Positions 1 to 64,000 of a stretch of 64,000 nt of DNA are shown here, in pieces. Numbering within the stretch: the stretch's first letter is position 1; the number at the start of each line of letters is the position of its first letter. This DNA comes from a virus. A program made the translations under genes and the position numbers. Below the pieces are notes generated by a model. That model searched no databases and was not told where the DNA came from. It was given only the letters and a program-made list of their open reading frames with translations. Location: the IMG/VR virus record IMGVR_UViG_3300008114_000040, positions 1 to 64,000 of that record. One strand, written 5' to 3'.

Positions 1-831
1 CATATTTAAAATGGTGTCAATTACCTTTCTGTCCACTCTATGTTCAACAAATTCTTGTTCGTCGGTTAAGTGAACAATGATACATCCAAGTAATGGAATA
101 TTTTCATATTTGGTGCCCTTTAACATTTTAAGTAACAATTTCCCATATAAAGGTAACTGAGTATTGTAGTGACCTAAAGCATTATTTGGTAAGTATTTAA
201 AGGGGTCTCTCATTGGTTTTGTGAAATCGTTGGTTTCCATATTTTTCTTCTTATTTGTTTTATAATCCGTTATTATAAAACCGAAACCAGTTTTTTGTTT
301 GTTCATTATGATCCAACAGGTATCACCTTGCCCAACATAACCAAACTCCGGGTCACCCAATACGATTTCAGTATCAATTAATACCGCACCCCTTTCTTCC
401 ATTAATTTTAAAAATCTATATCCGGCTTTGATCATTCGGTCACCCTTCATAATCATATCCATATCACATTCGTAAATCGGTTGACGGACGACCTTTTTTA
501 GGTTATGTCTTTTTAATGTTTCAAGTTCCAATTCGTAATGGACTCTACTACCCATATTTGTTGAAATTCTACCAGATTCAGCCCATTCCTCCAATAATGT
601 TTGCATAACATATGGATCGCCCTTTGCTTTATTTCTGGCAGCTTCTTCGGTTGGAAACTCATCATAAAATAGTTTCATAACCTTTGACACTGATGGAAAA
701 TCCTTTCTCAACGTTCCATCCACGTCTGTCATTGTATACTCGTGACCTTCTTCTTCAAAAGTTAAATTTAACTCATTTCTTCTTTTGGATAAGATATTTC
801 TTATATCTTGGGCTATTTCTTTTAAATTCAT
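1..831 (-). CDS. PD-(D/E)XK (RecB/Cas4-like) nuclease, C-terminus cut off
   Basis: The frame is open from the ATG at 831 to the window edge, 277 codons, so the C-terminus is missing. The protein begins MNLKEIAQDIRNIL. It shows the motif series of RecB/Cas4-type PD-(D/E)XK nucleases: GSRVHYELE with His98, Glu155, Asp170 in GYVGQGD, and DYKTNK with Asp189 and Lys191. Such enzymes are metal-dependent exo- or endonucleases of DNA repair and recombination. The start overlaps the primase stop as ATGA, so the two are probably translationally coupled. Together with the resolvase and primase upstream, a role in phage DNA processing is likely. The exact substrate cannot be told from sequence. Confidence 0.8.
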   Translation of the reverse strand, partial: MNLKEIAQDIRNILSKRRNELNLTFEEEGHEYTMTDVDGTLRKDFPSVSKVMKLFYDEFPTEEAARNKAKGDPYVMQTLLEEWAESGRISTNMGSRVHYELELETLKRHNLKKVVRQPIYECDMDMIMKGDRMIKAGYRFLKLMEERGAVLIDTEIVLGDPEFGYVGQGDTCWIIMNKQKTGFGFIITDYKTNKKKNMETNDFTKPMRDPFKYLPNNALGHYNTQLPLYGKLLLKMLKGTKYENIPLLGCIIVHLTDEQEFVEHRVDRKVIDTILNM

Positions 832-1748
832 TCTTTTTCTTCTATTAAATATTGATTAATTTCACCTCTGAGGTCACAAACGTCTTTGTCCTTTGGTAGT
901 TTCATTAGTTTTACCCTACCATATAATGTACCTCCGTTAAGTTTGTCATATATGTTTTTGGCATCCAAAAAAGCATCACCATCCAAACAAACAATAATAT
1001 CTTTTTTGGCTTTTGTATAAAGTTTTTCCCATAAGTTGTCATTTACATATTTTCCAAGTAAAGCAATTGAGTTATCCAAGAAAAATGAATCAAAAACACC
1101 TTCAACAAGGTATATATCTTTTTTCCAATCAATTAAACTTTCGTTAAATATAAGAAAATCTTTTGCGGCTTCTGGATTTTTGTATTTTAGTTTTGCTCTT
1201 GGGTTCCATGATCTTGATACAAAAAAGTTTAATTCACCTTTTTTATTAAATGACGGCACAATAACACGACCAGCGTAGTCACCTTCCATACAAATACCAA
1301 TTTTATACTTATCAATGATTTCTTGTGTGATACCTCTTTTTTTAAGGTAATTTAATGCTTCTTTTCTGGGTAAATGTAAAGGATGAATATCTTCAAAACG
1401 TTTATACTCTTTTGGTAGTTCTAACTTTTTGTACTCCTTTTGTTTTTTTTCAACCTTGTCTGGTCTGATGAGGTTATATGTTTTTTTATCTTTTTTGGAT
1501 CCGAATTGGTCTATTAATTTTCCTAAATGTCCGTGAGTTCCGTGTGTCTCCCCACAGGACCAGCAGTGGTAAATGTGATTAATATAATTTATTTCTAGAT
1601 TACCCTTACCGTCAGTTTTTGATAACCCTTTTATCTCATAGGAACAAACCGGACAATCAACAGAAATTTGACCACTATATTCATTTAAACTTTTGGGTTC
1701 ACCAAATATATTTTCAATAAGGTCAACTAGTAGTGACTCTTCTTTCAT
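828..1748 (-). CDS. DnaG-type primase (zinc finger plus TOPRIM)
   Basis: This 306-residue protein matches a short DnaG/T4 gp61-type primase, which makes RNA primers for lagging-strand synthesis with the replicative helicase. A CHC2-like zinc finger is visible at Cys32, Cys35, Cys62 and Cys65 (CPVC and HCWSC). A TOPRIM core follows, with Glu216 in YLVEGVFDSFFL and Asp256/Asp258 in VCLDGDA. The sequence FHP-like HPLHLPRKEALNYLKKRGI at about 122-140 resembles the linker found in DnaG proteins. There is no helicase domain; a separate gp41-like helicase lies near 41 kb. It sits 40 nt after the resolvase gene and overlaps the nuclease gene by 4 nt. Confidence 0.9.
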   Translation of the reverse strand: MKEESLLVDLIENIFGEPKSLNEYSGQISVDCPVCSYEIKGLSKTDGKGNLEINYINHIYHCWSCGETHGTHGHLGKLIDQFGSKKDKKTYNLIRPDKVEKKQKEYKKLELPKEYKRFEDIHPLHLPRKEALNYLKKRGITQEIIDKYKIGICMEGDYAGRVIVPSFNKKGELNFFVSRSWNPRAKLKYKNPEAAKDFLIFNESLIDWKKDIYLVEGVFDSFFLDNSIALLGKYVNDNLWEKLYTKAKKDIIVCLDGDAFLDAKNIYDKLNGGTLYGRVKLMKLPKDKDVCDLRGEINQYLIEEKE

Positions 1749-1788
1749 AAAGCTAAGTTAAGGAATAATAATTAAAAAAACAAATTTC

Positions 1789-2394
1789 TTACCAAATATT
1801 TTCTTGTTTCATATAACCCAACACGCAAGTGTATGAATCGGCCATATCAAAACACTCTTTTTTAAGTGTATTATTTTTGGTATATAACCATTTAATTTGA
1901 GGTTCTTTTTCGGATACTTTTTTCCAAATTATTTCTTTTTTATCAATATCTTTTGGAAGTCCACCAAATAAAACGTGTTTACCCTTATCGTTTTGTTGAA
2001 CAAGTTGTGGCCAAGCAAATTTTCTTGAATTATAAGTTGAAATAAAGGATGGGACAATACCCAAAATATCATAAATGGATTTTGTAATCATTGAATTATA
2101 TCTAAGTAAGGTACCGACAGTCCAAGTGTTGTTTGAGTTTAATAATGGTTCCTCAATTACCACACTTGTAATACCCAAATTGGTATACCCATAAAGTTTT
2201 TCTTCAAAAGCTTTAACTTTTAAAATGAGTTCTTCAATTTTATTCTCCGGTTTTGGTTTAATAACCGGTGAAAAATGTGTTAATTCCAATAACTCTTGTG
2301 ATTTAATATCAAAAAGTGCCCAACCAATTGTACGGGTTGAAACGTCCAATCCAAGAACTTTTGGTGAGTTCTTCAAATCCTTTTTTTCCGCCAT
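1789..2394 (-). CDS. RuvC-like Holliday junction resolvase
   Basis: The 201-residue protein has the RNase H-fold layout of RuvC-type crossover-junction endonucleases: Asp17 in GLDVSTRTIGWA, Glu81/Glu82 in VVIEEPLL, and a C-terminal acidic pair Asp183/Asp186 in FDMADSYT. Family members cut four-way DNA junctions. In T4 this job is done by the unrelated endonuclease VII (gp49), so here a RuvC-type enzyme may substitute for it (inference). It lies only 3 nt after the 735-residue fibre gene and is followed by the primase. Its length is close to cellular RuvC. Confidence 0.85.
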   Translation of the reverse strand: MAEKKDLKNSPKVLGLDVSTRTIGWALFDIKSQELLELTHFSPVIKPKPENKIEELILKVKAFEEKLYGYTNLGITSVVIEEPLLNSNNTWTVGTLLRYNSMITKSIYDILGIVPSFISTYNSRKFAWPQLVQQNDKGKHVLFGGLPKDIDKKEIIWKKVSEKEPQIKWLYTKNNTLKKECFDMADSYTCVLGYMKQENIW

Positions 2395-2397
2395 AAT

Positions 2398-4605
2398 TTA
2401 AAAATCTAATTTAATAGGATACTGTTGAATTCCCTGTCTTTTTTGGGGTGACTGTATCTTAGATATAACCATAAGTTCTTTATCAGCATTGTAAAGTCCA
2501 ACTTCCGTAATATAAGGTGAAGTTGTTCCGTTCCATGTTGGATTTGATGAATCAAAAAACTGAGTTTGACCTAAGTTACATAAGAAATTCATAACATAAA
2601 TGGTTGCTTGAATGTCTGTTTGAATGTTACCAAAGAAATAATAGTCACCACCAAAATTAAAGGTCACGCCAGTTTGATTCAATACCGGAATATCCAAATA
2701 GTTCGTTAATTGATAAATTGGTGCTGTATCATACATATTTTTGGTAATCTGATATGTTACACCGGTTAAACTATTAAGGGTTAAATATCCTCCAGATGTT
2801 GTGGCGGAATATTGGTCTGAAATATTTATTTCTCTCCATTGTGTGGTGTCTGGTCTTGATGTTCCACTAGGTACTTTCTGAGCCAGTATTGTTATATCAT
2901 TGGCCGAAAAACCAGAAGGTGAAGTTCCAAATGTTGAGGTTAAAAATGGAAATTCGTTTCCAAATCTTATAATTATATCTGAAGGTCCAGGAAGTAAACT
3001 TTGATCATTACCTGAAATTGTTGTATAATAATTACAGTGGAGTGAATTTGTGAACGCCGAACTATTTAACCTATACGTTAAAAACAACGTTTCACTACTT
3101 CCACTAAGTAATCCGGTAGTTCCACCCAAAACACCATTGAATGTATTTGGTGTAACAAGTCCTAACTTTGGTGCTGGTAATGTCCAACTTCTATTTGATT
3201 TTGAATTTAGTGTTGCCACAATTTCTTCATCATCAAAAATAATCATTTTATAATCTGGAAACACTTTACCAACTCTATTTGGGTACCCATTTACATTAGC
3301 ATGTGTATCCCATAAATGATAGTATCTTAACCCAGGACTATTAAATTGAATATCTTTTTTACTTTTAATATAATGTACTTCAAACAAGTCCAATGATGTA
3401 AAACCAGATGGGTCCACATAAAAGTCCTCACCAATCGTACCATTTGGGTTTTTGTGCCACATTAACCATGGAATACTAAGTTTGAAATTTCTCGCTTGTC
3501 CGGTGTTTCCTGGGTTTGTCGGATCATAATCTTGCATAGCGAATTTTTCACCATAAAAATTATCAATGGATTGATTGGTGTAATGTACAATCGCAATGGC
3601 TTTTTGATCCACTGGTGGTACGATTATTTCTTCAGAAAAACTATTGTAGTAATAAACTCTATCAGTATCAGTTTGACCACCAGACTCATTATAACCAAAA
3701 TACTCTTTTGATCCACAATAACCGCTTGAAGCGTAAAAATTATAATCTTGATATGTCGTATTAAATATTCCAGCCGGTGATTCAGTCCACGGTGAATTCA
3801 TATTCCAAACTTTTACATCGGCTTGTGAAATGTCACAATTTGACTCAAAATTAAACGCGTCAGTATTCCAATAAGGTTCTGGGGTGTATGAATCATATAA
3901 TTCAGTCATACTAGATGGATAAAAAATCACACTACTATTTCCACTATAACCTAAAGATGTGAAATCCGGTAAATTTCTATCCACTTGAACCGTTATGGTT
4001 GAGCCAGTTGACGTGTCACCGGTAATTCCAACAACTACAAAAGTAAACATTGGTGAATTACCGCTTAAAGGTTGGATTGAGTTTTGGGTAAATAAAGTTA
4101 TGATTGATCCGACATTTGCAGTACCAGAAACTGATGGGTTAATGGAAGTTGCAGATAAAGTTAAAATGGTTCCAGATGTTAGAGTTGTGTTATCAACAAC
4201 AAAATTTGGGTTAATTGTGTATGCTGAAGTTGTAAGTAATGTAAAACCACTTACACTATTACCACTAAAAAATCCTCTAGGGGCGGCACTATTGTAAACG
4301 TTATCAATATAGGACGCATCAAAAGGAACCCCGTATGTTGCACCTGAAGTTGAATCCAAAAATAATGGATACTTAATATTCATTCTGTTTTTTTCGGGTA
4401 CCGGTGATAAGTTTTGTGAATTATCCTGTGGCATCAACACAAATGAATCATTTAAATTCATATTATTTATACAGTCATAACAAACTTCACTATCACCTAC
4501 TTGGAAGTAAGAAATATCAAACTTACCTTGTGATATTTTTTTTCTGGCAGCATCGGTTATTTTAGTATTAATTAGTGCTGCGGTATTTTTGATTATGTAT
4601 GACAT
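2398..4605 (-). CDS. Tail-collar-fibre-like virion protein
   Basis: The first ~40 residues (MSYIIKNTAALINTKITDAA... through FQVGDSEV) resemble the N-terminus of phage tail-collar fibre proteins (DUF3751 / P2 gpH type), with the 'VGD' signature. The C-terminus has YITEVGLYNADKELMVIS, a phrase common to fibre and baseplate attachment proteins. The middle is rich in Ser, Thr, Gly, Asn and aromatic residues, and has no enzyme motif. I infer a baseplate-attached fibre or baseplate-fibre adaptor. It is the last gene of the adhesin locus before the resolvase. An ATATTTAT motif lies 5 nt before the ATG. Confidence 0.65.
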   Translation of the reverse strand: MSYIIKNTAALINTKITDAARKKISQGKFDISYFQVGDSEVCYDCINNMNLNDSFVLMPQDNSQNLSPVPEKNRMNIKYPLFLDSTSGATYGVPFDASYIDNVYNSAAPRGFFSGNSVSGFTLLTTSAYTINPNFVVDNTTLTSGTILTLSATSINPSVSGTANVGSIITLFTQNSIQPLSGNSPMFTFVVVGITGDTSTGSTITVQVDRNLPDFTSLGYSGNSSVIFYPSSMTELYDSYTPEPYWNTDAFNFESNCDISQADVKVWNMNSPWTESPAGIFNTTYQDYNFYASSGYCGSKEYFGYNESGGQTDTDRVYYYNSFSEEIIVPPVDQKAIAIVHYTNQSIDNFYGEKFAMQDYDPTNPGNTGQARNFKLSIPWLMWHKNPNGTIGEDFYVDPSGFTSLDLFEVHYIKSKKDIQFNSPGLRYYHLWDTHANVNGYPNRVGKVFPDYKMIIFDDEEIVATLNSKSNRSWTLPAPKLGLVTPNTFNGVLGGTTGLLSGSSETLFLTYRLNSSAFTNSLHCNYYTTISGNDQSLLPGPSDIIIRFGNEFPFLTSTFGTSPSGFSANDITILAQKVPSGTSRPDTTQWREINISDQYSATTSGGYLTLNSLTGVTYQITKNMYDTAPIYQLTNYLDIPVLNQTGVTFNFGGDYYFFGNIQTDIQATIYVMNFLCNLGQTQFFDSSNPTWNGTTSPYITEVGLYNADKELMVISKIQSPQKRQGIQQYPIKLDF

Positions 4606-4631
4606 ATAATATAAATATAATTATTAGTATT

Positions 4632-6254
4632 TTATGCAAGTGCGCTTAATCCGGCTCCAGTATTACCTGTTTTATAAAACTCATAAGTTATTGGCTGGAC
4701 TGCACTATTTAAGTATGAACAATCGGAAGGGGTTAAATTTTGGTTAGTCATACCAAATACATTTTTAATTCCAGCATTTAATCCACATCTGTGTTTCTCA
4801 TATGAAACACTAGGTGTTTTAAGTTGTTGTGTTAACGTTCCGACGATTGTTGCGTTACCGGTAATACTTCCTTGATAATTTTGTGTGTACGCCGTTGTGT
4901 TTATGTCAGTATTTCTACATGGTAAAGATTTAGGTGTTGTTACTATTTGAGGTGTACTAGTGCTTGTAGGACCTAACATAGATGCAACACCATTGGTTGC
5001 GAACGATAAAGTTTGTGTTTGATTTGTTTGAACTATTGGACTATAAAATGTTGTTGTATTTCCAGTAAGTAAATTATTTAAAAATAGAACAAAGTCCAAT
5101 GTTTTATTATTTGGTAGTGCGGGTGAAACTTCAATTTTAAACGTATATGTTCTAGTTTCTGTATCACCGACCACTGTGGTATTTTGTGTTAATGGTGTTA
5201 AATTTATTGAATAATTTTGAAAAGTTTCTTCAGGTGTTAGTGTGGTTGATAATGGCGTAATAGTATTATTTGTATCTTTAACATAAAAAGTATAATTTCC
5301 AGAACCTAGACCGGCAAAAACATTACTTACTTGGTAATTAACCCCATCTATTGAATATTCATAAGGTGGGATACCTCCTATTGAGTATAACCACACTGAA
5401 CCATCATTTGTAATATTACAAGAAGGGTTTGTTGGTGATAAATCTAAACGCAGAGGTGGTGCTGTACATATACCTTCTATAATACTTAAAGAACCATAAT
5501 AGGATCCTAAAATAGTCCAACTACCTATTGGTGGTGGTGTTGGGTTAATAAATACTGGTTCACCACTACTGAATGTCCAATTAGATATTTCCCATCTAGT
5601 ATTACCAGTATTATAATATATAACAATAGACGATGTGTTGGCAGTCCATGACGGGTAACCATTTATTGTGTTACCTGAACTTAATTGTACTGATGTAAGT
5701 GTTTTACCGTCACTATACGATAAACATAAATTTTCTGGATAAACTGGTGGTGGTGTTGGTTCTGGTAAACAATCTTGACAGGTGTCATAAGGACCAGAAG
5801 ATATTTCAGCAAACGAATTAAGATATGTTTGACCTGTATATGTTGTAATACCACTATTAACCCAGCATCCAGTTTGTGTTGTTAACTCATATGTTTTTCC
5901 AGTGGTGAATATTGAGGGTAGGTCGGCTAAATAATAAATTTTATTACTATTTTCACAATTTTCAAACTCTTGTAAGTAAAAAGTTTCAAATCCTACCGTA
6001 CAAGTCGTTGTTGCCGTAAAATCACCATAATAATCAACCACTGTTGCGGTATACTCACCTGGACCTAAATTTTTTATTAAAGTACCCTGAGAACCGTTAT
6101 TCCAACTTACGTGATAGGGTGAAGTTCCTCCAGTAATATATAAAGCCACAATACCATTTGTGGCGTCTGGTGTTGTGGCGTCAATACTGTCACAATCTAA
6201 ACCCAAAGGTAAGAGTGTTATTATATTACAACTATTTCCACTTAATTGACCCAT
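4632..6254 (-). CDS. SprB-repeat adhesin-like virion protein (540 aa)
   Basis: Two stretches match the SprB repeat pattern (PF13573-type, ending 'GxYTVxVxD'). One is at about 40-75, with GGTSPYHVSWNNGS and LGPGEYTATVVDYYG. The other is at about 270-315, with NPSCNITNDGSVWLY, GGIPPYEYSIDG and LGSGNYTFYVKD. Such repeats occur in surface adhesins of gliding Bacteroidetes. No signal peptide or sorting domain is seen, which fits a phage structural protein better than a secreted host protein. A proline-rich linker (PEPTPPPVYPEN) lies near residue 165-175. The gene abuts the 80-aa gene upstream with a 1-nt overlap. Binding to a host surface component is inferred. Confidence 0.65.
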   Translation of the reverse strand: MGQLSGNSCNIITLLPLGLDCDSIDATTPDATNGIVALYITGGTSPYHVSWNNGSQGTLIKNLGPGEYTATVVDYYGDFTATTTCTVGFETFYLQEFENCENSNKIYYLADLPSIFTTGKTYELTTQTGCWVNSGITTYTGQTYLNSFAEISSGPYDTCQDCLPEPTPPPVYPENLCLSYSDGKTLTSVQLSSGNTINGYPSWTANTSSIVIYYNTGNTRWEISNWTFSSGEPVFINPTPPPIGSWTILGSYYGSLSIIEGICTAPPLRLDLSPTNPSCNITNDGSVWLYSIGGIPPYEYSIDGVNYQVSNVFAGLGSGNYTFYVKDTNNTITPLSTTLTPEETFQNYSINLTPLTQNTTVVGDTETRTYTFKIEVSPALPNNKTLDFVLFLNNLLTGNTTTFYSPIVQTNQTQTLSFATNGVASMLGPTSTSTPQIVTTPKSLPCRNTDINTTAYTQNYQGSITGNATIVGTLTQQLKTPSVSYEKHRCGLNAGIKNVFGMTNQNLTPSDCSYLNSAVQPITYEFYKTGNTGAGLSALA

Positions 6255-6475
6255 TAAATTTCTTCTTTATTAATTATTGTTCTTGTTCCTCCACTGAATA
6301 ATAATATTTCATTTTCATTCAAAGGGTAGTAATATGTTATTTTTAATTCATCAATTTTATCAAAACATTCTTCTTGTGTATTTCCTTCAAAAATTTGATG
6401 AGGTGTTGCGGTTATTCCATTTGTTTCAAACAAATCAATAACTTCTGTATTTGTATATATTAGTCTCCAAATCAT
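6254..6475 (-). CDS. Small hypothetical protein (73 aa)
   Basis: I do not recognise this protein. The frame opens at 6496 (80 codons), but the ATG at 6475 gives MIWRLIYTNTEVIDLF and forms a TAATG junction with the stop of the upstream repeat protein. The shorter form is therefore preferred. The sequence is mildly acidic, with no membrane segment, and contains a QEECFDKIDEL stretch that suggests a helix. It lies between two adhesin-like genes with no spacing, which suggests a small virion or fibre-assembly accessory protein. That is inference from position only. Confidence 0.6.
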   Translation of the reverse strand: MIWRLIYTNTEVIDLFETNGITATPHQIFEGNTQEECFDKIDELKITYYYPLNENEILLFSGGTRTIINKEEI

Positions 6476-8199
6476 TATGAATGTGTTATTGTCCAATTAT
6501 AGGGTGAACCTGTTAAAAAATTTCTTGCTGCAATCCCATCATAACCACCTGAACTATAGTTTGGTGCCTCATTTGTTCCTCCAATATTTAAATTAATATT
6601 AGACCATCCTGTTGGGTTATATGTTGCATTTCCACTAAAATCAACTAATATGTGATTTACGGTATCGGCAGACATTCCATTATCTCTTAAAGATATTCTC
6701 GGATTTCCTTGTGTTGTACCAGATAATAATGTTGCACCAGATAATGGTGTAAAATCAATATAATCTAGATTACAACTATGTAATGCAAAAGTACCGCCAC
6801 CTTCATTATTTTGAGAATTTTTAAAAAATTGATTTGAATTTGGAAAAATAATATTTGTTAAATTTGTATTTGAATGTAACCTTACAACACCTTGAACTAT
6901 CGCACTGGTTGGACCACCTAACCTTGTTAAAAGTGATAAATCCAATGTTCCGGTTAAATTACAACTATGTGCCTGATAAACTCCAAAATTCCTTAATGAT
7001 ACCGAATGTGTTATACTTGTTAAACCACTATTACTAAAGACCCTAAAGTCACCACCTAACCCAGATAATGGTGTTAAATCTAAATTTCCTGTTAGGTTAC
7101 AACCATTTGCTTCGTATTTAAAAAAATTTTGTGACGATATTGAATGTGTTATACCAGTTAAATTTATATTACCAAGAACTTGAAAATCACCACCCAATCC
7201 GGATAATGGAGTTAAATCCAAATTTCCGGTTAGATTACAAAAAAATGCGTAATAACTTGAAAAATTCCGTGATGATGGTGTATGTGTTATTCCAGTTAGG
7301 TTGGTATTATTTTGAACTAGGAATTGACCGCCCAATCCAGAAAAAGGTAAATTTAGATTTCCAGTTAAATTACAGGTGTTAACATTATAAAGTGTAAAAA
7401 TTTGCGATGATGGTGAATGGGTTATTCCTGTTAATTTGTTATGTCCTTGTACTTGAAAAGTGCCACCTAAACCGGATAATGGTGTTAAATCTAAATTTCC
7501 GGTTAGGTCACAAAGATATGCTTGGTATGTTGTAAAATTTTGTGATGATGGTGCGTGTGTAATATTAGTTAAGCCACTATTGCTGTAAACATTAAAAGTA
7601 CCTCCTAAACCAGATAATGATGTTAAATCTAAATTTCCAGTTAGGTTACAATTATTTGCAACATAGTTGGTAAAAACCCCTGACGATGGTGAATGGGTTA
7701 TTCCTGTTAAATTTAAGTTATTATTAACCCTAAAATTACCTCCTAATCCAGATAGTGGTGTTAAATCTAAATTTCCTATTAAATTACAATAATCAATTCG
7801 GTAATTTTGAAACGTATTACTACTAGATGGATTTGTTATTCCGGTTAAATTTATGTTGTTATTTAGTGCTATAGTAGTATTATTCGCTAAACTAGTTAAT
7901 CCAGATAAATTAATATGACCAAATAAATTGTCGTCATCTAAGGTAAAATTATTTAACCCCCTAAAACTATTACCTCTCATTTGAATGGTCCGTATTCCAG
8001 GGTCTGAAGTAAATCCAGTATAAGTTAATGAAATACCTGCCGTTTGAGTAATATTAGAACCATTATCCAGTCTCCAAGAAACCCTTCTTGATCCACTACT
8101 AAACGCAACTACTGGGTCAAAAGAAGATGTTGAACCACTCTTTTGAATGGTTAGTACTTGTCCTATATTATTTCTTGATGTAAATTGTTGCCTACTCAT
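6475..8199 (-). CDS. Leucine-rich-like repeat fibre protein (574 aa)
   Basis: From residue 138, seven copies of a ~46-residue unit run in tandem. Each starts CNLTGNLDLTPLSGLGG and continues LTGITHSPSS. Each unit reads as two ~23-residue leucine-rich or solenoid turns. The N-terminus has MSRQQFTSRNNIGQVLTIQK and no signal peptide. The C-terminus ends in a different fold containing NHILVDFSGN. Repeat solenoids of this kind usually bind proteins or glycans, so a receptor-binding role is inferred. The gene is flanked by other adhesin-like genes. Alternative: a structural spacer of the fibre. Confidence 0.65.
   Translation of the reverse strand: MSRQQFTSRNNIGQVLTIQKSGSTSSFDPVVAFSSGSRRVSWRLDNGSNITQTAGISLTYTGFTSDPGIRTIQMRGNSFRGLNNFTLDDDNLFGHINLSGLTSLANNTTIALNNNINLTGITNPSSSNTFQNYRIDYCNLIGNLDLTPLSGLGGNFRVNNNLNLTGITHSPSSGVFTNYVANNCNLTGNLDLTSLSGLGGTFNVYSNSGLTNITHAPSSQNFTTYQAYLCDLTGNLDLTPLSGLGGTFQVQGHNKLTGITHSPSSQIFTLYNVNTCNLTGNLNLPFSGLGGQFLVQNNTNLTGITHTPSSRNFSSYYAFFCNLTGNLDLTPLSGLGGDFQVLGNINLTGITHSISSQNFFKYEANGCNLTGNLDLTPLSGLGGDFRVFSNSGLTSITHSVSLRNFGVYQAHSCNLTGTLDLSLLTRLGGPTSAIVQGVVRLHSNTNLTNIIFPNSNQFFKNSQNNEGGGTFALHSCNLDYIDFTPLSGATLLSGTTQGNPRISLRDNGMSADTVNHILVDFSGNATYNPTGWSNINLNIGGTNEAPNYSSGGYDGIAARNFLTGSPYNWTITHS
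6860..7790 (-). repeat. Seven tandem ~138-bp coding repeats
   Basis: The segment encodes seven units of 46 residues (one of 45), each starting with the codon of a Cys. The first starts at 7788 and the seventh at 6963. The DNA copies are similar but not identical, for example in recurring runs equivalent to LDLTPLSGLGG. Such an array can gain or lose units by recombination or slippage. Confidence 0.85.
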
Positions 8200-8209
8200 A
8201 AATTAATTT

Positions 8210-9076
8210 TTAAGAATAATCATTACCGACCGTCCAATACATTACTGAACCATTATATGTAAATGTTAAAATATCAGTTGCGCTTGCGTTGGATGTTAAT
8301 ATGATAGTTCCACCACCTCCGTTAGCGACTCTATGTGTACCACTACCACCATTAACATTACCTAAACTTAATGTTCTTCCACCAACACCATCTTGTGTTA
8401 CAATTAAAGTTCCGTACTCACCATTCCTTACACCAGTTAATGATAGTGTTGTGTTTGCCGTTAATGTAACTTGATAGTTTGTACTTAAACCAGAAACGTT
8501 CCAGTTAAATGAAGTTCCGGTTGAACCGATGTTGTTATATGAATTAATAGGTGATGTTATTCCGGTAACAGATATTGTGTAATTTCCGTCATTATTAACT
8601 AAACCTATGTTAGTTCCTGCGGTTAACCCACTTACAGGTAAATTCTGATAAGTTGTTGCCGATATTGTATTTGTACTTAAACCATTTGTAAATGATGTTG
8701 TTCCACTTACTGTTCCTCCGGTAAATGTTCCACCTCCTGTCGGTGTTTGCCAACTGGCATTTCCATTACCATCTGACGTTAAAACGTATCCGTTTGTTGC
8801 ACCAGATGTCATTTGGAAATTTGTTGTTATTGTTTTTCCAGAAATTTTAACTTCATTTCCTGCCGCAAATATTAGATTACTTCTATTGTTATTATCTGTA
8901 CCATTACCTAAAATAAACGCACCTTGTGTTGTGTCACCGGTCACGTTCCACATTCCTTGTGCGTGTTGGTAATCGCCATTTGTTACTGTTCCGTATCCTT
9001 CGGCGTGAGAATAATCACCAAACGCAGTCGTAAAACCTCCTTCAACGTGTTGATTCACCTTCACTATGTGACACAT
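8210..9076 (-). CDS. Fibre C-terminal part, probably split from the upstream gene
   Basis: The 288-residue frame begins in mid-repeat: after a few odd residues it reads GGFTTAFGDYSHAEGYGT, the same 14-residue YadA-head-like repeat that fills the upstream gene. It continues with ISGKTITTNF, a TISATTYQNLPVSGLTAG module shared with the upstream gene, and a Gly/Thr-rich C-terminal domain ending VMYWTVGNDYS. It overlaps the 589-aa frame by 35 nt in another frame. The most economical reading is one fibre gene of about 860 residues broken by a frameshift. If translated alone its start at 9076 would be unusual, because it lies inside the repeat. Confidence 0.6.
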   Translation of the reverse strand: MCHIVKVNQHVEGGFTTAFGDYSHAEGYGTVTNGDYQHAQGMWNVTGDTTQGAFILGNGTDNNNRSNLIFAAGNEVKISGKTITTNFQMTSGATNGYVLTSDGNGNASWQTPTGGGTFTGGTVSGTTSFTNGLSTNTISATTYQNLPVSGLTAGTNIGLVNNDGNYTISVTGITSPINSYNNIGSTGTSFNWNVSGLSTNYQVTLTANTTLSLTGVRNGEYGTLIVTQDGVGGRTLSLGNVNGGSGTHRVANGGGGTIILTSNASATDILTFTYNGSVMYWTVGNDYS

Positions 9077-9935
9077 TACCTAATGCTTTTGTGTCATTAC
9101 CTTCAGCGTGTGAAGTTGTCCCACTGGCGGTTGTGAATGAACCTTCAGCATGAGAACCATTACCTAATGCTTTTGTGTTACTCCCTTCGGAATGTGAGGT
9201 AGTACCTAACGCTGTTGTTAATTGTCCTTCACTATGTGACACATTACCTAATGCCTTTGTGAGGGCTCCTTCAGCATGAGAACCATTACCTAATGCTGTT
9301 GTGTATGAGCCCTCAGCATGTGATTGAATACCTATTGCTGTTGTACTAACACCTTCAGCATGTGATGCGTAACCTAATGTGGTACCACCACTATAGTAAT
9401 CAAAACCATCATAATACCCACCTTCTGCGTGTGAACCAGAACTAATTGCGTTTGAGAATAGTCCTTCCGCATGAGATGAAAACCCCACCGCCACTGAACT
9501 ATAACCTTCAGCATGAGTACTTTGATTTATGGTGGTTGTACTCATACCTTCAGCGTGTGAATAAAACCCAGATGCCGTGGTACTAGTACCTTCGGAGTGT
9601 GAAGCATTACCCAGTGCTTTAGTGTTAATACCTTCGGAATGTGAGGTAGTACCGAACGCTGTAGTGCTTGACCCTTCACTATGTGAACGTAACCCTATCG
9701 CTTTTGTTAACTGTCCCTCGGAATGAGAATAAGTCCCCCACGCGGTCGTATTCCATCCTTCAGCGTGTGATGCATCACCAACTGAAGTGGTTTGTCTACC
9801 CTCAGTATGTGAGTTGGTACCATATGATTTAGTATAAAAACCAGAACTTGTTGAAACATCACCTAGAGCAACTGAGTAATACCCGGAAGCAGTTGAGGCA
9901 TAACCAAGCGTCACTGTACTTATACCTCTAGAATG
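9015..9935 (-). repeat. Array of 42-bp repeats encoding 14-aa YadA-head units
   Basis: Units read SHAEG or SHSEG at regular 14-codon spacing, interrupted by one longer insertion around 9370-9420 (a GYYDGFDYYSGGTT stretch). Another short cluster lies at about 10235-10345. DNA copies are close, for example recurrent runs equivalent to TKALGNxSHSEG. Spacing between the last in-frame unit and the next unit is 19 nt instead of 42, at about 9048-9080. Confidence 0.85.
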
Positions 9936-10811
9936 TGAATAATCTGTTGTTATTATTTGATCACCATTCCAATTATAAATACCGGTTAGATTTCCTACTT
10001 TTGCGTTCCCGGTACAAGTGGTACCTGTTTGATTTAGATATATTATAGTATTTGGTGAGGAAAAGGTCACTGCCGATACTGTAAAGTTTGATTTCCCAAT
10101 ATCATAATTAAAATCTCTATCGTCAATAACTACAGTGTCACCTGAAGAAAATGATGTCGTTATATCCCCATAACTAGAATCTAAAGTAACCACACCACTA
10201 GTTATGGGTCCACATAAGTAGGCACCATATTTTCCTGTTTGTGAACCCCGTCCTTCCGTATGAGAAGCGTAACCAAATGAAGTTGTTTGATAACCTTCAG
10301 CGTGTGAATAATCACCATGTGCCGTAGTTTCTCTACCTTCAGCATAGGATAATAATCCGGTAGCCACTGAACCAGTAAATTGTATACTATCGTGAATTGT
10401 TATTGGTGAACATCCGTGTAAATTACTTACATATAAGTCATTTATACACGTTGCCGATGTATTCCCAGTAAATGAACCACCAGTTGTTCCCGTGAAAGAT
10501 ATTGTGAAATTACCGTTTGAACCACTTATGTTAATGTTATTACCGGCAGTTAATCCACTTATTGGTAAGTTTTGATAAGTTGTTGCACTTATGGTATTAG
10601 CACTCATACCACTTGTAAATGTGGTCGGTCCGGTTACAGTTCCTCCGGTGAATGTTGATGCACCAAAAATTGAACTTAGTTGTTGTAGTTCCGCTTTATA
10701 GGACGATCCCGCCATATTTTGTGAGGTATCCGCGGTGGTTACAATATGTATTAATGTTGTTGGTGTAATCGCTGAGGATTGTGCCAAGGTTTTATCCGTT
10801 AATCTAGCCAT
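9042..10811 (-). CDS. YadA-head-like trimeric fibre, N-terminal part (589 aa)
   Basis: Residues ~1-50 form an anchor module, AITPTTLIHIVTT...GSSYKAELQQLS, shared with the 351-aa fibre at 15.8 kb. Next comes TISATTYQNLPISGLTAG, then a long array of 14-residue repeats of the type SHAEG-x-x-T-x-A-x-G-x-x, about twenty copies. This pattern is that of the YadA/Hia head repeat, a left-handed trimeric beta-roll, and also occurs in phage fibres. The frame stops at SHSEGESTR, where the next repeat is out of frame. No C-terminal tip or chaperone domain remains in this frame, which supports a frameshift into the 288-aa frame. A receptor-binding long fibre is inferred. Confidence 0.75.
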   Translation of the reverse strand: MARLTDKTLAQSSAITPTTLIHIVTTADTSQNMAGSSYKAELQQLSSIFGASTFTGGTVTGPTTFTSGMSANTISATTYQNLPISGLTAGNNINISGSNGNFTISFTGTTGGSFTGNTSATCINDLYVSNLHGCSPITIHDSIQFTGSVATGLLSYAEGRETTAHGDYSHAEGYQTTSFGYASHTEGRGSQTGKYGAYLCGPITSGVVTLDSSYGDITTSFSSGDTVVIDDRDFNYDIGKSNFTVSAVTFSSPNTIIYLNQTGTTCTGNAKVGNLTGIYNWNGDQIITTDYSHSRGISTVTLGYASTASGYYSVALGDVSTSSGFYTKSYGTNSHTEGRQTTSVGDASHAEGWNTTAWGTYSHSEGQLTKAIGLRSHSEGSSTTAFGTTSHSEGINTKALGNASHSEGTSTTASGFYSHAEGMSTTTINQSTHAEGYSSVAVGFSSHAEGLFSNAISSGSHAEGGYYDGFDYYSGGTTLGYASHAEGVSTTAIGIQSHAEGSYTTALGNGSHAEGALTKALGNVSHSEGQLTTALGTTSHSEGSNTKALGNGSHAEGSFTTASGTTSHAEGNDTKALGNVSHSEGESTR

Positions 10812-10835
10812 TTCTTTTTATTTATATATATTTAA

Positions 10836-11123
10836 TTATTCAAATTCATATGGTTCACCACCCATAAATTCAAAAAGATCACCATCTTGAAACTCTTTAT
10901 AGGATGATAATTCATAACAAAAAACACATCCGTTATCGTCAATAATTTTAACAATGTAGTTTGGGTATGTTTCATAAACTTCCGGTAAAACAAAACTATA
11001 TGGTATGGATGTTGCCGAGAATGTATCAATATATTGACAAGTACCAAAACATGTATCGCAAACCCATACGTCAAATGGTGAAGTTCCCGATGTTATACTA
11101 TTAATAGTTATTATATTTGCCAT
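10836..11123 (-). CDS. Small SprB-like domain protein (95 aa)
   Basis: A single-domain protein with the pattern of one SprB unit: ITSGTSPFDVWVC near the start, then YIVKIIDDNGCVFCYEL. It is paralogous to the 95- and 96-aa proteins at 16.9-17.4 kb. The closest match is the C-terminus, FQDGDLFEFM here and FQDDILFIFM at 16.9 kb. There is no signal peptide. It sits between the YadA-like fibre and the 543-aa Thr-Pro-rich protein, 1 nt after the latter. I infer a small virion-associated adhesin or fibre connector; no function is established. Confidence 0.65.
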   Translation of the reverse strand: MANIITINSITSGTSPFDVWVCDTCFGTCQYIDTFSATSIPYSFVLPEVYETYPNYIVKIIDDNGCVFCYELSSYKEFQDGDLFEFMGGEPYEFE

Positions 11124-11124
11124 T

Positions 11125-12756
11125 TTAACAATTTCCGTTTACGTCACATTTAAATGTTATTTTACCCATACTATCCACTTCAAATATTTTCTCAGTTTGA
11201 TTAATATTTTGCGTTTGTAATACTTTAATGTATGTTACAGTGAATGGTGTTGTAAGTGAACTATTTTCATATAAATAGATACCGGTATCTAAAGTACTCA
11301 CACTATAATCAGTATAGAATTGTACATCACCTCCGAAATCTGTTAACTCACAAACAGGACAAGATATAGAATACTCACCTTTTGCTTTCCATAATCTATA
11401 TGTTGGTGTTGGTTCCGGATCAGGTGTTAAACATTCCAAACAAGTCGTATATGTGGTCGCAGTTGTTGCCGTAAATGTATCCACGTTGGTTACAATGTAA
11501 CCTGGAGGTGCAATATAGTTTACAAAATTACCCACATACGAATAACAAGATCCAGATGTTTTTAATATATCATCAATTTGTATGTTTAATGGTGGTATCG
11601 CCGTTTGTATAATCATTGAATTTGTTGTACATGATGTAAATATAAATTCTGTTCCCATAGCATATGTTGGTGTTGGTGTCGGAGTAGGTGTTGGTGTCGG
11701 AGTTGGTGTAGGTGTTGGTGTAGGTGTTGGAGTTAGGATTATACATTCCGAACATCCACTTGTATATACGTCCAAAATTTCCACCAAATTTCTATTTGTT
11801 GATGCGGTCGTTACTCTATTATAAGTCACACATTGGATTTGATCTGAATTATTTCCATGTAATATCGCTAAGAATGTTGTTCCTGCCGATAATGATAAAC
11901 CACCATAACTTAATTCACTATCAATATAGTAAATTGAACCATCCTCACAATCAATAAGTTCTTTAACAAGTGAACAAACAAAATTACCACTATCAATGAT
12001 AAATGTTACAGTGTCTGCCGATGGTATGACCGTTACCGTTGGTGTTGGTGATGGAGTTGGAGTTGGTGTAGGTGTTGGTAATGGTCCAGTCACAACTGTA
12101 ATGTCAGCCGTAAACCCAGAACAAGGATCAACCGTAGGAGTTGGAGTAGGCGTCGGAGTAGGAGTTGGTGTAGGTGTTGGTGTAGGTGTTGGTACAATAA
12201 TTTCACATTCCAATAACACATCAAAATCTAATAACGAACATGGGTCAGTAGGTATTGGTGTAGGTGTTGGGCAACTTCCGTTTGTCATAACCGTTGGGTC
12301 TAAGTCCGGACAATCCGATGTTGTTGGATTTGGACCGAAAAAGAACGCAGTTCCACCTAAAGTGTCACTCAAACACCATTTGTTTGTATCAAAAAACAAA
12401 TACCCAGGATTTGTTCCACCTGTCCAATACGGTTTTGAGTTATATGTTCCAGTTAACACATAATCACCAGTATATGCTGAATATGCACTAAATGGTATGT
12501 TAATACACATATTCTCATAACAACATAATTCAACACAAGATGGTTCCGTACACCCAGTACTTAATAGGGTCGCGGTACCATCAAATACAAACGGACCGTC
12601 CGCCGTTACACCGGTTACAATCGTATAACAACCATCCATAATATTTGTATCACCCGTAATTTCAAAAGAAGTTAAAGGGGTGGGGACAAACGACCACGAA
12701 CTGGCACTATATACTATTTGTGTATAACAACAACTACTTAATATAATATCCGCCAT
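11125..12756 (-). CDS. Cys-rich protein with three (Thr-Pro)n linkers (543 aa)
   Basis: Globular, cysteine-rich segments such as CVELCCYENMC and CSECIILTP are separated by three long Thr-Pro dipeptide tracts, at about residues 188-209, 225-242 and 341-364. Thr-Pro linkers are extended and often O-glycosylated in secreted proteins; here they would be spacers in a fibre-like protein. The C-terminal part (YRLWKAKGEYSISCPVC) resembles beta-sandwich adhesin domains but is not assigned. The two glycosyltransferase genes lie directly upstream in the same direction. A TTATTTAT motif lies 20 nt before the ATG. Confidence 0.6.
   Translation of the reverse strand: MADIILSSCCYTQIVYSASSWSFVPTPLTSFEITGDTNIMDGCYTIVTGVTADGPFVFDGTATLLSTGCTEPSCVELCCYENMCINIPFSAYSAYTGDYVLTGTYNSKPYWTGGTNPGYLFFDTNKWCLSDTLGGTAFFFGPNPTTSDCPDLDPTVMTNGSCPTPTPIPTDPCSLLDFDVLLECEIIVPTPTPTPTPTPTPTPTPTPTVDPCSGFTADITVVTGPLPTPTPTPTPSPTPTVTVIPSADTVTFIIDSGNFVCSLVKELIDCEDGSIYYIDSELSYGGLSLSAGTTFLAILHGNNSDQIQCVTYNRVTTASTNRNLVEILDVYTSGCSECIILTPTPTPTPTPTPTPTPTPTPTPTYAMGTEFIFTSCTTNSMIIQTAIPPLNIQIDDILKTSGSCYSYVGNFVNYIAPPGYIVTNVDTFTATTATTYTTCLECLTPDPEPTPTYRLWKAKGEYSISCPVCELTDFGGDVQFYTDYSVSTLDTGIYLYENSSLTTPFTVTYIKVLQTQNINQTEKIFEVDSMGKITFKCDVNGNC
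11663..11735 (-). repeat. (Thr-Pro)n coding tract
   Basis: On the plus strand this reads as GGTGTT/GGTGTA hexamer repeats, which encode Pro-Thr dipeptides on the minus strand. Similar tracts lie at 12035-12082 and 12131-12193. Hexamer repeats are prone to slippage in whole codon pairs, so linker length could vary without breaking the frame. Confidence 0.85.
12131..12193 (-). repeat. (Thr-Pro)n coding tract
   Basis: The longest N-terminal linker of the 543-aa protein, encoded by near-perfect hexamer repeats. It separates a segment ending in CEIIV from one beginning VDPCSG. Confidence 0.85.
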
Positions 12757-12776
12757 TATGTGTTTTTCTTTCTTTT

Positions 12777-12785
12777 ATAAATAAC
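12777..12785 (-). promoter_or_regulatory. Candidate TTATTTAT motif upstream of the 543-aa gene
   Basis: On the minus strand the gap between the tandem glycosyltransferase gene and the 543-aa gene reads GGTTATTTATAAAAG. It is one of several [A/C/T]TATTTAT motifs lying 5-26 nt before virion gene starts. A late-promoter role is a guess from recurrence. Confidence 0.25.
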
Positions 12786-12810
12786 CAAAAGTTTGTTTTA
12801 TTCGTGTTTT

Positions 12811-14514
12811 TTAACCAATTTGATTCCAACTAACCTCACCAAACCAATTATAGGTGTGATATATTTCAGTTTTGTCAGAATAATCAATTTTGAACTTACC
12901 AGTTTTTTTACTATCTAAATCAAAAACCCTCTCATCCAAACCATTTTTAATTTTAAATGAGTGACTTAAATGTTCAAGTCCTGTTTTTTGATAATCCCAA
13001 ATATATTTAATGAAATAGTTTCCATTGTCAGTTAATATTGTAATTTCAATTTTGGTTTCATTCTCTTTGAATTTTTCAATCAACTTATTATTTTTTACTG
13101 GAATCATATTTGTATCATCTTTGAGACTTTCAATATAATTTCGTATTGATTCCAAATCGTTTCCTTGTCCCACAAAATGACAAATAAAATTGTTTTTTTG
13201 GTGACTTGATTTAAACTTGTTTAATATTTCACTTTTAACAATCTTATAGTGATTTCTGTCAGTTTTAGATAATACGATATGTATTGGTCCTTGTTCAAAC
13301 GGCCACTGATCATAATTAAAATTGTTCCCTATTATACTTTTATGTGAATAATCAACACCTCTATTTGTGTTACTTTTGGTGTCCCATACCTCATCTAAAA
13401 AATTAATAACCCAAGGATTATTTTTTAAAATCATAACACCAGTGTTAATTATTCGTAAATTTTGTAAATTATTATAATCATTACTTGGGTTCAAAAACTC
13501 AATATTTCTAGAATCATCTTCCGACGCTAAAATGATATTTGATTCAGAATATAAATTACAAATAAAATCAAACCGCATTTCTTCGTTTGTTATACAAGCA
13601 TCATTATCAACCCAAACGACATAATCAAACTCATCGGTTAACAAAACTTCTTTTAATAATTTAATTTTGTCCCAACCAGGATGCCTATCACTCAACCTAC
13701 CTTTATGGTATTTAAAACTATAACCTTGTTTATCACAATATTTTTGTTTGTTTTGAATTGTGTAATTCGCAACATGTTCAATATTTTCTGTAAAATGTGA
13801 AACCAAACAAATTTTATATTTATTAAGTTCAATTACATTTACATCCTCATCACTTTCAATATTTAGTCTCTGATTTGTTAGTTCAACTTTTTTTATAAAA
13901 TCATTTAGATGTGTTGTAGATTGTCTACTACCCATATAATGGACAATAAATGTTTTATCATTTTTTGAATTTGGGTGGCAATTAAAAGTTGTATGTGGAA
14001 ATATTTTAAACCTGGTGCCATCTTCTTTTAACAACTCCTCACACATTTTTCCTTGTTCGTGTGGAAATCCTTCGTAGGAGTGTTTATCTAAAGCTTCAAC
14101 ATTGTAGTCAGTTATACTATTCCAGACTTTATTTAATAAGTCGGACGACCACTCGGTGTTTTTGAATATCATAACACCAGTGTTTACCAAAAGATGTTTT
14201 GAATTTACCTCATAACATACGTCTGAGCAAAATAACGAATCATAATCTTTATTTTCACTTATAAAATCAACAAGTGATATATCAAAATTATTAAATACCG
14301 TATCACTATCCATCCACACCACATAATCATAATGTGGTAACAATTGTATTAAACATTGTATTTTGTCCCACTGTGCGTGTCTTTTTGATAACCTACCCAA
14401 AAAAAACTTATAATCTATATTGTATTTTTCACAATACTTTTTTTTATTCAAAGTTGATAACCTTGACTCTAGTTCAATTTCTTTTGTAAACAAACTAACA
14501 ACACAAATTCTCAT
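12811..14514 (-). CDS. Tandem GT34-like glycosyltransferase
   Basis: Two homologous domains lie in one 567-residue chain, about 1-215 and 232-470. Each repeats the order of the GMA12/MNN10 (GT34) family: an N-terminal ICVVSLFT or ICLVSHFT strand, a GRLSKRHAQWDK or GRLSDRHPGWDK motif, a DXD-type metal and nucleotide-sugar site (WMDSD, Asp69/Asp71; WVDND, Asp303/Asp305), and NTGVMIFKN or NTGVMILKN. Family members transfer hexoses from nucleotide sugars. A further ~95 residues follow the second domain (beta-strand-rich, NWFGEVSWNQIG). No membrane segment is seen, so it is probably cytoplasmic. The gene follows the GT60-like gene with a 1-nt gap. Target unknown; virion proteins nearby are candidates. 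Confidence 0.75.
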   Translation of the reverse strand: MRICVVSLFTKEIELESRLSTLNKKKYCEKYNIDYKFFLGRLSKRHAQWDKIQCLIQLLPHYDYVVWMDSDTVFNNFDISLVDFISENKDYDSLFCSDVCYEVNSKHLLVNTGVMIFKNTEWSSDLLNKVWNSITDYNVEALDKHSYEGFPHEQGKMCEELLKEDGTRFKIFPHTTFNCHPNSKNDKTFIVHYMGSRQSTTHLNDFIKKVELTNQRLNIESDEDVNVIELNKYKICLVSHFTENIEHVANYTIQNKQKYCDKQGYSFKYHKGRLSDRHPGWDKIKLLKEVLLTDEFDYVVWVDNDACITNEEMRFDFICNLYSESNIILASEDDSRNIEFLNPSNDYNNLQNLRIINTGVMILKNNPWVINFLDEVWDTKSNTNRGVDYSHKSIIGNNFNYDQWPFEQGPIHIVLSKTDRNHYKIVKSEILNKFKSSHQKNNFICHFVGQGNDLESIRNYIESLKDDTNMIPVKNNKLIEKFKENETKIEITILTDNGNYFIKYIWDYQKTGLEHLSHSFKIKNGLDERVFDLDSKKTGKFKIDYSDKTEIYHTYNWFGEVSWNQIG

Positions 14515-14515
14515 A

Positions 14516-15757
14516 TTACATTTGTTGTTCTATTTTATTTAACCAACCTTTTGATTTTGAATAAGGCCATAACACCCAGGATTTTGGTTCTTCAGTTGTT
14601 GTGAATGTCCTACATATCTCTATTTCGTCACCCGGTTGTTTTAATAATTTTTGAATTTCATCAATACTAGCATCTTCTCTATATAATGTCGTATCACCTT
14701 CTTTATTGAAGATAACCGCCCAAAATTCATAATCACTTTCATTTAATAATTCCTTTTTGACTTTAAAACATTTTTTTATTTGTTTTGAGAATGATTGAAT
14801 CCATTCATCTTCTGTTTTATAATCATATGGATTTGGTGGATATTTTTTTTCTAGTGTATATTGTTGTACCGCTCTTTTAGAAAAAAGGATTCCGGCATAT
14901 TTTTCATAATCCCTTAACGTTCGTTCAGTACCAAAACCGTAATTTCCTTGATCCATTAGTTCGTTACCATCAATCCCAAACAACTTTCTATTTAAGTCGT
15001 GTGCTTTTTCATTATCTTTCCACCACTCTTTATGGTCGTCCCAGTGTTTAGTCCTGTTATTTCTTGTATATTCATGCCAAATTAATACTTTATGAGGATG
15101 AAAAAGATCATAACCGTGAGTATAAGCTCTCACTGCTATTGAAATTTCCTCTCCATGAAAATAGAAATCAGGGTTATGTTGTACTTCTTTTGAAAATTCA
15201 CCTAATGTGAAACAAAAATGAGCAGAATAAAATCTTGAAGCTATTGGTTCAGTTAAGTTTGTCCAATTTGGAATTACTTCTGGTAGGAAAAATACGGCAC
15301 CTTCCGGAATAAATTTATCAAACACCATTCGCCAAGGAACTCTAACCCTTCCGTCTGGATCATTTTCTGGTTTGTATGATGATACGTAACCAGTTAATAA
15401 AGGTTTTTTGTGTCCCTTATTTTGTAATTGTCTAATCATATTGATTAATTCATCATCCCAATCTTTTTCAAACCGCATATGAGAATCAATCTGTAATGTA
15501 TATTGCTCATCTTGATATAATTGCTGTACTTGGTTACGAGCCCAACAAACACCTTTTGATTCTGTATTTGGTATATTTAAAATTCTGAATCTAGAATCAT
15601 TTTGATATTCATCAATATTGAATTGATCATCTGGATTGAACTGATTACAAATACCAAAAACTAAATTATCCGGATATTTGGCATTTTCTAAACATGACTT
15701 GATTGTTGGTAATAATTCTGGGTCTCTATAAGATGCAATTTGTATGAAGATTCTCAT
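14516..15757 (-). CDS. GT60-like (GlcNAc-transferase family) glycosyltransferase
   Basis: The N-terminus FIQIASYRDPELLPTIKSCL followed by FGICNQ is the hallmark of GT60 enzymes (PF11397 type), first known as UDP-GlcNAc:hydroxyproline transferases acting on Skp1. The expected metal site appears as LQIDSHMRF, with Asp91 and His93. Further family-like motifs are PFSARFYSAHFCFTLGEF-like SRFYSAHFCFTLGEF and FHGEEISIAVRAYTHGYDLF. The C-terminal ~100 residues are a separate small region. The product should be a soluble glycosyltransferase. Its acceptor cannot be read from sequence. The position beside the tandem GT34-like gene and Thr-Pro-rich adhesins suggests a shared glycosylation route. Confidence 0.75.
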   Translation of the reverse strand: MRIFIQIASYRDPELLPTIKSCLENAKYPDNLVFGICNQFNPDDQFNIDEYQNDSRFRILNIPNTESKGVCWARNQVQQLYQDEQYTLQIDSHMRFEKDWDDELINMIRQLQNKGHKKPLLTGYVSSYKPENDPDGRVRVPWRMVFDKFIPEGAVFFLPEVIPNWTNLTEPIASRFYSAHFCFTLGEFSKEVQHNPDFYFHGEEISIAVRAYTHGYDLFHPHKVLIWHEYTRNNRTKHWDDHKEWWKDNEKAHDLNRKLFGIDGNELMDQGNYGFGTERTLRDYEKYAGILFSKRAVQQYTLEKKYPPNPYDYKTEDEWIQSFSKQIKKCFKVKKELLNESDYEFWAVIFNKEGDTTLYREDASIDEIQKLLKQPGDEIEICRTFTTTEEPKSWVLWPYSKSKGWLNKIEQQM

Positions 15758-15797
15758 GCAAAAATTTTAACACAAAACTTATTAAAGTGAATAAATA

Positions 15798-16853
15798 TTA
15801 CCAGGTTTCGCCACTTACTCTAACCCACCCAGTATTGTTTTTTAAATAGATGTAGGTATTGTCCCAACTAATTGAACCCGGTACTCCATTTGTGTCCGTA
15901 CTACCAGATGGTGTATAAGATGTTGATACAACCAAAGTATCTCCAGTTAATCCACTTGTGAAAATATTTGTTGGGTTCTCCCATCTTGCTTCACCTGTTG
16001 GTAAAACACAAGTTAAAACTTTTCCGACAACCTCTTGACCATCTAGTAATTGAATTGCATAATCATTTGGTCCTCCTGCAACAGTACCTTTAATGGCAAT
16101 ATTAGAATCATTAGTAATTCCTGCTGTTGTTTGTGCCCAAAACACGACATTTGATCCACCTAAACCATAATTATTTTCAGAATTTACGGTCAAACCATAT
16201 GTTGTACCACTAACGGTTGTACCATTAAAAATACCAGCAGTTATAGTATCACCAGTTGAATAAATGTCAAGTTTAGCGTTTGGGTCCCCAAAAACACCGT
16301 ACCAATCATTTATCCCAATTCTATTATTTACTACATCAATTGTTACACCACTACTTGAACCAAAATAAACATTACCTTCATCTTCATCATTTATAAAAAG
16401 TGGTGAGAATGATTTTAATCTAGACGCCTTCATATAATCAGTAAAACTTCCTCTAGGTCCTAAAAGTGTGTTAGTAACCTCAAGGTCTTTAGTTACTACC
16501 TTTTCCGAAGTTGTGCCTGTGGCGATTATTAAACAACCACCTTCAGTGACCGACAATGTATAACCTGTGGTTCCTGTTGCTATTGTTTCAAAACACACAT
16601 TATCGTGAAATGTTGTACCAGAACAACCATACACATCAGACACATATAATTCATTAATACATGTTGCAGATGTATTACCAGTAAATGTGGAACCACTAAA
16701 CAAATTTGATAGTTGACCTAACTCGGCTTTATAGGATGACCCGGCCGGATTTTGTGAAACATCATCGGTCGTTACTATATGTATCAATGTTGTTGGTGTA
16801 ATCGCCGTTGGGTTGGCTAAAACTCTATCCGTAAGTAATTGATAAGTTGGCAT
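15798..16853 (-). CDS. Tail fibre with shared anchor module (351 aa)
   Basis: The N-terminus AITPTTLIHIVTTDD...GSSYKAELGQLS is nearly the same as in the 589-aa fibre, so both probably dock on the same baseplate or fibre partner. The middle has SATCINELYVSDVYGCSG, also shared (SATCINDLYVSNLHGCSP in the other fibre). A different distal part follows with YFGSSSGVTIDVVNNRIGIN and a C-terminus ending WVRVSGETW, typical of beta-structured phage fibre tips. There are no YadA-head repeats here. I infer a second receptor-binding fibre. Confidence 0.7.
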   Translation of the reverse strand: MPTYQLLTDRVLANPTAITPTTLIHIVTTDDVSQNPAGSSYKAELGQLSNLFSGSTFTGNTSATCINELYVSDVYGCSGTTFHDNVCFETIATGTTGYTLSVTEGGCLIIATGTTSEKVVTKDLEVTNTLLGPRGSFTDYMKASRLKSFSPLFINDEDEGNVYFGSSSGVTIDVVNNRIGINDWYGVFGDPNAKLDIYSTGDTITAGIFNGTTVSGTTYGLTVNSENNYGLGGSNVVFWAQTTAGITNDSNIAIKGTVAGGPNDYAIQLLDGQEVVGKVLTCVLPTGEARWENPTNIFTSGLTGDTLVVSTSYTPSGSTDTNGVPGSISWDNTYIYLKNNTGWVRVSGETW

Positions 16854-16869
16854 ATGTTATAAATATCAA

Positions 16870-17157
16870 TTATTGAAAATAATATTGGATATTATCCATA
16901 AATATAAATAATATGTCATCTTGGAACGCTTTACCGTCTGGACAATCAATTGTTTTAATAAAAGTACATCCATTTGTATCAATAATTTTTAAATTCAAAA
17001 GAAATTCATTTGGGAAATAATTTTGAGTATCAATTATTACTGATGGTGGAATGGACGTATTACCGGAAACATAAAAACAAGACGTTAAGTCTGAGTTACA
17101 TAAAAAAACATCATATGGCGATTGACTAGAAGTAACCCCTGTAATTTCAATTAACAT
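16870..17157 (-). CDS. Small SprB-like domain protein (95 aa)
   Basis: Single SprB-like unit: ITGVTSSQSPYDVFLC near the N-terminus, then LKIIDTNGCTFIKTIDC. The C-terminus (KAFQDDILFIFM) matches that of the 95-aa protein at 10.8 kb. It follows a second paralogue with a 1-nt gap. The length, lack of signal peptide and position before a fibre gene suggest a small virion component. No defined function. Confidence 0.65.
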   Translation of the reverse strand: MLIEITGVTSSQSPYDVFLCNSDLTSCFYVSGNTSIPPSVIIDTQNYFPNEFLLNLKIIDTNGCTFIKTIDCPDGKAFQDDILFIFMDNIQYYFQ

Positions 17158-17158
17158 T

Positions 17159-17449
17159 TTATATCCAAATTAATTCGTCACCATCTTCGGTAATCATTAT
17201 GAGTCCATCCTCGGTTAAAATAAAATAGGTATCTTCTGGACAACTAACAATCTTAAATACAGTACAACCAACACTATCAATTACTTTAATCATCAGTGTT
17301 GTTGCTGTTTCATAAAAAGTGGATGCCGTATATGTTCCACCAGTTGTTGCAAGTACTGAACAATTATTACCATTTTCATCACAAATATAAAATGTGAATG
17401 GTGGTACTCCCCCTGTAATTCCTGATATGGTAAAAACTTGTTGTGTCAT
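17159..17449 (-). CDS. Small SprB-like domain protein (96 aa)
   Basis: Third member of the small family: ISGITGGVPPFTFYICDENGNNC, then LMIKVIDSVGCTVFKIVSC. It differs from the other two in its C-terminus (LTEDGLIMITEDGDELIWI), which contains a short internal duplication of 'TEDG'. It overlaps the 753-aa gene by 4 nt (ATGA), so the two are probably co-translated. Confidence 0.65.
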   Translation of the reverse strand: MTQQVFTISGITGGVPPFTFYICDENGNNCSVLATTGGTYTASTFYETATTLMIKVIDSVGCTVFKIVSCPEDTYFILTEDGLIMITEDGDELIWI

Positions 17450-19707
17450 ATGAAATAAGATGGTTGATATTGAAATGATAGTCCAGTTGACCCTGTGTAA
17501 CCATATATTAGTACTTCCGTACCTAAAGTTCCACCAGTAAATTGAACGGCATAAATTTCAAAATCTCTAAAGTCAGATGGGTTGTTTAAATAAACCGTAT
17601 AACGGTATTGATATCTAACATATGCTGAATTATTATTGAATAAGGATTGTACAGAAAATCTTGGGTAACTAAAATCAAAGGTTTGAGCACTCAGCGATGG
17701 TACAATGGTAGGTGTACTACCAGTATAAACGATAGTTTCATTTAGGTATTTAGGGTATCTAACTACACCGTTAAATGTATCCGCACTTGTAGTTGTAACA
17801 CCACTACAAGCTAAACTAACTTGGTAAAAAGGATCACTATATTTACTACCAGTGGTTGTGGTACCTGAAAAATTATTAGTCGTACCAGTAGATCTGTTAT
17901 TTATCAAGTCAACGTAGTCTGACTGTATATTACCCGATAAACTACATAATGGGTCATAGGTCAAGTTATTCACTATGGTTGGCATTGTTAATCTAAAGGT
18001 ATAATTTGGTCCCGTTGTACCAGTTGTGACCACAGTGGATGGGTGTATCATAAAATTTAATTCTGTGGTTCCATCACCACAATTAGTAGACCCAGTGTTT
18101 GAAGGTATTGCTAAATTATAATATCTATAATATCTAATATCTGTTGAATCATAAGGGGTACCACTCCATGGTCCGGCGGACGTAGTGCAGACACCAACTA
18201 ACCCAGGTGAACTACCCGTACTAACATTTAAATATGAATTATAATAAGTGTTAAAATCAACAATATTACTAAATTCCATATCTATAACACCCTGAGTCCC
18301 ACCACTTACATACTTTTGGTATGTTATAGTGTTTGAAGATGGTGTGGAACAAATTCTTAGTACGTTTTTGGGTTGACTACTAATATATGTCGGTGTATTT
18401 ATTCTCAACAACCCGGTAGACCGATTAATTATATACGGTGAATCTTCATAAACAAATAACGTGTCGTAGTTTGTACCTCTTAATAGTAAAGTATTTCTAA
18501 AATCATTAACTATATATTTTGTAAAATCATCAACATTATATGGACAACCACTCAAATTAAATGTTATTTGATTTGTATTACATACCCCAGTAGTAGATGT
18601 GATTGTTGATGCTGAGATTTTATAAGGTATATTGTTAAAAATACAAGAGTCTTGATTAAATGAATTTAAACAAGTAAAATAAAAATCCCAATTTGTTTGT
18701 GTGTTTGCCGAATTTGGTATTACCTCTAATTTTATTGTATCATTAATATTTTGTGTTAAACCAGTAAAACAATTAACTTTTTTGATAAAAATAGTACTAG
18801 AACTTGTTGCGGCACTTTTTGGTGTTTCATTTAAACTAAAGTTGGATGTTGTCAAGTCTGACCCAACAACAATATCTTCAAATATTAAAGGTTCAGAATA
18901 GGCAGAACCATAATATGTCAATCTTAATCTATCAGGTACTGAATAACCCCTAAATTTCCACGCAAAATAATTAGTAGTAGTTGCGGTCAATAAGAAAGTA
19001 CTCTCCAAGGCTTGTGGCACAACCCCCGCCGCAGCACCAGAAAAACTCACCCTATGTTCATAATTAGCATCATCACTTGACCCATCACCATTATCACAAG
19101 TAAACGGGTTAATAGTTACTGTGACCGAGGAAAAACATTCTAACTCTGCCGGTATTGTTCCGGTCCCTCCTGTTTGAGAAAAAGTCAACCCACTCAATTT
19201 AATTTTATCAATTACTGGTACATATGTACCTGCTTGAGCTAAAATGGCGGAACTTCCGGTTAATGGATGAGTAAAGGAATACGGCACATATTCTGACCCA
19301 TAACCTGATATAAATACAGGATTTGTGGTGTCTCCAGTTTCATACCAAAAAATTCTATAATCGGTAATATTTACTTCACAAGAACCTGTCAAATTACCAG
19401 CAACTAACCTACCAATAGTATTTGCACTATATGAATTAAAATCTAAATCACAAGTCGTACATAAATTATTAGATTGTACCGGTATATCACAAGAACAACC
19501 CGTTCCAATATCATAAATTCTAATTTGTGTTGTAAAATCTGGTACATTATCAATATAGTAAGGACATTCGTTTCCTGTTATTGCTGATAAATTTATGTTA
19601 GTTTGGAATGGTGTAGTGTACCCATCTACATTACTATATAAATTTAACACACCACCTAATGGTGTTGTTCCTGTGTATGATAAGCATGTTACGGCGGAAA
19701 ATGACAT
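17446..19707 (-). CDS. Large beta-rich virion adhesin-like protein (753 aa)
   Basis: The protein is rich in Thr, Ser, Asn, Tyr and Cys and has no enzyme motif. Its N-terminus (TCLSYTGTTPLGGVLNLYSN) and segments such as IYDIGTGCSCDIPV and NVDDFTKYIVNDF suggest consecutive beta-sandwich domains. The C-terminus is aromatic (YVRYQYRYTVYLNN; FQYQPSYFI). It lies 7 nt after the SprB-repeat protein and overlaps the small SprB-like gene downstream. I do not recognise a family; a host-contacting or fibre-support role is inferred from the neighbourhood. Confidence 0.55.
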   Translation of the reverse strand: MSFSAVTCLSYTGTTPLGGVLNLYSNVDGYTTPFQTNINLSAITGNECPYYIDNVPDFTTQIRIYDIGTGCSCDIPVQSNNLCTTCDLDFNSYSANTIGRLVAGNLTGSCEVNITDYRIFWYETGDTTNPVFISGYGSEYVPYSFTHPLTGSSAILAQAGTYVPVIDKIKLSGLTFSQTGGTGTIPAELECFSSVTVTINPFTCDNGDGSSDDANYEHRVSFSGAAAGVVPQALESTFLLTATTTNYFAWKFRGYSVPDRLRLTYYGSAYSEPLIFEDIVVGSDLTTSNFSLNETPKSAATSSSTIFIKKVNCFTGLTQNINDTIKLEVIPNSANTQTNWDFYFTCLNSFNQDSCIFNNIPYKISASTITSTTGVCNTNQITFNLSGCPYNVDDFTKYIVNDFRNTLLLRGTNYDTLFVYEDSPYIINRSTGLLRINTPTYISSQPKNVLRICSTPSSNTITYQKYVSGGTQGVIDMEFSNIVDFNTYYNSYLNVSTGSSPGLVGVCTTSAGPWSGTPYDSTDIRYYRYYNLAIPSNTGSTNCGDGTTELNFMIHPSTVVTTGTTGPNYTFRLTMPTIVNNLTYDPLCSLSGNIQSDYVDLINNRSTGTTNNFSGTTTTGSKYSDPFYQVSLACSGVTTTSADTFNGVVRYPKYLNETIVYTGSTPTIVPSLSAQTFDFSYPRFSVQSLFNNNSAYVRYQYRYTVYLNNPSDFRDFEIYAVQFTGGTLGTEVLIYGYTGSTGLSFQYQPSYFI

Positions 19708-19714
19708 AAAATTA

Positions 19715-22219
19715 TTATATTTGGTTTATTTCAAAAGTGTATCCAGACATATTACAATTTATTGGTGTTGGAGGTGGTGTAGGACTAGGTGTTGGTGTTG
19801 GTGTAGGAGTTATCGTTGGTGTTGGTGTAGGTGTTATCGTTGGTGTTGGTGTAGGAGTTGGTGTGGGAGTCGGACTAGGTGTTGGTGTAGGTGTTGGTTC
19901 TGGTAATTCGCAATATACATCATATATTATATCCAAACCTAATGAAAATGAAGCGTCGGCTAATGGGTCGTAATCACCATCACAATTTGATTTTATTTGT
20001 AAAGTATTGTTAATTAAATCAATTTCATAACCACCAACTTCAGGTATTGTTGATAAAATACTTTCTATAGTTGTTTGCCATAAAATATCTTGAGGTACGT
20101 CATTTAATGTTGTTGCAGTATAGAATGTTTGTGTATACGCACTTCCGTTAATTTCTACTGTGGCAACAAATTCACCACTAACAAATGTACAATTAGTATA
20201 TCCCGACGTAATATCAAGATACCCCTCATTTAACATTTCAGAAAATCCTCTTTTTGTTCCTGTTGTTGTTTCAAAAGTATTTTCACATAAGGTAAACAAT
20301 TCATAACTAGTAATTAAAACACCAGTACAATTTATATCAAACCGATGTCTGTTTTGACAACCGTTACTATCAGTCACAAGAACACTATATGTTCCAGCAG
20401 TTAATCCAGTAACTATTGGTCCGGTTTGTATACCAGGTATATTATTAGACCACGAATATGTAAATGTGGGTTCACCATTATAGATTATAACTTCAGCTTC
20501 ACCATTGTTTCCGTTTGTACAATTAGTTGTATTTACTAATGAAAGTAAACCACCGTTTGTTGTTATCGCAAAACTATCAGTTATTGTACAACCATCAGAA
20601 TCAGTTACTGAGTATGTATATGAACCAGGTATTAAATTTGTAAAAGTATAAGAAGATAGTGGAGTATCAATGATAGATTGACCATTACTTAATACGTAAT
20701 CCAAAACACCAGTGTAACCACTACCAACCTCAAGGGTTATTGAACCATTGTTACTATTACAAGTTGAACCACTTGTTGTTGCACTTACTGAGAATTTTTG
20801 TTGTGAATTAACGGTTAATGTGTCTGTAAAAAAACAATTAGTACCTGAACCCGAAATAATTAATAAATACGTGTCATTTGATAAGTTATTAAATGTATAT
20901 GTTTGGTTTAGACTTGTATTTGTATAAACATCACCAGTTGATTGACCTGACAAAGCATAGGTGTAAAAACCACCATTACCGTTTAATTGTACACTTATTT
21001 GTCCATTATTTTGATTACAGTTTGAGTTTATAACGTTTGAACTTACAACATTAAAACCATTAGCCGGAGTAATATATGTGGTTAAATTTAATGGACAAAA
21101 ATTCGCGTCCCTAATATCTACACCATATGTCCCACCATTTAAATTTGAAATTGTAAAGCTATCACCGAAAGTGTATCCTACTTGACCGGTTGATGCGGAA
21201 TAATAAAGTGGTCTAGTACCACCGGTTATATTATAAGTTAAGGATCCGTCCGAAGAAAAACAAGTTGGGTTTACAGTTGTAATCAGTCCAACACCTAATG
21301 GTTGTGCTGCTTCAACAACAATACCTTTTGTTGTTTGACAACCTAAACTATCAGTAACTGTACAGGTATATGTACCTTCAGTAAGTCCCGTGATTAATTG
21401 TGTCGTTTCACCATTACTCCACAAATAAGAGAAAGGACCTGTTCCTGTAGCACCAGTGACAGAAATTTTTCCGGTGTTAATCACACAATTTGATGTATTA
21501 ACCTTCCAGAAACCAAAATCAACCTCAACACTATCGTTTATAACAACATTTTCAGTTGTTGCTGAACTTAGTCCGTAATCGTATACCTCAACATAATAAG
21601 TTCCAGCTGAAAGATTATTGAATATGTAGGGTAAACTATTTGTTGTTTGTGTTTGATTGAATTGACCGTCAGCATACAAAATCAAATTATATGGTGATGA
21701 TAAAGAAGTTGCCGAAACAGTTAATGATCCATTATTTAAACCACAAGTCGTATTGGTTACATCAAAAATATTAGTATAAAAACAATCAGAAATTATTACG
21801 TTTATAAACAGTTCTTGATTTATTGGTGAATCACTGTCATTCAATCTAAAAACATAAGTACCACCCGTAAGTCCACTATATAAAAAAGGACCATTTCCAG
21901 TCTGAGTACTTAACCCACTACCAATAGGTGATACCGGATCAATCGTATAAATAGGAGTACCGGCAAAGGGTGTTATTAAAGTTGAACCAGATGGATTAGA
22001 ACAAACACCAGTTACTTGAAAAGTATATGATAAGGGGCCTTGATTACAGTTTTGTGTACAAGTTGATCCCGTATCAAAAATAACGCCTTGAGTTGTTGCA
22101 GAAAAGTCAGCATCAATACAAACTTCAACTAATCCTGGTGATATACCCTCCTCTTTAACACCACAACAGTTTACTAAATTATAATACCCCCCTATTGTAA
22201 AACCAGTTATACAAGCCAT
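19715..22219 (-). CDS. SprB-repeat virion adhesin with C-terminal (Thr-Pro)n tract (834 aa)
   Basis: At least six SprB-type repeats of roughly 70-90 residues follow an N-terminal region. Each begins with a Cys-Asn-Gly motif ([50 protein letters not shown]) and ends with a '[13 protein letters not shown]'-like strand, e.g. [16 protein letters not shown] and [16 protein letters not shown]. This is the clearest SprB array in the window. A long Thr-Pro tract with Ile and Ser variants lies at about residues 772-820, just before the C-terminus [13 protein letters not shown]. SprB is a mobile surface adhesin in gliding Bacteroidetes. Here no signal or sorting sequence is seen, and the gene is fused by a 1-nt overlap to a baseplate gene. 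Confidence 0.75.
19761..19905 (-). repeat. (Thr-Pro)n coding tract
   Basis: Hexamer repeats on the plus strand (GGTGTT/GGTGTA with occasional ATC or ACT variants) encode about 24 Pro-Thr pairs with a few Ile and Ser substitutions on the minus strand. It is the longest such tract in the window. Confidence 0.85.
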
Positions 22220-25167
22220 TATCCGCAGTTAATTTGAACGTTTATACCTATATTTAGATATAGAGTTTTATTTGTAAAGTCATCATAACAACTTGAATTA
22301 CTAACTATTAATGTGTTTCCAGAAAAATAGTAGTTTAATCCATAATTATATAACGTTTGTAATTTTTGATCTATAGCTGTCAAAACTTGACTACTGGTTG
22401 GGTACCCGTTAAATCCATATCCTGTATAAAAACTTTCTTGAACTAAAATATCATTATCTAAACGACAATCAATATACCAGGTGGTAACTATACTATTGAA
22501 ATCACAAACTCTAGAGTCATAATTTTGACTTTCTAAAACCCCTTTAATTGTTGCTGATAAAATTCTAGGTATCGTATTTAAATTAAGTTTACATTCCAGT
22601 GTTTGATCAATACAATCATAAGCGAATACTTGTCCGTTATATTCACAAGGAATACAAGCAACCGGAATAAATACACAACCTCGTTGTCGTCTCCAAACGA
22701 ACTTTTGTCTATGGAAAATTGAATTTTCGTATTTTGCACCTGTTAACCAAAGTGTAGTCGCTGGTACTACTTGTTCCAATAATCTTTGCCAATGATCCCC
22801 TAAACCTAACGTATAGTCAATCATTTTTTGATATGTAAACTTATTGGACGGAATCCCAACCGTTTGTTCTGATTGTAAATATTTCCAATATATAGATTGA
22901 AGGGCTGGATAACCTCCCGTTTTTCCGTCTGTTATTGTTTGTCTGTTTCTTACATTTATTAAATTATTATAAAAAGATTGTGCAAATTCAAAAAATGTTT
23001 TTTCTTTTGGTTTTGGATTAACAAATGTCCAATCAATTGCTCCAGGATATGGGTAAGGTGAGGTTAATCCAGAATTTGGAATTGGGTAATTATATTTAAC
23101 TGACATGTCCCATACATCATAAATTAAACCTTGACCTACATTTACATTCAATTCAATGTTTTTTGAGTTGATAACCAACTTATCATTTGAGACGTTATAA
23201 TCAACCCCATTAAAGTTTGCGTTATTTTTTCTATTTCCAGTAGTATCTACGGCCCAAGATTTTTGGTTATCTGAAATTTTTGTTAAAGTATAACCTTGGT
23301 TCATATTTGGAAATTGTCTGTATCTGTCAAGATACTCTTGACCGTATGAATAAGGTTTCAGTTTTGTAACCACTGAAGGGTCATTTTGATTCAATCTTGA
23401 ATTTTCAAAATCAACTTCTTGTGGTGATCTATGTTTTGGTGATTTTTCAAACCATCCGGAACCTTGTTGGAAAAAATAATCCTCAGATGTGGATGGTGAT
23501 TTCGGAAACCCGTCGTCAGATATACCATAATCGGATGTGTTTAATGAAACCGTTTCAATTGTATTATTTGTTGTATAACCAGTGTAAGTCACCCCCAATA
23601 TTGAAAATGTATTTTGAGGATCAAATACCGGTGTTTGAGTCACGACCGTTCCTCCAGATATTTTGGCGTAGGACTCTTTAAAGTCATCAACACTCAATTT
23701 TGTATCTGCTAAGTATATAATTTCATTAAACTCAACCAAAGCGTCTGGAGCACCAATAAAACGCATTATATATTCCAAGGATTGTCTAGTCCCTTTTGTT
23801 TTAAACATATATGCGGCGTTTAATATTACATTTCTATAATATTGGTAATTCAGTTCTTGTGGTGTCATCGTTTCTGTTTGACCAGAATAAATTCGTTGTG
23901 GGGTTGTCTGGAATAATGAATCCAATAAAGTTTCATTGTTGATTGGTGATATATTGGTTTCAATACCCAACGTTTGTGCCAAATTAAATAATAGTTGTGA
24001 TGGTATATCGTTTTTTGGAATGTAGTTTACTGAATTCATAAAAGCTAAAGCGTCAATGAATTTTTTAACATCATCAAAACTTCTACCATATAACTGGAGA
24101 ATTTTCTCCATTTTTTGATCTTGGGTATCAAACTCTTTAAATGCCCCAGTAGTTAAAAATCTTGATATTAAATTTGTTCTAAATTCATCAAGATTTTCCG
24201 ATACTTGGTTTAATTGTTCCAAATAGGTGTCAAAGGATCCGGTTCTAATATCCAGATTCCATAAACCATCAATTAACCAAGTTAACTTTTTTTCTTTTGT
24301 CACATAATCACCATTATCGTTATATTCCGGATATTTAAAAGTGGCAGTATATTTTGGACTTACTTGTGTGTTTAATAAAAATTTCTCAACCTCATCAAAA
24401 GAATTATTAAATATTTCTTTTGTTTTAAGGTTGTTTGGTTTAATAACTAATGTTTTAGTGGTTGAACTGATACCAGAAAAGGGATCACCAATCACTACCA
24501 TATAAATAAACCCTTCACCAACTCTTTCTGTTGGTTCAAAATCAATAAGTGGATATTCTGTATCTAAATTCTCAACATACAATGCGTAATTCTCAAAATT
24601 TGAAGTAAGGTTTCTATATTCTGAAACTTTCATCGGTCTTACTTCAATGTTTCTACTGGCATTTACACTATAATCAATATCAAATGGGTTTCTAGTAAAT
24701 GGTGCATTCACCTCCAGTGTTGTTAAATTTTCAATTGGATCATAAACTATATTTGTAGCCGTTAACCCAGTAGTCAAAGAAAGTGTAGTTTTATTTACCT
24801 CTAATGCCGCTGGAAAATAGTTAATAATTTTGGTAACAGATGCTGAAATTCTTTTTTGTAATGAACCATATACCGTAAAACTTGTAACTTGTGATATATC
24901 AAAATTTGGATATACTTGAAAATTTTGTTGTATTAATCTTTTTGTTTGTTCAATATCAGTAATATCTAAGTTCTCTAAATTATATTTTTTGGAAAATACT
25001 CCTTGGTCAAACTTTCTGTTAACCTTCTCATAAATGGACGGTGTAAATTCAAAATTACCCTGTGTCAAGCCACCACCAGTCGTAAGTTGTAAACCTACAA
25101 CATTATCAAACGGTGTTTCAGATCCTACTGGAGGTGCTGGTGGGTAAAAATATTTTTTCTTAGCCAT
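22219..25167 (-). CDS. Baseplate protein with P2 gpI-like region (982 aa)
   Basis: Residues ~340-480 contain [11 protein letters not shown], then a helical stretch, and [23 protein letters not shown]. The 'tKGTrxSLexilrliGa' phrase is a mark of phage tail protein I (P2 gpI) and related wedge proteins. The N-terminal 300 residues are likely beta-rich. The C-terminus has a Cys-rich stretch ([14 protein letters not shown]). I infer a baseplate wedge or periphery protein linking baseplate to the adhesins encoded next. It overlaps both neighbours by 1 nt (TAATG junctions), which suggests coupled translation. Confidence 0.6.
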
Positions 25168-26075
25168 TAACTAATAATGTTTGTAAAGTTCTTACTAAAA
25201 TCAATATTATTATTTCTATCTTGTCTAACTTCGTAAAGTAATTCATTGAAGTTATCTCTGATTTCAAATAAGTTGTATTGTTTATAAATGTTTCCGACAG
25301 TATCATAAAGTGTATAGATACCATCTTCCATACTTTTTGTTTGGTTACCATAAAGAGCAATAGCTAAAGTATCAATATCATGTTCAGCCATTTGTATGTC
25401 TATAGTAATTGGGTTAAAAAAAGTATTTGTTATAATGATATTTTGATTTGGTTGACCAATAAACGGAATCGCACTTGCTTTGTTTGTTGGTGATGATGAT
25501 GGTGAAAGGGTTAAAAATAATAAATTTGTTGGGTTGTCAACATACCTATATCTAATCGCTTTTTGTGATGTGTTAACTTGATCACTAATTACTGGTTCAC
25601 AATAAAACGATGATGTTACAATTCTGTAAAAGTTTGTAATTTTTGATCCGTTATCATTTAAATATTCAACTCTAAACCCAACCAAACCTTGGTTAACGAA
25701 TTTGTTTCTATATTGTGATGGAACTTGATTAATATCAATAATAAGTCCTTTTACGTTTGGTAATGCCGACAAAACACCACAATCAAGTATGGTCGTTCTA
25801 ATTTCGGCCGGTCTAATCATTAATGTGTAAATTCCAATTTGGTTAAACTCACTAGCCGGAAGTTTTAGGTTGTAAAGTCCACCTAGGATTTCAATATCCG
25901 GATTTCCACCTGTGTTATTGTTGTGAAAATAAGGCGTGAGAATATTTGTTGCATTTAATTTTTTTAATGTAAAATTATCTGTCACATCCCTAGATTGAGT
26001 GTAGTGTAAAATGATTTCAACATCCTCTGGTGAAACGTCCGCTGGTCTAACAATACCATATGTACCTAATGCCAT
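25167..26075 (-). CDS. Virion structural protein, unknown (302 aa)
   Basis: Unrecognised. It begins MALGTYGIVRPADVSPEDVEIILHY and includes FRVEYLNDNGSKITNFYRIVTSSFYCEP. The sequence is beta-rich, with no membrane or enzyme motif. It sits between a PKD-like protein and the 982-aa baseplate protein, so a baseplate role is inferred. An ACTATTTAT motif lies 10 nt before the ATG, and the start is preceded by an A-run and no Shine-Dalgarno sequence. Confidence 0.55.
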   Translation of the reverse strand: MALGTYGIVRPADVSPEDVEIILHYTQSRDVTDNFTLKKLNATNILTPYFHNNNTGGNPDIEILGGLYNLKLPASEFNQIGIYTLMIRPAEIRTTILDCGVLSALPNVKGLIIDINQVPSQYRNKFVNQGLVGFRVEYLNDNGSKITNFYRIVTSSFYCEPVISDQVNTSQKAIRYRYVDNPTNLLFLTLSPSSSPTNKASAIPFIGQPNQNIIITNTFFNPITIDIQMAEHDIDTLAIALYGNQTKSMEDGIYTLYDTVGNIYKQYNLFEIRDNFNELLYEVRQDRNNNIDFSKNFTNIIS

Positions 26076-26085
26076 TTTTTATTTT

Positions 26086-26094
26086 ATAAATAGT
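26086..26094 (-). promoter_or_regulatory. Candidate ACTATTTAT motif upstream of the 302-aa gene
   Basis: In the 31-nt gap the minus strand reads AACTATTTATAAAAT before an A-run and ATG. It is one of the clearer copies of the recurrent [A/C/T]TATTTAT motif. Its function is not established. Confidence 0.3.
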
Positions 26095-26106
26095 TTATGC
26101 TCCTTT

Positions 26107-27195
26107 TTATGTTTGATTGATTTTGTAATACTTATAACCGTATCTGACAAGATCCCCGATATTATCAATTTCACCTAACCTTTGTAACGGTTCAAAGGCA
26201 CTATATTTACCTCGTTCAATGTAAACGTCACTTTGTACTTCAGGATCAAACACAAAATCAAGTAATCTTTCGTTTTTGGTCAACGCACTTATCACTATAT
26301 TATCTTGAGTAAACCCAGAACTTTCGGCGATATATATTGTTGAATCGTCATTAAAATCAAAATATTTAATACCGTTGATTGTATATTCGGTATATTCCGT
26401 GGTAATATTGTCTACTTGCCCATAAAGTTGGTTGTTTTTGAAAATAGGGTACCCGACCGTATATGGTGTTGGTCCATATCTTTTTAAATTAAACAACTTG
26501 GATGTTGTTACTCCAGTAACTGGGATTGGCAGTGACTCATACGAACTTGATATTTGCGAAAGAATATTTGTTTGTGAATCACCTGTAAAGATAAAGTTAT
26601 ACGTTGTTGGTATACCAGACCAATTTCCAGATTGGGGTGTCAAGGTAACGGTCCCTTGTAAGTTTGAAATAGTGGGTGTCACAAATGGTAAAAATATCTC
26701 TTTTTGAATAACTGTTGTACCCCACGTATTTTGTCCTGAAAGTGATATTGTGTAACTTTCAGGTGAATTAATATAGTTGTGAACTAACGGTTGGTTTGAA
26801 ATTGTTTCGGTTGGTGACCCGTCACCCCAGTCAACAGTAAACGTACTAAACGACAAAAACGAAACGTTAATATCACCAGATGTATTATATAGATAGACAT
26901 CGTATGGGGTTATTGTATTTGCTGAATATAAGAAATTAGTTAATATATCCTTTTGTAAGATATCACCATCAAACTCACTATACACCCCCAAATCATTTAT
27001 TGTTTGAGTAAAAAATATAGGTATGGTTAAACCGGTTAAAATAGATGACCCATTAGTACCTCCACTCAAAATATAGGTCATTCCGGAATATAATCCAAAC
27101 GTATTTAACCCACTATCACCACTATAAGTGATTGTTACCAAATCATTTTTTAATGATTCTGGTGATATTCTCAAACTATATCTTATTTCATCCAT
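26107..27195 (-). CDS. Virion protein with PKD-like domain (362 aa)
   Basis: Residues ~95-175 carry the PKD signature: FTVDWGDGSPTE (WGDGSP at 123-128), then HNY at 139-141 and SYTISLSGQN. PKD beta-sandwiches are common in surface and secreted proteins that contact other proteins or glycans, and also occur in phage virions. The rest is unassigned; the C-terminal region (FDFNDDSTIYIAESSGF, VYIERGKYSAFEPLQRLGE) suggests a further domain. It overlaps the 276-aa gene upstream by 1 nt. I infer a baseplate-proximal structural role. Confidence 0.6.
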   Translation of the reverse strand: MDEIRYSLRISPESLKNDLVTITYSGDSGLNTFGLYSGMTYILSGGTNGSSILTGLTIPIFFTQTINDLGVYSEFDGDILQKDILTNFLYSANTITPYDVYLYNTSGDINVSFLSFSTFTVDWGDGSPTETISNQPLVHNYINSPESYTISLSGQNTWGTTVIQKEIFLPFVTPTISNLQGTVTLTPQSGNWSGIPTTYNFIFTGDSQTNILSQISSSYESLPIPVTGVTTSKLFNLKRYGPTPYTVGYPIFKNNQLYGQVDNITTEYTEYTINGIKYFDFNDDSTIYIAESSGFTQDNIVISALTKNERLLDFVFDPEVQSDVYIERGKYSAFEPLQRLGEIDNIGDLVRYGYKYYKINQT

Positions 27196-28025
27196 TATGG
27201 GTTCACATATTCATACCATTTTATTGGGTCAGTACTATCACCCACTCTTAAATAATTAATAGTACCGTTGTTTTGTGGTTGTTGTTTAAAAATTTCATAT
27301 TCGTAGTTGTTATAATCCAAAACTACTTTATAATAAAAATACAAACTTTTATCAAAATTAAACTTATTTGGGCCACTTAATGTTGATTGTGGTTCATTCA
27401 TAAACCTTATAAATTGTCCGGTTTTGCCATTGAAAAATTTAGCCGAAACATAAAATTCATTTATATTAATATAATCCCTTTCTTTTAACCAATAAATAAA
27501 AAACCCTTCTTTATCGGCACCAACATAATCTAATATAAAATTCGGTTGTTTAACGTCAACAATAGTTGGTCCAATCAGTGCAGGAATACGAGTCCCTTGT
27601 TGTGTTGGGAGTATGACAGTAAAATAGGGTCTTTGTTTTTCACTTTTATTGGAGTCATAAAAGTCTAACTTGAAAAAACTTTTTTTAAAGGAGTTTGCAA
27701 AGTAATATAACTCAGACGACGTAAACCCTTGAAAGCCGTAATTAATTTCCCAATCCGTAATCGTGGCACTATTAATAGTTCCAAAAGTGTTAAAAAAATT
27801 AAATTGATAATTTAGTAATGTTGATGTTTGATTTGTTGGATATGGTGCGTTGGCAAACTTAGTGGTTTCAAAGTCGTCAATACCATTAATAATGTCTGAG
27901 ACTACATCAATTTCAAACTCATTAATTCCTTCCTCTCTACCGACATTGTCAAATTTAATATTAACCGGGATGTTAATATATTTGTCGTTAGCGGACTTCG
28001 CATATCTATAATAATTATTATTCAC
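27195..28025 (-). CDS. Virion structural protein, unknown (276 aa)
   Basis: Unrecognised. It starts MNNNYYRYAKSANDKYINIPV and is rich in Asn, Tyr, Phe and Lys. No motifs of enzymes or membrane segments are visible. The C-terminus ends with RVGDSTDPIKWYEYVNP. It overlaps the upstream gene by 8 nt and the downstream gene by 1 nt, in the middle of a run of baseplate genes, so a structural role is inferred. Confidence 0.5.
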   Translation of the reverse strand: MNNNYYRYAKSANDKYINIPVNIKFDNVGREEGINEFEIDVVSDIINGIDDFETTKFANAPYPTNQTSTLLNYQFNFFNTFGTINSATITDWEINYGFQGFTSSELYYFANSFKKSFFKLDFYDSNKSEKQRPYFTVILPTQQGTRIPALIGPTIVDVKQPNFILDYVGADKEGFFIYWLKERDYININEFYVSAKFFNGKTGQFIRFMNEPQSTLSGPNKFNFDKSLYFYYKVVLDYNNYEYEIFKQQPQNNGTINYLRVGDSTDPIKWYEYVNP

Positions 28026-29745
28026 AATTATCTACTGTTGGTTCGTTTATTTCTATTAATTGTTGATTTATATCTCTTAAAATAGGATATTGTAAAAATA
28101 ATATTTCACTAAACGGATAGTGACTTCCATTTATAAAGGGATAGTCAACCCCAATATTATTGTTATCTATGTAGCCATAAGTATAAAGATCCCTCCAATA
28201 CCATGTATCGTCATATTGACTGAACCAAGCATAACCTGGAATTTTATCTACATAATCTTTATCACCCGACTCAACATAATCACTAAAAGCCCTTATTTGT
28301 ATTGGGTAATGTGGGGTATATAAATAACCGGATGGTAAATTTTGTGGTGAGTTATCATAAAATACAGTATCATTTAATGAATATTTGTGAAACATATTCG
28401 TTAATACGTACTCTTTTTGTTCATAATAATTATATTCACAAAAATCACCTTTTATAATATCACCAACATTTAAAAAATCATTATAATAAAATGTTTGACC
28501 ATTAATAAGATACGAACCACTTGGTATGTTATCTTTGTTATTCACTGAGTTTTTATCCCACCAGTTATCAACACTATTTTTCAAAAAATTGAATCCCCAA
28601 CCGATATCAATTCCGGTTGGTTGGTTATTTTGATTTGGGTATGGTTTGTTGAACCAACCCATATAACCTCTTTGAATTGTGGTTATGAACAGTTCGGTAA
28701 TTGGTTTGCCGTTGTTATCAATTAAACCCCCAATAGACGTATCTTTATCAAAAGTAAATGAAAATGTTTGAGTGTTATCTTTAATTGATACTCGTTGGGT
28801 TTGGTTTGGGGTTAATACATTATATTCTAACTTCCTTTTTATGGTAAATGGATTATTTTCAAACCCAGCTTTTGATATGTTACATTCGTTTGATGTTTTT
28901 AATACTTTATGTAGTCTAACATAATAAATTGATTTTGTTTCAGCAGAATTCGCTAGATTTGTGATTCGTTTTAAAGTCCCATAAGTTCCGGTTTGAATAT
29001 CTGTTGGGCTGTATTTTAAGTCATAAATTGTAAATACATTTTCTTCGGATAAATAGCTACCGTCACCTAACCCAAAAACCGTAAACACATTTTGACCATC
29101 AATTGGTGTTGATAACTCAACATAGTCACCTTCTTTTAAATTGTGTTTTGTCCCACAATAAAAATAAATTAAGTTTTTACCATTAAAAACACCCGAATCA
29201 ATTACATATGGTATACCATTACCACAAACAAAACCATTATTTGTTACGTTATATTTTTCATTTGTATATGACATTGTTTGTGCGGTCGTACTTGAAAAAG
29301 CATAAGTTACATAAAAGGACCAATTATAGGATGAGGCACTTTTATTTACAAAAGGAATATGACCAGTAATACCTTGGTCTCTACTTATTACGAATTCACT
29401 AAATTGTGGATAACCTTCCCAAGGTGTGTTTGGGTTTGATAATGTTGATGTTGCGTTTTGTATTGGGTTTGTGTAATACAAATCATTTTTAAATGGTGTG
29501 TATGTTGTTTTACCGGAAACTTGATTATTTACAACATTCACAATTTTTCCAGCCAATCTGAATTTATCACTACTCTGTCTTTCATTATCAAAAACTACTT
29601 GTTGGTCTACCAAAATTGTTCTATCACCCTCCACATATTCTCTCGTGTCAGAAAATAAAGGTGGTTGAACCCAAACCGGTTTGTTGTTATTTGAGGCAAA
29701 CCTTTTATTACCTAAAACAATCCTTATTTCACTTTCATTATTCAT
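28018..29745 (-). CDS. Virion structural protein, unknown (575 aa)
   Basis: Unrecognised. The N-terminus is MNNESEIRIVLGNKRFASNNNKP, and the C-terminal half is rich in Tyr, Trp and Asp (YAWFSQYDDTWYWRDLYTYGYID). This composition fits a beta-structured virion protein. It overlaps the 1589-aa gene by 8 nt. A baseplate or fibre-adaptor role is inferred only from the operon. Confidence 0.5.
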   Translation of the reverse strand: MNNESEIRIVLGNKRFASNNNKPVWVQPPLFSDTREYVEGDRTILVDQQVVFDNERQSSDKFRLAGKIVNVVNNQVSGKTTYTPFKNDLYYTNPIQNATSTLSNPNTPWEGYPQFSEFVISRDQGITGHIPFVNKSASSYNWSFYVTYAFSSTTAQTMSYTNEKYNVTNNGFVCGNGIPYVIDSGVFNGKNLIYFYCGTKHNLKEGDYVELSTPIDGQNVFTVFGLGDGSYLSEENVFTIYDLKYSPTDIQTGTYGTLKRITNLANSAETKSIYYVRLHKVLKTSNECNISKAGFENNPFTIKRKLEYNVLTPNQTQRVSIKDNTQTFSFTFDKDTSIGGLIDNNGKPITELFITTIQRGYMGWFNKPYPNQNNQPTGIDIGWGFNFLKNSVDNWWDKNSVNNKDNIPSGSYLINGQTFYYNDFLNVGDIIKGDFCEYNYYEQKEYVLTNMFHKYSLNDTVFYDNSPQNLPSGYLYTPHYPIQIRAFSDYVESGDKDYVDKIPGYAWFSQYDDTWYWRDLYTYGYIDNNNIGVDYPFINGSHYPFSEILFLQYPILRDINQQLIEINEPTVDNCE

Positions 29746-32700
29746 CTTGATTCAATATGTATTTTGTAATGTATCTATTGATTGTACTTTTCCCTTTGTT
29801 CAATCCAAAATAAAAATGATACGGTGCACCAACAATGAAACTATTCTGTGTTCCACTTGGGAATTGTGGGTTATTTATACCATTAGATGAGTTAAATATA
29901 TACCCTCTTCTACCACCATTAGTATCATTGAAATAAGGGGATATTGGTGAATTATCAAAACTTAAATCTTGGTATTTTTGACTATAAAACCCTCCGTTTG
30001 AAATATTTGTTGCCCAATCATTAGTATCCAGTCCAAATATGGTATTACCACCAGCTAAATTCCATTTGTAGAATGGGACCTCTTGTGTTTTAGGATAACC
30101 AAAAGTATAACTCAACGATGAATTAAATGTTAATACCCCCGGTGAAACTACTTTCCTATCTATTGTATTTGATGTAAAAAATACACCCATAACAATATCT
30201 GAGTTGTTTGAGATATAGAGATCGTTATCATCGTAAGTATCGTCATCAAACCCCTCAACACCATATTCAGAGTTAATACTAAAAAGTTGTGCCAAATCAC
30301 CATCAATTCTTTGTTCACTTCTTGAGAACATTTTATTAATTGAAGCATCCCCTAACCCCAAGGCTTGTCCCCAAAAGTTTGAATTAATCATTCTGGAAAT
30401 AAAGAATAAAGAAAGTAAGTCTGACGTATCTTTAAATGAGGTACTAAGAAGGGTATCTACATAATAACCTTCAAAATTTGGGTTTGTACAGATTTCTTTT
30501 GTAAATTCATCTTTCGGTCCCAAATCCATTACCGTTGTTGGAAAAAATATATTTCTTTCGTTCATACCTCCATAACCCGCCGGTTGTAGTGTTGGGTCTC
30601 CGAATGTGGCTCTTTTAGGTATTTGACCAATAAAATTTGTTCCGTCATAAGGTGTTGCTCTATAAAAAAAAGAATTTGTTGTTCCCTCAGTATAATAAAT
30701 CGGTCCTTGTCCTGGTCTGTATGTACTATCATATGAACCACAAAATAAATACTTTTTTGGTTGTCCAACAATATCAAAAATGGTTTGTTTTTTGAACGCA
30801 AACATATACAGTGTACCATTTACCCAATTGTTTTGAAATACGTGAGAAAAAATACCCCTACAAGCACCAAAAACCAATCTAAATCTTGATTTCCACTCGG
30901 TAAGTAATTTAATATCTTTGATGATTGAAACAATGAGTGGGTCATCCACCAAATAATAACACCCACCTTTCATTCTCTTACCATCGGGGTTGGCGTCACA
31001 CGGACTTAAAACTGTAAAATTAGTACCAGAACCATCATAACAATCAAGAAGTGTCATGTTTTCACAGGTTAATGTAGCAAGAACAACATCACTAGTTTGA
31101 CTTGGTGTGTCTCCCTGTGAATCTTGACTGTTACCATTACTATCAGTTGAGTTTGATATATTATTTGGGATGTTTAAATCATTAACACCTTGTATTGTGT
31201 AGTATGTAAAGTTGGAATTTAAATGTAACGAGAATGAGTTATTACCATCAATTTCAGTACTATCTGATGTCGGTAACCTATCGGATCTAAACACTAGTAA
31301 CTGACTATTGTTAATTTGTATATTAGATGGTGATTGATTATGGTAGGCCGGTGAAAAAGTTCTAACAAAGTCTGAATTATTTAGTATTGATCCTTGTTGG
31401 GTGTTTGAAGCCATTAAAGAACCACCTTCAATATTACCTTGGGTTAGAATATTATTAGTTTGATCAAATGTAATTGTATTTGGTCCCGTATTTAATGTAC
31501 CAACAAACGTTGTGTCGGACAAAACACCATCTGGTGAAGTAAACACACCTAAAGTAAAAGTATCCGTATTATATGCTTTAAAGGTGGATTGTGTTTTATC
31601 TGTTGAATTATAATAATGTGGACTATTATTTGTAAACGCACTAAACATTGTTTGGTTTACATTAAAACCGAATGGTTCATTATATAAATTACTTTGTAAG
31701 TTATTTGTTGTAATGTTATGTGTTTGTGGGGTTTTTTGGTCATTAAACCAGACACCCGAACCAGAGTTTGACCTTATCGGAATGTTTAAATAATACTCAC
31801 CTTCAACAATCAACCCATTACCAAATGTCTTACCAAATAAAGGTGATAAGTCGTATTTTATTGTTTGTTTTTCAGTGTACGGATCAACACCTCTAGTTAG
31901 AAATATAATTTCATACGTTTGGTAGTTTATGATTTGTTGGAGTGGGTATACGTCATAGGTACTAGTTGTAGGTAGACCAAAATCAAACTTTTGTTTTTTC
32001 TTAAACAAATACTTGTTAAGTAAACCACCAGATGGGGCTAAAAGTGTTTGATATTCTGAAACAGTACCACCAGTAATAACTTGAAAATACTCAATACCCG
32101 CGGTGTACTTATATGTTGAGGTATCACCAGTTACCCTAATATATATATTTGATGTTTGAGGTAATCCATTAACATCTATCCATGTTACTTGTTTTGGTAC
32201 TAGGTTCGTACTAGTTTGTGTTGTACCTGTCAATACATTTAAATTAGGATCTGTAATTGATGCTGGGTTTGTAAATGAAATTAAATCACCACTAGTGAAC
32301 GCATTTAAAGTTCCGGGATCGGCAAATATTACTAATACACTATCCTCAAACGGTTGGGATGGTGTTGAATTATTTATAGTGGTCCTAATCCGATTTTCAC
32401 CATCAAAATATCTTTGTCTTAAATTAGCTAAATTCATAGATTGTGTCAAAGTCACATCATAACCTAAACGTTTTTGTCCACCCACGGATGGAAACTCAGT
32501 GATTGGTGTTTTAATGAATTGACCAGACGGATATCCGGCGAGTACTTGTCTTATACCCTCATATGTTGCTTGTGGGTCACTTGAATTCACAGGTGGTGAG
32601 TAGTTATATGAATCAATAGTATTAATGTCACCCAACAAAATATTATTTTCAGATTCTATAGTTGTACTTAACGATTCACTTGTTTGATTTGTGCTAGGTG

Positions 32701-34507
32701 GTATGGTTGTTTCTTCACAAGGACAGGCCTCACAATCAGGAAAGGACATCATAGGTAGTGCAATTCTTTTGAATGGATTTTCGTCGGGTAGTGGTTTAAT
32801 TGTTTTTTTATTACAACCACCTTTAGGTTTATTACCACCACTAAGTGCTGATATCGCTTTACATATACCATAAATTACAACATTTATTAACCAAATCAAA
32901 AGATCAATTATTAATTTCAATAATGGCCATATAAAAGCCAATACGTGTGCAATGATTATAAGTTGATATAAAATTGGTGTCAAAAGAGTAATCAACATAT
33001 TAAATAAGAAGAATAAGAAATCAAAGTTTCTTACACCGTCATTAACCGGAAACCTATTGTTTGTTGTTGTACATCTTCTATCGGTAATTTCTTTAATACC
33101 CAAGTGTCTACTTCTATTTGATCCCCATTTCCATCTATCAATAAAACTGGTGATGGTATAAACTTTATTAAAATTAAATTCATAAAACTTATCTTCACAA
33201 TTAATCGCTTCTTGAATCATTTGTGAACCTAATGTTGTTGTTAAGTCACCATAATCCACCCAGTCCAAACTAAACGCATATGAATATTTTTGAGCATTTA
33301 GATCAGTTGGTGAGTTTTGATTTGATAGGCTCCATCCCCATTCTTTTATGTTTGGGATTAAATAATCCGCTCTAAGTATTTGATTATTAATTCCATTCTC
33401 ATTTTGATATTGAATTCTAAACCTATATTTTCCTTTTGTTGGTATGCCAACACTTGGGTCATTTGAGAGTACTTGTTCACCGAATTCATTTGTAATGACA
33501 TAATCTAAATTCATCGGTACTTCTGTCAACCACGTTCCGTTTTCGTCAATAACTTTACCATTATCTGGTAAAGAAAATTGTTCAAGTACTGGTCTACCGT
33601 CCGAATCGTAAGCTATCGTTTGTCTTATTGCTAATATTCTACCTTCAGACGACACTAAGTCACATAAGTTACCAGTGTCTTTTTTTGGTTTACAATTTGT
33701 TTTTAAAAAGTCCTCATCGGCATTTGAAAAAATGGAGCCCATAAATATGGCGTGAGGTTTTATCTCAATACCTAAATCTCTTAAATCAAAATCCACTCGT
33801 GTAATACCAACTTCACAAAGTTCTGTTTCACCCCAAAATGAAGTGACGCTAACTTCTTTTTTTTGATTCACAATTTGTGGTAGTGAATCCAAATCGGTTG
33901 ACGATTTAAACCTATTTCCGTTGAACTGGCCGGACCCACCTCTACCTAAACTTATCAAATCTGAAGGTGAAAGTGAAAAACATCCGATGTTAGACAAATC
34001 AAGATCTAACATAACGACTTGTTGACCCAGAGGGACTCCTATAATCATAAAGTCACCACTCTCATTTGTTTTAACCGTGTATTTGTAGTATTTTTCATAC
34101 ACCTCTAAAACTTCCCTTCTGGTTAAAACATCTTCTCTATCGGGGAAGGTTCCGGTTGGTGTGTGACCTTGATAATCCTGTCTATAAGGTAATAAATTGT
34201 ATCTATAACCGTCTTCATTTTTTTGATCAACTGTTTTATATGGATATAATGTTGATATTACTGGGTCGTTCTCGTCTTCAGTTGTTAATGGAACAAAAAC
34301 AGACACATTTGCATTTGGTATACCATAACCCCCATTTGTTATAACCCTTCCGGCGATAACACCATAGTCGGCACAAAATCTAGTATATACGTCATCTTGT
34401 CTTAACTTTAAGGAAAGAATTTCCAAAAAATCAAAGTCTTGATTAACATTAATTCGTATGTTTTTATCCTCACCGGGTGTTGTTCTTATTCTATAGGTTT
34501 TGGTCAT
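29738..34507 (-). CDS. Very large virion protein with membrane-like helices (1589 aa)
   Basis: Residues ~45-170 look like a carboxypeptidase-regulatory-like beta-sandwich: GVIAGRVITNGGYGIPNANV, then YTVKTNESGDFMIIGVPLG. Residues ~494-555 are strongly hydrophobic (FLFFLFNMLITLLTPILYQL and onward to LLIWLINVVIYGICKAIS), enough for two or three membrane-spanning helices. A Cys-rich stretch follows (CEACPCEE). The long C-terminal part is beta-rich. Virion proteins with buried hydrophobic helices are sometimes released to cross or breach a host membrane; whether that applies here is inference. It is the first gene after a 76-nt gap following the gp6-like gene. The gap contains ACTATTTAT 13 nt before the ATG. 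Confidence 0.6.
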   Translation of the reverse strand: MTKTYRIRTTPGEDKNIRINVNQDFDFLEILSLKLRQDDVYTRFCADYGVIAGRVITNGGYGIPNANVSVFVPLTTEDENDPVISTLYPYKTVDQKNEDGYRYNLLPYRQDYQGHTPTGTFPDREDVLTRREVLEVYEKYYKYTVKTNESGDFMIIGVPLGQQVVMLDLDLSNIGCFSLSPSDLISLGRGGSGQFNGNRFKSSTDLDSLPQIVNQKKEVSVTSFWGETELCEVGITRVDFDLRDLGIEIKPHAIFMGSIFSNADEDFLKTNCKPKKDTGNLCDLVSSEGRILAIRQTIAYDSDGRPVLEQFSLPDNGKVIDENGTWLTEVPMNLDYVITNEFGEQVLSNDPSVGIPTKGKYRFRIQYQNENGINNQILRADYLIPNIKEWGWSLSNQNSPTDLNAQKYSYAFSLDWVDYGDLTTTLGSQMIQEAINCEDKFYEFNFNKVYTITSFIDRWKWGSNRSRHLGIKEITDRRCTTTNNRFPVNDGVRNFDFLFFLFNMLITLLTPILYQLIIIAHVLAFIWPLLKLIIDLLIWLINVVIYGICKAISALSGGNKPKGGCNKKTIKPLPDENPFKRIALPMMSFPDCEACPCEETTIPPSTNQTSESLSTTIESENNILLGDINTIDSYNYSPPVNSSDPQATYEGIRQVLAGYPSGQFIKTPITEFPSVGGQKRLGYDVTLTQSMNLANLRQRYFDGENRIRTTINNSTPSQPFEDSVLVIFADPGTLNAFTSGDLISFTNPASITDPNLNVLTGTTQTSTNLVPKQVTWIDVNGLPQTSNIYIRVTGDTSTYKYTAGIEYFQVITGGTVSEYQTLLAPSGGLLNKYLFKKKQKFDFGLPTTSTYDVYPLQQIINYQTYEIIFLTRGVDPYTEKQTIKYDLSPLFGKTFGNGLIVEGEYYLNIPIRSNSGSGVWFNDQKTPQTHNITTNNLQSNLYNEPFGFNVNQTMFSAFTNNSPHYYNSTDKTQSTFKAYNTDTFTLGVFTSPDGVLSDTTFVGTLNTGPNTITFDQTNNILTQGNIEGGSLMASNTQQGSILNNSDFVRTFSPAYHNQSPSNIQINNSQLLVFRSDRLPTSDSTEIDGNNSFSLHLNSNFTYYTIQGVNDLNIPNNISNSTDSNGNSQDSQGDTPSQTSDVVLATLTCENMTLLDCYDGSGTNFTVLSPCDANPDGKRMKGGCYYLVDDPLIVSIIKDIKLLTEWKSRFRLVFGACRGIFSHVFQNNWVNGTLYMFAFKKQTIFDIVGQPKKYLFCGSYDSTYRPGQGPIYYTEGTTNSFFYRATPYDGTNFIGQIPKRATFGDPTLQPAGYGGMNERNIFFPTTVMDLGPKDEFTKEICTNPNFEGYYVDTLLSTSFKDTSDLLSLFFISRMINSNFWGQALGLGDASINKMFSRSEQRIDGDLAQLFSINSEYGVEGFDDDTYDDNDLYISNNSDIVMGVFFTSNTIDRKVVSPGVLTFNSSLSYTFGYPKTQEVPFYKWNLAGGNTIFGLDTNDWATNISNGGFYSQKYQDLSFDNSPISPYFNDTNGGRRGYIFNSSNGINNPQFPSGTQNSFIVGAPYHFYFGLNKGKSTINRYITKYILNQDE

Positions 34508-34520
34508 TTGCCTTTTAAAA

Positions 34521-34529
34521 ATAAATAGT
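34521..34529 (-). promoter_or_regulatory. Candidate ACTATTTAT motif upstream of the 1589-aa gene
   Basis: It lies in the 76-nt gap 34508-34583. The minus strand reads AATAACTATTTATTTTTAAAAGG before ATG. The gap also has weak self-complementarity (TTAGT and ACTAA) but no convincing terminator. Confidence 0.3.
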
Positions 34530-34583
34530 TATTTTAGTCTTTTATTAAAAAAACTAAGTCACATAACCAGAAAATAAAGGATA

Positions 34584-36422
34584 TTAAGAGAAGTCTACCG
34601 TTCTTAATTGTTTTACTCTGACATTGATGTCCCTACTATCAAATCTAACTTGGTATATTTGGTCTGGTTCGGCAAAAATAGTATCATCAATTAATTCAAT
34701 TTCTCTTGTTTCTTTATCAATGTATCTTTGGGATGTTTGAGACGATGAATATTGACCGCCAACCCTATTATACACTTTAAGATCAGACAATGTAATTACA
34801 CCTGCCGTGTTTTGAATTAATCTACGAACATCTGAAACATTTAAGTTTTGACCCAAATCCCGATTGGTTGGTCTCATATAGTTTGATATTTGGTCAATCA
34901 CTTCGGTTATAATTTGACTTTGTGAGGTATTGTTCTCAATCACAATTGAAATTTCAAATTCCAAATCAATAACTTTTGCAACATCAATTGATATATAATC
35001 ATTTACCATTCTATACTTTGATAGGTAGGTTGCCAGATTTTGTTTTAAGGTATTGGCCACATTTTGAGTTAAGTTACCATCAGAATCATATGATAGGATT
35101 TGGACGACAACTTTATTATTATTTTCAGTAATCGCAACTTTAGCTGGTGCTCCAAATTTTCCGGGCATTGTATCAATTAAAGATTTGTAATCATTAACAG
35201 TTACTGCTCGTTTTTGTGCAGCAAAGTTGAAAGCCACCATATTTCTAACTTCTTCAGTTGTTGGTGGATTAGCACCACCTACCGCTGAGGTCACGTTATT
35301 AACCTTTAATGATCTTATAACATTTGAATTAATGGTATCCGATGGTCCATTAACAACCATATCAATAGTACCAATTTGATTGATGGCACCAACACCAACA
35401 TTTGATGAAATACCACCACCAATCCTATATTGAATAAACAATGTTGTATTTGGTGTCACTGTCAATCCTAAACCAATATTATTTTGATAGTTTTGTATAT
35501 TTAAAGGTACACCTAATTGAGCGAAATTCTGAAGTTGTTGATTTGGTGTTGTCGTACCACCACCAAATTGTATTTTCATATACCCTTCCGGAGTATATTC
35601 AGTTATAAATCTATTGTCGGTTTTTAAATACCTACCAACTTTAAGTCCCGCCAAATCAATTGGTTTTGTTGGGTCCTCAATAAAAACGGTATCTTCGGCC
35701 AACGCATCAACTTCATACCATTTGTTTTGTGATGTAACAAATTCTGAACTAGGAGGTGTTGATTGGTATTGGGTACCATCTTTTTGAATGATAGCCGTAA
35801 CACCCAAAACATTTTTTTCTGGTAAAAAGAAATTGAAAAATGGTACAACATCATTTGGGTATACCACTCTTTTAAATACCTTTGTTACACCATTAACCAC
35901 CACTTCTCTTTTTGTTATTGTATAACCAACAATTTTATTTGTATTGTCAAAAATTGGGATTTTAGTTCTATTTACAAATCCTTCGTTGTTATATTGTGTT
36001 GAAAAATCAACATCGTATACGGTTTCAAACGTTTGACCCCCGCCATTAAATTGTGCTCCAGATCTTAAAATTCCCAAATATCTTGTATCTTCACTGTCAC
36101 CAAAAGCAGGAACCTGAATGGATATATCAGCTAGAGCAACTGAAGGTCTAAATCCGGGTATTTTCAGACCATAAGTTCTCGCAATATTATAAATTGATGA
36201 CCTTTGTTGTGCATATTGAAGAACGGTCTCCTGTATACTTCTATCAATGTGGAAATGTAAGTTATCACCAATGGCCGCGTTTAAGTCCATTAAAACTGAA
36301 AAAATGGACGCGTCGTTGAAATTTTGAACGACTTCTGGGTAGTATTGTTGAGCATAATTTATTAAATCTTGTCTCAGACTTTCAAAATCCCTACTCGTAT
36401 AATTAATTTTGTTCGTTGCCAT
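34584..36422 (-). CDS. gp6: T4 gp6-like baseplate wedge protein (Baseplate_J family)
   Basis: The N-terminus TSRDFESLRQDLINYAQQYYPE then FNDASIFSVLMDLNAAIGDN is the hallmark of T4 gp6 / gpJ-type baseplate wedge proteins. Later, AVTVNDYKSLIDTMPGKFGAPAKVAI and the C-terminal YMRPTNRDLGQNLNVSDVRRLI are the repeated domains typical of this family. Six pairs of gp6 form the continuous ring of the T4 baseplate. The length of 612 residues is near T4 gp6 (660). The gene follows gp25 with a 1-nt gap, as is usual in myoviruses. Confidence 0.9.
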   Translation of the reverse strand: MATNKINYTSRDFESLRQDLINYAQQYYPEVVQNFNDASIFSVLMDLNAAIGDNLHFHIDRSIQETVLQYAQQRSSIYNIARTYGLKIPGFRPSVALADISIQVPAFGDSEDTRYLGILRSGAQFNGGGQTFETVYDVDFSTQYNNEGFVNRTKIPIFDNTNKIVGYTITKREVVVNGVTKVFKRVVYPNDVVPFFNFFLPEKNVLGVTAIIQKDGTQYQSTPPSSEFVTSQNKWYEVDALAEDTVFIEDPTKPIDLAGLKVGRYLKTDNRFITEYTPEGYMKIQFGGGTTTPNQQLQNFAQLGVPLNIQNYQNNIGLGLTVTPNTTLFIQYRIGGGISSNVGVGAINQIGTIDMVVNGPSDTINSNVIRSLKVNNVTSAVGGANPPTTEEVRNMVAFNFAAQKRAVTVNDYKSLIDTMPGKFGAPAKVAITENNNKVVVQILSYDSDGNLTQNVANTLKQNLATYLSKYRMVNDYISIDVAKVIDLEFEISIVIENNTSQSQIITEVIDQISNYMRPTNRDLGQNLNVSDVRRLIQNTAGVITLSDLKVYNRVGGQYSSSQTSQRYIDKETREIELIDDTIFAEPDQIYQVRFDSRDINVRVKQLRTVDFS

Positions 36423-36423
36423 A

Positions 36424-36888
36424 TTATATATTAATTATTATAAATTCTCTTGACCCAAAAGCATTATTATTGTTTGTATAGTCAATTCTTAATTTTGCGG
36501 TGTACTCTTCCGTACTAGCACCAGGTACTCTATATATATCACTTGTCCCCAATAAGTCAGTATTTAATTCGTCCGGGGCTTCATCTGATTGTAAATATGG
36601 TGTAACTGATATGTTGTTAATTATTAAATTTGGTATATATTTATCTACTTGTTCTTGAATTTCAGCTTTGATTCCTTCAAAGGTCTCACCATCAAAAGGG
36701 TCAAAAATAAATTCATAAATTCTGGTCCCGAAATCCGGTAAATAATACCTACTACCTTTTCTTGTTAAAATCAAGTGTAGTAAGTTTGATCTTATTTCTT
36801 CATCTGTTGTTTCCGACAATGAAAAATAATAACCAAGCGGATTGTTCCTAAAAGGAAAATTAACACCATATGTTGTTCCATTTGCCAT
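36424..36888 (-). CDS. gp25: T4 gp25-like baseplate wedge protein
   Basis: A 154-residue protein of the gp25/lysozyme-fold baseplate family: FPFRNNPLGYYFSLSETTDEE, LHLILTRKGSRYYLPDFGTR, IYEFIFDP. The PDFG stretch and following 'E' residues are the conserved core. In T4, gp25 joins wedge to hub and tail sheath. A TATATTTATTA motif lies just before the ATG, and a terminator for the upstream nrdA gene lies about 45 nt before it. This gene therefore probably starts its own transcript. Confidence 0.85.
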   Translation of the reverse strand: MANGTTYGVNFPFRNNPLGYYFSLSETTDEEIRSNLLHLILTRKGSRYYLPDFGTRIYEFIFDPFDGETFEGIKAEIQEQVDKYIPNLIINNISVTPYLQSDEAPDELNTDLLGTSDIYRVPGASTEEYTAKLRIDYTNNNNAFGSREFIIINI

Positions 36889-36927
36889 ATTATAATAAAT
36901 ATAATGTGGTACACTTTTCTTTTAAAT

Positions 36928-36953
36928 AAAAAATCCCAACTAGATTGGGACTT
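36928..36953 (-). terminator. Intrinsic terminator after nrdA
   Basis: Minus-strand RNA would form a stem TCCCAA / TTGGGA, extended by one G-U and two A-U pairs, with a 5-nt loop, followed directly by six U. It lies 7 nt after the nrdA stop. It ends the replication block before gp25. Confidence 0.85.
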
Positions 36954-36959
36954 AATTTT

Positions 36960-39389
36960 TTATGATGAACAACCAAAACAATCAAAATCAGAATCATTTG
37001 GTTTTGGTGGTAAGTTCATATATGAGTAATCCACTTTAACAGGTTCTGGTGTTGTTTTTGGTTTTTCCTTTTTACTGATGTCAACTGCCAAGTGTTTTGC
37101 ACCAGTTGATATCGCTCTTGTTCTCACATAATAACATAAAGTTTTTAAACCTTTTTCCCAAGCATGGAAATGTGATGATGTTATTTTTGATAAAGTCGGA
37201 TTGGCCATATAGATATTCATTGATTGTGATTGATCAATAAATGGTGCCCTATCAGTTGCCATATCAATAAGTTGTTTTTGTGAAATCTCCCAAATTGTTT
37301 TATATTTAGGAATTAAATGTTCAATTCGTTTCACTTTTTTAAGATAGTTTTTATCTTCCGGATCCAAATAGTTATTGAAATTAATATTCTGAATTGACCC
37401 TTCATTAATAATAATTTCATTTTTTAAGTCCTCACACCAGATTCCAATTTTTTCAAAATCATTAATAAGATACTTATTTACAATTAAAATCTCACCCCCA
37501 ACTACTCGTCTATTAAATAGAGCAGAATGTGCTGGTTCCGTCATCTCAAATGAACCGGTTACCTTAGCGGAACTTGCTACGGGCATTTGTGCCGTAAATA
37601 GGGAATTACAAATCCCATATTCTTTTACACTATCTTTTAGATTATTCCAATCCCACATACCAGATAAATTAGACTCATTTAACCCCCACATATCATATTG
37701 GAATATACCTTGTGACATTGGTGAATTATTAAAGTAAGTGTACGGTTCGTATTTTCCTTCTCTACACAATTGATTACTTTCATATATTGCAGCATAATAA
37801 ATTGTTTCAAAAATATCTTTATTCAATTTTTTTGCTTCATCAGATGTAAAAATATAATCCATTAAATAAAATACGTCCGCCAAACCTTGCGTCCCAATAG
37901 CGATAGCTCTTTGTTCTAAACCACCTTTTCTCCCTTTTTCAGTTGAGTAATTATTAATGTTAATAACCTTATTTAAGGCTCTTACCACTTTTCTAACTTC
38001 AGTAAATAATGATTCAAAATTGAATTTTCCATTTTCAACAAAGTTTTTCAGTACCATAGATGAAAGAGTACAGATGGCTGTAGTTGTCTCATCCGTAAAT
38101 TGATAAATTTCGTTACAAAGATTACTTTGTTTTATTACCCCAATATTTTGGTGATTAGTTTTTTTGTTAGCATTATCTTTTGAACATAAATAAGGTACCC
38201 CCGTCTCCACTTGTGATTCAATGATTTTAGTCCATATGGTTTGAGCTGAAACCTTTTTACCGATACTTAACCTTACCGCTTCATTATAAACTTCTTCATA
38301 TTCATCACCATAACAATTTTGTAGTGGTTTTAAACCGGCTTTAATTATATCATTTGGACAAAACAAATACCAGTCACTATTATTTTTTACGGCTCTCATA
38401 AAATTATCTGGAATCCAAATTGCGGTAAATAAGTCACGAGCTCTTAACTCTTCTGCGCCTGTATTTTTTTTGATATCTAAAAGATCAATAATATCTCTAT
38501 GCCAAGGTTCAATATAGATCGCAGCACTTCCAGGTCTCCTCCCTTGTTGGTTGAAGTATCTTAGTGATTCATTTACAATTTTTAAATACTTCAACAACCC
38601 ACCGGCATAACCACCAGATGATGATATTCTACTTTCTTTACTTCTAATGTTTGACATTGAAAGCCCGATCCCAGCAGCATCAGATGAAAATGTTGAAATA
38701 TCATTTAATGTGCCTAGTAAACCGTCTCTTGAATCTGAATTATTATAGTGTAACACACACGAAGCTAATTGAGGTACTTTCGTACCAGCATTAATCATAA
38801 TAGGTGTTGCTTTTGAGATAAGTTGTGTGGATAGTGATTTATAATACTCAGCAGCTTCACTAAATGAATCAGTAACCCATAGTGCGACCCGCATATACAT
38901 ATGTTGTGGACGCTCAATTACCTGACCATTAGGTCTTTTTAATAGATACATTTCTTGAAGTGACCTCCAAGCAAAATAATCAAAATTATAATCATTATCA
39001 TGGTTGATTACCATATCAATTGTATCATCACCATACTCATCAATAATTTGAATTAATTTTTCATTAACCACACCATCTTGGTGTAATAACCTCATTGTTT
39101 TAGAAAAACTATCATCCGTTTCTTTATGGTAAGATGAAATTGCGACTGATGACGCTAATCTGGAATAATCATAATGACTACCAGTATAAGCTGCGGCAAT
39201 TTCATAAATGAGTTTATCTAACTCCTTTGTTGTTATTTCACCTTCTGTTGGTACAGATGTGATAACCTTAATAAAAATCTCATCGGAGTTAACATTCAAC
39301 CCTTTTGCTGCTCTTTTAACTCTGTTATAAATTTTTTGTGGATTAAATGATGCACTTTCCCCACCTCTTTTAATTATTTTTAATGGCAT
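36960..39389 (-). CDS. nrdA: Ribonucleotide reductase class Ia, large subunit
   Basis: This 809-residue enzyme reduces ribonucleotides to deoxyribonucleotides with NrdB. An ATP-cone domain occupies ~1-95, starting LKIIKRGGESASFNPQKIY. Active-site residues are in place: Cys211 in ASCVLHYN; Asn423, Cys425 and Glu427 in NLCNEI; Tyr753/Tyr754 in CYYVRTR for radical transfer; and the C-terminal redox pair Cys804/Cys807 in CFGC. Length and order fit class Ia. An intact ATP cone suggests allosteric activity control, though key residues were not checked. The gene follows nrdB after 10 nt and ends at a strong terminator. Confidence 0.97.
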   Translation of the reverse strand: MPLKIIKRGGESASFNPQKIYNRVKRAAKGLNVNSDEIFIKVITSVPTEGEITTKELDKLIYEIAAAYTGSHYDYSRLASSVAISSYHKETDDSFSKTMRLLHQDGVVNEKLIQIIDEYGDDTIDMVINHDNDYNFDYFAWRSLQEMYLLKRPNGQVIERPQHMYMRVALWVTDSFSEAAEYYKSLSTQLISKATPIMINAGTKVPQLASCVLHYNNSDSRDGLLGTLNDISTFSSDAAGIGLSMSNIRSKESRISSSGGYAGGLLKYLKIVNESLRYFNQQGRRPGSAAIYIEPWHRDIIDLLDIKKNTGAEELRARDLFTAIWIPDNFMRAVKNNSDWYLFCPNDIIKAGLKPLQNCYGDEYEEVYNEAVRLSIGKKVSAQTIWTKIIESQVETGVPYLCSKDNANKKTNHQNIGVIKQSNLCNEIYQFTDETTTAICTLSSMVLKNFVENGKFNFESLFTEVRKVVRALNKVININNYSTEKGRKGGLEQRAIAIGTQGLADVFYLMDYIFTSDEAKKLNKDIFETIYYAAIYESNQLCREGKYEPYTYFNNSPMSQGIFQYDMWGLNESNLSGMWDWNNLKDSVKEYGICNSLFTAQMPVASSAKVTGSFEMTEPAHSALFNRRVVGGEILIVNKYLINDFEKIGIWCEDLKNEIIINEGSIQNINFNNYLDPEDKNYLKKVKRIEHLIPKYKTIWEISQKQLIDMATDRAPFIDQSQSMNIYMANPTLSKITSSHFHAWEKGLKTLCYYVRTRAISTGAKHLAVDISKKEKPKTTPEPVKVDYSYMNLPPKPNDSDFDCFGCSS

Positions 39390-39399
39390 ATCTATTATT

Positions 39400-40347
39400 T
39401 TAAAAATCGTCAGTAAACGTTATTGTTTCATTTAACTTGGCTTTTTGGTACTCAACCGTTCTTGATTCAAAAAAGTTACCTTTTGTTTCAACGGCAATTT
39501 GTTCCATAAATTTAAATGGTTGTTCAACATTGAACTCTTTACTACAACCCATTTTCATAAGTAACCCATCAACAACAAATTCCAAATATTGTTTCATTAA
39601 GTTTGAATTCATACCAATTAACGATACCGGTAATGATTCGGTGATAAATTCCTTTTCTATTTCAAGTGCGGAAAGTAAAATCTCTCTAATCTTCTTTTCG
39701 GATGGTTTGTTTTCCAAATGATTATTTAACAAATGAATTGCAAAATCACAATGAAGATTTTCATCTTTAAAAATTAAAGAGTTTGCATTACACAAACCTT
39801 GCATAATACCACGAGACTTTAACCAGAAGATTGAACAAAAGGAACCGGAGAAAAATATACCTTCAACGGCAGCAAAAGCAACTAATCTTTCAGCAAAAGA
39901 TGCGTTCTCAATCCAATCAAGAGCCCACTTCGCTTTCTTTTGTACAGCAGGCAGTCTGTCAATAGCATTAAAACATTCGTCCTTTTCTTTTGGGTCATTA
40001 ATGTATGTATCAATTAATAATGAATACATTAAAGAGTGAATATTTTCCATAGCCAACTGAAATCCATAAAAGAACTTAGCTTCTGGGTATTGTACTTCCC
40101 TATAAAAATTTTCCGCTAGGTTCTCATTTACAATACCATCTGATGCGGCAAAAAATGATAGAACATTTTTAATGAAATATTGTTCATTTTCAGTCAAAGA
40201 TTCCCAATCTCTGATATCGTTTGTCAAGTCTATCTCCTCTGCAGTCCAAAACGCCGCTTGATGTTGTTTGTAGTATTCCCAAATATCGTTGTATTGGATT
40301 GGGAAAATTACAAATCGTCCAGGATTTTCTGTTAATATTTTTTCCAT
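39400..40347 (-). CDS. nrdB: Ribonucleotide reductase class Ia, small subunit
   Basis: The 315-residue protein is the radical-generating partner of NrdA. Di-iron ligands are in order: Asp70, Glu101 and His104 (MENIH), Glu162, Glu196 and His199 (KDENLH). The spacing Asp70 to Glu101 (31) and Glu162 to Glu196 (34) equals that of E. coli R2. The radical tyrosine is Tyr108 (HSLMY). This makes it a tyrosyl-radical class Ia enzyme. It is slightly shorter than E. coli NrdB (375). The helicase gene upstream ends 13 nt before it; a likely polycistronic message ends after nrdA. Confidence 0.97.
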
Positions 40348-40360
40348 AATAAATTTTAAT

Positions 40361-42811
40361 TTAATTGTTTTCTGATTGTTGTTCTTTTAACTTCTTTTTT
40401 TCCAACAGTTCTTTAATTCTGTTCCTATTCTTTTCTTCTTTTTGTTCTTCGTGACCTAGAAACGTCACACTTTGTTCTGTATCAATTTCCAACATTCCGT
40501 TGTCAAACTTACAATTTTCAAACACAATACCATCTTTACCAATTCTGGATTTTGTGATTGCAATTGTCGCCAAATTCATTTCTTTTTGTTGTAATGATTT
40601 TGCAACCGTAATAATGACGTGGGCAACTTGTGCTTTCTTAATAGATCCACCCATTTGATCAGTTGTTACAACATCAGATGAGATTGAACTTCTTGAACCT
40701 TGGGTGGCCGTCCATCCCGCAATATCAAGTTCATGACACATTGATTCAAAACCTCTCATTACTGAACCCTCACTTTTCCATTCGTCGCCCAAGTTTTTAT
40801 CCGGAACAACACAATCAATATAATCCAAAATAAGCAAATCAATCTTTGTTCCTTCGGCCATCATTTTTCTTATCTGAGTTTTAATCTGATTCATTGTTAC
40901 CGTATCTGATGGTAATTTTTTCATAATCAACTTATTCTTTCTTGTTGATTGGATGTGTTTAACTTTTGCCATAACTTCCTCTCTATTTTCAGAAAGTTCG
41001 TCCGGATGAATTCCAGTCCAAAGTGTCATATGTTTTCTTTGAATAATTTTTGCATTGTCCTCAAAGAAAATCTGAAGTACATTATACCCCAAATTAAAGG
41101 CGTGATTGGCAATTTTTGTGGTGAAGGTCGTGTTATGTGTTAAAACATAATCTCTGGTTACATACAAGCAATCTGGGTTTGATACTTTAATACAAACCGC
41201 TTCTTCATCGTGTGTGTGACTTATTGACTTAACATACTTTTGTTCAACATATTTTGTTCTTTTATAATACCTACTAACTTTTCTCATTAGTTTAAATGGT
41301 ACAACATCATTAGCAAAGGAAATTGTAACATTATAAGTTAGTTGACCTTGTTTTTTCTCACCATTGATTCTATAAGTTGGTATTTTTGTTTTAACTCTAA
41401 CAGTACCACCTAAAGATAATACAAGTTCTCTAACATCCTCACTAAGTTGTTTTGATATGGTTGTAAATTGAACCAATCCTTTTTTAGCTACGTACCCATC
41501 AGTGTCCATCAAACCGCGAAGTATTTCAATTCTGTTGTCCAATGAATTATACAAATAATCTTTTGGTATGAATTTGTTGTTTGATTTCATTCCCTTCAAA
41601 CCATATGTTTCCAATTTTTTGGCAACATCACTTTTCAATCTAATTACCTTGATTGTTTTTTCATTGGTTTTGGTATATTCTGTAAAGGCGGTATGTTCTG
41701 ACAAATGTGAAATATTTTCAAACAACTCATCATCTTTTGTTGAAATAATGGGGTTACTTTGATTTAAATAACCATCACCCAACAATAACCCCATAAGGTA
41801 TGGATCAATAGTTACTTCTTTTTGTTCAAACTCAATTGGGGCAACCACTGGAAGTCTATAATTGTATCTACCTCTTTTTTTGATGTCATTTACCATATCC
41901 AAGGTTTTAACAACTTTGTATCCAAAATTAGGTGAATAAGTGTTTTTTCCTTTAACTCTTACCTTTCTGGTTCTCATATTAAGTGTGTTTACACTCCACA
42001 AATGTTCAGCGTCACAATTGGAAAATGTCCCATCACTAAACTCAACTTTATAGATCGGTCTGATACCTTGGGGGTACACCCCCAATACATATTGTTCTTT
42101 ACCATCGGAACCAATAACTTTATCACCCACTTTTAGATCGCCCATTTTGGTCCAACCTTTTGGTGTTAAAACCGGTTCAGAAATTGGATTAGCTTTTCCC
42201 GTTCCGGTAGGGGCCAAAAATACCCCAATTTCACCCTTAGCCAAACCACCCTTTAAAAGGTTATCAATACCTGGAATTCCAAGTGGAATTGGGTGTCTAA
42301 AATCATCATCCAAAACCTCATCCAAGTTAAAAAATACATCCATTGTACCTTTGTCAACTTCACCAACTTGAAGGGCCCCTCTGACCATTTCTTCCAGTTT
42401 ATCATAACTTTCAAAATCTCCCTTATCAATTATTGATTGGGCTTTGGTCATAACTTTTTGAAGTTCTTGTTGTTTACAGAATTTAAGTGATTTTTCTTGA
42501 ACAAAAATGGATCCTTCATCTGATACATTCTTTACTTGGTCCAAGGTGTCCAAAACACTTTTTTGGGCCATCGGTGAACTAATTTCAGATTTGGTTAATT
42601 GTTCCAGAGTGTCAAACGTTGGTGTATGTTCATACTTTGAATAATATTCCTTAATCATCTGACAAATGATTTTGAAATATTGGTTATCAAAATAATTTGG
42701 TTCAATAACTTCAATGATGGAATTGGAAAAATCCTTATAAATTATAATGTTATTTAATAGTTGAATCTGAAAGGTGTTTCCTAAGTATCCGAAGTTTTTT
42801 TTGTCTGACAT
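40361..42811 (-). CDS. gp41: Replicative DNA helicase (gp41/DnaB type) interrupted by an intein
   Basis: The 816-residue precursor should splice to a 462-residue helicase, near the length of T4 gp41 (475). The N-domain is helical. The RecA-like domain starts at [20 protein letters not shown], and Walker A GTGK ends at residue 206, where the intein begins. After splicing the motif reads GTGKTTF. Walker B is LLILDYIDC at ~659-667, and a later TATQGSRSS matches DnaB motif 3. Spliced protein is expected to unwind the fork and recruit primase. A Lys/Glu-rich C-terminal tail follows. Unspliced protein cannot have a working ATP site. Confidence 0.92.
41132..42193 (-). other. Intein with LAGLIDADG endonuclease, in helicase Walker A
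   Basis: Residues 207-560 of the precursor (354 aa). The N-terminal splicing block is [20 protein letters not shown], with Ala at position 1; the end is [10 protein letters not shown] with Asn last, and the next host residue is Thr. Two LAGLIDADG motifs are seen: [11 protein letters not shown] and [11 protein letters not shown]. Ala at position 1 marks the less common splicing route that skips the first thioester step. Insertion is between Lys206 and Thr of GTGK-T. Boundaries follow from motif alignment. Confidence 0.9.
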
Positions 42812-42847
42812 ATTGATTAATTTCTAGGTTTGTAAAAATAAATATAG

Positions 42848-43300
42848 TTAAGCAAACGAATAATTTAGATATTCATAAGATAAATTTTTACCTGAAAAAA
42901 TGTCAGTTAGGTCTTTTAGAATGTTTTTTATGTCTGGTCGTACATCTAGGGTATATCTGACCTTCGGAGGGTATACTTTTGCATCAATGGTTCTATGACA
43001 AATTGTCTGATTTCCCACCTTTAAAATAACGTTAAATACTTCCGGTCCGTCCGTATTTGATGTGTTTAATACACTTGGATCTTCTTCAATTTGGTATTTG
43101 TTATCCAACATATAAACCAAACACTTTTTTCTCAATTTTGTTTTAAGTTGTTCTGACAAATCTTTAATGTATTCATAAAGTTCAACGGAGTTTTGTGCGT
43201 TCTCGTTGAAGTTTTTAACATTAAAGAAACGTTGTACAACAAAATTGTTGTTTAGTGTAATTAGAAATTCAACCTTCGTGAAATCATACTGCTCTTTCAT
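42848..43300 (-). CDS. Hypothetical protein in replication block (150 aa)
   Basis: Unrecognised. It starts MKEQYDFTKVEFLITLNNNF, has VELYEYIKDLSEQLKTKLRKK in the middle and ends with LKDLTDIFSGKNLSYEYLNYSFA. No membrane segment, zinc finger or nuclease motif is visible. It lies 4 nt after the RNase H/FEN gene and 36 nt before the helicase, so a role in replication is possible. A CTATATTTAT motif is in the gap before the helicase start. Confidence 0.6.
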   Translation of the reverse strand: MKEQYDFTKVEFLITLNNNFVVQRFFNVKNFNENAQNSVELYEYIKDLSEQLKTKLRKKCLVYMLDNKYQIEEDPSVLNTSNTDGPEVFNVILKVGNQTICHRTIDAKVYPPKVRYTLDVRPDIKNILKDLTDIFSGKNLSYEYLNYSFA

Positions 43301-43304
43301 AATC

Positions 43305-44312
43305 TTACTTTTTTGTTTTAAATTTTGTTTTTTCTTTTCTTGTTAGTTTTAAAAATGGTTTTAAAAAATAAACCCACTGATCATCTCCCTTGGGTAGATA
43401 TTTAAATAATCCGTCCTCCATCATCATCCGAATTAAGTTTTTATACCCTCTTCCGTCAGGATCCAATGACTCAGAATAATATAATTTAACCAATTCCTTT
43501 CCTTCTTCACTTATTAGTGGTTCGGACAAATCCACTATCTTTTTGTTTACTTCAAAAAACTCATCACCAAATATCCCCTCCTTTGTTCGCCCAGTTAAAA
43601 GGTTCTTTAATGTGGTGTTGTCCTTTTGTTCTTTCAGTAAATCCTCACCTCTTTTTAAAATATCGGAAAAACTTATTTCTTTTTCAAGTATCTCAGGAAA
43701 TAACTTTACAAAAGTTTTTTCTCCAAGATAATAAATCCCATTAATATTGTCGGATTTGTCACCAGAAATAATTTTAAAAGTTTTTACATTGTAGTGTGGA
43801 ATCTCAATGGAGTTCATTTTGATTGTATCCCCCTTTTTATAATACTTCTTGGTGTTTGGTGAGTAAATGGTCACATCTTCCGAAATAAGTTGTGTAAGGT
43901 CTCTATCCGCACTGAAAATCGTTTTTGATTCATCCTTTGCAATTTTACAATAATAGGCAATTAAATCATCGGCTTCCGAATTTTCAAACTCAACTTGTCT
44001 AACGAACATTTCTTCCAAATATTGTTTAACTCGTTGTTTTTGTTTGTTATAAGATAACTCCAGATTTTCATCCTCAGATCTTTTTCTATTTAACTTATAG
44101 TTTGGATATACCATTCGTCTTTGTGATGAACTTGTTTCACCATCCCAAAACACAACGGTTTTGTTGAAGTTATCTTCATCAATGAACCTACGTAAGGTAT
44201 TTAAAAAGTGCCAAATACCACCAACGTGTTCAACACCATTGAAATATCCTTTAACACCATAAAAACCAATCGTTAAAAGGTTGTCACCGTCAACCAATAA
44301 GGTTTTAGTCAT
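43305..44312 (-). CDS. rnh: 5'-3' exonuclease / RNase H (FEN-type)
   Basis: The N-terminus LLVDGDNLLTIGFYG carries the first metal-binding Asp (Asp8, with Asp10 next). Further acidic motifs of the flap nuclease family follow: VVFWDG, FENSEADDLIAYY, SADRDLTQLI and ISGDKSDNINGIYYLG. This is the arrangement of T4 RNase H, which removes RNA primers from lagging-strand fragments. The 335-residue length fits T4 RNase H (305). It overlaps the methyltransferase gene by 8 nt. The helix-hairpin-helix region after SGDKSDNI is present, so the enzyme looks complete. Confidence 0.88.
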   Translation of the reverse strand: MTKTLLVDGDNLLTIGFYGVKGYFNGVEHVGGIWHFLNTLRRFIDEDNFNKTVVFWDGETSSSQRRMVYPNYKLNRKRSEDENLELSYNKQKQRVKQYLEEMFVRQVEFENSEADDLIAYYCKIAKDESKTIFSADRDLTQLISEDVTIYSPNTKKYYKKGDTIKMNSIEIPHYNVKTFKIISGDKSDNINGIYYLGEKTFVKLFPEILEKEISFSDILKRGEDLLKEQKDNTTLKNLLTGRTKEGIFGDEFFEVNKKIVDLSEPLISEEGKELVKLYYSESLDPDGRGYKNLIRMMMEDGLFKYLPKGDDQWVYFLKPFLKLTRKEKTKFKTKK

Positions 44313-46386
44313 TGATTATTTCATTAAGGGGGTTTGACAATACTGGTTTGTTTTTTGAAATATAATCTGAGAAGAACTCAGAAAAAATAGCTTCCATTAC
44401 CGGGACACAAATTGAGTTTCCGGCCAAAGATACGTGGGCGGTGTTTGATAACGATGTTGATAGTAACAAATCAATGTCTTCTTCTTTAACACCCATAAAC
44501 CGATAACCTTCCCTTGCGGTGATTGTTCTTACACGACCGTCTTCTGTCATAATTTGGGGTGAACCACTTGTCGTTAAAGTTGGGGAACATCCGTCAACCG
44601 AATAAATCCTTCTGGCTTGATCATAACTTATGTCATCCCTTCTTGCGATTAATCTACAAATGGTATCTTTTTTTGGTTGATGAGGTGTGTAATTACAATC
44701 AACAATTAAGTCGGGATTAAAATTTTCATCAATAAATGAACGCATCGGAACTCTCGGTTTTTTGTGATTGTTTACATTTTCCATTTTTTGTTTGACCTCG
44801 TCTGAGTCTCCGTGTAATACTGAAATCATAAAAACACGTTCTCTATTTTGGGGACAACCAAAATCAGCTCCGTTTAAAAGTTTCCAATAAGATGTGTAAC
44901 CTAGACCTCGTAAGTAATAGATGTGTTTTTGAAAGTTATCAATGTGATTTTTGGAAACAAGGTTTTTGACATTTTCCATAAGTAGATACTTCGGTCTGTT
45001 AGTTGAAAGGATTCTCTCAACATCAAACAATAATCCACTTCTTGTCCCTTCTTTTATCCCTTGTTGATTTCCAGAAATTGAAATATCTTGACAATTATGG
45101 GCAATACAACCATTAGCGGTAAAAGAGTGATCCTCTTCAACTTCAATATCATAAACAAAATCACTAGTCAATGTATTTTCAACATCTATCACTTTAGACC
45201 AAACATATCCGTTATCATAAAATATTTTATTTCTTTTTATTTCCCCTATTTTGAATCTTATTTCGTATGATGGTCTTTGATTAACGACTCTATTTTCAAT
45301 GATACAAGTTGGGGGTCTTTCTGATCTATAAATGGAATATGGTACCCGATACACTTTACTAACGCATTGTGCAATACCATAAATTAACTCCCTACTAGTA
45401 CTTGAAATACTATTAGTATTGTCTTTTTTAACGTTCCCATCAGCAGAAAAATATCCCTCAATAAAAGACTCCAATAAATTCGTAGGTAAATCTAAAACAG
45501 TATTATTTAGATGTTTACCGTGTGCGTATTTTCCAAACTGAGACACAAATAAACCTATTTCTTTTTTTGGTAAATGTATCTTATATGTTGACCCATCTCT
45601 AACAACTGTTGCGTTAAATTGTAATTTTTCTAATCTTTCACTAATTTCTTTAAGTTCTTTGTCATTTCTGTTTGTACAACAAATTATTATACCTCCTTGG
45701 TGTCTTAACCAACCATCACCAATGTATCTTCCAATTACCCACCAAAAATCTTTATTATCCATATAACTAGATAATTCATTTTTGTGTCTTGTTTTTCTAC
45801 CATCTTTCCACTTAAAACTAATACCATCCCATTTAGGAATAATACTATTTTGATTAATAGCAACCCCAAGATAGTCATTACTTGTTAAATCTTTACACTC
45901 TTTCCAGTGTGGTTCTGTTATATTATTTTTATCACCGTCTATCTTAGTTCTAACATAAAATCTATGATTTTCAGTTGTTTTTAACTCATTAAATATAGGT
46001 GATTTTATTTTCCATATTTCTTTTTTTCCTTGTTCAAATTTATTTGTAACTTTTTTGTATGTGTTAGTATGTGTTAAAACTAAATCATTAATTTCAACAT
46101 CTATAATATTTTTGTGTCCAGTACTAGTTAAAACAAGTGTATCCTTAGTAAAACATGGGAAGGAGTATGTTAATAAATCACATTCTGGGAATTTTGTTTC
46201 ATCAATTTTTTTAATATCACCCAAATTACCATTTGTCGTTTTATGTAAAACGTCATAACATTCATTGGCTGGTCTGAAATTATCACAATTAGAAACAACT
46301 TCATAATTAACACCTAAATATTTAAGTGCTAGCTCCTGTGTTCCGTAACCGGAAAATAATGATATTACTTTTAACTTTTTGTCCAT
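44305..46386 (-). CDS. DNA (cytosine-5) methyltransferase interrupted by an intein
   Basis: The 693-residue precursor should splice to a 339-residue C5 methyltransferase, typical of the M.HhaI class. Motif I is VISLFSGYG at 8-15. The motif IV Pro-Cys-Gln is divided: Pro77 before the intein, and catalytic Cys432-Gln433 after it. Motif VI is MENV (470-473) and motif VIII is PQNRERVF (~512-518). The C-terminal motif X is VSLAGNSICVPV. It should methylate cytosine in DNA; the recognition sequence is unknown. No cognate restriction gene lies nearby, so phage DNA protection or regulation is likelier than a full restriction-modification system. Confidence 0.92.
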   Translation of the reverse strand: MDKKLKVISLFSGYGTQELALKYLGVNYEVVSNCDNFRPANECYDVLHKTTNGNLGDIKKIDETKFPECDLLTYSFPCFTKDTLVLTSTGHKNIIDVEINDLVLTHTNTYKKVTNKFEQGKKEIWKIKSPIFNELKTTENHRFYVRTKIDGDKNNITEPHWKECKDLTSNDYLGVAINQNSIIPKWDGISFKWKDGRKTRHKNELSSYMDNKDFWWVIGRYIGDGWLRHQGGIIICCTNRNDKELKEISERLEKLQFNATVVRDGSTYKIHLPKKEIGLFVSQFGKYAHGKHLNNTVLDLPTNLLESFIEGYFSADGNVKKDNTNSISSTSRELIYGIAQCVSKVYRVPYSIYRSERPPTCIIENRVVNQRPSYEIRFKIGEIKRNKIFYDNGYVWSKVIDVENTLTSDFVYDIEVEEDHSFTANGCIAHNCQDISISGNQQGIKEGTRSGLLFDVERILSTNRPKYLLMENVKNLVSKNHIDNFQKHIYYLRGLGYTSYWKLLNGADFGCPQNRERVFMISVLHGDSDEVKQKMENVNNHKKPRVPMRSFIDENFNPDLIVDCNYTPHQPKKDTICRLIARRDDISYDQARRIYSVDGCSPTLTTSGSPQIMTEDGRVRTITAREGYRFMGVKEEDIDLLLSTSLSNTAHVSLAGNSICVPVMEAIFSEFFSDYISKNKPVLSNPLNEIIND
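45094..46155 (-). other. Intein with LAGLIDADG endonuclease, in methyltransferase active site
   Basis: Residues 78-431 (354 aa). It starts CFTKDTLVLTSTGHKNIIDV, with Cys at position 1, and ends ANGCIAHN, followed by the catalytic Cys of the host protein as the +1 residue. LAGLIDADG-like motifs are VIGRYIGDGWL and FIEGYFSADGNV. It is equal in length to the helicase intein but clearly different in sequence. The +1 nucleophile for splicing and the methyltransferase catalytic Cys are the same residue. Confidence 0.92.
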
Positions 46387-46429
46387 TTGTTTTTTTTTAT
46401 AATAAAAATATAGTATTTTTTTGTATCAA

Positions 46430-46588
46430 TCAATTTTCGTTTCCATTTTTAATATATTCCTTCAATAGTTTATTAACTAGGGAAGAAAGATTAATGGATT
46501 TGTCTTTAAAATGTTGTGGAATATACGGTTCAACCGTGACACCAATTTTAACTTTTTTTTCCTCGTCTTTAATTTTTTTTCTTCCCAT
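46430..46588 (-). CDS. Small ribbon-helix-helix-like DNA-binding protein (52 aa)
   Basis: A short frame with an ATG at 46588: MGRKKIKDEEKKVKIGVTVE, then a turn and INLSSLVNKLLKEYIKNG. The strand VKIGVTVE followed by two helices fits the MetJ/Arc (ribbon-helix-helix) fold, used as dimeric transcription repressors. The N-terminus is basic. It lies 52 nt after uvsX and 43 nt before the methyltransferase, in a gap that otherwise has no gene. It could be a phage transcriptional regulator. Its targets cannot be read from sequence. Confidence 0.65.
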   Translation of the reverse strand: MGRKKIKDEEKKVKIGVTVEPYIPQHFKDKSINLSSLVNKLLKEYIKNGNEN

Positions 46589-46640
46589 ATATTAATAAAT
46601 ATCAGTAAAATAATAAAAATATAGAATTTATAGAATTTTT

Positions 46641-47624
46641 TTATTCAAAATCATCATTTTTTGACTCTTCTAAAGTGAATTCATTTCCACCCATTTTATT
46701 TGCCCAATAATCTGAATAGTCTTTTTTATACTTATCAAGAGCTTCTTTTGTATCACCAATAAACCCATTATGAACAGCAATTATTTTAGAATCCTTAAAA
46801 CCTAAACCATTAACGTGGTTTTTCAATATAGATATTTTAGTTCGTATTGCAAATGAAATTTTTCTACCATTTTTTGTTGCGTCAATATGTGAAACCCCTG
46901 CTTTTTTTTGATTACCAAATAAAAACACCAAGGAACTTGCTAACCAAACGGCAGTACCTCCTTTTGCTTGGATTTCAGGCTGACCAAAAGGATTATCAGG
47001 GAGTAATACCCATGGTTGGTTCAAAATAACTAAAGTATTATAATAAGGGTAATCCTCTTTTTTAGATTTTGTAATTCTAGAATGTATACCCATTCCGATC
47101 TTATCAGCTAATACCTTCGCATTAAACATTCCACCACCCTTACCATCGTATGTCATCTGACATGGGATACTACCAATGCTATCCCATAAAAATAACAAAT
47201 TATACGGTATATCACCTTTCTCCTGTGCATCTAAAACATCATTTATAAAATCCGTAGCTTGTTCAATAACATCAAAAGAATCGTTAAAAATAAACATACC
47301 TTCCCATTCCCCATCTTCGTTTTTTTTAGCGTCTAATCCTAACTCAACGGCATGATCCCAAGACCATTTTTTTTCGGTGATTATAAACACCGGTAAATGT
47401 CCCTTACGTTGGGCATCGGTTGCTGCCAAAATCATTGCAGTGGTCTTTCCAGCATTACTGTGCCCTAAAAACATTGAAATTCCCCCCATTACAGGTCCAG
47501 GTAATCCACACGCATCCATAAAGGCTTCTCCACAATTATAAAACTGGGTTTCCTTGTATTTTGTTTTTGTGGAAAATTTATTTTTTATATCATTAAAATT
47601 GATTTCCTTCTTCTTGATTGCCAT
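46641..47624 (-). CDS. uvsX: UvsX-type RecA recombinase
   Basis: The 327-residue protein has Walker A GHSNAGKTT (54-62), an IITEKKWSWDHAVELG stretch as in UvsX, and Walker B LLFLWDSIGSIP with Asp148. QAKGGTAVWLASSLVF matches the later RecA/UvsX core. UvsX coats ssDNA and drives strand exchange and recombination-dependent replication, with gp32. Length is near T4 UvsX (391) but shorter. The C-terminus is acidic (EESKNDDFE). It overlaps the upstream 104-aa gene by 32 nt; the ATG at 47624 is preceded by A-rich sequence and no Shine-Dalgarno motif. Confidence 0.93.
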   Translation of the reverse strand: MAIKKKEINFNDIKNKFSTKTKYKETQFYNCGEAFMDACGLPGPVMGGISMFLGHSNAGKTTAMILAATDAQRKGHLPVFIITEKKWSWDHAVELGLDAKKNEDGEWEGMFIFNDSFDVIEQATDFINDVLDAQEKGDIPYNLLFLWDSIGSIPCQMTYDGKGGGMFNAKVLADKIGMGIHSRITKSKKEDYPYYNTLVILNQPWVLLPDNPFGQPEIQAKGGTAVWLASSLVFLFGNQKKAGVSHIDATKNGRKISFAIRTKISILKNHVNGLGFKDSKIIAVHNGFIGDTKEALDKYKKDYSDYWANKMGGNEFTLEESKNDDFE

Positions 47625-47907
47625 CTTGTTTTGTTTGTTCGTTTAATATTTTTAACATATCTTCGGTGATTTCAAATTTCTCGTCCTTTTTGATGTTATA
47701 CCTATAGACCGTTTCCAACATTTCAAGTTTGTCCTTTGCGTTTGTCATCTTCTCAACAAACCTATCCATTTCCTCCAAATGTTGTGGGTGTTCACCAATC
47801 CCAACTGAGTTATTGAAGTAAACCAATAATGTGGCTTCAGCTTCAGCCATTTCTGACCTATATTTCAAGGTCAGAGCTTCGTACATCTTTTGTGCTATCT
47901 TATTCAT
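47593..47907 (-). CDS. Small helical protein between gp32 and uvsX (104 aa)
   Basis: Unrecognised by motif. The sequence is largely helical (YEALTLKYRSEMAEAEATLL, then EMDRFVEKMTNAKDKLEMLE) and ends with a Gln/Glu-rich tail. It lies between gp32 (12 nt before) and uvsX (32-nt overlap). In T4 the mediator UvsY helps UvsX displace gp32. The size and helical character make a UvsY-like role conceivable here, but I see no sequence match that proves it. Confidence 0.65.
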   Translation of the reverse strand: MNKIAQKMYEALTLKYRSEMAEAEATLLVYFNNSVGIGEHPQHLEEMDRFVEKMTNAKDKLEMLETVYRYNIKKDEKFEITEDMLKILNEQTKQDGNQEEGNQF

Positions 47908-47919
47908 GGCTAACTATTT

Positions 47920-48771
47920 TTAGAAAGGTAAGTCCTCAGAGGGTTCATCATTTGCTTGTGGGTCAACAACCACCACTTCTTCTTCTTTTTGTGCACCACC
48001 CAATGAGATTTCGGCTTCTTCACCATAAACATATTTTTTAAGTTCAGAGTTCCAAATTGGCGTTTCACCAACCGCTACCGCTTCCAAATATTCAACTGGT
48101 TTTTTGGAGTATACATCATTCCAAGTTAACTCATCTTGTAACCAACCTTCTTTGATTTCTTTATCTTCGTGAAGTGGTGATGGGTCATCGTACATAATTG
48201 TTTGAATAACCGTGTACTCTTTTCCTTGTGGTGTTTTTGCTTTGATTAATTCAATGATGAGGTCTCTACCTTTTTCTGAATCGGTTACGTCACCTTTGGC
48301 TTTCCAAATTGGAAGGATTTTGTCAAGTACACCTTCTTGTTTGTAATTGTGTTTGAATCTCCAAAATTTAACGCCATCTTGTTCATTGTCTCTGTCAATA
48401 ACTTTAACAATGTAAAATAAACGTGCTCTGTATTGTGATGCCAAATCTTTATCCTCTTTTTTTCCGGTTTGAATAAGTTCATTGTAAACTTCCGTTAAAG
48501 GCGATCTTTCGTTGTCATTTTTGTCTGGGTCATACAACTTAACCCATTGCCCATTAACTTGAATCTCGTGATACCAAACCTCAACGAATGGCGATGAACC
48601 ATCTTTTGTTGGTAAAATTCTAATTCTTTTTTGGGCTGATTTTTCATTCTTCTGAAGGATTGCTGAAAAATACTTTTTCATTCTGTCCTCTTGTGAAATG
48701 TTTTGTCTTTGTGAACTCGGTTGTGAGTTCTTTTCGTACTGTGCCAGTACCGCATCAATTGAGTTTGCCAT
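47920..48771 (-). CDS. gp32: gp32-like single-stranded DNA-binding protein
   Basis: The 283-residue protein follows the gp32 plan: a Lys/Arg/Gln-rich N-terminus, a core with RIRILPTKDGSSPFVEVWYH and ARLFYIVKVIDRDN, and an acidic C-terminal tail ending EDLPF. The final DLPF resembles the acidic tip that recruits partners. It has no cysteine at all, so the zinc site of T4 gp32 is absent. It is the first gene of the replication block, after a terminator and a promoter-like element, as expected of a highly expressed early gene. It coats ssDNA in replication and recombination. Confidence 0.88.
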   Translation of the reverse strand: MANSIDAVLAQYEKNSQPSSQRQNISQEDRMKKYFSAILQKNEKSAQKRIRILPTKDGSSPFVEVWYHEIQVNGQWVKLYDPDKNDNERSPLTEVYNELIQTGKKEDKDLASQYRARLFYIVKVIDRDNEQDGVKFWRFKHNYKQEGVLDKILPIWKAKGDVTDSEKGRDLIIELIKAKTPQGKEYTVIQTIMYDDPSPLHEDKEIKEGWLQDELTWNDVYSKKPVEYLEAVAVGETPIWNSELKKYVYGEEAEISLGGAQKEEEVVVVDPQANDEPSEDLPF

Positions 48772-48809
48772 AGATTTTTGTTTTAAATTTTTATCTCTTT
48801 TATCTATAA

Positions 48810-48839
48810 CAAGTATAAGTGATTTTTTGGTATTGTCAA
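48810..48839 (-). promoter_or_regulatory. Candidate promoter for gp32
   Basis: The minus strand has TTGACA at 48839-48834, then about 16-17 nt, and TATACTTG at 48817-48810. TATACTTG is one mismatch from the Bacteroidetes -7 element TAnnTTTG. It lies directly after the terminator and 38 nt before the gp32 ATG. A start site near 48800 would give a leader of about 30 nt. No promoter mapping is available. Confidence 0.55.
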
Positions 48840-48842
48840 ATG

Positions 48843-48869
48843 AAAAAGGGAACCTTGTGAGTTCCCTTT
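48843..48869 (-). terminator. Intrinsic terminator after the 215-aa gene
   Basis: Minus-strand RNA forms a perfect 9-bp stem AAAGGGAAC / GTTCCCTTT with a 7-nt loop, followed by two further U (five in a row including the stem end). It lies 18 nt after the stop of the 215-aa gene and just before the gp32 promoter candidate. Confidence 0.8.
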
Positions 48870-48886
48870 CTTTAATTATTCTTTAA

Positions 48887-49534
48887 TTATTCTTCTTCAG
48901 TCTCGTCGTAAATATTAAAGGTTTTTTTAACTTCATTTGGTGAAAAATTCTCAACCTCATCAGATGTTAAAACATATTCATTCTTTCCTGACTTTTCCAT
49001 TTCAACTTGTTTGTCGTCAAAAAAATCTGTTAATTTTTGATTGTATGGATACGAATCAAGAGATCTCAACATTAATTTTTCTTCTGGCGTTTTGTCTCTG
49101 TATTTATCAAACTTTGACTCAAGGTTTTGAATTCTGTTTAATATTTCATCCATTCCTTCCAGTTTTGATTGTAAATCGTCTAACCTTCTGAACATACTAT
49201 CCATAAACGCCTCTTGTTTATCTTTAATATCCATTTGGGTTGTAACCAAATCTGTAATATCAATTTCTTCTTCACCGCCTTCTGGTGTTGTTTCCTCGGC
49301 TCCGATTTCTTCAACATCCGGATCTGTTGCCACATCAACTGGCTCTGGAACTTCAGTTCCCGTTGGTGGTGTTTCTCCTGGTGTTGGTGGTGGTGTGTCG
49401 GTTGCTGGTGGTGTATCCGCTAAACCAGGTTCTGGTACTGGTGGTAAAGCCGGTGGTTCTTGTTCATTTAATACATATGTATTAATCTGATTGAACCTTT
49501 TTAATTCCTCCAATATTTTTCTATCTAAACTCAT
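48887..49534 (-). CDS. Pro/Glu-rich, coiled-coil hypothetical protein (215 aa)
   Basis: Residues ~25-85 are rich in Pro, Thr and Glu and probably disordered (PPALPPVPEPGLADTPPATD). Then comes a coiled-coil region (RRLDDLQSKLEGMDEILNRI) and an acidic C-terminus. It begins with a basic-acidic helix, LDRKILEELKRFNQINTYV. No known domain is evident. The mix of linker and coiled coil suggests a structural or scaffolding role near the baseplate hub genes. It is the last gene before a terminator. Confidence 0.55.
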   Translation of the reverse strand: MSLDRKILEELKRFNQINTYVLNEQEPPALPPVPEPGLADTPPATDTPPPTPGETPPTGTEVPEPVDVATDPDVEEIGAEETTPEGGEEEIDITDLVTTQMDIKDKQEAFMDSMFRRLDDLQSKLEGMDEILNRIQNLESKFDKYRDKTPEEKLMLRSLDSYPYNQKLTDFFDDKQVEMEKSGKNEYVLTSDEVENFSPNEVKKTFNIYDETEEE

Positions 49535-49546
49535 TTTTAATTTTTA

Positions 49547-49774
49547 TTAACCGTTTAATAGTGTTTTAACACCAGCTGGAGTCTCAACTCTTAATGTTCT
49601 GTTTGTTTGCATTGTGTTGTCCACTCTTTCAATCAAACCATCTTTCATTCTAATTACATAACAATCACCGGTATCCAAGTCACATACTTGTTTGTGATTG
49701 TCGTCTATTTGTTTTTCAGATACTCTTGTATCCTTTCTCAAATAATTATCCAATAACATTTTAATATTACTCAT
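49547..49774 (-). CDS. Small hypothetical protein (75 aa)
   Basis: Unrecognised. The protein has MSNIKMLLDNYLRKDTRVSE, then DLDTGDCYVIRMKDGLIERV, and two Cys. Ends with a short beta-like PAGVKTLLNG. It lies between the hub gene (26 nt upstream) and the 215-aa gene (12 nt downstream). An ATATTTATAT motif sits 14 nt before the ATG. Function unknown. Confidence 0.55.
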   Translation of the reverse strand: MSNIKMLLDNYLRKDTRVSEKQIDDNHKQVCDLDTGDCYVIRMKDGLIERVDNTMQTNRTLRVETPAGVKTLLNG

Positions 49775-49800
49775 AACGTTTTTTCTATATAAATATATCG

Positions 49801-52800
49801 TTAATTGAAAAACTTCTTAAACGCGGTCTCGTATTTTTTCATATATGATAAATAAGCGTCATAAATGTTTTTATTTTGTGGTTTTATTTTTTCATCGTAC
49901 CTTTGTTTGAACTCAATATACTGTTTAGGTAATGTTGTGTAAAAACCGGTACCTCCACCATCTTTTATATACCACGTCTGATCCCAGAACAACGTAAATA
50001 CTGTATATGCTTGAGCATATTTTTTGGCTTGTGTTAACTCAGTACTATTATTCACCCATGTATTAATATAATCAACGTATTGTTGTGTAACGCCAGCGTA
50101 GAAGTCTAAGGAATCTTGATAACTATTAAAATTAAAATACGGGTACGGTGTTGTAATAATAGTTGTAGTCGCACAAACCTTTCCAGTCACTAGTTGTAAT
50201 ATAGAGTCTGTATAATCATTAAATGCTCCACTACCATATAAATTGTAATTAAATGATGTTATGACATTCTTATCAATTGAATTAAGTGGTTGTGTTTTAA
50301 CAATACCATAGTATAACGGTTTTAAAACAGCATCTATTGATGAATTTGAAACTAATTCAAATAATTCATTTTCAGTTATTTGTGTGGTTTTTAGGTCAAC
50401 ATATGGTAACGTATTGTATTTTTCAAGTTCAAATTTTTGACACTCTGGTTCACTACCTTTAATGGCTCCAGGAGTTTTTGGTGAAATAGTTTCAGATAAA
50501 TTTGTTACTACTGGTGTTTCCGATGTTTTAAGGGTTTGTATTATCAAATCTTTATAATACTTAACATAATTTTTTTCTACAGCTTCAAGTAAACTATTAG
50601 GTTTAGGTAAAGTATATAGTGGCATCCTAACCCCTTTAAATTGTGTATCAAATTTACCAGGACTAATACTATGATTGACTTCCATAATCCAATACGGACC
50701 ATAAAATAATGGGACGTGTCTTAAATTAAAATACATCGTAGGTTGGATCATAGCATCACCCATACAATCAATTGTACAGGTATATGATCTAGTTTTATAA
50801 ATACTATATAATGATACCGTTTGTTGAGCCACTTTGTTACCAGAAGCAGATTCACCAAGTTGTGTTATTAATTTGTTAGACTCTGCCGTATTTTTTTTCT
50901 CTGACATATCAAGTTGGACACTTTTGAATATACTTTGGTTTTGGGTTCCGTAATCAACTGAAAAACCAACAACTCTATTGACTTTGGAAAAATCGGTCTC
51001 AGGCCCATACGATGTACTTATAGGGTTGTCATATTTTCTCAAGTCAAACGCATCATCCCTAAATTTAACGAACTTCGCTTCACTTGCGACATGTTCCGAT
51101 GGTTTACCAACATATACACATAAAAACTTAGGTCGTGAGTCCATATAATCCACATCTAAATAGGTTCCGAACATTGAATTTGGTATTTCAACAGGTATCG
51201 GAGTATTTTGTCTCACCGCTTCTTGAATCCCATAAAAATTAACGTATGCTGGCATAGCAAAAAATATGAAATTATTTTTTTCTAGTATTTTACTAACAAG
51301 GTCTAAGTAATTTTTATTTGGGTCTGTTAAAAAACTTTCTAAATCACTTACTGATATTGTAAACTGATCACCAATATCCCTATTTGCTCTATCAAAAAAT
51401 AAGAAATCTTCAAAAATCGTTTTGTTTTTAAAATCACTTCCGGCAATCCACTTATCGTTCATTGTCTTTAATGTCGTATAATATTCCAACTTAACAACGT
51501 TCCCAGATGTGGTACTATTAACCACATTTGTTTTAACCTTAACTTCTTCTAAATTTTTATTTAAAAAAGATATTATTTCATTTAACACATAACTATTAAA
51601 AGTATTTTGTTCAACAACAAAACTATTAATTAATTGAATAAATTTAATTTTGTTAAAGGTACTATCTTTTAATTTTTCTTTTGCATATAATCTTATAAGT
51701 GGGTATAATGTTTCAATACTTGAAACACTAAACTCTATGTCGTTGTCAATAAAAAATGAAGTTATTGCCGAACCATTATTTGTGTATTTTATCCCTGTTT
51801 GATCAAAATCACCTATGTATTTTTTAAGTGTTTTCCATTCTAAACCATTTGCAGCTTGACTCAATAATAAAGCATTAGGACCTGTCAAAACACCGTCACC
51901 TGGTAAGGTTCCACTAATATATTTTGGTAATGGAGAAAAACTAATAGGTTTAAAATTTGGATTACTACTAAAATAGTTAAAGGTTTTTCTATTGAAGTTT
52001 CCTGGATTTCCCATTTTCAAAACACAATCAAAATTTAAAAGTTCAACAACTTTAGCCATAAAATTTTTGGTTTGTGCTTCGGCTAATAATTTTCCATCCA
52101 AAATTTCTTGGTTTGTTAATGTGACTGAATTTTTTGGTAATAAATAAAGAGATTCTATTTGGTACAATAATTTTTTCTGCCCAACATTTTTTACTTTACC
52201 CGGTGTATCTGTTGTTGCTTGTGTTTGTTCCCCAAACAAAACCATATCAGATATCACATCTTTTGGGTTACAAAAATTTAAAAACAACTTTTCAAACTCA
52301 TCCAATATTTTTGGTTCAAACACCGCAAAAATTTCATCAATTTTTGAATAAGTGGATTGACTATCTTTAAGTTCAAACGGTGTTTGTGGTGTATTATCGG
52401 TATAAATAGTTTTTAAATATTCATTATAATTCGGTTTTTTTATCAAACTATTATCAAAATAACCAAAGTTTGAAACACCCCACAATGACCTTACCGACCC
52501 ATTATACAGTGCATTATTATTAAATACTTCTTTTGTGATTTTATCCAAATCATTAAAACACTCGTATTCCGCTTGGTTAATATTTAAACCACCCATACTA
52601 GGTACCAAAAGATAATTGTCAGTATCGCCATTTGGTGTTTTAAAAAATTGATAATAATTTTTAATTGTAAGTTGTCTTATTGGATCTGTTAAATCAAACC
52701 CAGGTAAAAAAGTTCTTGTGTAACTGTTTGAGACAACTAAACCATTTTCTACACTTTCATTCTGAAAATTCGTTACGGATGGGTTTTGTAATATGTCAAG

Positions 52801-55800
52801 GTCTGTTTTGTAAAAACACCTAAAAACATCATTAATCACTTTTGGATAAAACCCCATTGTAATAATATCATTTGTATTTGTCGTGTTTGGTACTAAAGTT
52901 GATGATTGTAATACGATGTTACCCACCCAATTTCCTGAATAACTGGTAGTTATGTTATTTGTAATTGGATCGTAGTTTGTTGTATAGTCAAAGTCTTTCC
53001 AGATATCATCTAAAATGTCAATCCCTTCATCAATATATTTTTTATATCTGTGCCAAATTGAACCATATTTTAAAACCCAAACATATGGTAATTGATGGAT
53101 AGATGAGAATTTATTGAAGGTTGCTGCTAAATAATCCAAATCGGTGGGTTCCAAACCATTTTCGGTTTTTTTAATCTTTTCTTTTGTTGTGATAAGTGGT
53201 AATGAATTAAGATATAAATAACCTAAACTAACGTAAGGGTTTTGATTATTTGTTTTTTCTAGTTCAACACCTTTTTGTAGTGCATTAATAAAATATGGTG
53301 TATTTAATAACGACGTTGTTTGAATACTTGTTACATTCCCAGAATAAGAAGGACCATAATTTACAAATGATTCTGTAAAATACTGATCTTTTTGTGTTCT
53401 CGTTGTAAAAAAACTTTTTAATGAAAAACGAGAAGTAACAGGTAAATTAGTTGTTTGATCCGCAATATATGATTGATTGTAATTTGTGAAACCAAATTTA
53501 TTCACAAATAAATTAATATTATTTAATGTTTCAGTTTGATTAAGTCTAGCGATTGTTTTTTTATCATTTAAATATGAAAATGTTTGTGTTTTGTAAAAAT
53601 CTTGTGTACTTAAAAAACTATCACCCTTTTCTAAATTATTTTTTAACCAGTTAAGATTATTAAATGGGTAAGGATCTAGAACATATTGTTGTTCTGTACT
53701 AGTACTATTTAAATAAGTTTTAAATTTATCAATCAATTGGATGTTACCACCAACTGAGAGTGACACACCATTTAGGGTATCAATACTATAAATTTTATTG
53801 TACTCGTTAAAATAATTTTTAATATAACCCGTATTATATTCTGAGTTAGTATAATTTGTCCAGAATTCACCTGTACCTTCTGTTGATATTTTTTTCAAGT
53901 ATTCCAAATACTGATTGTATGTTGGTTTGAAATTTTTTAATATATTTGTCAAAGTATAACTTGGTGAATTAGTTAAACTATTTTTAATGTTTTCAGCATC
54001 AATATCCGCTAAGATTTTATCAATTTGACTTTCTTTATATTTTCCTCTTTCAATGTTTGAGTAGTGTGTAGCCAAATATGTTCTTTCAAAAATTTCATAC
54101 AAAAAGTTCACTTCAGTTTTATTCAAAAATGGTGTGTCGTTGAATGGAAATTCAATTGGGTTTACTGACATCAACTCAGTATTACTTTGCGGGTTGTTTG
54201 TACTTTGTGGTACAGTAGGTGGGCTTTTTTGAAGTGAAGCGTTAATGAATTCCTCAGTAAAGGCTATTTCTGGCCATATTGTATTATTGTAACCTTGTGT
54301 TACACTTAATGAATTGGCATCACCCGGATATTTAATTGTGTATAATTCAGTACCATCTTGTTGTCTTTCTTTCTCAAAATATTGTGGCCATGGATAAACC
54401 GTATTTTCGTTGTTTAACTGGAAACTCCCGTTAACCACACCCAATGAGTCAACACCTACGTTTTGTTTTTGTGGCGGTAATATTGAATTTAATCTTGTTG
54501 GGTTTTTTCTTTGGTTCCAAGCATTTGTATGTACATCTTCCATCATCCTATAAAAACCATCAAGTCCGGCAAATAAAACGGCAAATACATTTCTAATTGT
54601 TGGTTGAAACCCTAAACCACCGTCACTGTCAACTATCATTTCGGACAACGCGGTAGTTAGTGCTTGTTCTATACTGTTTCTTTTTGTAGTTAAGTCTGAG
54701 TTCATTTTTTGAACTAAGTCTAAAAACGAATCGGTTTTAAAACTGTTAACAACATTTGGTATTTCACCAAAAGTGTAATATATAGGTAGTGTTTGTTCTA
54801 TTTCTTTTTTTGAATTAATGATTGTTTGTGTCGTAACATTAAAACTCTTAAATTCCAAAATAAATTTTTGAAGTTCCTCATCACTTGGGGTTCTACCAAA
54901 ATTTATTTCGTATGTTGTTTTAAAATCATCATTTGAAATTACGTTATAGTCAATTTCTTTTAACAAATCATCAAATTTAACTTTTACGTCAATTTTACCA
55001 GACTGTGTGTTTTGTTTGTTTTTAGAATTTTCATTTTTTGTGGAACTTGGTAATATGTACGTACCACTTTCACCAAAACTTGGGTTTTGTTTTAATTTTT
55101 GTACTAATTCATCAAATTTACTTTTAGTCCTATTTCTAGCTTCTTCTTTTTTTGTATCTTCCAAATCATTTGAATATGGGTAATAAATTACACCGTCATA
55201 CACTAACCTTCTTCCCGTGTCCAAAAAATCATTTATTGAATTTACATAAATTGATTGTCTCAAGTCATTCAAAGTTGTTTGATACGTATTAATATCATTT
55301 ATTACGTTAAAATCACCCTGTTTGATTTTATCTTGAATGGATTGTTCGTACTTATTTACCCTATAAATAAACTCCTCCATTGTAATTTCAGGAAAGGTTT
55401 TATCTATTAATTTTTTTTCTTTATATACCGAATAAACTTCTCTTAATTTTTGAAGTCCAACAGTATCATTTTCAATTGATAGTTGTGTTTTATTATTACC
55501 AGTCTGTGTTGAAGATGATGTATTACCTTGTTTTTGGACTTGAGTTGTAAACATTTTTGGGGAATGTTTAGCGAATGATAAAATACTATCGGCAAGTATC
55601 GCACTATTTCTACCCATTAATTTTAATGTAATATCAAAATTACCGGTTCCTGGGTCAAACTTAGCATTAAATGAAAGAAGTGTTAATTGATATCTTATAG
55701 CTTTACCGTAATAACCTTTTAGTGTTAAATAAAACGTTGGGTATGGTAAGTTAAAAAAAACTGAATAAATTGAGTTGTCACCTTGTTCAAACAAAGCACG

Positions 55801-56343
55801 ACCTCTAACGTCAGTCAATAACATATCAACTGTTGGTACACCAATTGATGAAATTTTTACTGTAATATTTTTAATCCCTAGGTTTTGGGTATCTTCATAA
55901 TTTAAAACTTTAGTTTTCGTTTTACTAATACCATTTTCAACTACTGAATATTGTTGATTTTGATTGGTTCCTTGTCCTTGTCTTGAACCTCTCCCTGTAA
56001 AATCATCGGACCAACTGGTATCAAAATAATTTTTTCCTTTTGGTTTTAAAAAATTAATATTCAAATCCTCATCGTTTGATGATAGAGAGGCGATTGAAGT
56101 ATTATTAACCGGTGTATCAAAACTATCACCTACTGCTAATTTAGTTCTTGGGATTATTTTGGTTTCAAGGTTTGCATACATAACAAGATTTTCTTGCTGG
56201 ACAAACCTATCTTCAATAGTACCACCACCATTTACTACTTTATTTGGGTCAATTAGTATAATATTTTCATAGTCCGCTTCAACATACAAACGGTTCTCTA
56301 AATTATATATCTGTCTAAATTTTGTTGGATCATTAACGGCCAT
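49801..56343 (-). CDS. Baseplate hub-like protein, very large (2180 aa)
   Basis: The C-terminal part, about residues 1750-1915, has the phrase YFNLRHVPLFYGPYWIMEVN, then HSISPGKFDTQFKGVRMPLY. That layout ('f-G-p-W-I-m-v-H-x-i-s-p-G-x-f-x-T') is a mark of phage late-control D / gp27-like hub proteins. Near the N-terminus KISSIGVPTVDMLLTDVRGR and LTLKGYYGKAIRYQLTLLSF suggest a further hub or spike domain. The length far exceeds T4 gp27 or gp5, so it may be a fusion of hub functions. The Asn/Gln-rich middle is unassigned. It overlaps the gp53-like gene by 11 nt. Confidence 0.65.
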   Translation of the reverse strand: MAVNDPTKFRQIYNLENRLYVEADYENIILIDPNKVVNGGGTIEDRFVQQENLVMYANLETKIIPRTKLAVGDSFDTPVNNTSIASLSSNDEDLNINFLKPKGKNYFDTSWSDDFTGRGSRQGQGTNQNQQYSVVENGISKTKTKVLNYEDTQNLGIKNITVKISSIGVPTVDMLLTDVRGRALFEQGDNSIYSVFFNLPYPTFYLTLKGYYGKAIRYQLTLLSFNAKFDPGTGNFDITLKLMGRNSAILADSILSFAKHSPKMFTTQVQKQGNTSSSTQTGNNKTQLSIENDTVGLQKLREVYSVYKEKKLIDKTFPEITMEEFIYRVNKYEQSIQDKIKQGDFNVINDINTYQTTLNDLRQSIYVNSINDFLDTGRRLVYDGVIYYPYSNDLEDTKKEEARNRTKSKFDELVQKLKQNPSFGESGTYILPSSTKNENSKNKQNTQSGKIDVKVKFDDLLKEIDYNVISNDDFKTTYEINFGRTPSDEELQKFILEFKSFNVTTQTIINSKKEIEQTLPIYYTFGEIPNVVNSFKTDSFLDLVQKMNSDLTTKRNSIEQALTTALSEMIVDSDGGLGFQPTIRNVFAVLFAGLDGFYRMMEDVHTNAWNQRKNPTRLNSILPPQKQNVGVDSLGVVNGSFQLNNENTVYPWPQYFEKERQQDGTELYTIKYPGDANSLSVTQGYNNTIWPEIAFTEEFINASLQKSPPTVPQSTNNPQSNTELMSVNPIEFPFNDTPFLNKTEVNFLYEIFERTYLATHYSNIERGKYKESQIDKILADIDAENIKNSLTNSPSYTLTNILKNFKPTYNQYLEYLKKISTEGTGEFWTNYTNSEYNTGYIKNYFNEYNKIYSIDTLNGVSLSVGGNIQLIDKFKTYLNSTSTEQQYVLDPYPFNNLNWLKNNLEKGDSFLSTQDFYKTQTFSYLNDKKTIARLNQTETLNNINLFVNKFGFTNYNQSYIADQTTNLPVTSRFSLKSFFTTRTQKDQYFTESFVNYGPSYSGNVTSIQTTSLLNTPYFINALQKGVELEKTNNQNPYVSLGYLYLNSLPLITTKEKIKKTENGLEPTDLDYLAATFNKFSSIHQLPYVWVLKYGSIWHRYKKYIDEGIDILDDIWKDFDYTTNYDPITNNITTSYSGNWVGNIVLQSSTLVPNTTNTNDIITMGFYPKVINDVFRCFYKTDLDILQNPSVTNFQNESVENGLVVSNSYTRTFLPGFDLTDPIRQLTIKNYYQFFKTPNGDTDNYLLVPSMGGLNINQAEYECFNDLDKITKEVFNNNALYNGSVRSLWGVSNFGYFDNSLIKKPNYNEYLKTIYTDNTPQTPFELKDSQSTYSKIDEIFAVFEPKILDEFEKLFLNFCNPKDVISDMVLFGEQTQATTDTPGKVKNVGQKKLLYQIESLYLLPKNSVTLTNQEILDGKLLAEAQTKNFMAKVVELLNFDCVLKMGNPGNFNRKTFNYFSSNPNFKPISFSPLPKYISGTLPGDGVLTGPNALLLSQAANGLEWKTLKKYIGDFDQTGIKYTNNGSAITSFFIDNDIEFSVSSIETLYPLIRLYAKEKLKDSTFNKIKFIQLINSFVVEQNTFNSYVLNEIISFLNKNLEEVKVKTNVVNSTTSGNVVKLEYYTTLKTMNDKWIAGSDFKNKTIFEDFLFFDRANRDIGDQFTISVSDLESFLTDPNKNYLDLVSKILEKNNFIFFAMPAYVNFYGIQEAVRQNTPIPVEIPNSMFGTYLDVDYMDSRPKFLCVYVGKPSEHVASEAKFVKFRDDAFDLRKYDNPISTSYGPETDFSKVNRVVGFSVDYGTQNQSIFKSVQLDMSEKKNTAESNKLITQLGESASGNKVAQQTVSLYSIYKTRSYTCTIDCMGDAMIQPTMYFNLRHVPLFYGPYWIMEVNHSISPGKFDTQFKGVRMPLYTLPKPNSLLEAVEKNYVKYYKDLIIQTLKTSETPVVTNLSETISPKTPGAIKGSEPECQKFELEKYNTLPYVDLKTTQITENELFELVSNSSIDAVLKPLYYGIVKTQPLNSIDKNVITSFNYNLYGSGAFNDYTDSILQLVTGKVCATTTIITTPYPYFNFNSYQDSLDFYAGVTQQYVDYINTWVNNSTELTQAKKYAQAYTVFTLFWDQTWYIKDGGGTGFYTTLPKQYIEFKQRYDEKIKPQNKNIYDAYLSYMKKYETAFKKFFN

Positions 56344-56650
56344 AATAAAAAATATGATTATCTAGTGCACTTTTGTAGTCTTTCAATGCCGTTATTAAAG
56401 GGAATGGTATAATTAAAATGGATCCATCAGGTATTTCAGATTCCAATCCACCATAAATCGGGTTAGCGATTTGTATTAACCAACCGAAATAAGGTGTGTT
56501 ATATTTCTCAAAACTTATTTTATCCAATCGTGATTTGTTTTTAATGTATACATATCTCTGATCTGTAGTCCTACTACCAATACTTACGTATGGAACGACC
56601 GTTTGTTGACCATTTATTAAAAAGTTTTGATATCTATCGTAGTATTGCAT
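56333..56650 (-). CDS. gp53: T4 gp53-like baseplate wedge protein
   Basis: The 105-residue protein has LDKISFEKYNTPYFGWLIQI, then ANPIYGGLESEIPDGSILIIP. This 'y-g-x-x-x-W-l-I-a-x-x-N' then 'I-p-d-G-x-l-I-i-P' pattern is that of gp53 and LysM-like baseplate proteins. In T4, gp53 joins wedges during baseplate assembly. It is tucked between two very large baseplate genes with short overlaps (1 nt upstream, 11 nt downstream). Confidence 0.75.
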   Translation of the reverse strand: MQYYDRYQNFLINGQQTVVPYVSIGSRTTDQRYVYIKNKSRLDKISFEKYNTPYFGWLIQIANPIYGGLESEIPDGSILIIPFPLITALKDYKSALDNHIFYYGR

Positions 56651-59600
56651 TACTTAAATGTTTTTTTAAGATTAAATTTATCGTCGGTACTATTTACGGA
56701 TGAGTTTAAATTTTTAAGATTTTGTTCACTTGTAGGGGTAATTGGTACTTGTGTTGCAAAATCTAAAATTCTTTTTTTATCTTTGTTATAAGGGTTGTAG
56801 TTTGTAAATTTATTATTATAATATTCATCAAAAAACTTTTTGAATCTTTTATCAACTTCATCTTTTTGTTTTTTAAATTGTGAGTATATTTGTTGGTCTG
56901 ACGTTTGTGTGTTTGTATTTAAATCGTATCCCAAGTTTGACGCTATAAAACTTTTCCATGGTTGTTTATCTTCCGTATTAAGTGTTGACACTATTGTATC
57001 AATAAATTTACCGATATCTGTAATAACGTCAATACCAAAAACCATATTAAATCTTTTTTCGTAAACGCTATCACCAATCAACAAGTCAAAAGAAAAATTA
57101 TTTTTCCATGTAGTAGATTCAGAAGTTGTAATAATCTGGTACTCTTCAAGTTTTGTTATAAATTGATTCATATCATCGGCGATTTTTAAATAATCACCTT
57201 GAAGTTCTATTAGTGTATTTGGGTATGATGTGTCGGATACGTCAACCTGCGTCGTTCCGGATGTGTTATATATAATTGGATTACCTTTTTTATTTATAAA
57301 ACCATCGGTTGCATTTGTTACAAAATTTAGTTTGTCGGTTATACTAACTAAATTTAGTTCTTCTTGGGTTATTGAATTATTGTTGTTATCAATATCTGAA
57401 AGGTATAATGTCTTTTTTTCATCAACCATTTTTTTAAGTTGTTTTTTAACTTTTGTTTTTTGTTGATTTGTAAAATTTTGTGAGTTTAACCCACCCAATA
57501 CTGGTATTTGACCTGAGTCAATATCGTCTTTAATTTTAGAAAATAACAAATCTATTTTATCTTGATAATTGTTACTTTTACCATAAATTTTAACATCGTT
57601 AGTATAATATTTACCATTTTGGTACTTTCTATCCGTATTAATTACATACAACCCACCAAGTAAGTGTTTTTCATTCGTTTGTTTTAGAGTGTCATACACT
57701 TTTGAAGTGTATGTTTTTGTTAATTGAATAAAATCTTTCATTTTGGATTCATAAGAAATAGTACCTGTTTGAGTACCGTCTGATAATTCTTGTGATGTTT
57801 TTATATCCCCAATCGTATTACCAATTTCATTTGTTGGTTTTATTTGTGGGTTTGTTGGTGTATTTAATTTTGCCGCCTCAAAAAACTCACTATCATATTT
57901 TTCATTTAATGGTTCAGTAACATCTGCTCGTTCGTCATACATTTCAGTGTTTGCGTAATAATTAAATGATAAAGCGTTTTGTAGTTTTGAGATAGGTCCG
58001 GCTAAACCACTACCACCTATAAATTTAAATGAAAGTGTAATACTGGCAATCATTGGTTGGACACCAATACCTTCTGGATTTAAGTCATAAAGTCCGTCTT
58101 TATCAAATTTAATTGACAAGCTATCTGGAACAATTTTAGTATGGTAAAAATCACCAATCCTTAACACTAATACTGGTGGGGACCCAAACACACTGTTGAA
58201 AGCATCTTGATAATCTAAAGTCAAGCTACCTGATCCGGTTTGTTTTACAGTAGGTATGGTGTCACCCGGTCTAACGCATTGTTGTAAGAATGTAAGTCTA
58301 GCGTTTAAACCTTCTGGGGTTATTGAGTGGAATGCAGGTTGAAAATGTTTGAATCTTTTTTTAATTCCGTCATATATTACCGGACTATTTTCTTGTAACA
58401 TTTGGAAATAGTTACATTCACTTAAAAGATTTCTTATTAATTTTTTGGTCATTCCAGCATAAAGTGGTGTGTCCTTAATTGTTGTTTCACTAAAATTGTT
58501 TGATTGTGGTGTGTTAGTTTCTGTGTTATCCACATCCGCAGCCAATATGTTTGGTATTTCACCTTCAGGTTTTTCTGGTTGTTCTTCTTTAGGTTTTTCC
58601 ACTTGACTGACTTGTACGTCCGAAATTTTTACCCTTCTACAAGCCATCGCCTGAATTGAATAAGTACCTTCTTCGTCTGGTCTTTCAAATTTTAAAGAAC
58701 AATCAATTTCTTTTAATTTTTCGTCTTTTAGGTTTGTTGACGTGTCACCTTTTGGTTCTTCTTTAATTGTTAAGGTTTTTTTATAATAATCTTCTAGTTT
58801 TTTACCATTAAATGTTTTGGCTAAAATGTATTTTTTAACCGACTCAATTCTTCTTTTAGAAAGTGACGAATTTGATGCGGGATTGTTAGTTGAGCTTGCG
58901 GAACCTAGTAAACTAAATGTTACCTTTCCGCCGGAATCTAATACTTTTCCAATTTTACTTATAAAATCATCAAGTACTGTTAGTGATTTTTCAACACTAT
59001 TTTCAAAAAAATCAGTCAATGAACCATCTCTTGTGTCTATATATTCCTTTAAAGAAAAATCAGGTTCAGTGTTTGGTAAGGTTTGTGGGGTTATAGGTTT
59101 TAATCCAGGGTTTAAATTAGTTTTTGTATAAGCAAAAATTTTATCTTTACCATTTGACTGGTAATTTGTTTTGTTGTTTTTATATTCATTAAACCAATAA
59201 GCAAAATCATTGTCCGTATCTTTTTTAGGTAAGTCGTTTTCAAAGAACATAAAATATTCTTTATTTTTATCATTTAACTCATCTATTGTACTTTGTGTAG
59301 TATCCTCACTTGTTGTTTGACTCGGCGGTGTTTGTTTTAAAACTTTTTGTACGTCCTCTTTTGTTTTAACAAAATTAATAGCATCTTGAATGTCATTAGG
59401 TGAAAATTGAACAAACTTTTTGGACAAGTCATATAAATCATATTTTAAACAACCGGCAAAAAATGAATCCATAATTTTGGTAACTTCGGATTCTGGTGTT
59501 ACACTTTTTAACTCTTGATCAATTAATAAATTTGATATGGATGGATGATCCACCAATATTGTCCAACTTATACTACCAGAACGTGATGTATTTTTATAAG

Positions 59601-60726
59601 TGTAAATTGGTTCTGGTCTACCGATAAAATTTACAGTTTCAAAATCCGGTTTGGACTCATCGGAGAACGTTAAGTCATAAGGTGGAAACCACATTATCCT
59701 TCCCCCATTTGGTCCCTTCTCACATGCCGGTAAATCATCAACAGTAAAACCAGGTTTGTTTGATGTTCTCCATGCCAAATTCTCAAGTGAGAACATATAT
59801 TTTTTAACACGACCATCAACAATATTTGTTGATTGACCGTTTTTATCATTCATCGGTGCAATGTTCAAATTGTAAGTGTTATCCAAAACAGAATAACCAA
59901 ACTTCCTAATGTTGCCATCGGTTTTTTGTAACTGACCATACGTGTAGAATGGTGTGTCCTTTGTGAATAATCTACAGTATTCAAGTCCTTCAAATTCTTT
60001 ACCGCTAGTATCAATTGAATTTTTTGTTACATATTTAATAACTCGTGAACCTTTTGTGATTTCCATATAACCATCATTAAACACTTTTGCAACTTGATTA
60101 ATTGCGTTTCCAACATGTTCCAATTTTCTAACACCGTCTCTTGATCCGGCATCAACAATTTTTTGGGTTATATCAAGTAAAGAACCTTCTTTAAAATCAT
60201 AATTTGTTGATTCGGAATCCGTAAATTGTTTTTTAATTTCAGATGAAAAAACAGATGAAGAATCAAATTCTTGCCTACCTTGTCTTCCAGCTTTTCTTCC
60301 TGGAATAAAGAAACTTTTTTGTGTTGACCAACTAAAATTACTTGTAATTGCAACGTTGCCATCGTAAAAGTTTCTCGTATTTAATCCGAAAAATATTTTA
60401 GATATTGTGTCACCTTCATATTCTTTTGCAACATCAGAATACCCATAAACGGCCGAATCTAATGTTTTACCATTTTTATATTCCGGTAAATCTGTTACTG
60501 GTGAGATTATATCGGTAATTGAATTTTTTCTGGTACCGACATAAAAATTAGGTTTAGGTGAAAATAAATTTGGGTTTGTTAATGAATTTAATCTATAATC
60601 TGGTCTAAACTCATTATAAAATAACTGACCCCACAATAAGTCTCTTGTTGCTGGTGAAGTAAAAGCTAAAAACAAATCAGAACCGCGTCTGATATTTTTT
60701 GATGTTATACTTCTAATCGCACCCAT
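56650..60726 (-). CDS. Baseplate/tail protein with OmpA-like insert (1358 aa)
   Basis: Residues ~360-400 (GRPEPIYTYKNTSRSGSISW) and ~900-960 (VLRIGDFYHTKIVPDSLSIK; GVQPMIASITLSFKFIGG) resemble beta-structured tail or baseplate proteins of contractile phages. Between them, residues ~575-700 look like an OmpA C-terminal domain: LTVLDDFISKIGKVLDSGGK, then a strand, and NSSLSKRRIESVKKYILAK. OmpA-like domains bind peptidoglycan, but the usual Asp of the GHTD motif is absent here (LGSASST). The C-terminal quarter is Lys/Asn/Asp-rich. A baseplate or tail-tip role is inferred from the neighbours. It starts 11 nt after the repeat protein. Confidence 0.6.
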   Translation of the reverse strand: MGAIRSITSKNIRRGSDLFLAFTSPATRDLLWGQLFYNEFRPDYRLNSLTNPNLFSPKPNFYVGTRKNSITDIISPVTDLPEYKNGKTLDSAVYGYSDVAKEYEGDTISKIFFGLNTRNFYDGNVAITSNFSWSTQKSFFIPGRKAGRQGRQEFDSSSVFSSEIKKQFTDSESTNYDFKEGSLLDITQKIVDAGSRDGVRKLEHVGNAINQVAKVFNDGYMEITKGSRVIKYVTKNSIDTSGKEFEGLEYCRLFTKDTPFYTYGQLQKTDGNIRKFGYSVLDNTYNLNIAPMNDKNGQSTNIVDGRVKKYMFSLENLAWRTSNKPGFTVDDLPACEKGPNGGRIMWFPPYDLTFSDESKPDFETVNFIGRPEPIYTYKNTSRSGSISWTILVDHPSISNLLIDQELKSVTPESEVTKIMDSFFAGCLKYDLYDLSKKFVQFSPNDIQDAINFVKTKEDVQKVLKQTPPSQTTSEDTTQSTIDELNDKNKEYFMFFENDLPKKDTDNDFAYWFNEYKNNKTNYQSNGKDKIFAYTKTNLNPGLKPITPQTLPNTEPDFSLKEYIDTRDGSLTDFFENSVEKSLTVLDDFISKIGKVLDSGGKVTFSLLGSASSTNNPASNSSLSKRRIESVKKYILAKTFNGKKLEDYYKKTLTIKEEPKGDTSTNLKDEKLKEIDCSLKFERPDEEGTYSIQAMACRRVKISDVQVSQVEKPKEEQPEKPEGEIPNILAADVDNTETNTPQSNNFSETTIKDTPLYAGMTKKLIRNLLSECNYFQMLQENSPVIYDGIKKRFKHFQPAFHSITPEGLNARLTFLQQCVRPGDTIPTVKQTGSGSLTLDYQDAFNSVFGSPPVLVLRIGDFYHTKIVPDSLSIKFDKDGLYDLNPEGIGVQPMIASITLSFKFIGGSGLAGPISKLQNALSFNYYANTEMYDERADVTEPLNEKYDSEFFEAAKLNTPTNPQIKPTNEIGNTIGDIKTSQELSDGTQTGTISYESKMKDFIQLTKTYTSKVYDTLKQTNEKHLLGGLYVINTDRKYQNGKYYTNDVKIYGKSNNYQDKIDLLFSKIKDDIDSGQIPVLGGLNSQNFTNQQKTKVKKQLKKMVDEKKTLYLSDIDNNNNSITQEELNLVSITDKLNFVTNATDGFINKKGNPIIYNTSGTTQVDVSDTSYPNTLIELQGDYLKIADDMNQFITKLEEYQIITTSESTTWKNNFSFDLLIGDSVYEKRFNMVFGIDVITDIGKFIDTIVSTLNTEDKQPWKSFIASNLGYDLNTNTQTSDQQIYSQFKKQKDEVDKRFKKFFDEYYNNKFTNYNPYNKDKKRILDFATQVPITPTSEQNLKNLNSSVNSTDDKFNLKKTFK
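58627..59004 (-). other. OmpA-like domain segment
   Basis: Encodes residues ~575-700 of the 1358-aa protein. The pattern matches the helix-strand-helix of OmpA C-terminal domains, with LSKRRIESVKKYIL equivalent to the common 'LSxxRAxxVxxYL'. A Cys pair follows (IDCSLKF and AMACRRVKIS). Confidence 0.6.
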
Positions 60727-60737
60727 AACCGTATTTG

Positions 60738-62240
60738 TTACGAATAAAGTCCGGCAAGTTTACCGGCAAACCCTATTGCTTTACCAATAGCGGTATCTGG
60801 TGATGTTACTTTATAGTTTCTAATTAAAAGTGGAACATTACCACTAATAATACCCGCAGCATTAAATGGGTCTGATTTTGGTTTAACTGATATTTCACCA
60901 CTATCCGGATCTATACTTGATTCAAGGTTATTTACTCTACCTATTGTTTCGGATAGTAACTCAGAGGCAACCCTAAATTTAAATTCTTTTTGTAATTGTT
61001 TTGCACCGATATTCGCTAATGCCGAATCCTGTGATAAGGAACCGTTTGAACCAGACGGGTCGCTACTTGTTAATATACTTAATGGACTATACTCTGATGG
61101 TACAAAAACAAAAGATTGTGCTGAATTATAATACCTTTGACTAGTTGTTTGTATTTGTACATCGTCAATGGTTAATACTTTATATGAACCATCACCTGGT
61201 ACATATCTATTCACCACATATGCGTCGTGTTGTTCAATTAATCCATCTTTTTCTAATTGACTTCCAATTGTGTCACTAAAATTGTACTCACCTTCGTTTG
61301 AACCCATAACCCTGTCGTTATTAATATTCCATCTTGTTGGACCATAATCATTGTTGTTGTCTGGTGTATATTTGTTTTTAATCCTTAAATTGATTTCTTG
61401 TTGGGTTCCGAATTGTTCCAATAAATTGTTTTGTGTATCCGTAATTGAATAAAGTCCCTCACCTATCGTATTAATAACTAAATCATTATTAATCCAATAA
61501 ACGGTTGAACCGAAATCATCACCGGGATTTTTATAAACATTTTTAATTTTGTTTAATATTTCATACTGATTTCCAAGTAGTTCCAATCTAGAACCAATAG
61601 TGTCAGTAATTGTATATTCGCCATTACCATTTGTAACAATATTAAGGTCATCATTAATTGACCACTTGGTTGACCCAAAATCATTAGTTTGTGGTTTGTA
61701 TACATTTTTAACAATTAAATCAATTTCTTTTTGGTTTCCTATTTGTTCTAATTTTGAATTGATAGAATTTGGATAACCGTAAAGTCCAAGGTTAGTATTA
61801 ACTTGATATAATTTATTTATATTTACAGTATCACCATAAGATGTTCCAAACTGGGTAGGTCCATACAAATTTTTGATGTATAATAAACTTTCTTGTATGT
61901 TTCCATTTAGTTCAAGTTTGGATCCAAATGAATCAGAATAATCGTATTCACCAAAGTTTGTTTGAGTGTTTAAATTTAAATTTATGTTTACGGTATTACC
62001 ATATGATGTTTTATCTTGTGGTCCGTATTTGTTAAGTGGATATAGTGAACTCTCTTGAATTTCTCCGATTACTTCAACACTAGGACTATCAATAACTGAA
62101 TAATCAACAATTTGATATTGATTTGGCGCAACAATATCATTTGATGTGAAACCATTTTCAACCTTGTAAGGTTTTAAATTTCTAACAAGTAGTTTCTTTC
62201 TAAAATTTTCTGTTGAGTCAAATGATAAAGGACTTTCCAT
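60738..62240 (-). CDS. Five-repeat virion protein (500 aa)
   Basis: Residues ~60-335 hold five tandem copies of a ~54-residue unit, plus a partial sixth. The unit reads roughly NQxEILxKIKNVYxPxxDFG, then STxWxINNDLxI, then GEYTITDTIGSRLELLG. C-terminal to this are a helical stretch (FRVASELLSETIGRVNNLES) and KAIGFAGKLAGLYS. I do not recognise the family. Its place between the tape measure and the baseplate genes suggests a tail-tube, tail-terminator or baseplate scaffold role. A CTATTTATTA motif lies 15 nt before the ATG. Confidence 0.55.
   Translation of the reverse strand: MESPLSFDSTENFRKKLLVRNLKPYKVENGFTSNDIVAPNQYQIVDYSVIDSPSVEVIGEIQESSLYPLNKYGPQDKTSYGNTVNINLNLNTQTNFGEYDYSDSFGSKLELNGNIQESLLYIKNLYGPTQFGTSYGDTVNINKLYQVNTNLGLYGYPNSINSKLEQIGNQKEIDLIVKNVYKPQTNDFGSTKWSINDDLNIVTNGNGEYTITDTIGSRLELLGNQYEILNKIKNVYKNPGDDFGSTVYWINNDLVINTIGEGLYSITDTQNNLLEQFGTQQEINLRIKNKYTPDNNNDYGPTRWNINNDRVMGSNEGEYNFSDTIGSQLEKDGLIEQHDAYVVNRYVPGDGSYKVLTIDDVQIQTTSQRYYNSAQSFVFVPSEYSPLSILTSSDPSGSNGSLSQDSALANIGAKQLQKEFKFRVASELLSETIGRVNNLESSIDPDSGEISVKPKSDPFNAAGIISGNVPLLIRNYKVTSPDTAIGKAIGFAGKLAGLYS
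61235..62063 (-). repeat. Five tandem ~163-bp coding repeats
   Basis: Each unit encodes about 54 residues containing [S/G]xxWxINND and ending in GSxLExxG. Copies have diverged at the DNA level, with protein conservation strongest at the N/D-rich loop and the terminal 'SxLExxG'. This is an old duplication more than a recent slippage product. Confidence 0.75.
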
Positions 62241-62255
62241 TTATTTCTTTTATTA

Positions 62256-62263
62256 ATAAATAG
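62256..62263 (-). promoter_or_regulatory. Candidate CTATTTAT motif upstream of the five-repeat gene
   Basis: In the 38-nt gap after the tape-measure-like gene, the minus strand reads TCTATTTATTAATAAAAG, ending 15 nt before the ATG. Same type as the copies at 26.1 and 34.5 kb. Confidence 0.3.
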
Positions 62264-62278
62264 ACAATTTCGTATTTT

Positions 62279-64000
62279 TTAACCGGTAGTTATTGCGTTG
62301 ATTAATTTTTCGGAGTAACCTTTACTTAATCTTTCATTAACTGTCGCCATAATCGTGTTTTTAAGTTCTGGTGTGTCAATTATTTTGGTTAATAAGTCAT
62401 TTGGTATGTTTGATTCTATTTTAAGGTTCACATCAGTTGAACCTTCTATTTTAAGAGTATTAATTTTTTCTTCTTTTTTTGTTTCAATTTTAGATATTTC
62501 ATTTATATCTTTTTGTATTGTTTCGTTTAAAATTGGAGTTATCTCTTGTATTTTTTTTGTGTCTATTTCCACACCCAGATTATCTACTTTTTCTTTAATT
62601 TTTTCTGGTTCCATACCAGTATTTTCTAATAATTTTTTACTATCTTCTTTAATTTTTGAAACTGTTTTTTCTAAATCTTCTAACGCAACATCTGGTTTCC
62701 CTTTTAGTACATCAGCTAACACTATAACCGCACCTTCAATGGTTTTAAAACCAATTTTAGCTGTTTCTACAAATATATTTAAACCCTTATTAAGTTCTTC
62801 GCTTTTTAAAGCACCAACCAATGTATTATTTACTGTTTGAATTGTAGTAACGTATGCCTCCATTTCGGCACCAACAACTTTACCAATACCTTCTTTTAGT
62901 TTATCATAACCGAATTTTTCTTCTTCAGCTCGTATTTTATTCGCTTCAATAATTTGGTCTTTTAAAGAAAGTTCACCCCCTTTACTAACTAAAGCAGATC
63001 TAACACCTTGCAAAGAAATATCTCTTAATGAATTGTTTATATTATTTAATACACTTAGTTGGTCTAAAGCCACTTGTTTTGCATCTTTACCAGCATCTTC
63101 TTGAGCTTTTTCTAAAGCTTTCATTGCCTTTGAGTTATCTTTTAATTCGTTAACATCCAGTAATTGGTCAGTACCCGGAATTCTAACTTTAACCTCACCA
63201 CCTTTACCAATTTCAGCAAAAGCACCAATTAAATTTTTTTGTTCTTCTGTAAAACCTTCAGTATTTATTCTTGAAAATATTTCTTGTTCTTTTTTGAATT
63301 TTATGGCTGATTTCATATAGTCGTCAGCTGATATACCCATAGCAGTTGCAGTTTCTTTCATATTTCTTCTCATTTCTGGAGAAATACTAAACTCACCTGT
63401 TGTTTTGTTAAAATCAACCATAGACGCTGACGCTTTACCTATTTGATTTTGTAATTCTCCAACATCACTTTGCGCCAAATTAATTAATTGAAATGGATCA
63501 CCTAATGCTCCGATATTACCACCTAACATTTGAATTGAAGATGCCATCTCAATCGCACCTTCCGGATCAAAAGCTTTTTCTGCGGCGTTTTGAGCCATTT
63601 CCATACTAATACCAAGTCTTTGGGCTTGTGCTGCCATTTTTGTTAAACCATCAATACCATCTTTAAAACCATACGCTTGAGCTTTAAATATGTTTTCAGA
63701 AACCGTTTTGGTTAGTTTACCAGCATCAATACCATACTTTCTAGCGGTATCAAAAGTTTTTGTAAGTTTTTCGGTTGCTACATCTTGAGATAATCCCATA
63801 CTGGCAAAACTACCATACATCTTACCCATTTCAGCAGCGGATACACCCATCGCTTTACCCAAAATGATGGCTTGTTCTGTATTTTTTTCACTTAGTGGTA
63901 CAACACGACCTAGTTCTCCGGCCATTGAAGATAGAAAGTCGGCAGTATCTTTATATTGAAATCCAAGTTCAATATTTTTTTCATACAATCCAACAATTAA
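62279..64000 (-). CDS. Tail tape-measure-like protein, N-terminus outside the window
   Basis: The frame is open to the window edge. An apparent start would be a TTG at 63988, but codons continue upstream without a stop, so the gene is probably partial. The sequence is helical, Ala/Lys/Glu-rich and repetitive in character, with LGKAMGVSAAEMGKMYGSFA, QRLGISMEMAQNAAEKAF and QMLGGNIGALGDPF. This is typical of phage tape-measure proteins, which fix tail length and may enter the host. The C-terminus is Lys/Glu/Ile-rich (IETKKEEKINTLKIEG). Placement before baseplate genes agrees with T4-like order. Confidence 0.7.
   Translation of the reverse strand, partial: LIVGLYEKNIELGFQYKDTADFLSSMAGELGRVVPLSEKNTEQAIILGKAMGVSAAEMGKMYGSFASMGLSQDVATEKLTKTFDTARKYGIDAGKLTKTVSENIFKAQAYGFKDGIDGLTKMAAQAQRLGISMEMAQNAAEKAFDPEGAIEMASSIQMLGGNIGALGDPFQLINLAQSDVGELQNQIGKASASMVDFNKTTGEFSISPEMRRNMKETATAMGISADDYMKSAIKFKKEQEIFSRINTEGFTEEQKNLIGAFAEIGKGGEVKVRIPGTDQLLDVNELKDNSKAMKALEKAQEDAGKDAKQVALDQLSVLNNINNSLRDISLQGVRSALVSKGGELSLKDQIIEANKIRAEEEKFGYDKLKEGIGKVVGAEMEAYVTTIQTVNNTLVGALKSEELNKGLNIFVETAKIGFKTIEGAVIVLADVLKGKPDVALEDLEKTVSKIKEDSKKLLENTGMEPEKIKEKVDNLGVEIDTKKIQEITPILNETIQKDINEISKIETKKEEKINTLKIEGSTDVNLKIESNIPNDLLTKIIDTPELKNTIMATVNERLSKGYSEKLINAITTG

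Follow-up and report, generated by a model that had tools for sequence, protein, structure and literature searches.

A tail fibre gene split between two reading frames in an uncultured phage contig, most likely an interrupted gene and probably a lesion of the contig

The stretch of DNA analysed here (‘the window’) covers the opening 64 kb of a virus record that is 89,567 bases long, and within it a gene for a YadA-head-like tail fibre is divided between two overlapping open reading frames (ORFs). The observation of a split is correct, but the split itself is most likely not biological: on sequence evidence it most likely represents an interrupted gene, and not a device for controlling expression. 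Exactly 65 nt are missing from the repeat array of this gene relative to a nearly identical contig, and the favoured explanation (with a probability of roughly 0.6) is a lesion that this assembled contig acquired during assembly or sequencing, in preference to a real deletion carried by the phage.

The fibre locus

The two ORFs lie on the minus strand, in different frames, and both read a 14-residue SHxEG repeat. The upstream ORF (9042..10811; 589 aa) comprises the N-terminal anchor (MARLTDKTLAQSSAITPTTLIHIVTT...) together with the majority of the YadA-head-like repeats, and ends with SHSEGESTR followed by a stop, while the downstream ORF (8210..9076; 288 aa) supplies the final three units and the C-terminal portion of that fibre. 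The array (8954..10349, minus strand) consists of 42-nt units, each encoding 14 aa, of which 24 are recognized in the window. Neighbouring units are 42 nt apart, with the exception of a long unit at 9434 (27 nt longer, and in frame), a non-array insert inside the array (10265-9812, or about 9813-10250), and the site of the split, where an SHSEG unit starting at 9071 is followed only 19 nt later, in the +1 frame, by a QHVEG unit starting at 9052. The shifted frame then brings in a TGA stop after GESTR (9042..9044, minus strand). This description agrees with that of the first-pass annotation, which had reported the change of frame in the array, the end of the upstream protein after GESTR, and the presence of the remaining array and the C-terminal tip in the 288-aa frame.

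By comparison with Pfam, the repeat array is far beyond chance: it matches the YadA_head family (PF05658) with E = 5.8e-18 and 65.2 bits, against a cut-off of 25, so that the gene carries the SHxEG-type 14-residue head repeats of a YadA-head-repeat fibre. The C-terminal 112 aa (8213..8548, minus strand) form a conserved beta domain, identified through alignment, AlphaFold2 and Foldseek, that is common to many phage fibres with differing middles. The domain is predicted to be all-beta (AlphaFold2 pLDDT 86), and Foldseek searches place the predicted structure close to the C-terminal regions of numerous BFVD phage fibres and, among PDB entries, to the capsid spike of Pseudomonas phage Pa223 (E = 3.4e-4). 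As a result of the split, the upstream fragment has lost the apparent tip of the fibre, and the downstream fragment its anchor.

The neighbourhood contains baseplate wedge genes, and by its gene content the locus is that of a tail fibre in a phage with T4-type baseplate genes. Adjoining the fibre gene is a gene for a 574-aa protein of approximately 45-residue repeats (6475-8199; CNLTGNLDLTPLSGLGG...NLTGITHSPSSQNF), the length of which varies in relatives and which is probably another adhesin; on the other side, a 543-aa protein (11125-12756) contains several long (PT)n linkers that simple repeats encode.

An intact copy in a near-identical contig

A 72-kb contig (IMG/VR IMGVR_UViG_3300008267_000250, hereafter G001; loci L005 and L026) is 99.9% identical to the window and, at that level of sequence identity, is the same phage. 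The two contigs share a stretch of 36.7 kb with the same gene order, and over the 18.5 kb around the fibre they are separated by 15 substitutions and two indels; near the fibre, the 65-nt indel is the sole one. In G001 the fibre is a single ORF of 888 aa (L026:8001-10667), with 25 array units as compared to 24 in the window, and the N-terminal anchor and the C-terminal tip that are divided between two ORFs in the window are there encoded in one. Up to the junction, two SNPs are the only differences between the arrays. An earlier proposal, that one formerly continuous fibre had been broken by the loss of sequence, is thereby borne out. Elsewhere, G001 has gaps of its own, of 201 and 75 nt, in two different tail genes (discussed below).

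The deletion junction lies at 9047..9050 (minus strand), where 65 nt of G001 (L026:9763-9827) are absent. The loss corresponds to one 42-nt unit plus 23 nt, and removes one complete unit (SHAEGYETTTVGQS) together with parts of its neighbours. The first-pass annotation had put the missing sequence at 23 nt; the loss and the resulting frame shift are as it described, but its figure is the minimum deduced from the spacing of the units, and the true loss is 65 nt. Three placements of the junction are possible, which corresponds to a microhomology (and an ambiguity) of 2 nt (CA), and comparison of the 42 nt surrounding each breakpoint gives agreement at only 13 of 42 positions. The longest exact repeats in the fibre gene, of 21-30 nt, are not found at these breakpoints.

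Together these comparisons suggest a simple course of events. The normal state would be one fibre of approximately 888 aa, in which a YadA-head-like shaft connects the virion anchor at the N-terminus with the conserved C-terminal beta domain; the loss of 65 nt from the shaft shifts the frame, creates a premature stop and so leaves two ORFs.

A separate irregularity is seen at 36547-36757 of the window, where roughly 26 positions differ from G001 in its first 220 or so bases, followed by near identity over the next 18 kb; this cluster is possibly a chimeric contig end or a strain switch in G001.

The single frame in more distant relatives

Contigs from three other metagenomes (L008-L010), with 78% identity to the window over the C-terminal part, have the matching units joined to the tip within a single open frame of 2,504 aa, and therefore the window copy is the derived one and its loss is private to the window contig. 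An exact search of the other IMG/VR contigs returned no copy of the window's junction sequence, and the intact form of the region was found in IMG/VR only in G001. The 112-aa C-terminal domain is present in 15 complete distinct fibres (G001 included), nine with an LIHIVTT-type anchor and six with another N-terminus; it is in frame with the N-terminal part in 15 of 15, and none of the 15 is split.

These comparisons bear directly upon the possibility, raised in the first-pass annotation, that programmed +1 frameshifting yields a full-length fibre from both overlapping ORFs. The overlap of the frames and the stop at the shift (CGT TGA) are the only features that speak for such a mechanism, and this is the least probable of all the readings considered. 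Neither the 99.9% identical copy nor any of the 15 complete distinct fibres is split, so that neither the overlap nor a shift site is conserved in relatives; the deletion by itself accounts exactly for the new frame; and inspection of the sequence at the shift (ACA CGT TGA A) revealed neither a slippery site like the CUU-UGA of prfB nor an SD-like stimulator at a prfB-like spacing.

That the ORFs encode two genuine, separate proteins, with the downstream one starting at the ATG at 9074..9076 (minus strand), is only marginally more credible. The downstream ORF does possess this ATG, with an AGG close upstream. However, the codon results from the repeat motif GGTAATGTG in the alternative frame, and 24 of the 27 ATGs of the array fall in the same +1 frame, so that both the ATG and the open +1 frame are incidental by-products of the repeat sequence; the same ATG is also found in the intact copy, where it is out of frame with the fibre. 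Furthermore, the product would be without the N-terminal anchor that complete relatives have, and none of the relatives (15 complete distinct fibres) encodes the C-terminal domain alone.

A phase-variable site, or a mixed population in which the fibre is switched on and off as parts of the array are lost and regained, was also suggested at the outset. The array does contain exact repeats of 21-30 nt, and the two contigs do differ in state, yet this reading too is very improbable: 65 nt is not a multiple of the 42-nt unit, the microhomology amounts to 2 nt, the junction lacks any homopolymer or short tandem tract (so that the breakpoints offer no reversible tract or repeat), slippage could not restore the deleted sequence, so that the loss would be irreversible, and the junction is found in no other contig in IMG/VR.

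Contig lesion or real deletion

The remaining alternative is that the 65-nt deletion is real and private to this phage, and that the fibre gene is a fresh pseudogene producing a 589-aa fibre with no tip and a 288-aa fragment with no anchor, with the loss being tolerated because other fibres or adhesins remain. This is a possibility of some substance, although it is clearly the less likely of the two. In its favour, the window copy is derived relative to both G001 and L008-L010, and a second gene with the same N-terminal anchor, a paralogous fibre of 351 aa (15798-16853; ITPTTLIHIVTT...SYKAEL), could compensate for the loss. Real phages often lose or alter fibres. A de Bruijn assembler requires the k-mers of a junction to be present in reads, and so a variant molecule may really exist. 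Variation of host-recognition genes between nearly identical phages is documented (PMC3909814), which also counts towards a real deletion.

The structure of the junction argues in the other direction. If the array had truly recombined, the 21-30-nt exact repeats available in it should have been used, while the observed junction uses 2 nt, which favours an artefact; nor is a DNA hairpin seen at the deletion site (fold z = +1.1). The same features exclude an ordinary collapse of repeat units during assembly, as the loss is not a multiple of 42 nt, the breakpoints share only 2 nt and the longest exact repeats lie elsewhere. The suggestion in the first-pass annotation of an assembly error in repeats is thus favoured insofar as it invokes an assembly error, but not insofar as it places that error in the repeats (2 nt shared, 13 of 42 positions in agreement, and a loss that is not a multiple of 42). 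The deletion would instead be a chimeric, non-homologous junction in the contig, and not a state of the phage population.

Additional weight comes from the sister assembly, in which similar lesions are found in conserved genes; these point to contig errors, and by extension favour the same origin for the deletion in the window. In G001, 201 nt are missing in frame and with no microhomology from a 735-aa gene (window 3411-3611, in ORF 2398-4605; L026 after 15265), and 75 nt are missing in frame and with 2 nt of microhomology from a 753-aa gene (window 18859-18933, in ORF 17446-19707). Both are conserved, non-repetitive tail genes. The 67 residues removed by the first of these gaps are present in all 62 other distinct intact-frame homologues (65 aligned rows less the window, G001 and a broken homologue, L021), and the 25 residues removed by the second in 10 of 10 other homologues; on this conservation, the 201-nt gap is probably a lesion of the G001 contig. 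The broken homologue, from a further contig of G001's metagenome (3300008267_000143; L021:13180-15173), is interrupted twice, with net changes of -80 and -113 nt, which suggests that a problem runs through the whole assembly of metagenome 3300008267. Of four contigs of that metagenome carrying the 735-aa gene, two (G001 and L021) have large deletions in it, as compared to 0 of 78 others (Fisher p = 0.0018, a rough test in that it was devised with the data already in view and on loci picked for their similarity to this gene). The reading frame is broken by three of the five lesions (65, 201, 75, 80 and 113 nt), as expected without selection.

Some observations run counter to a contig lesion. 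Both deletions in G001 are in frame, as real variants would be; the other conserved genes of the window that were checked show no lesion; and the rate measured in 3300008267 need not apply to the metagenome from which the window derives.

Three further candidates for the same class of lesion were rejected. A primase homologue near a contig end (3300008117_000170; L083:11838-12396) has its frame disrupted by a change of about 1 nt, as opposed to a large deletion, and two overlapping ORF pairs of G000 proved, from their matches to unrelated families, to be neighbours and not fragments (46641-47907, a UvsX-like recombinase and phrog_1811; 86783-89000, a glycosyltransferase of family 9 and DUF2827).

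Significance of the split

A contig lesion therefore remains the favoured account of the 65-nt deletion, and the split carries little biological weight. Even if the deletion were real, the result would be an ordinary inactivated fibre gene; a real and recurrent loss of the fibre tip in the wild phage population, with the tip-less shaft representing a host-range switch by gene inactivation, is decidedly unlikely. The practical value of the case is as a warning: where a fibre gene in a contig of an uncultured phage is split, comparison with near-identical contigs should come before any proposal of frameshifting or phase variation. In addition, at least one metagenome assembly, 3300008267, seems to have lost stretches of 75-201 nt from conserved tail genes repeatedly.

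Two features of the window outside the fibre locus deserve mention. A DnaB-type helicase with a LAGLIDADG homing endonuclease insert (40361-42811) and a C5 DNA methylase with an Intein_splicing/LAGLIDADG insert (44305-46386) represent probable inteins in two replication/modification genes. The motif TATTTATA is over-represented in the window (22 sites, versus 13.5 +/- 3.9 expected), with several sites just upstream of gene starts (for example, at 12776-12783, 16858-16865 and 26085-26092), and is possibly a late-promoter-like motif.

Comparison with known systems

A DNA search of cultured phages, and a tblastn search with the 735-aa tail protein as the query, gave no match. For the fibre, the nearest cultured matches are tail spikes of Flavobacterium phages vB_FspM_immuto, and related C-terminal domains are found in contigs of Bacteroidota metagenome-assembled genomes; from these sequence matches, the host is probably a member of the Bacteroidota. 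A pelagiphage tail fibre with a YadA domain is known among marine phages (PMC3909814), and the type of fibre is therefore not new.

The tail spike of Flavobacterium phage vB_FspM_immuto is built, as is the fibre described here, from repeated SHxEG, YadA-head-like units; the difference is that here the frame is broken, in one contig. The head repeats are also similar in sequence, through matches in the PDB, to those in the heads of the trimeric autotransporter adhesins BpaC (7o23) and Hep_Hag (3s6l). A Pfam scan of the window fibre gave no sign of a membrane anchor domain, and the fibre differs from those adhesins in that its repeats are combined with a phage N-terminal anchor and a phage C-terminal domain.
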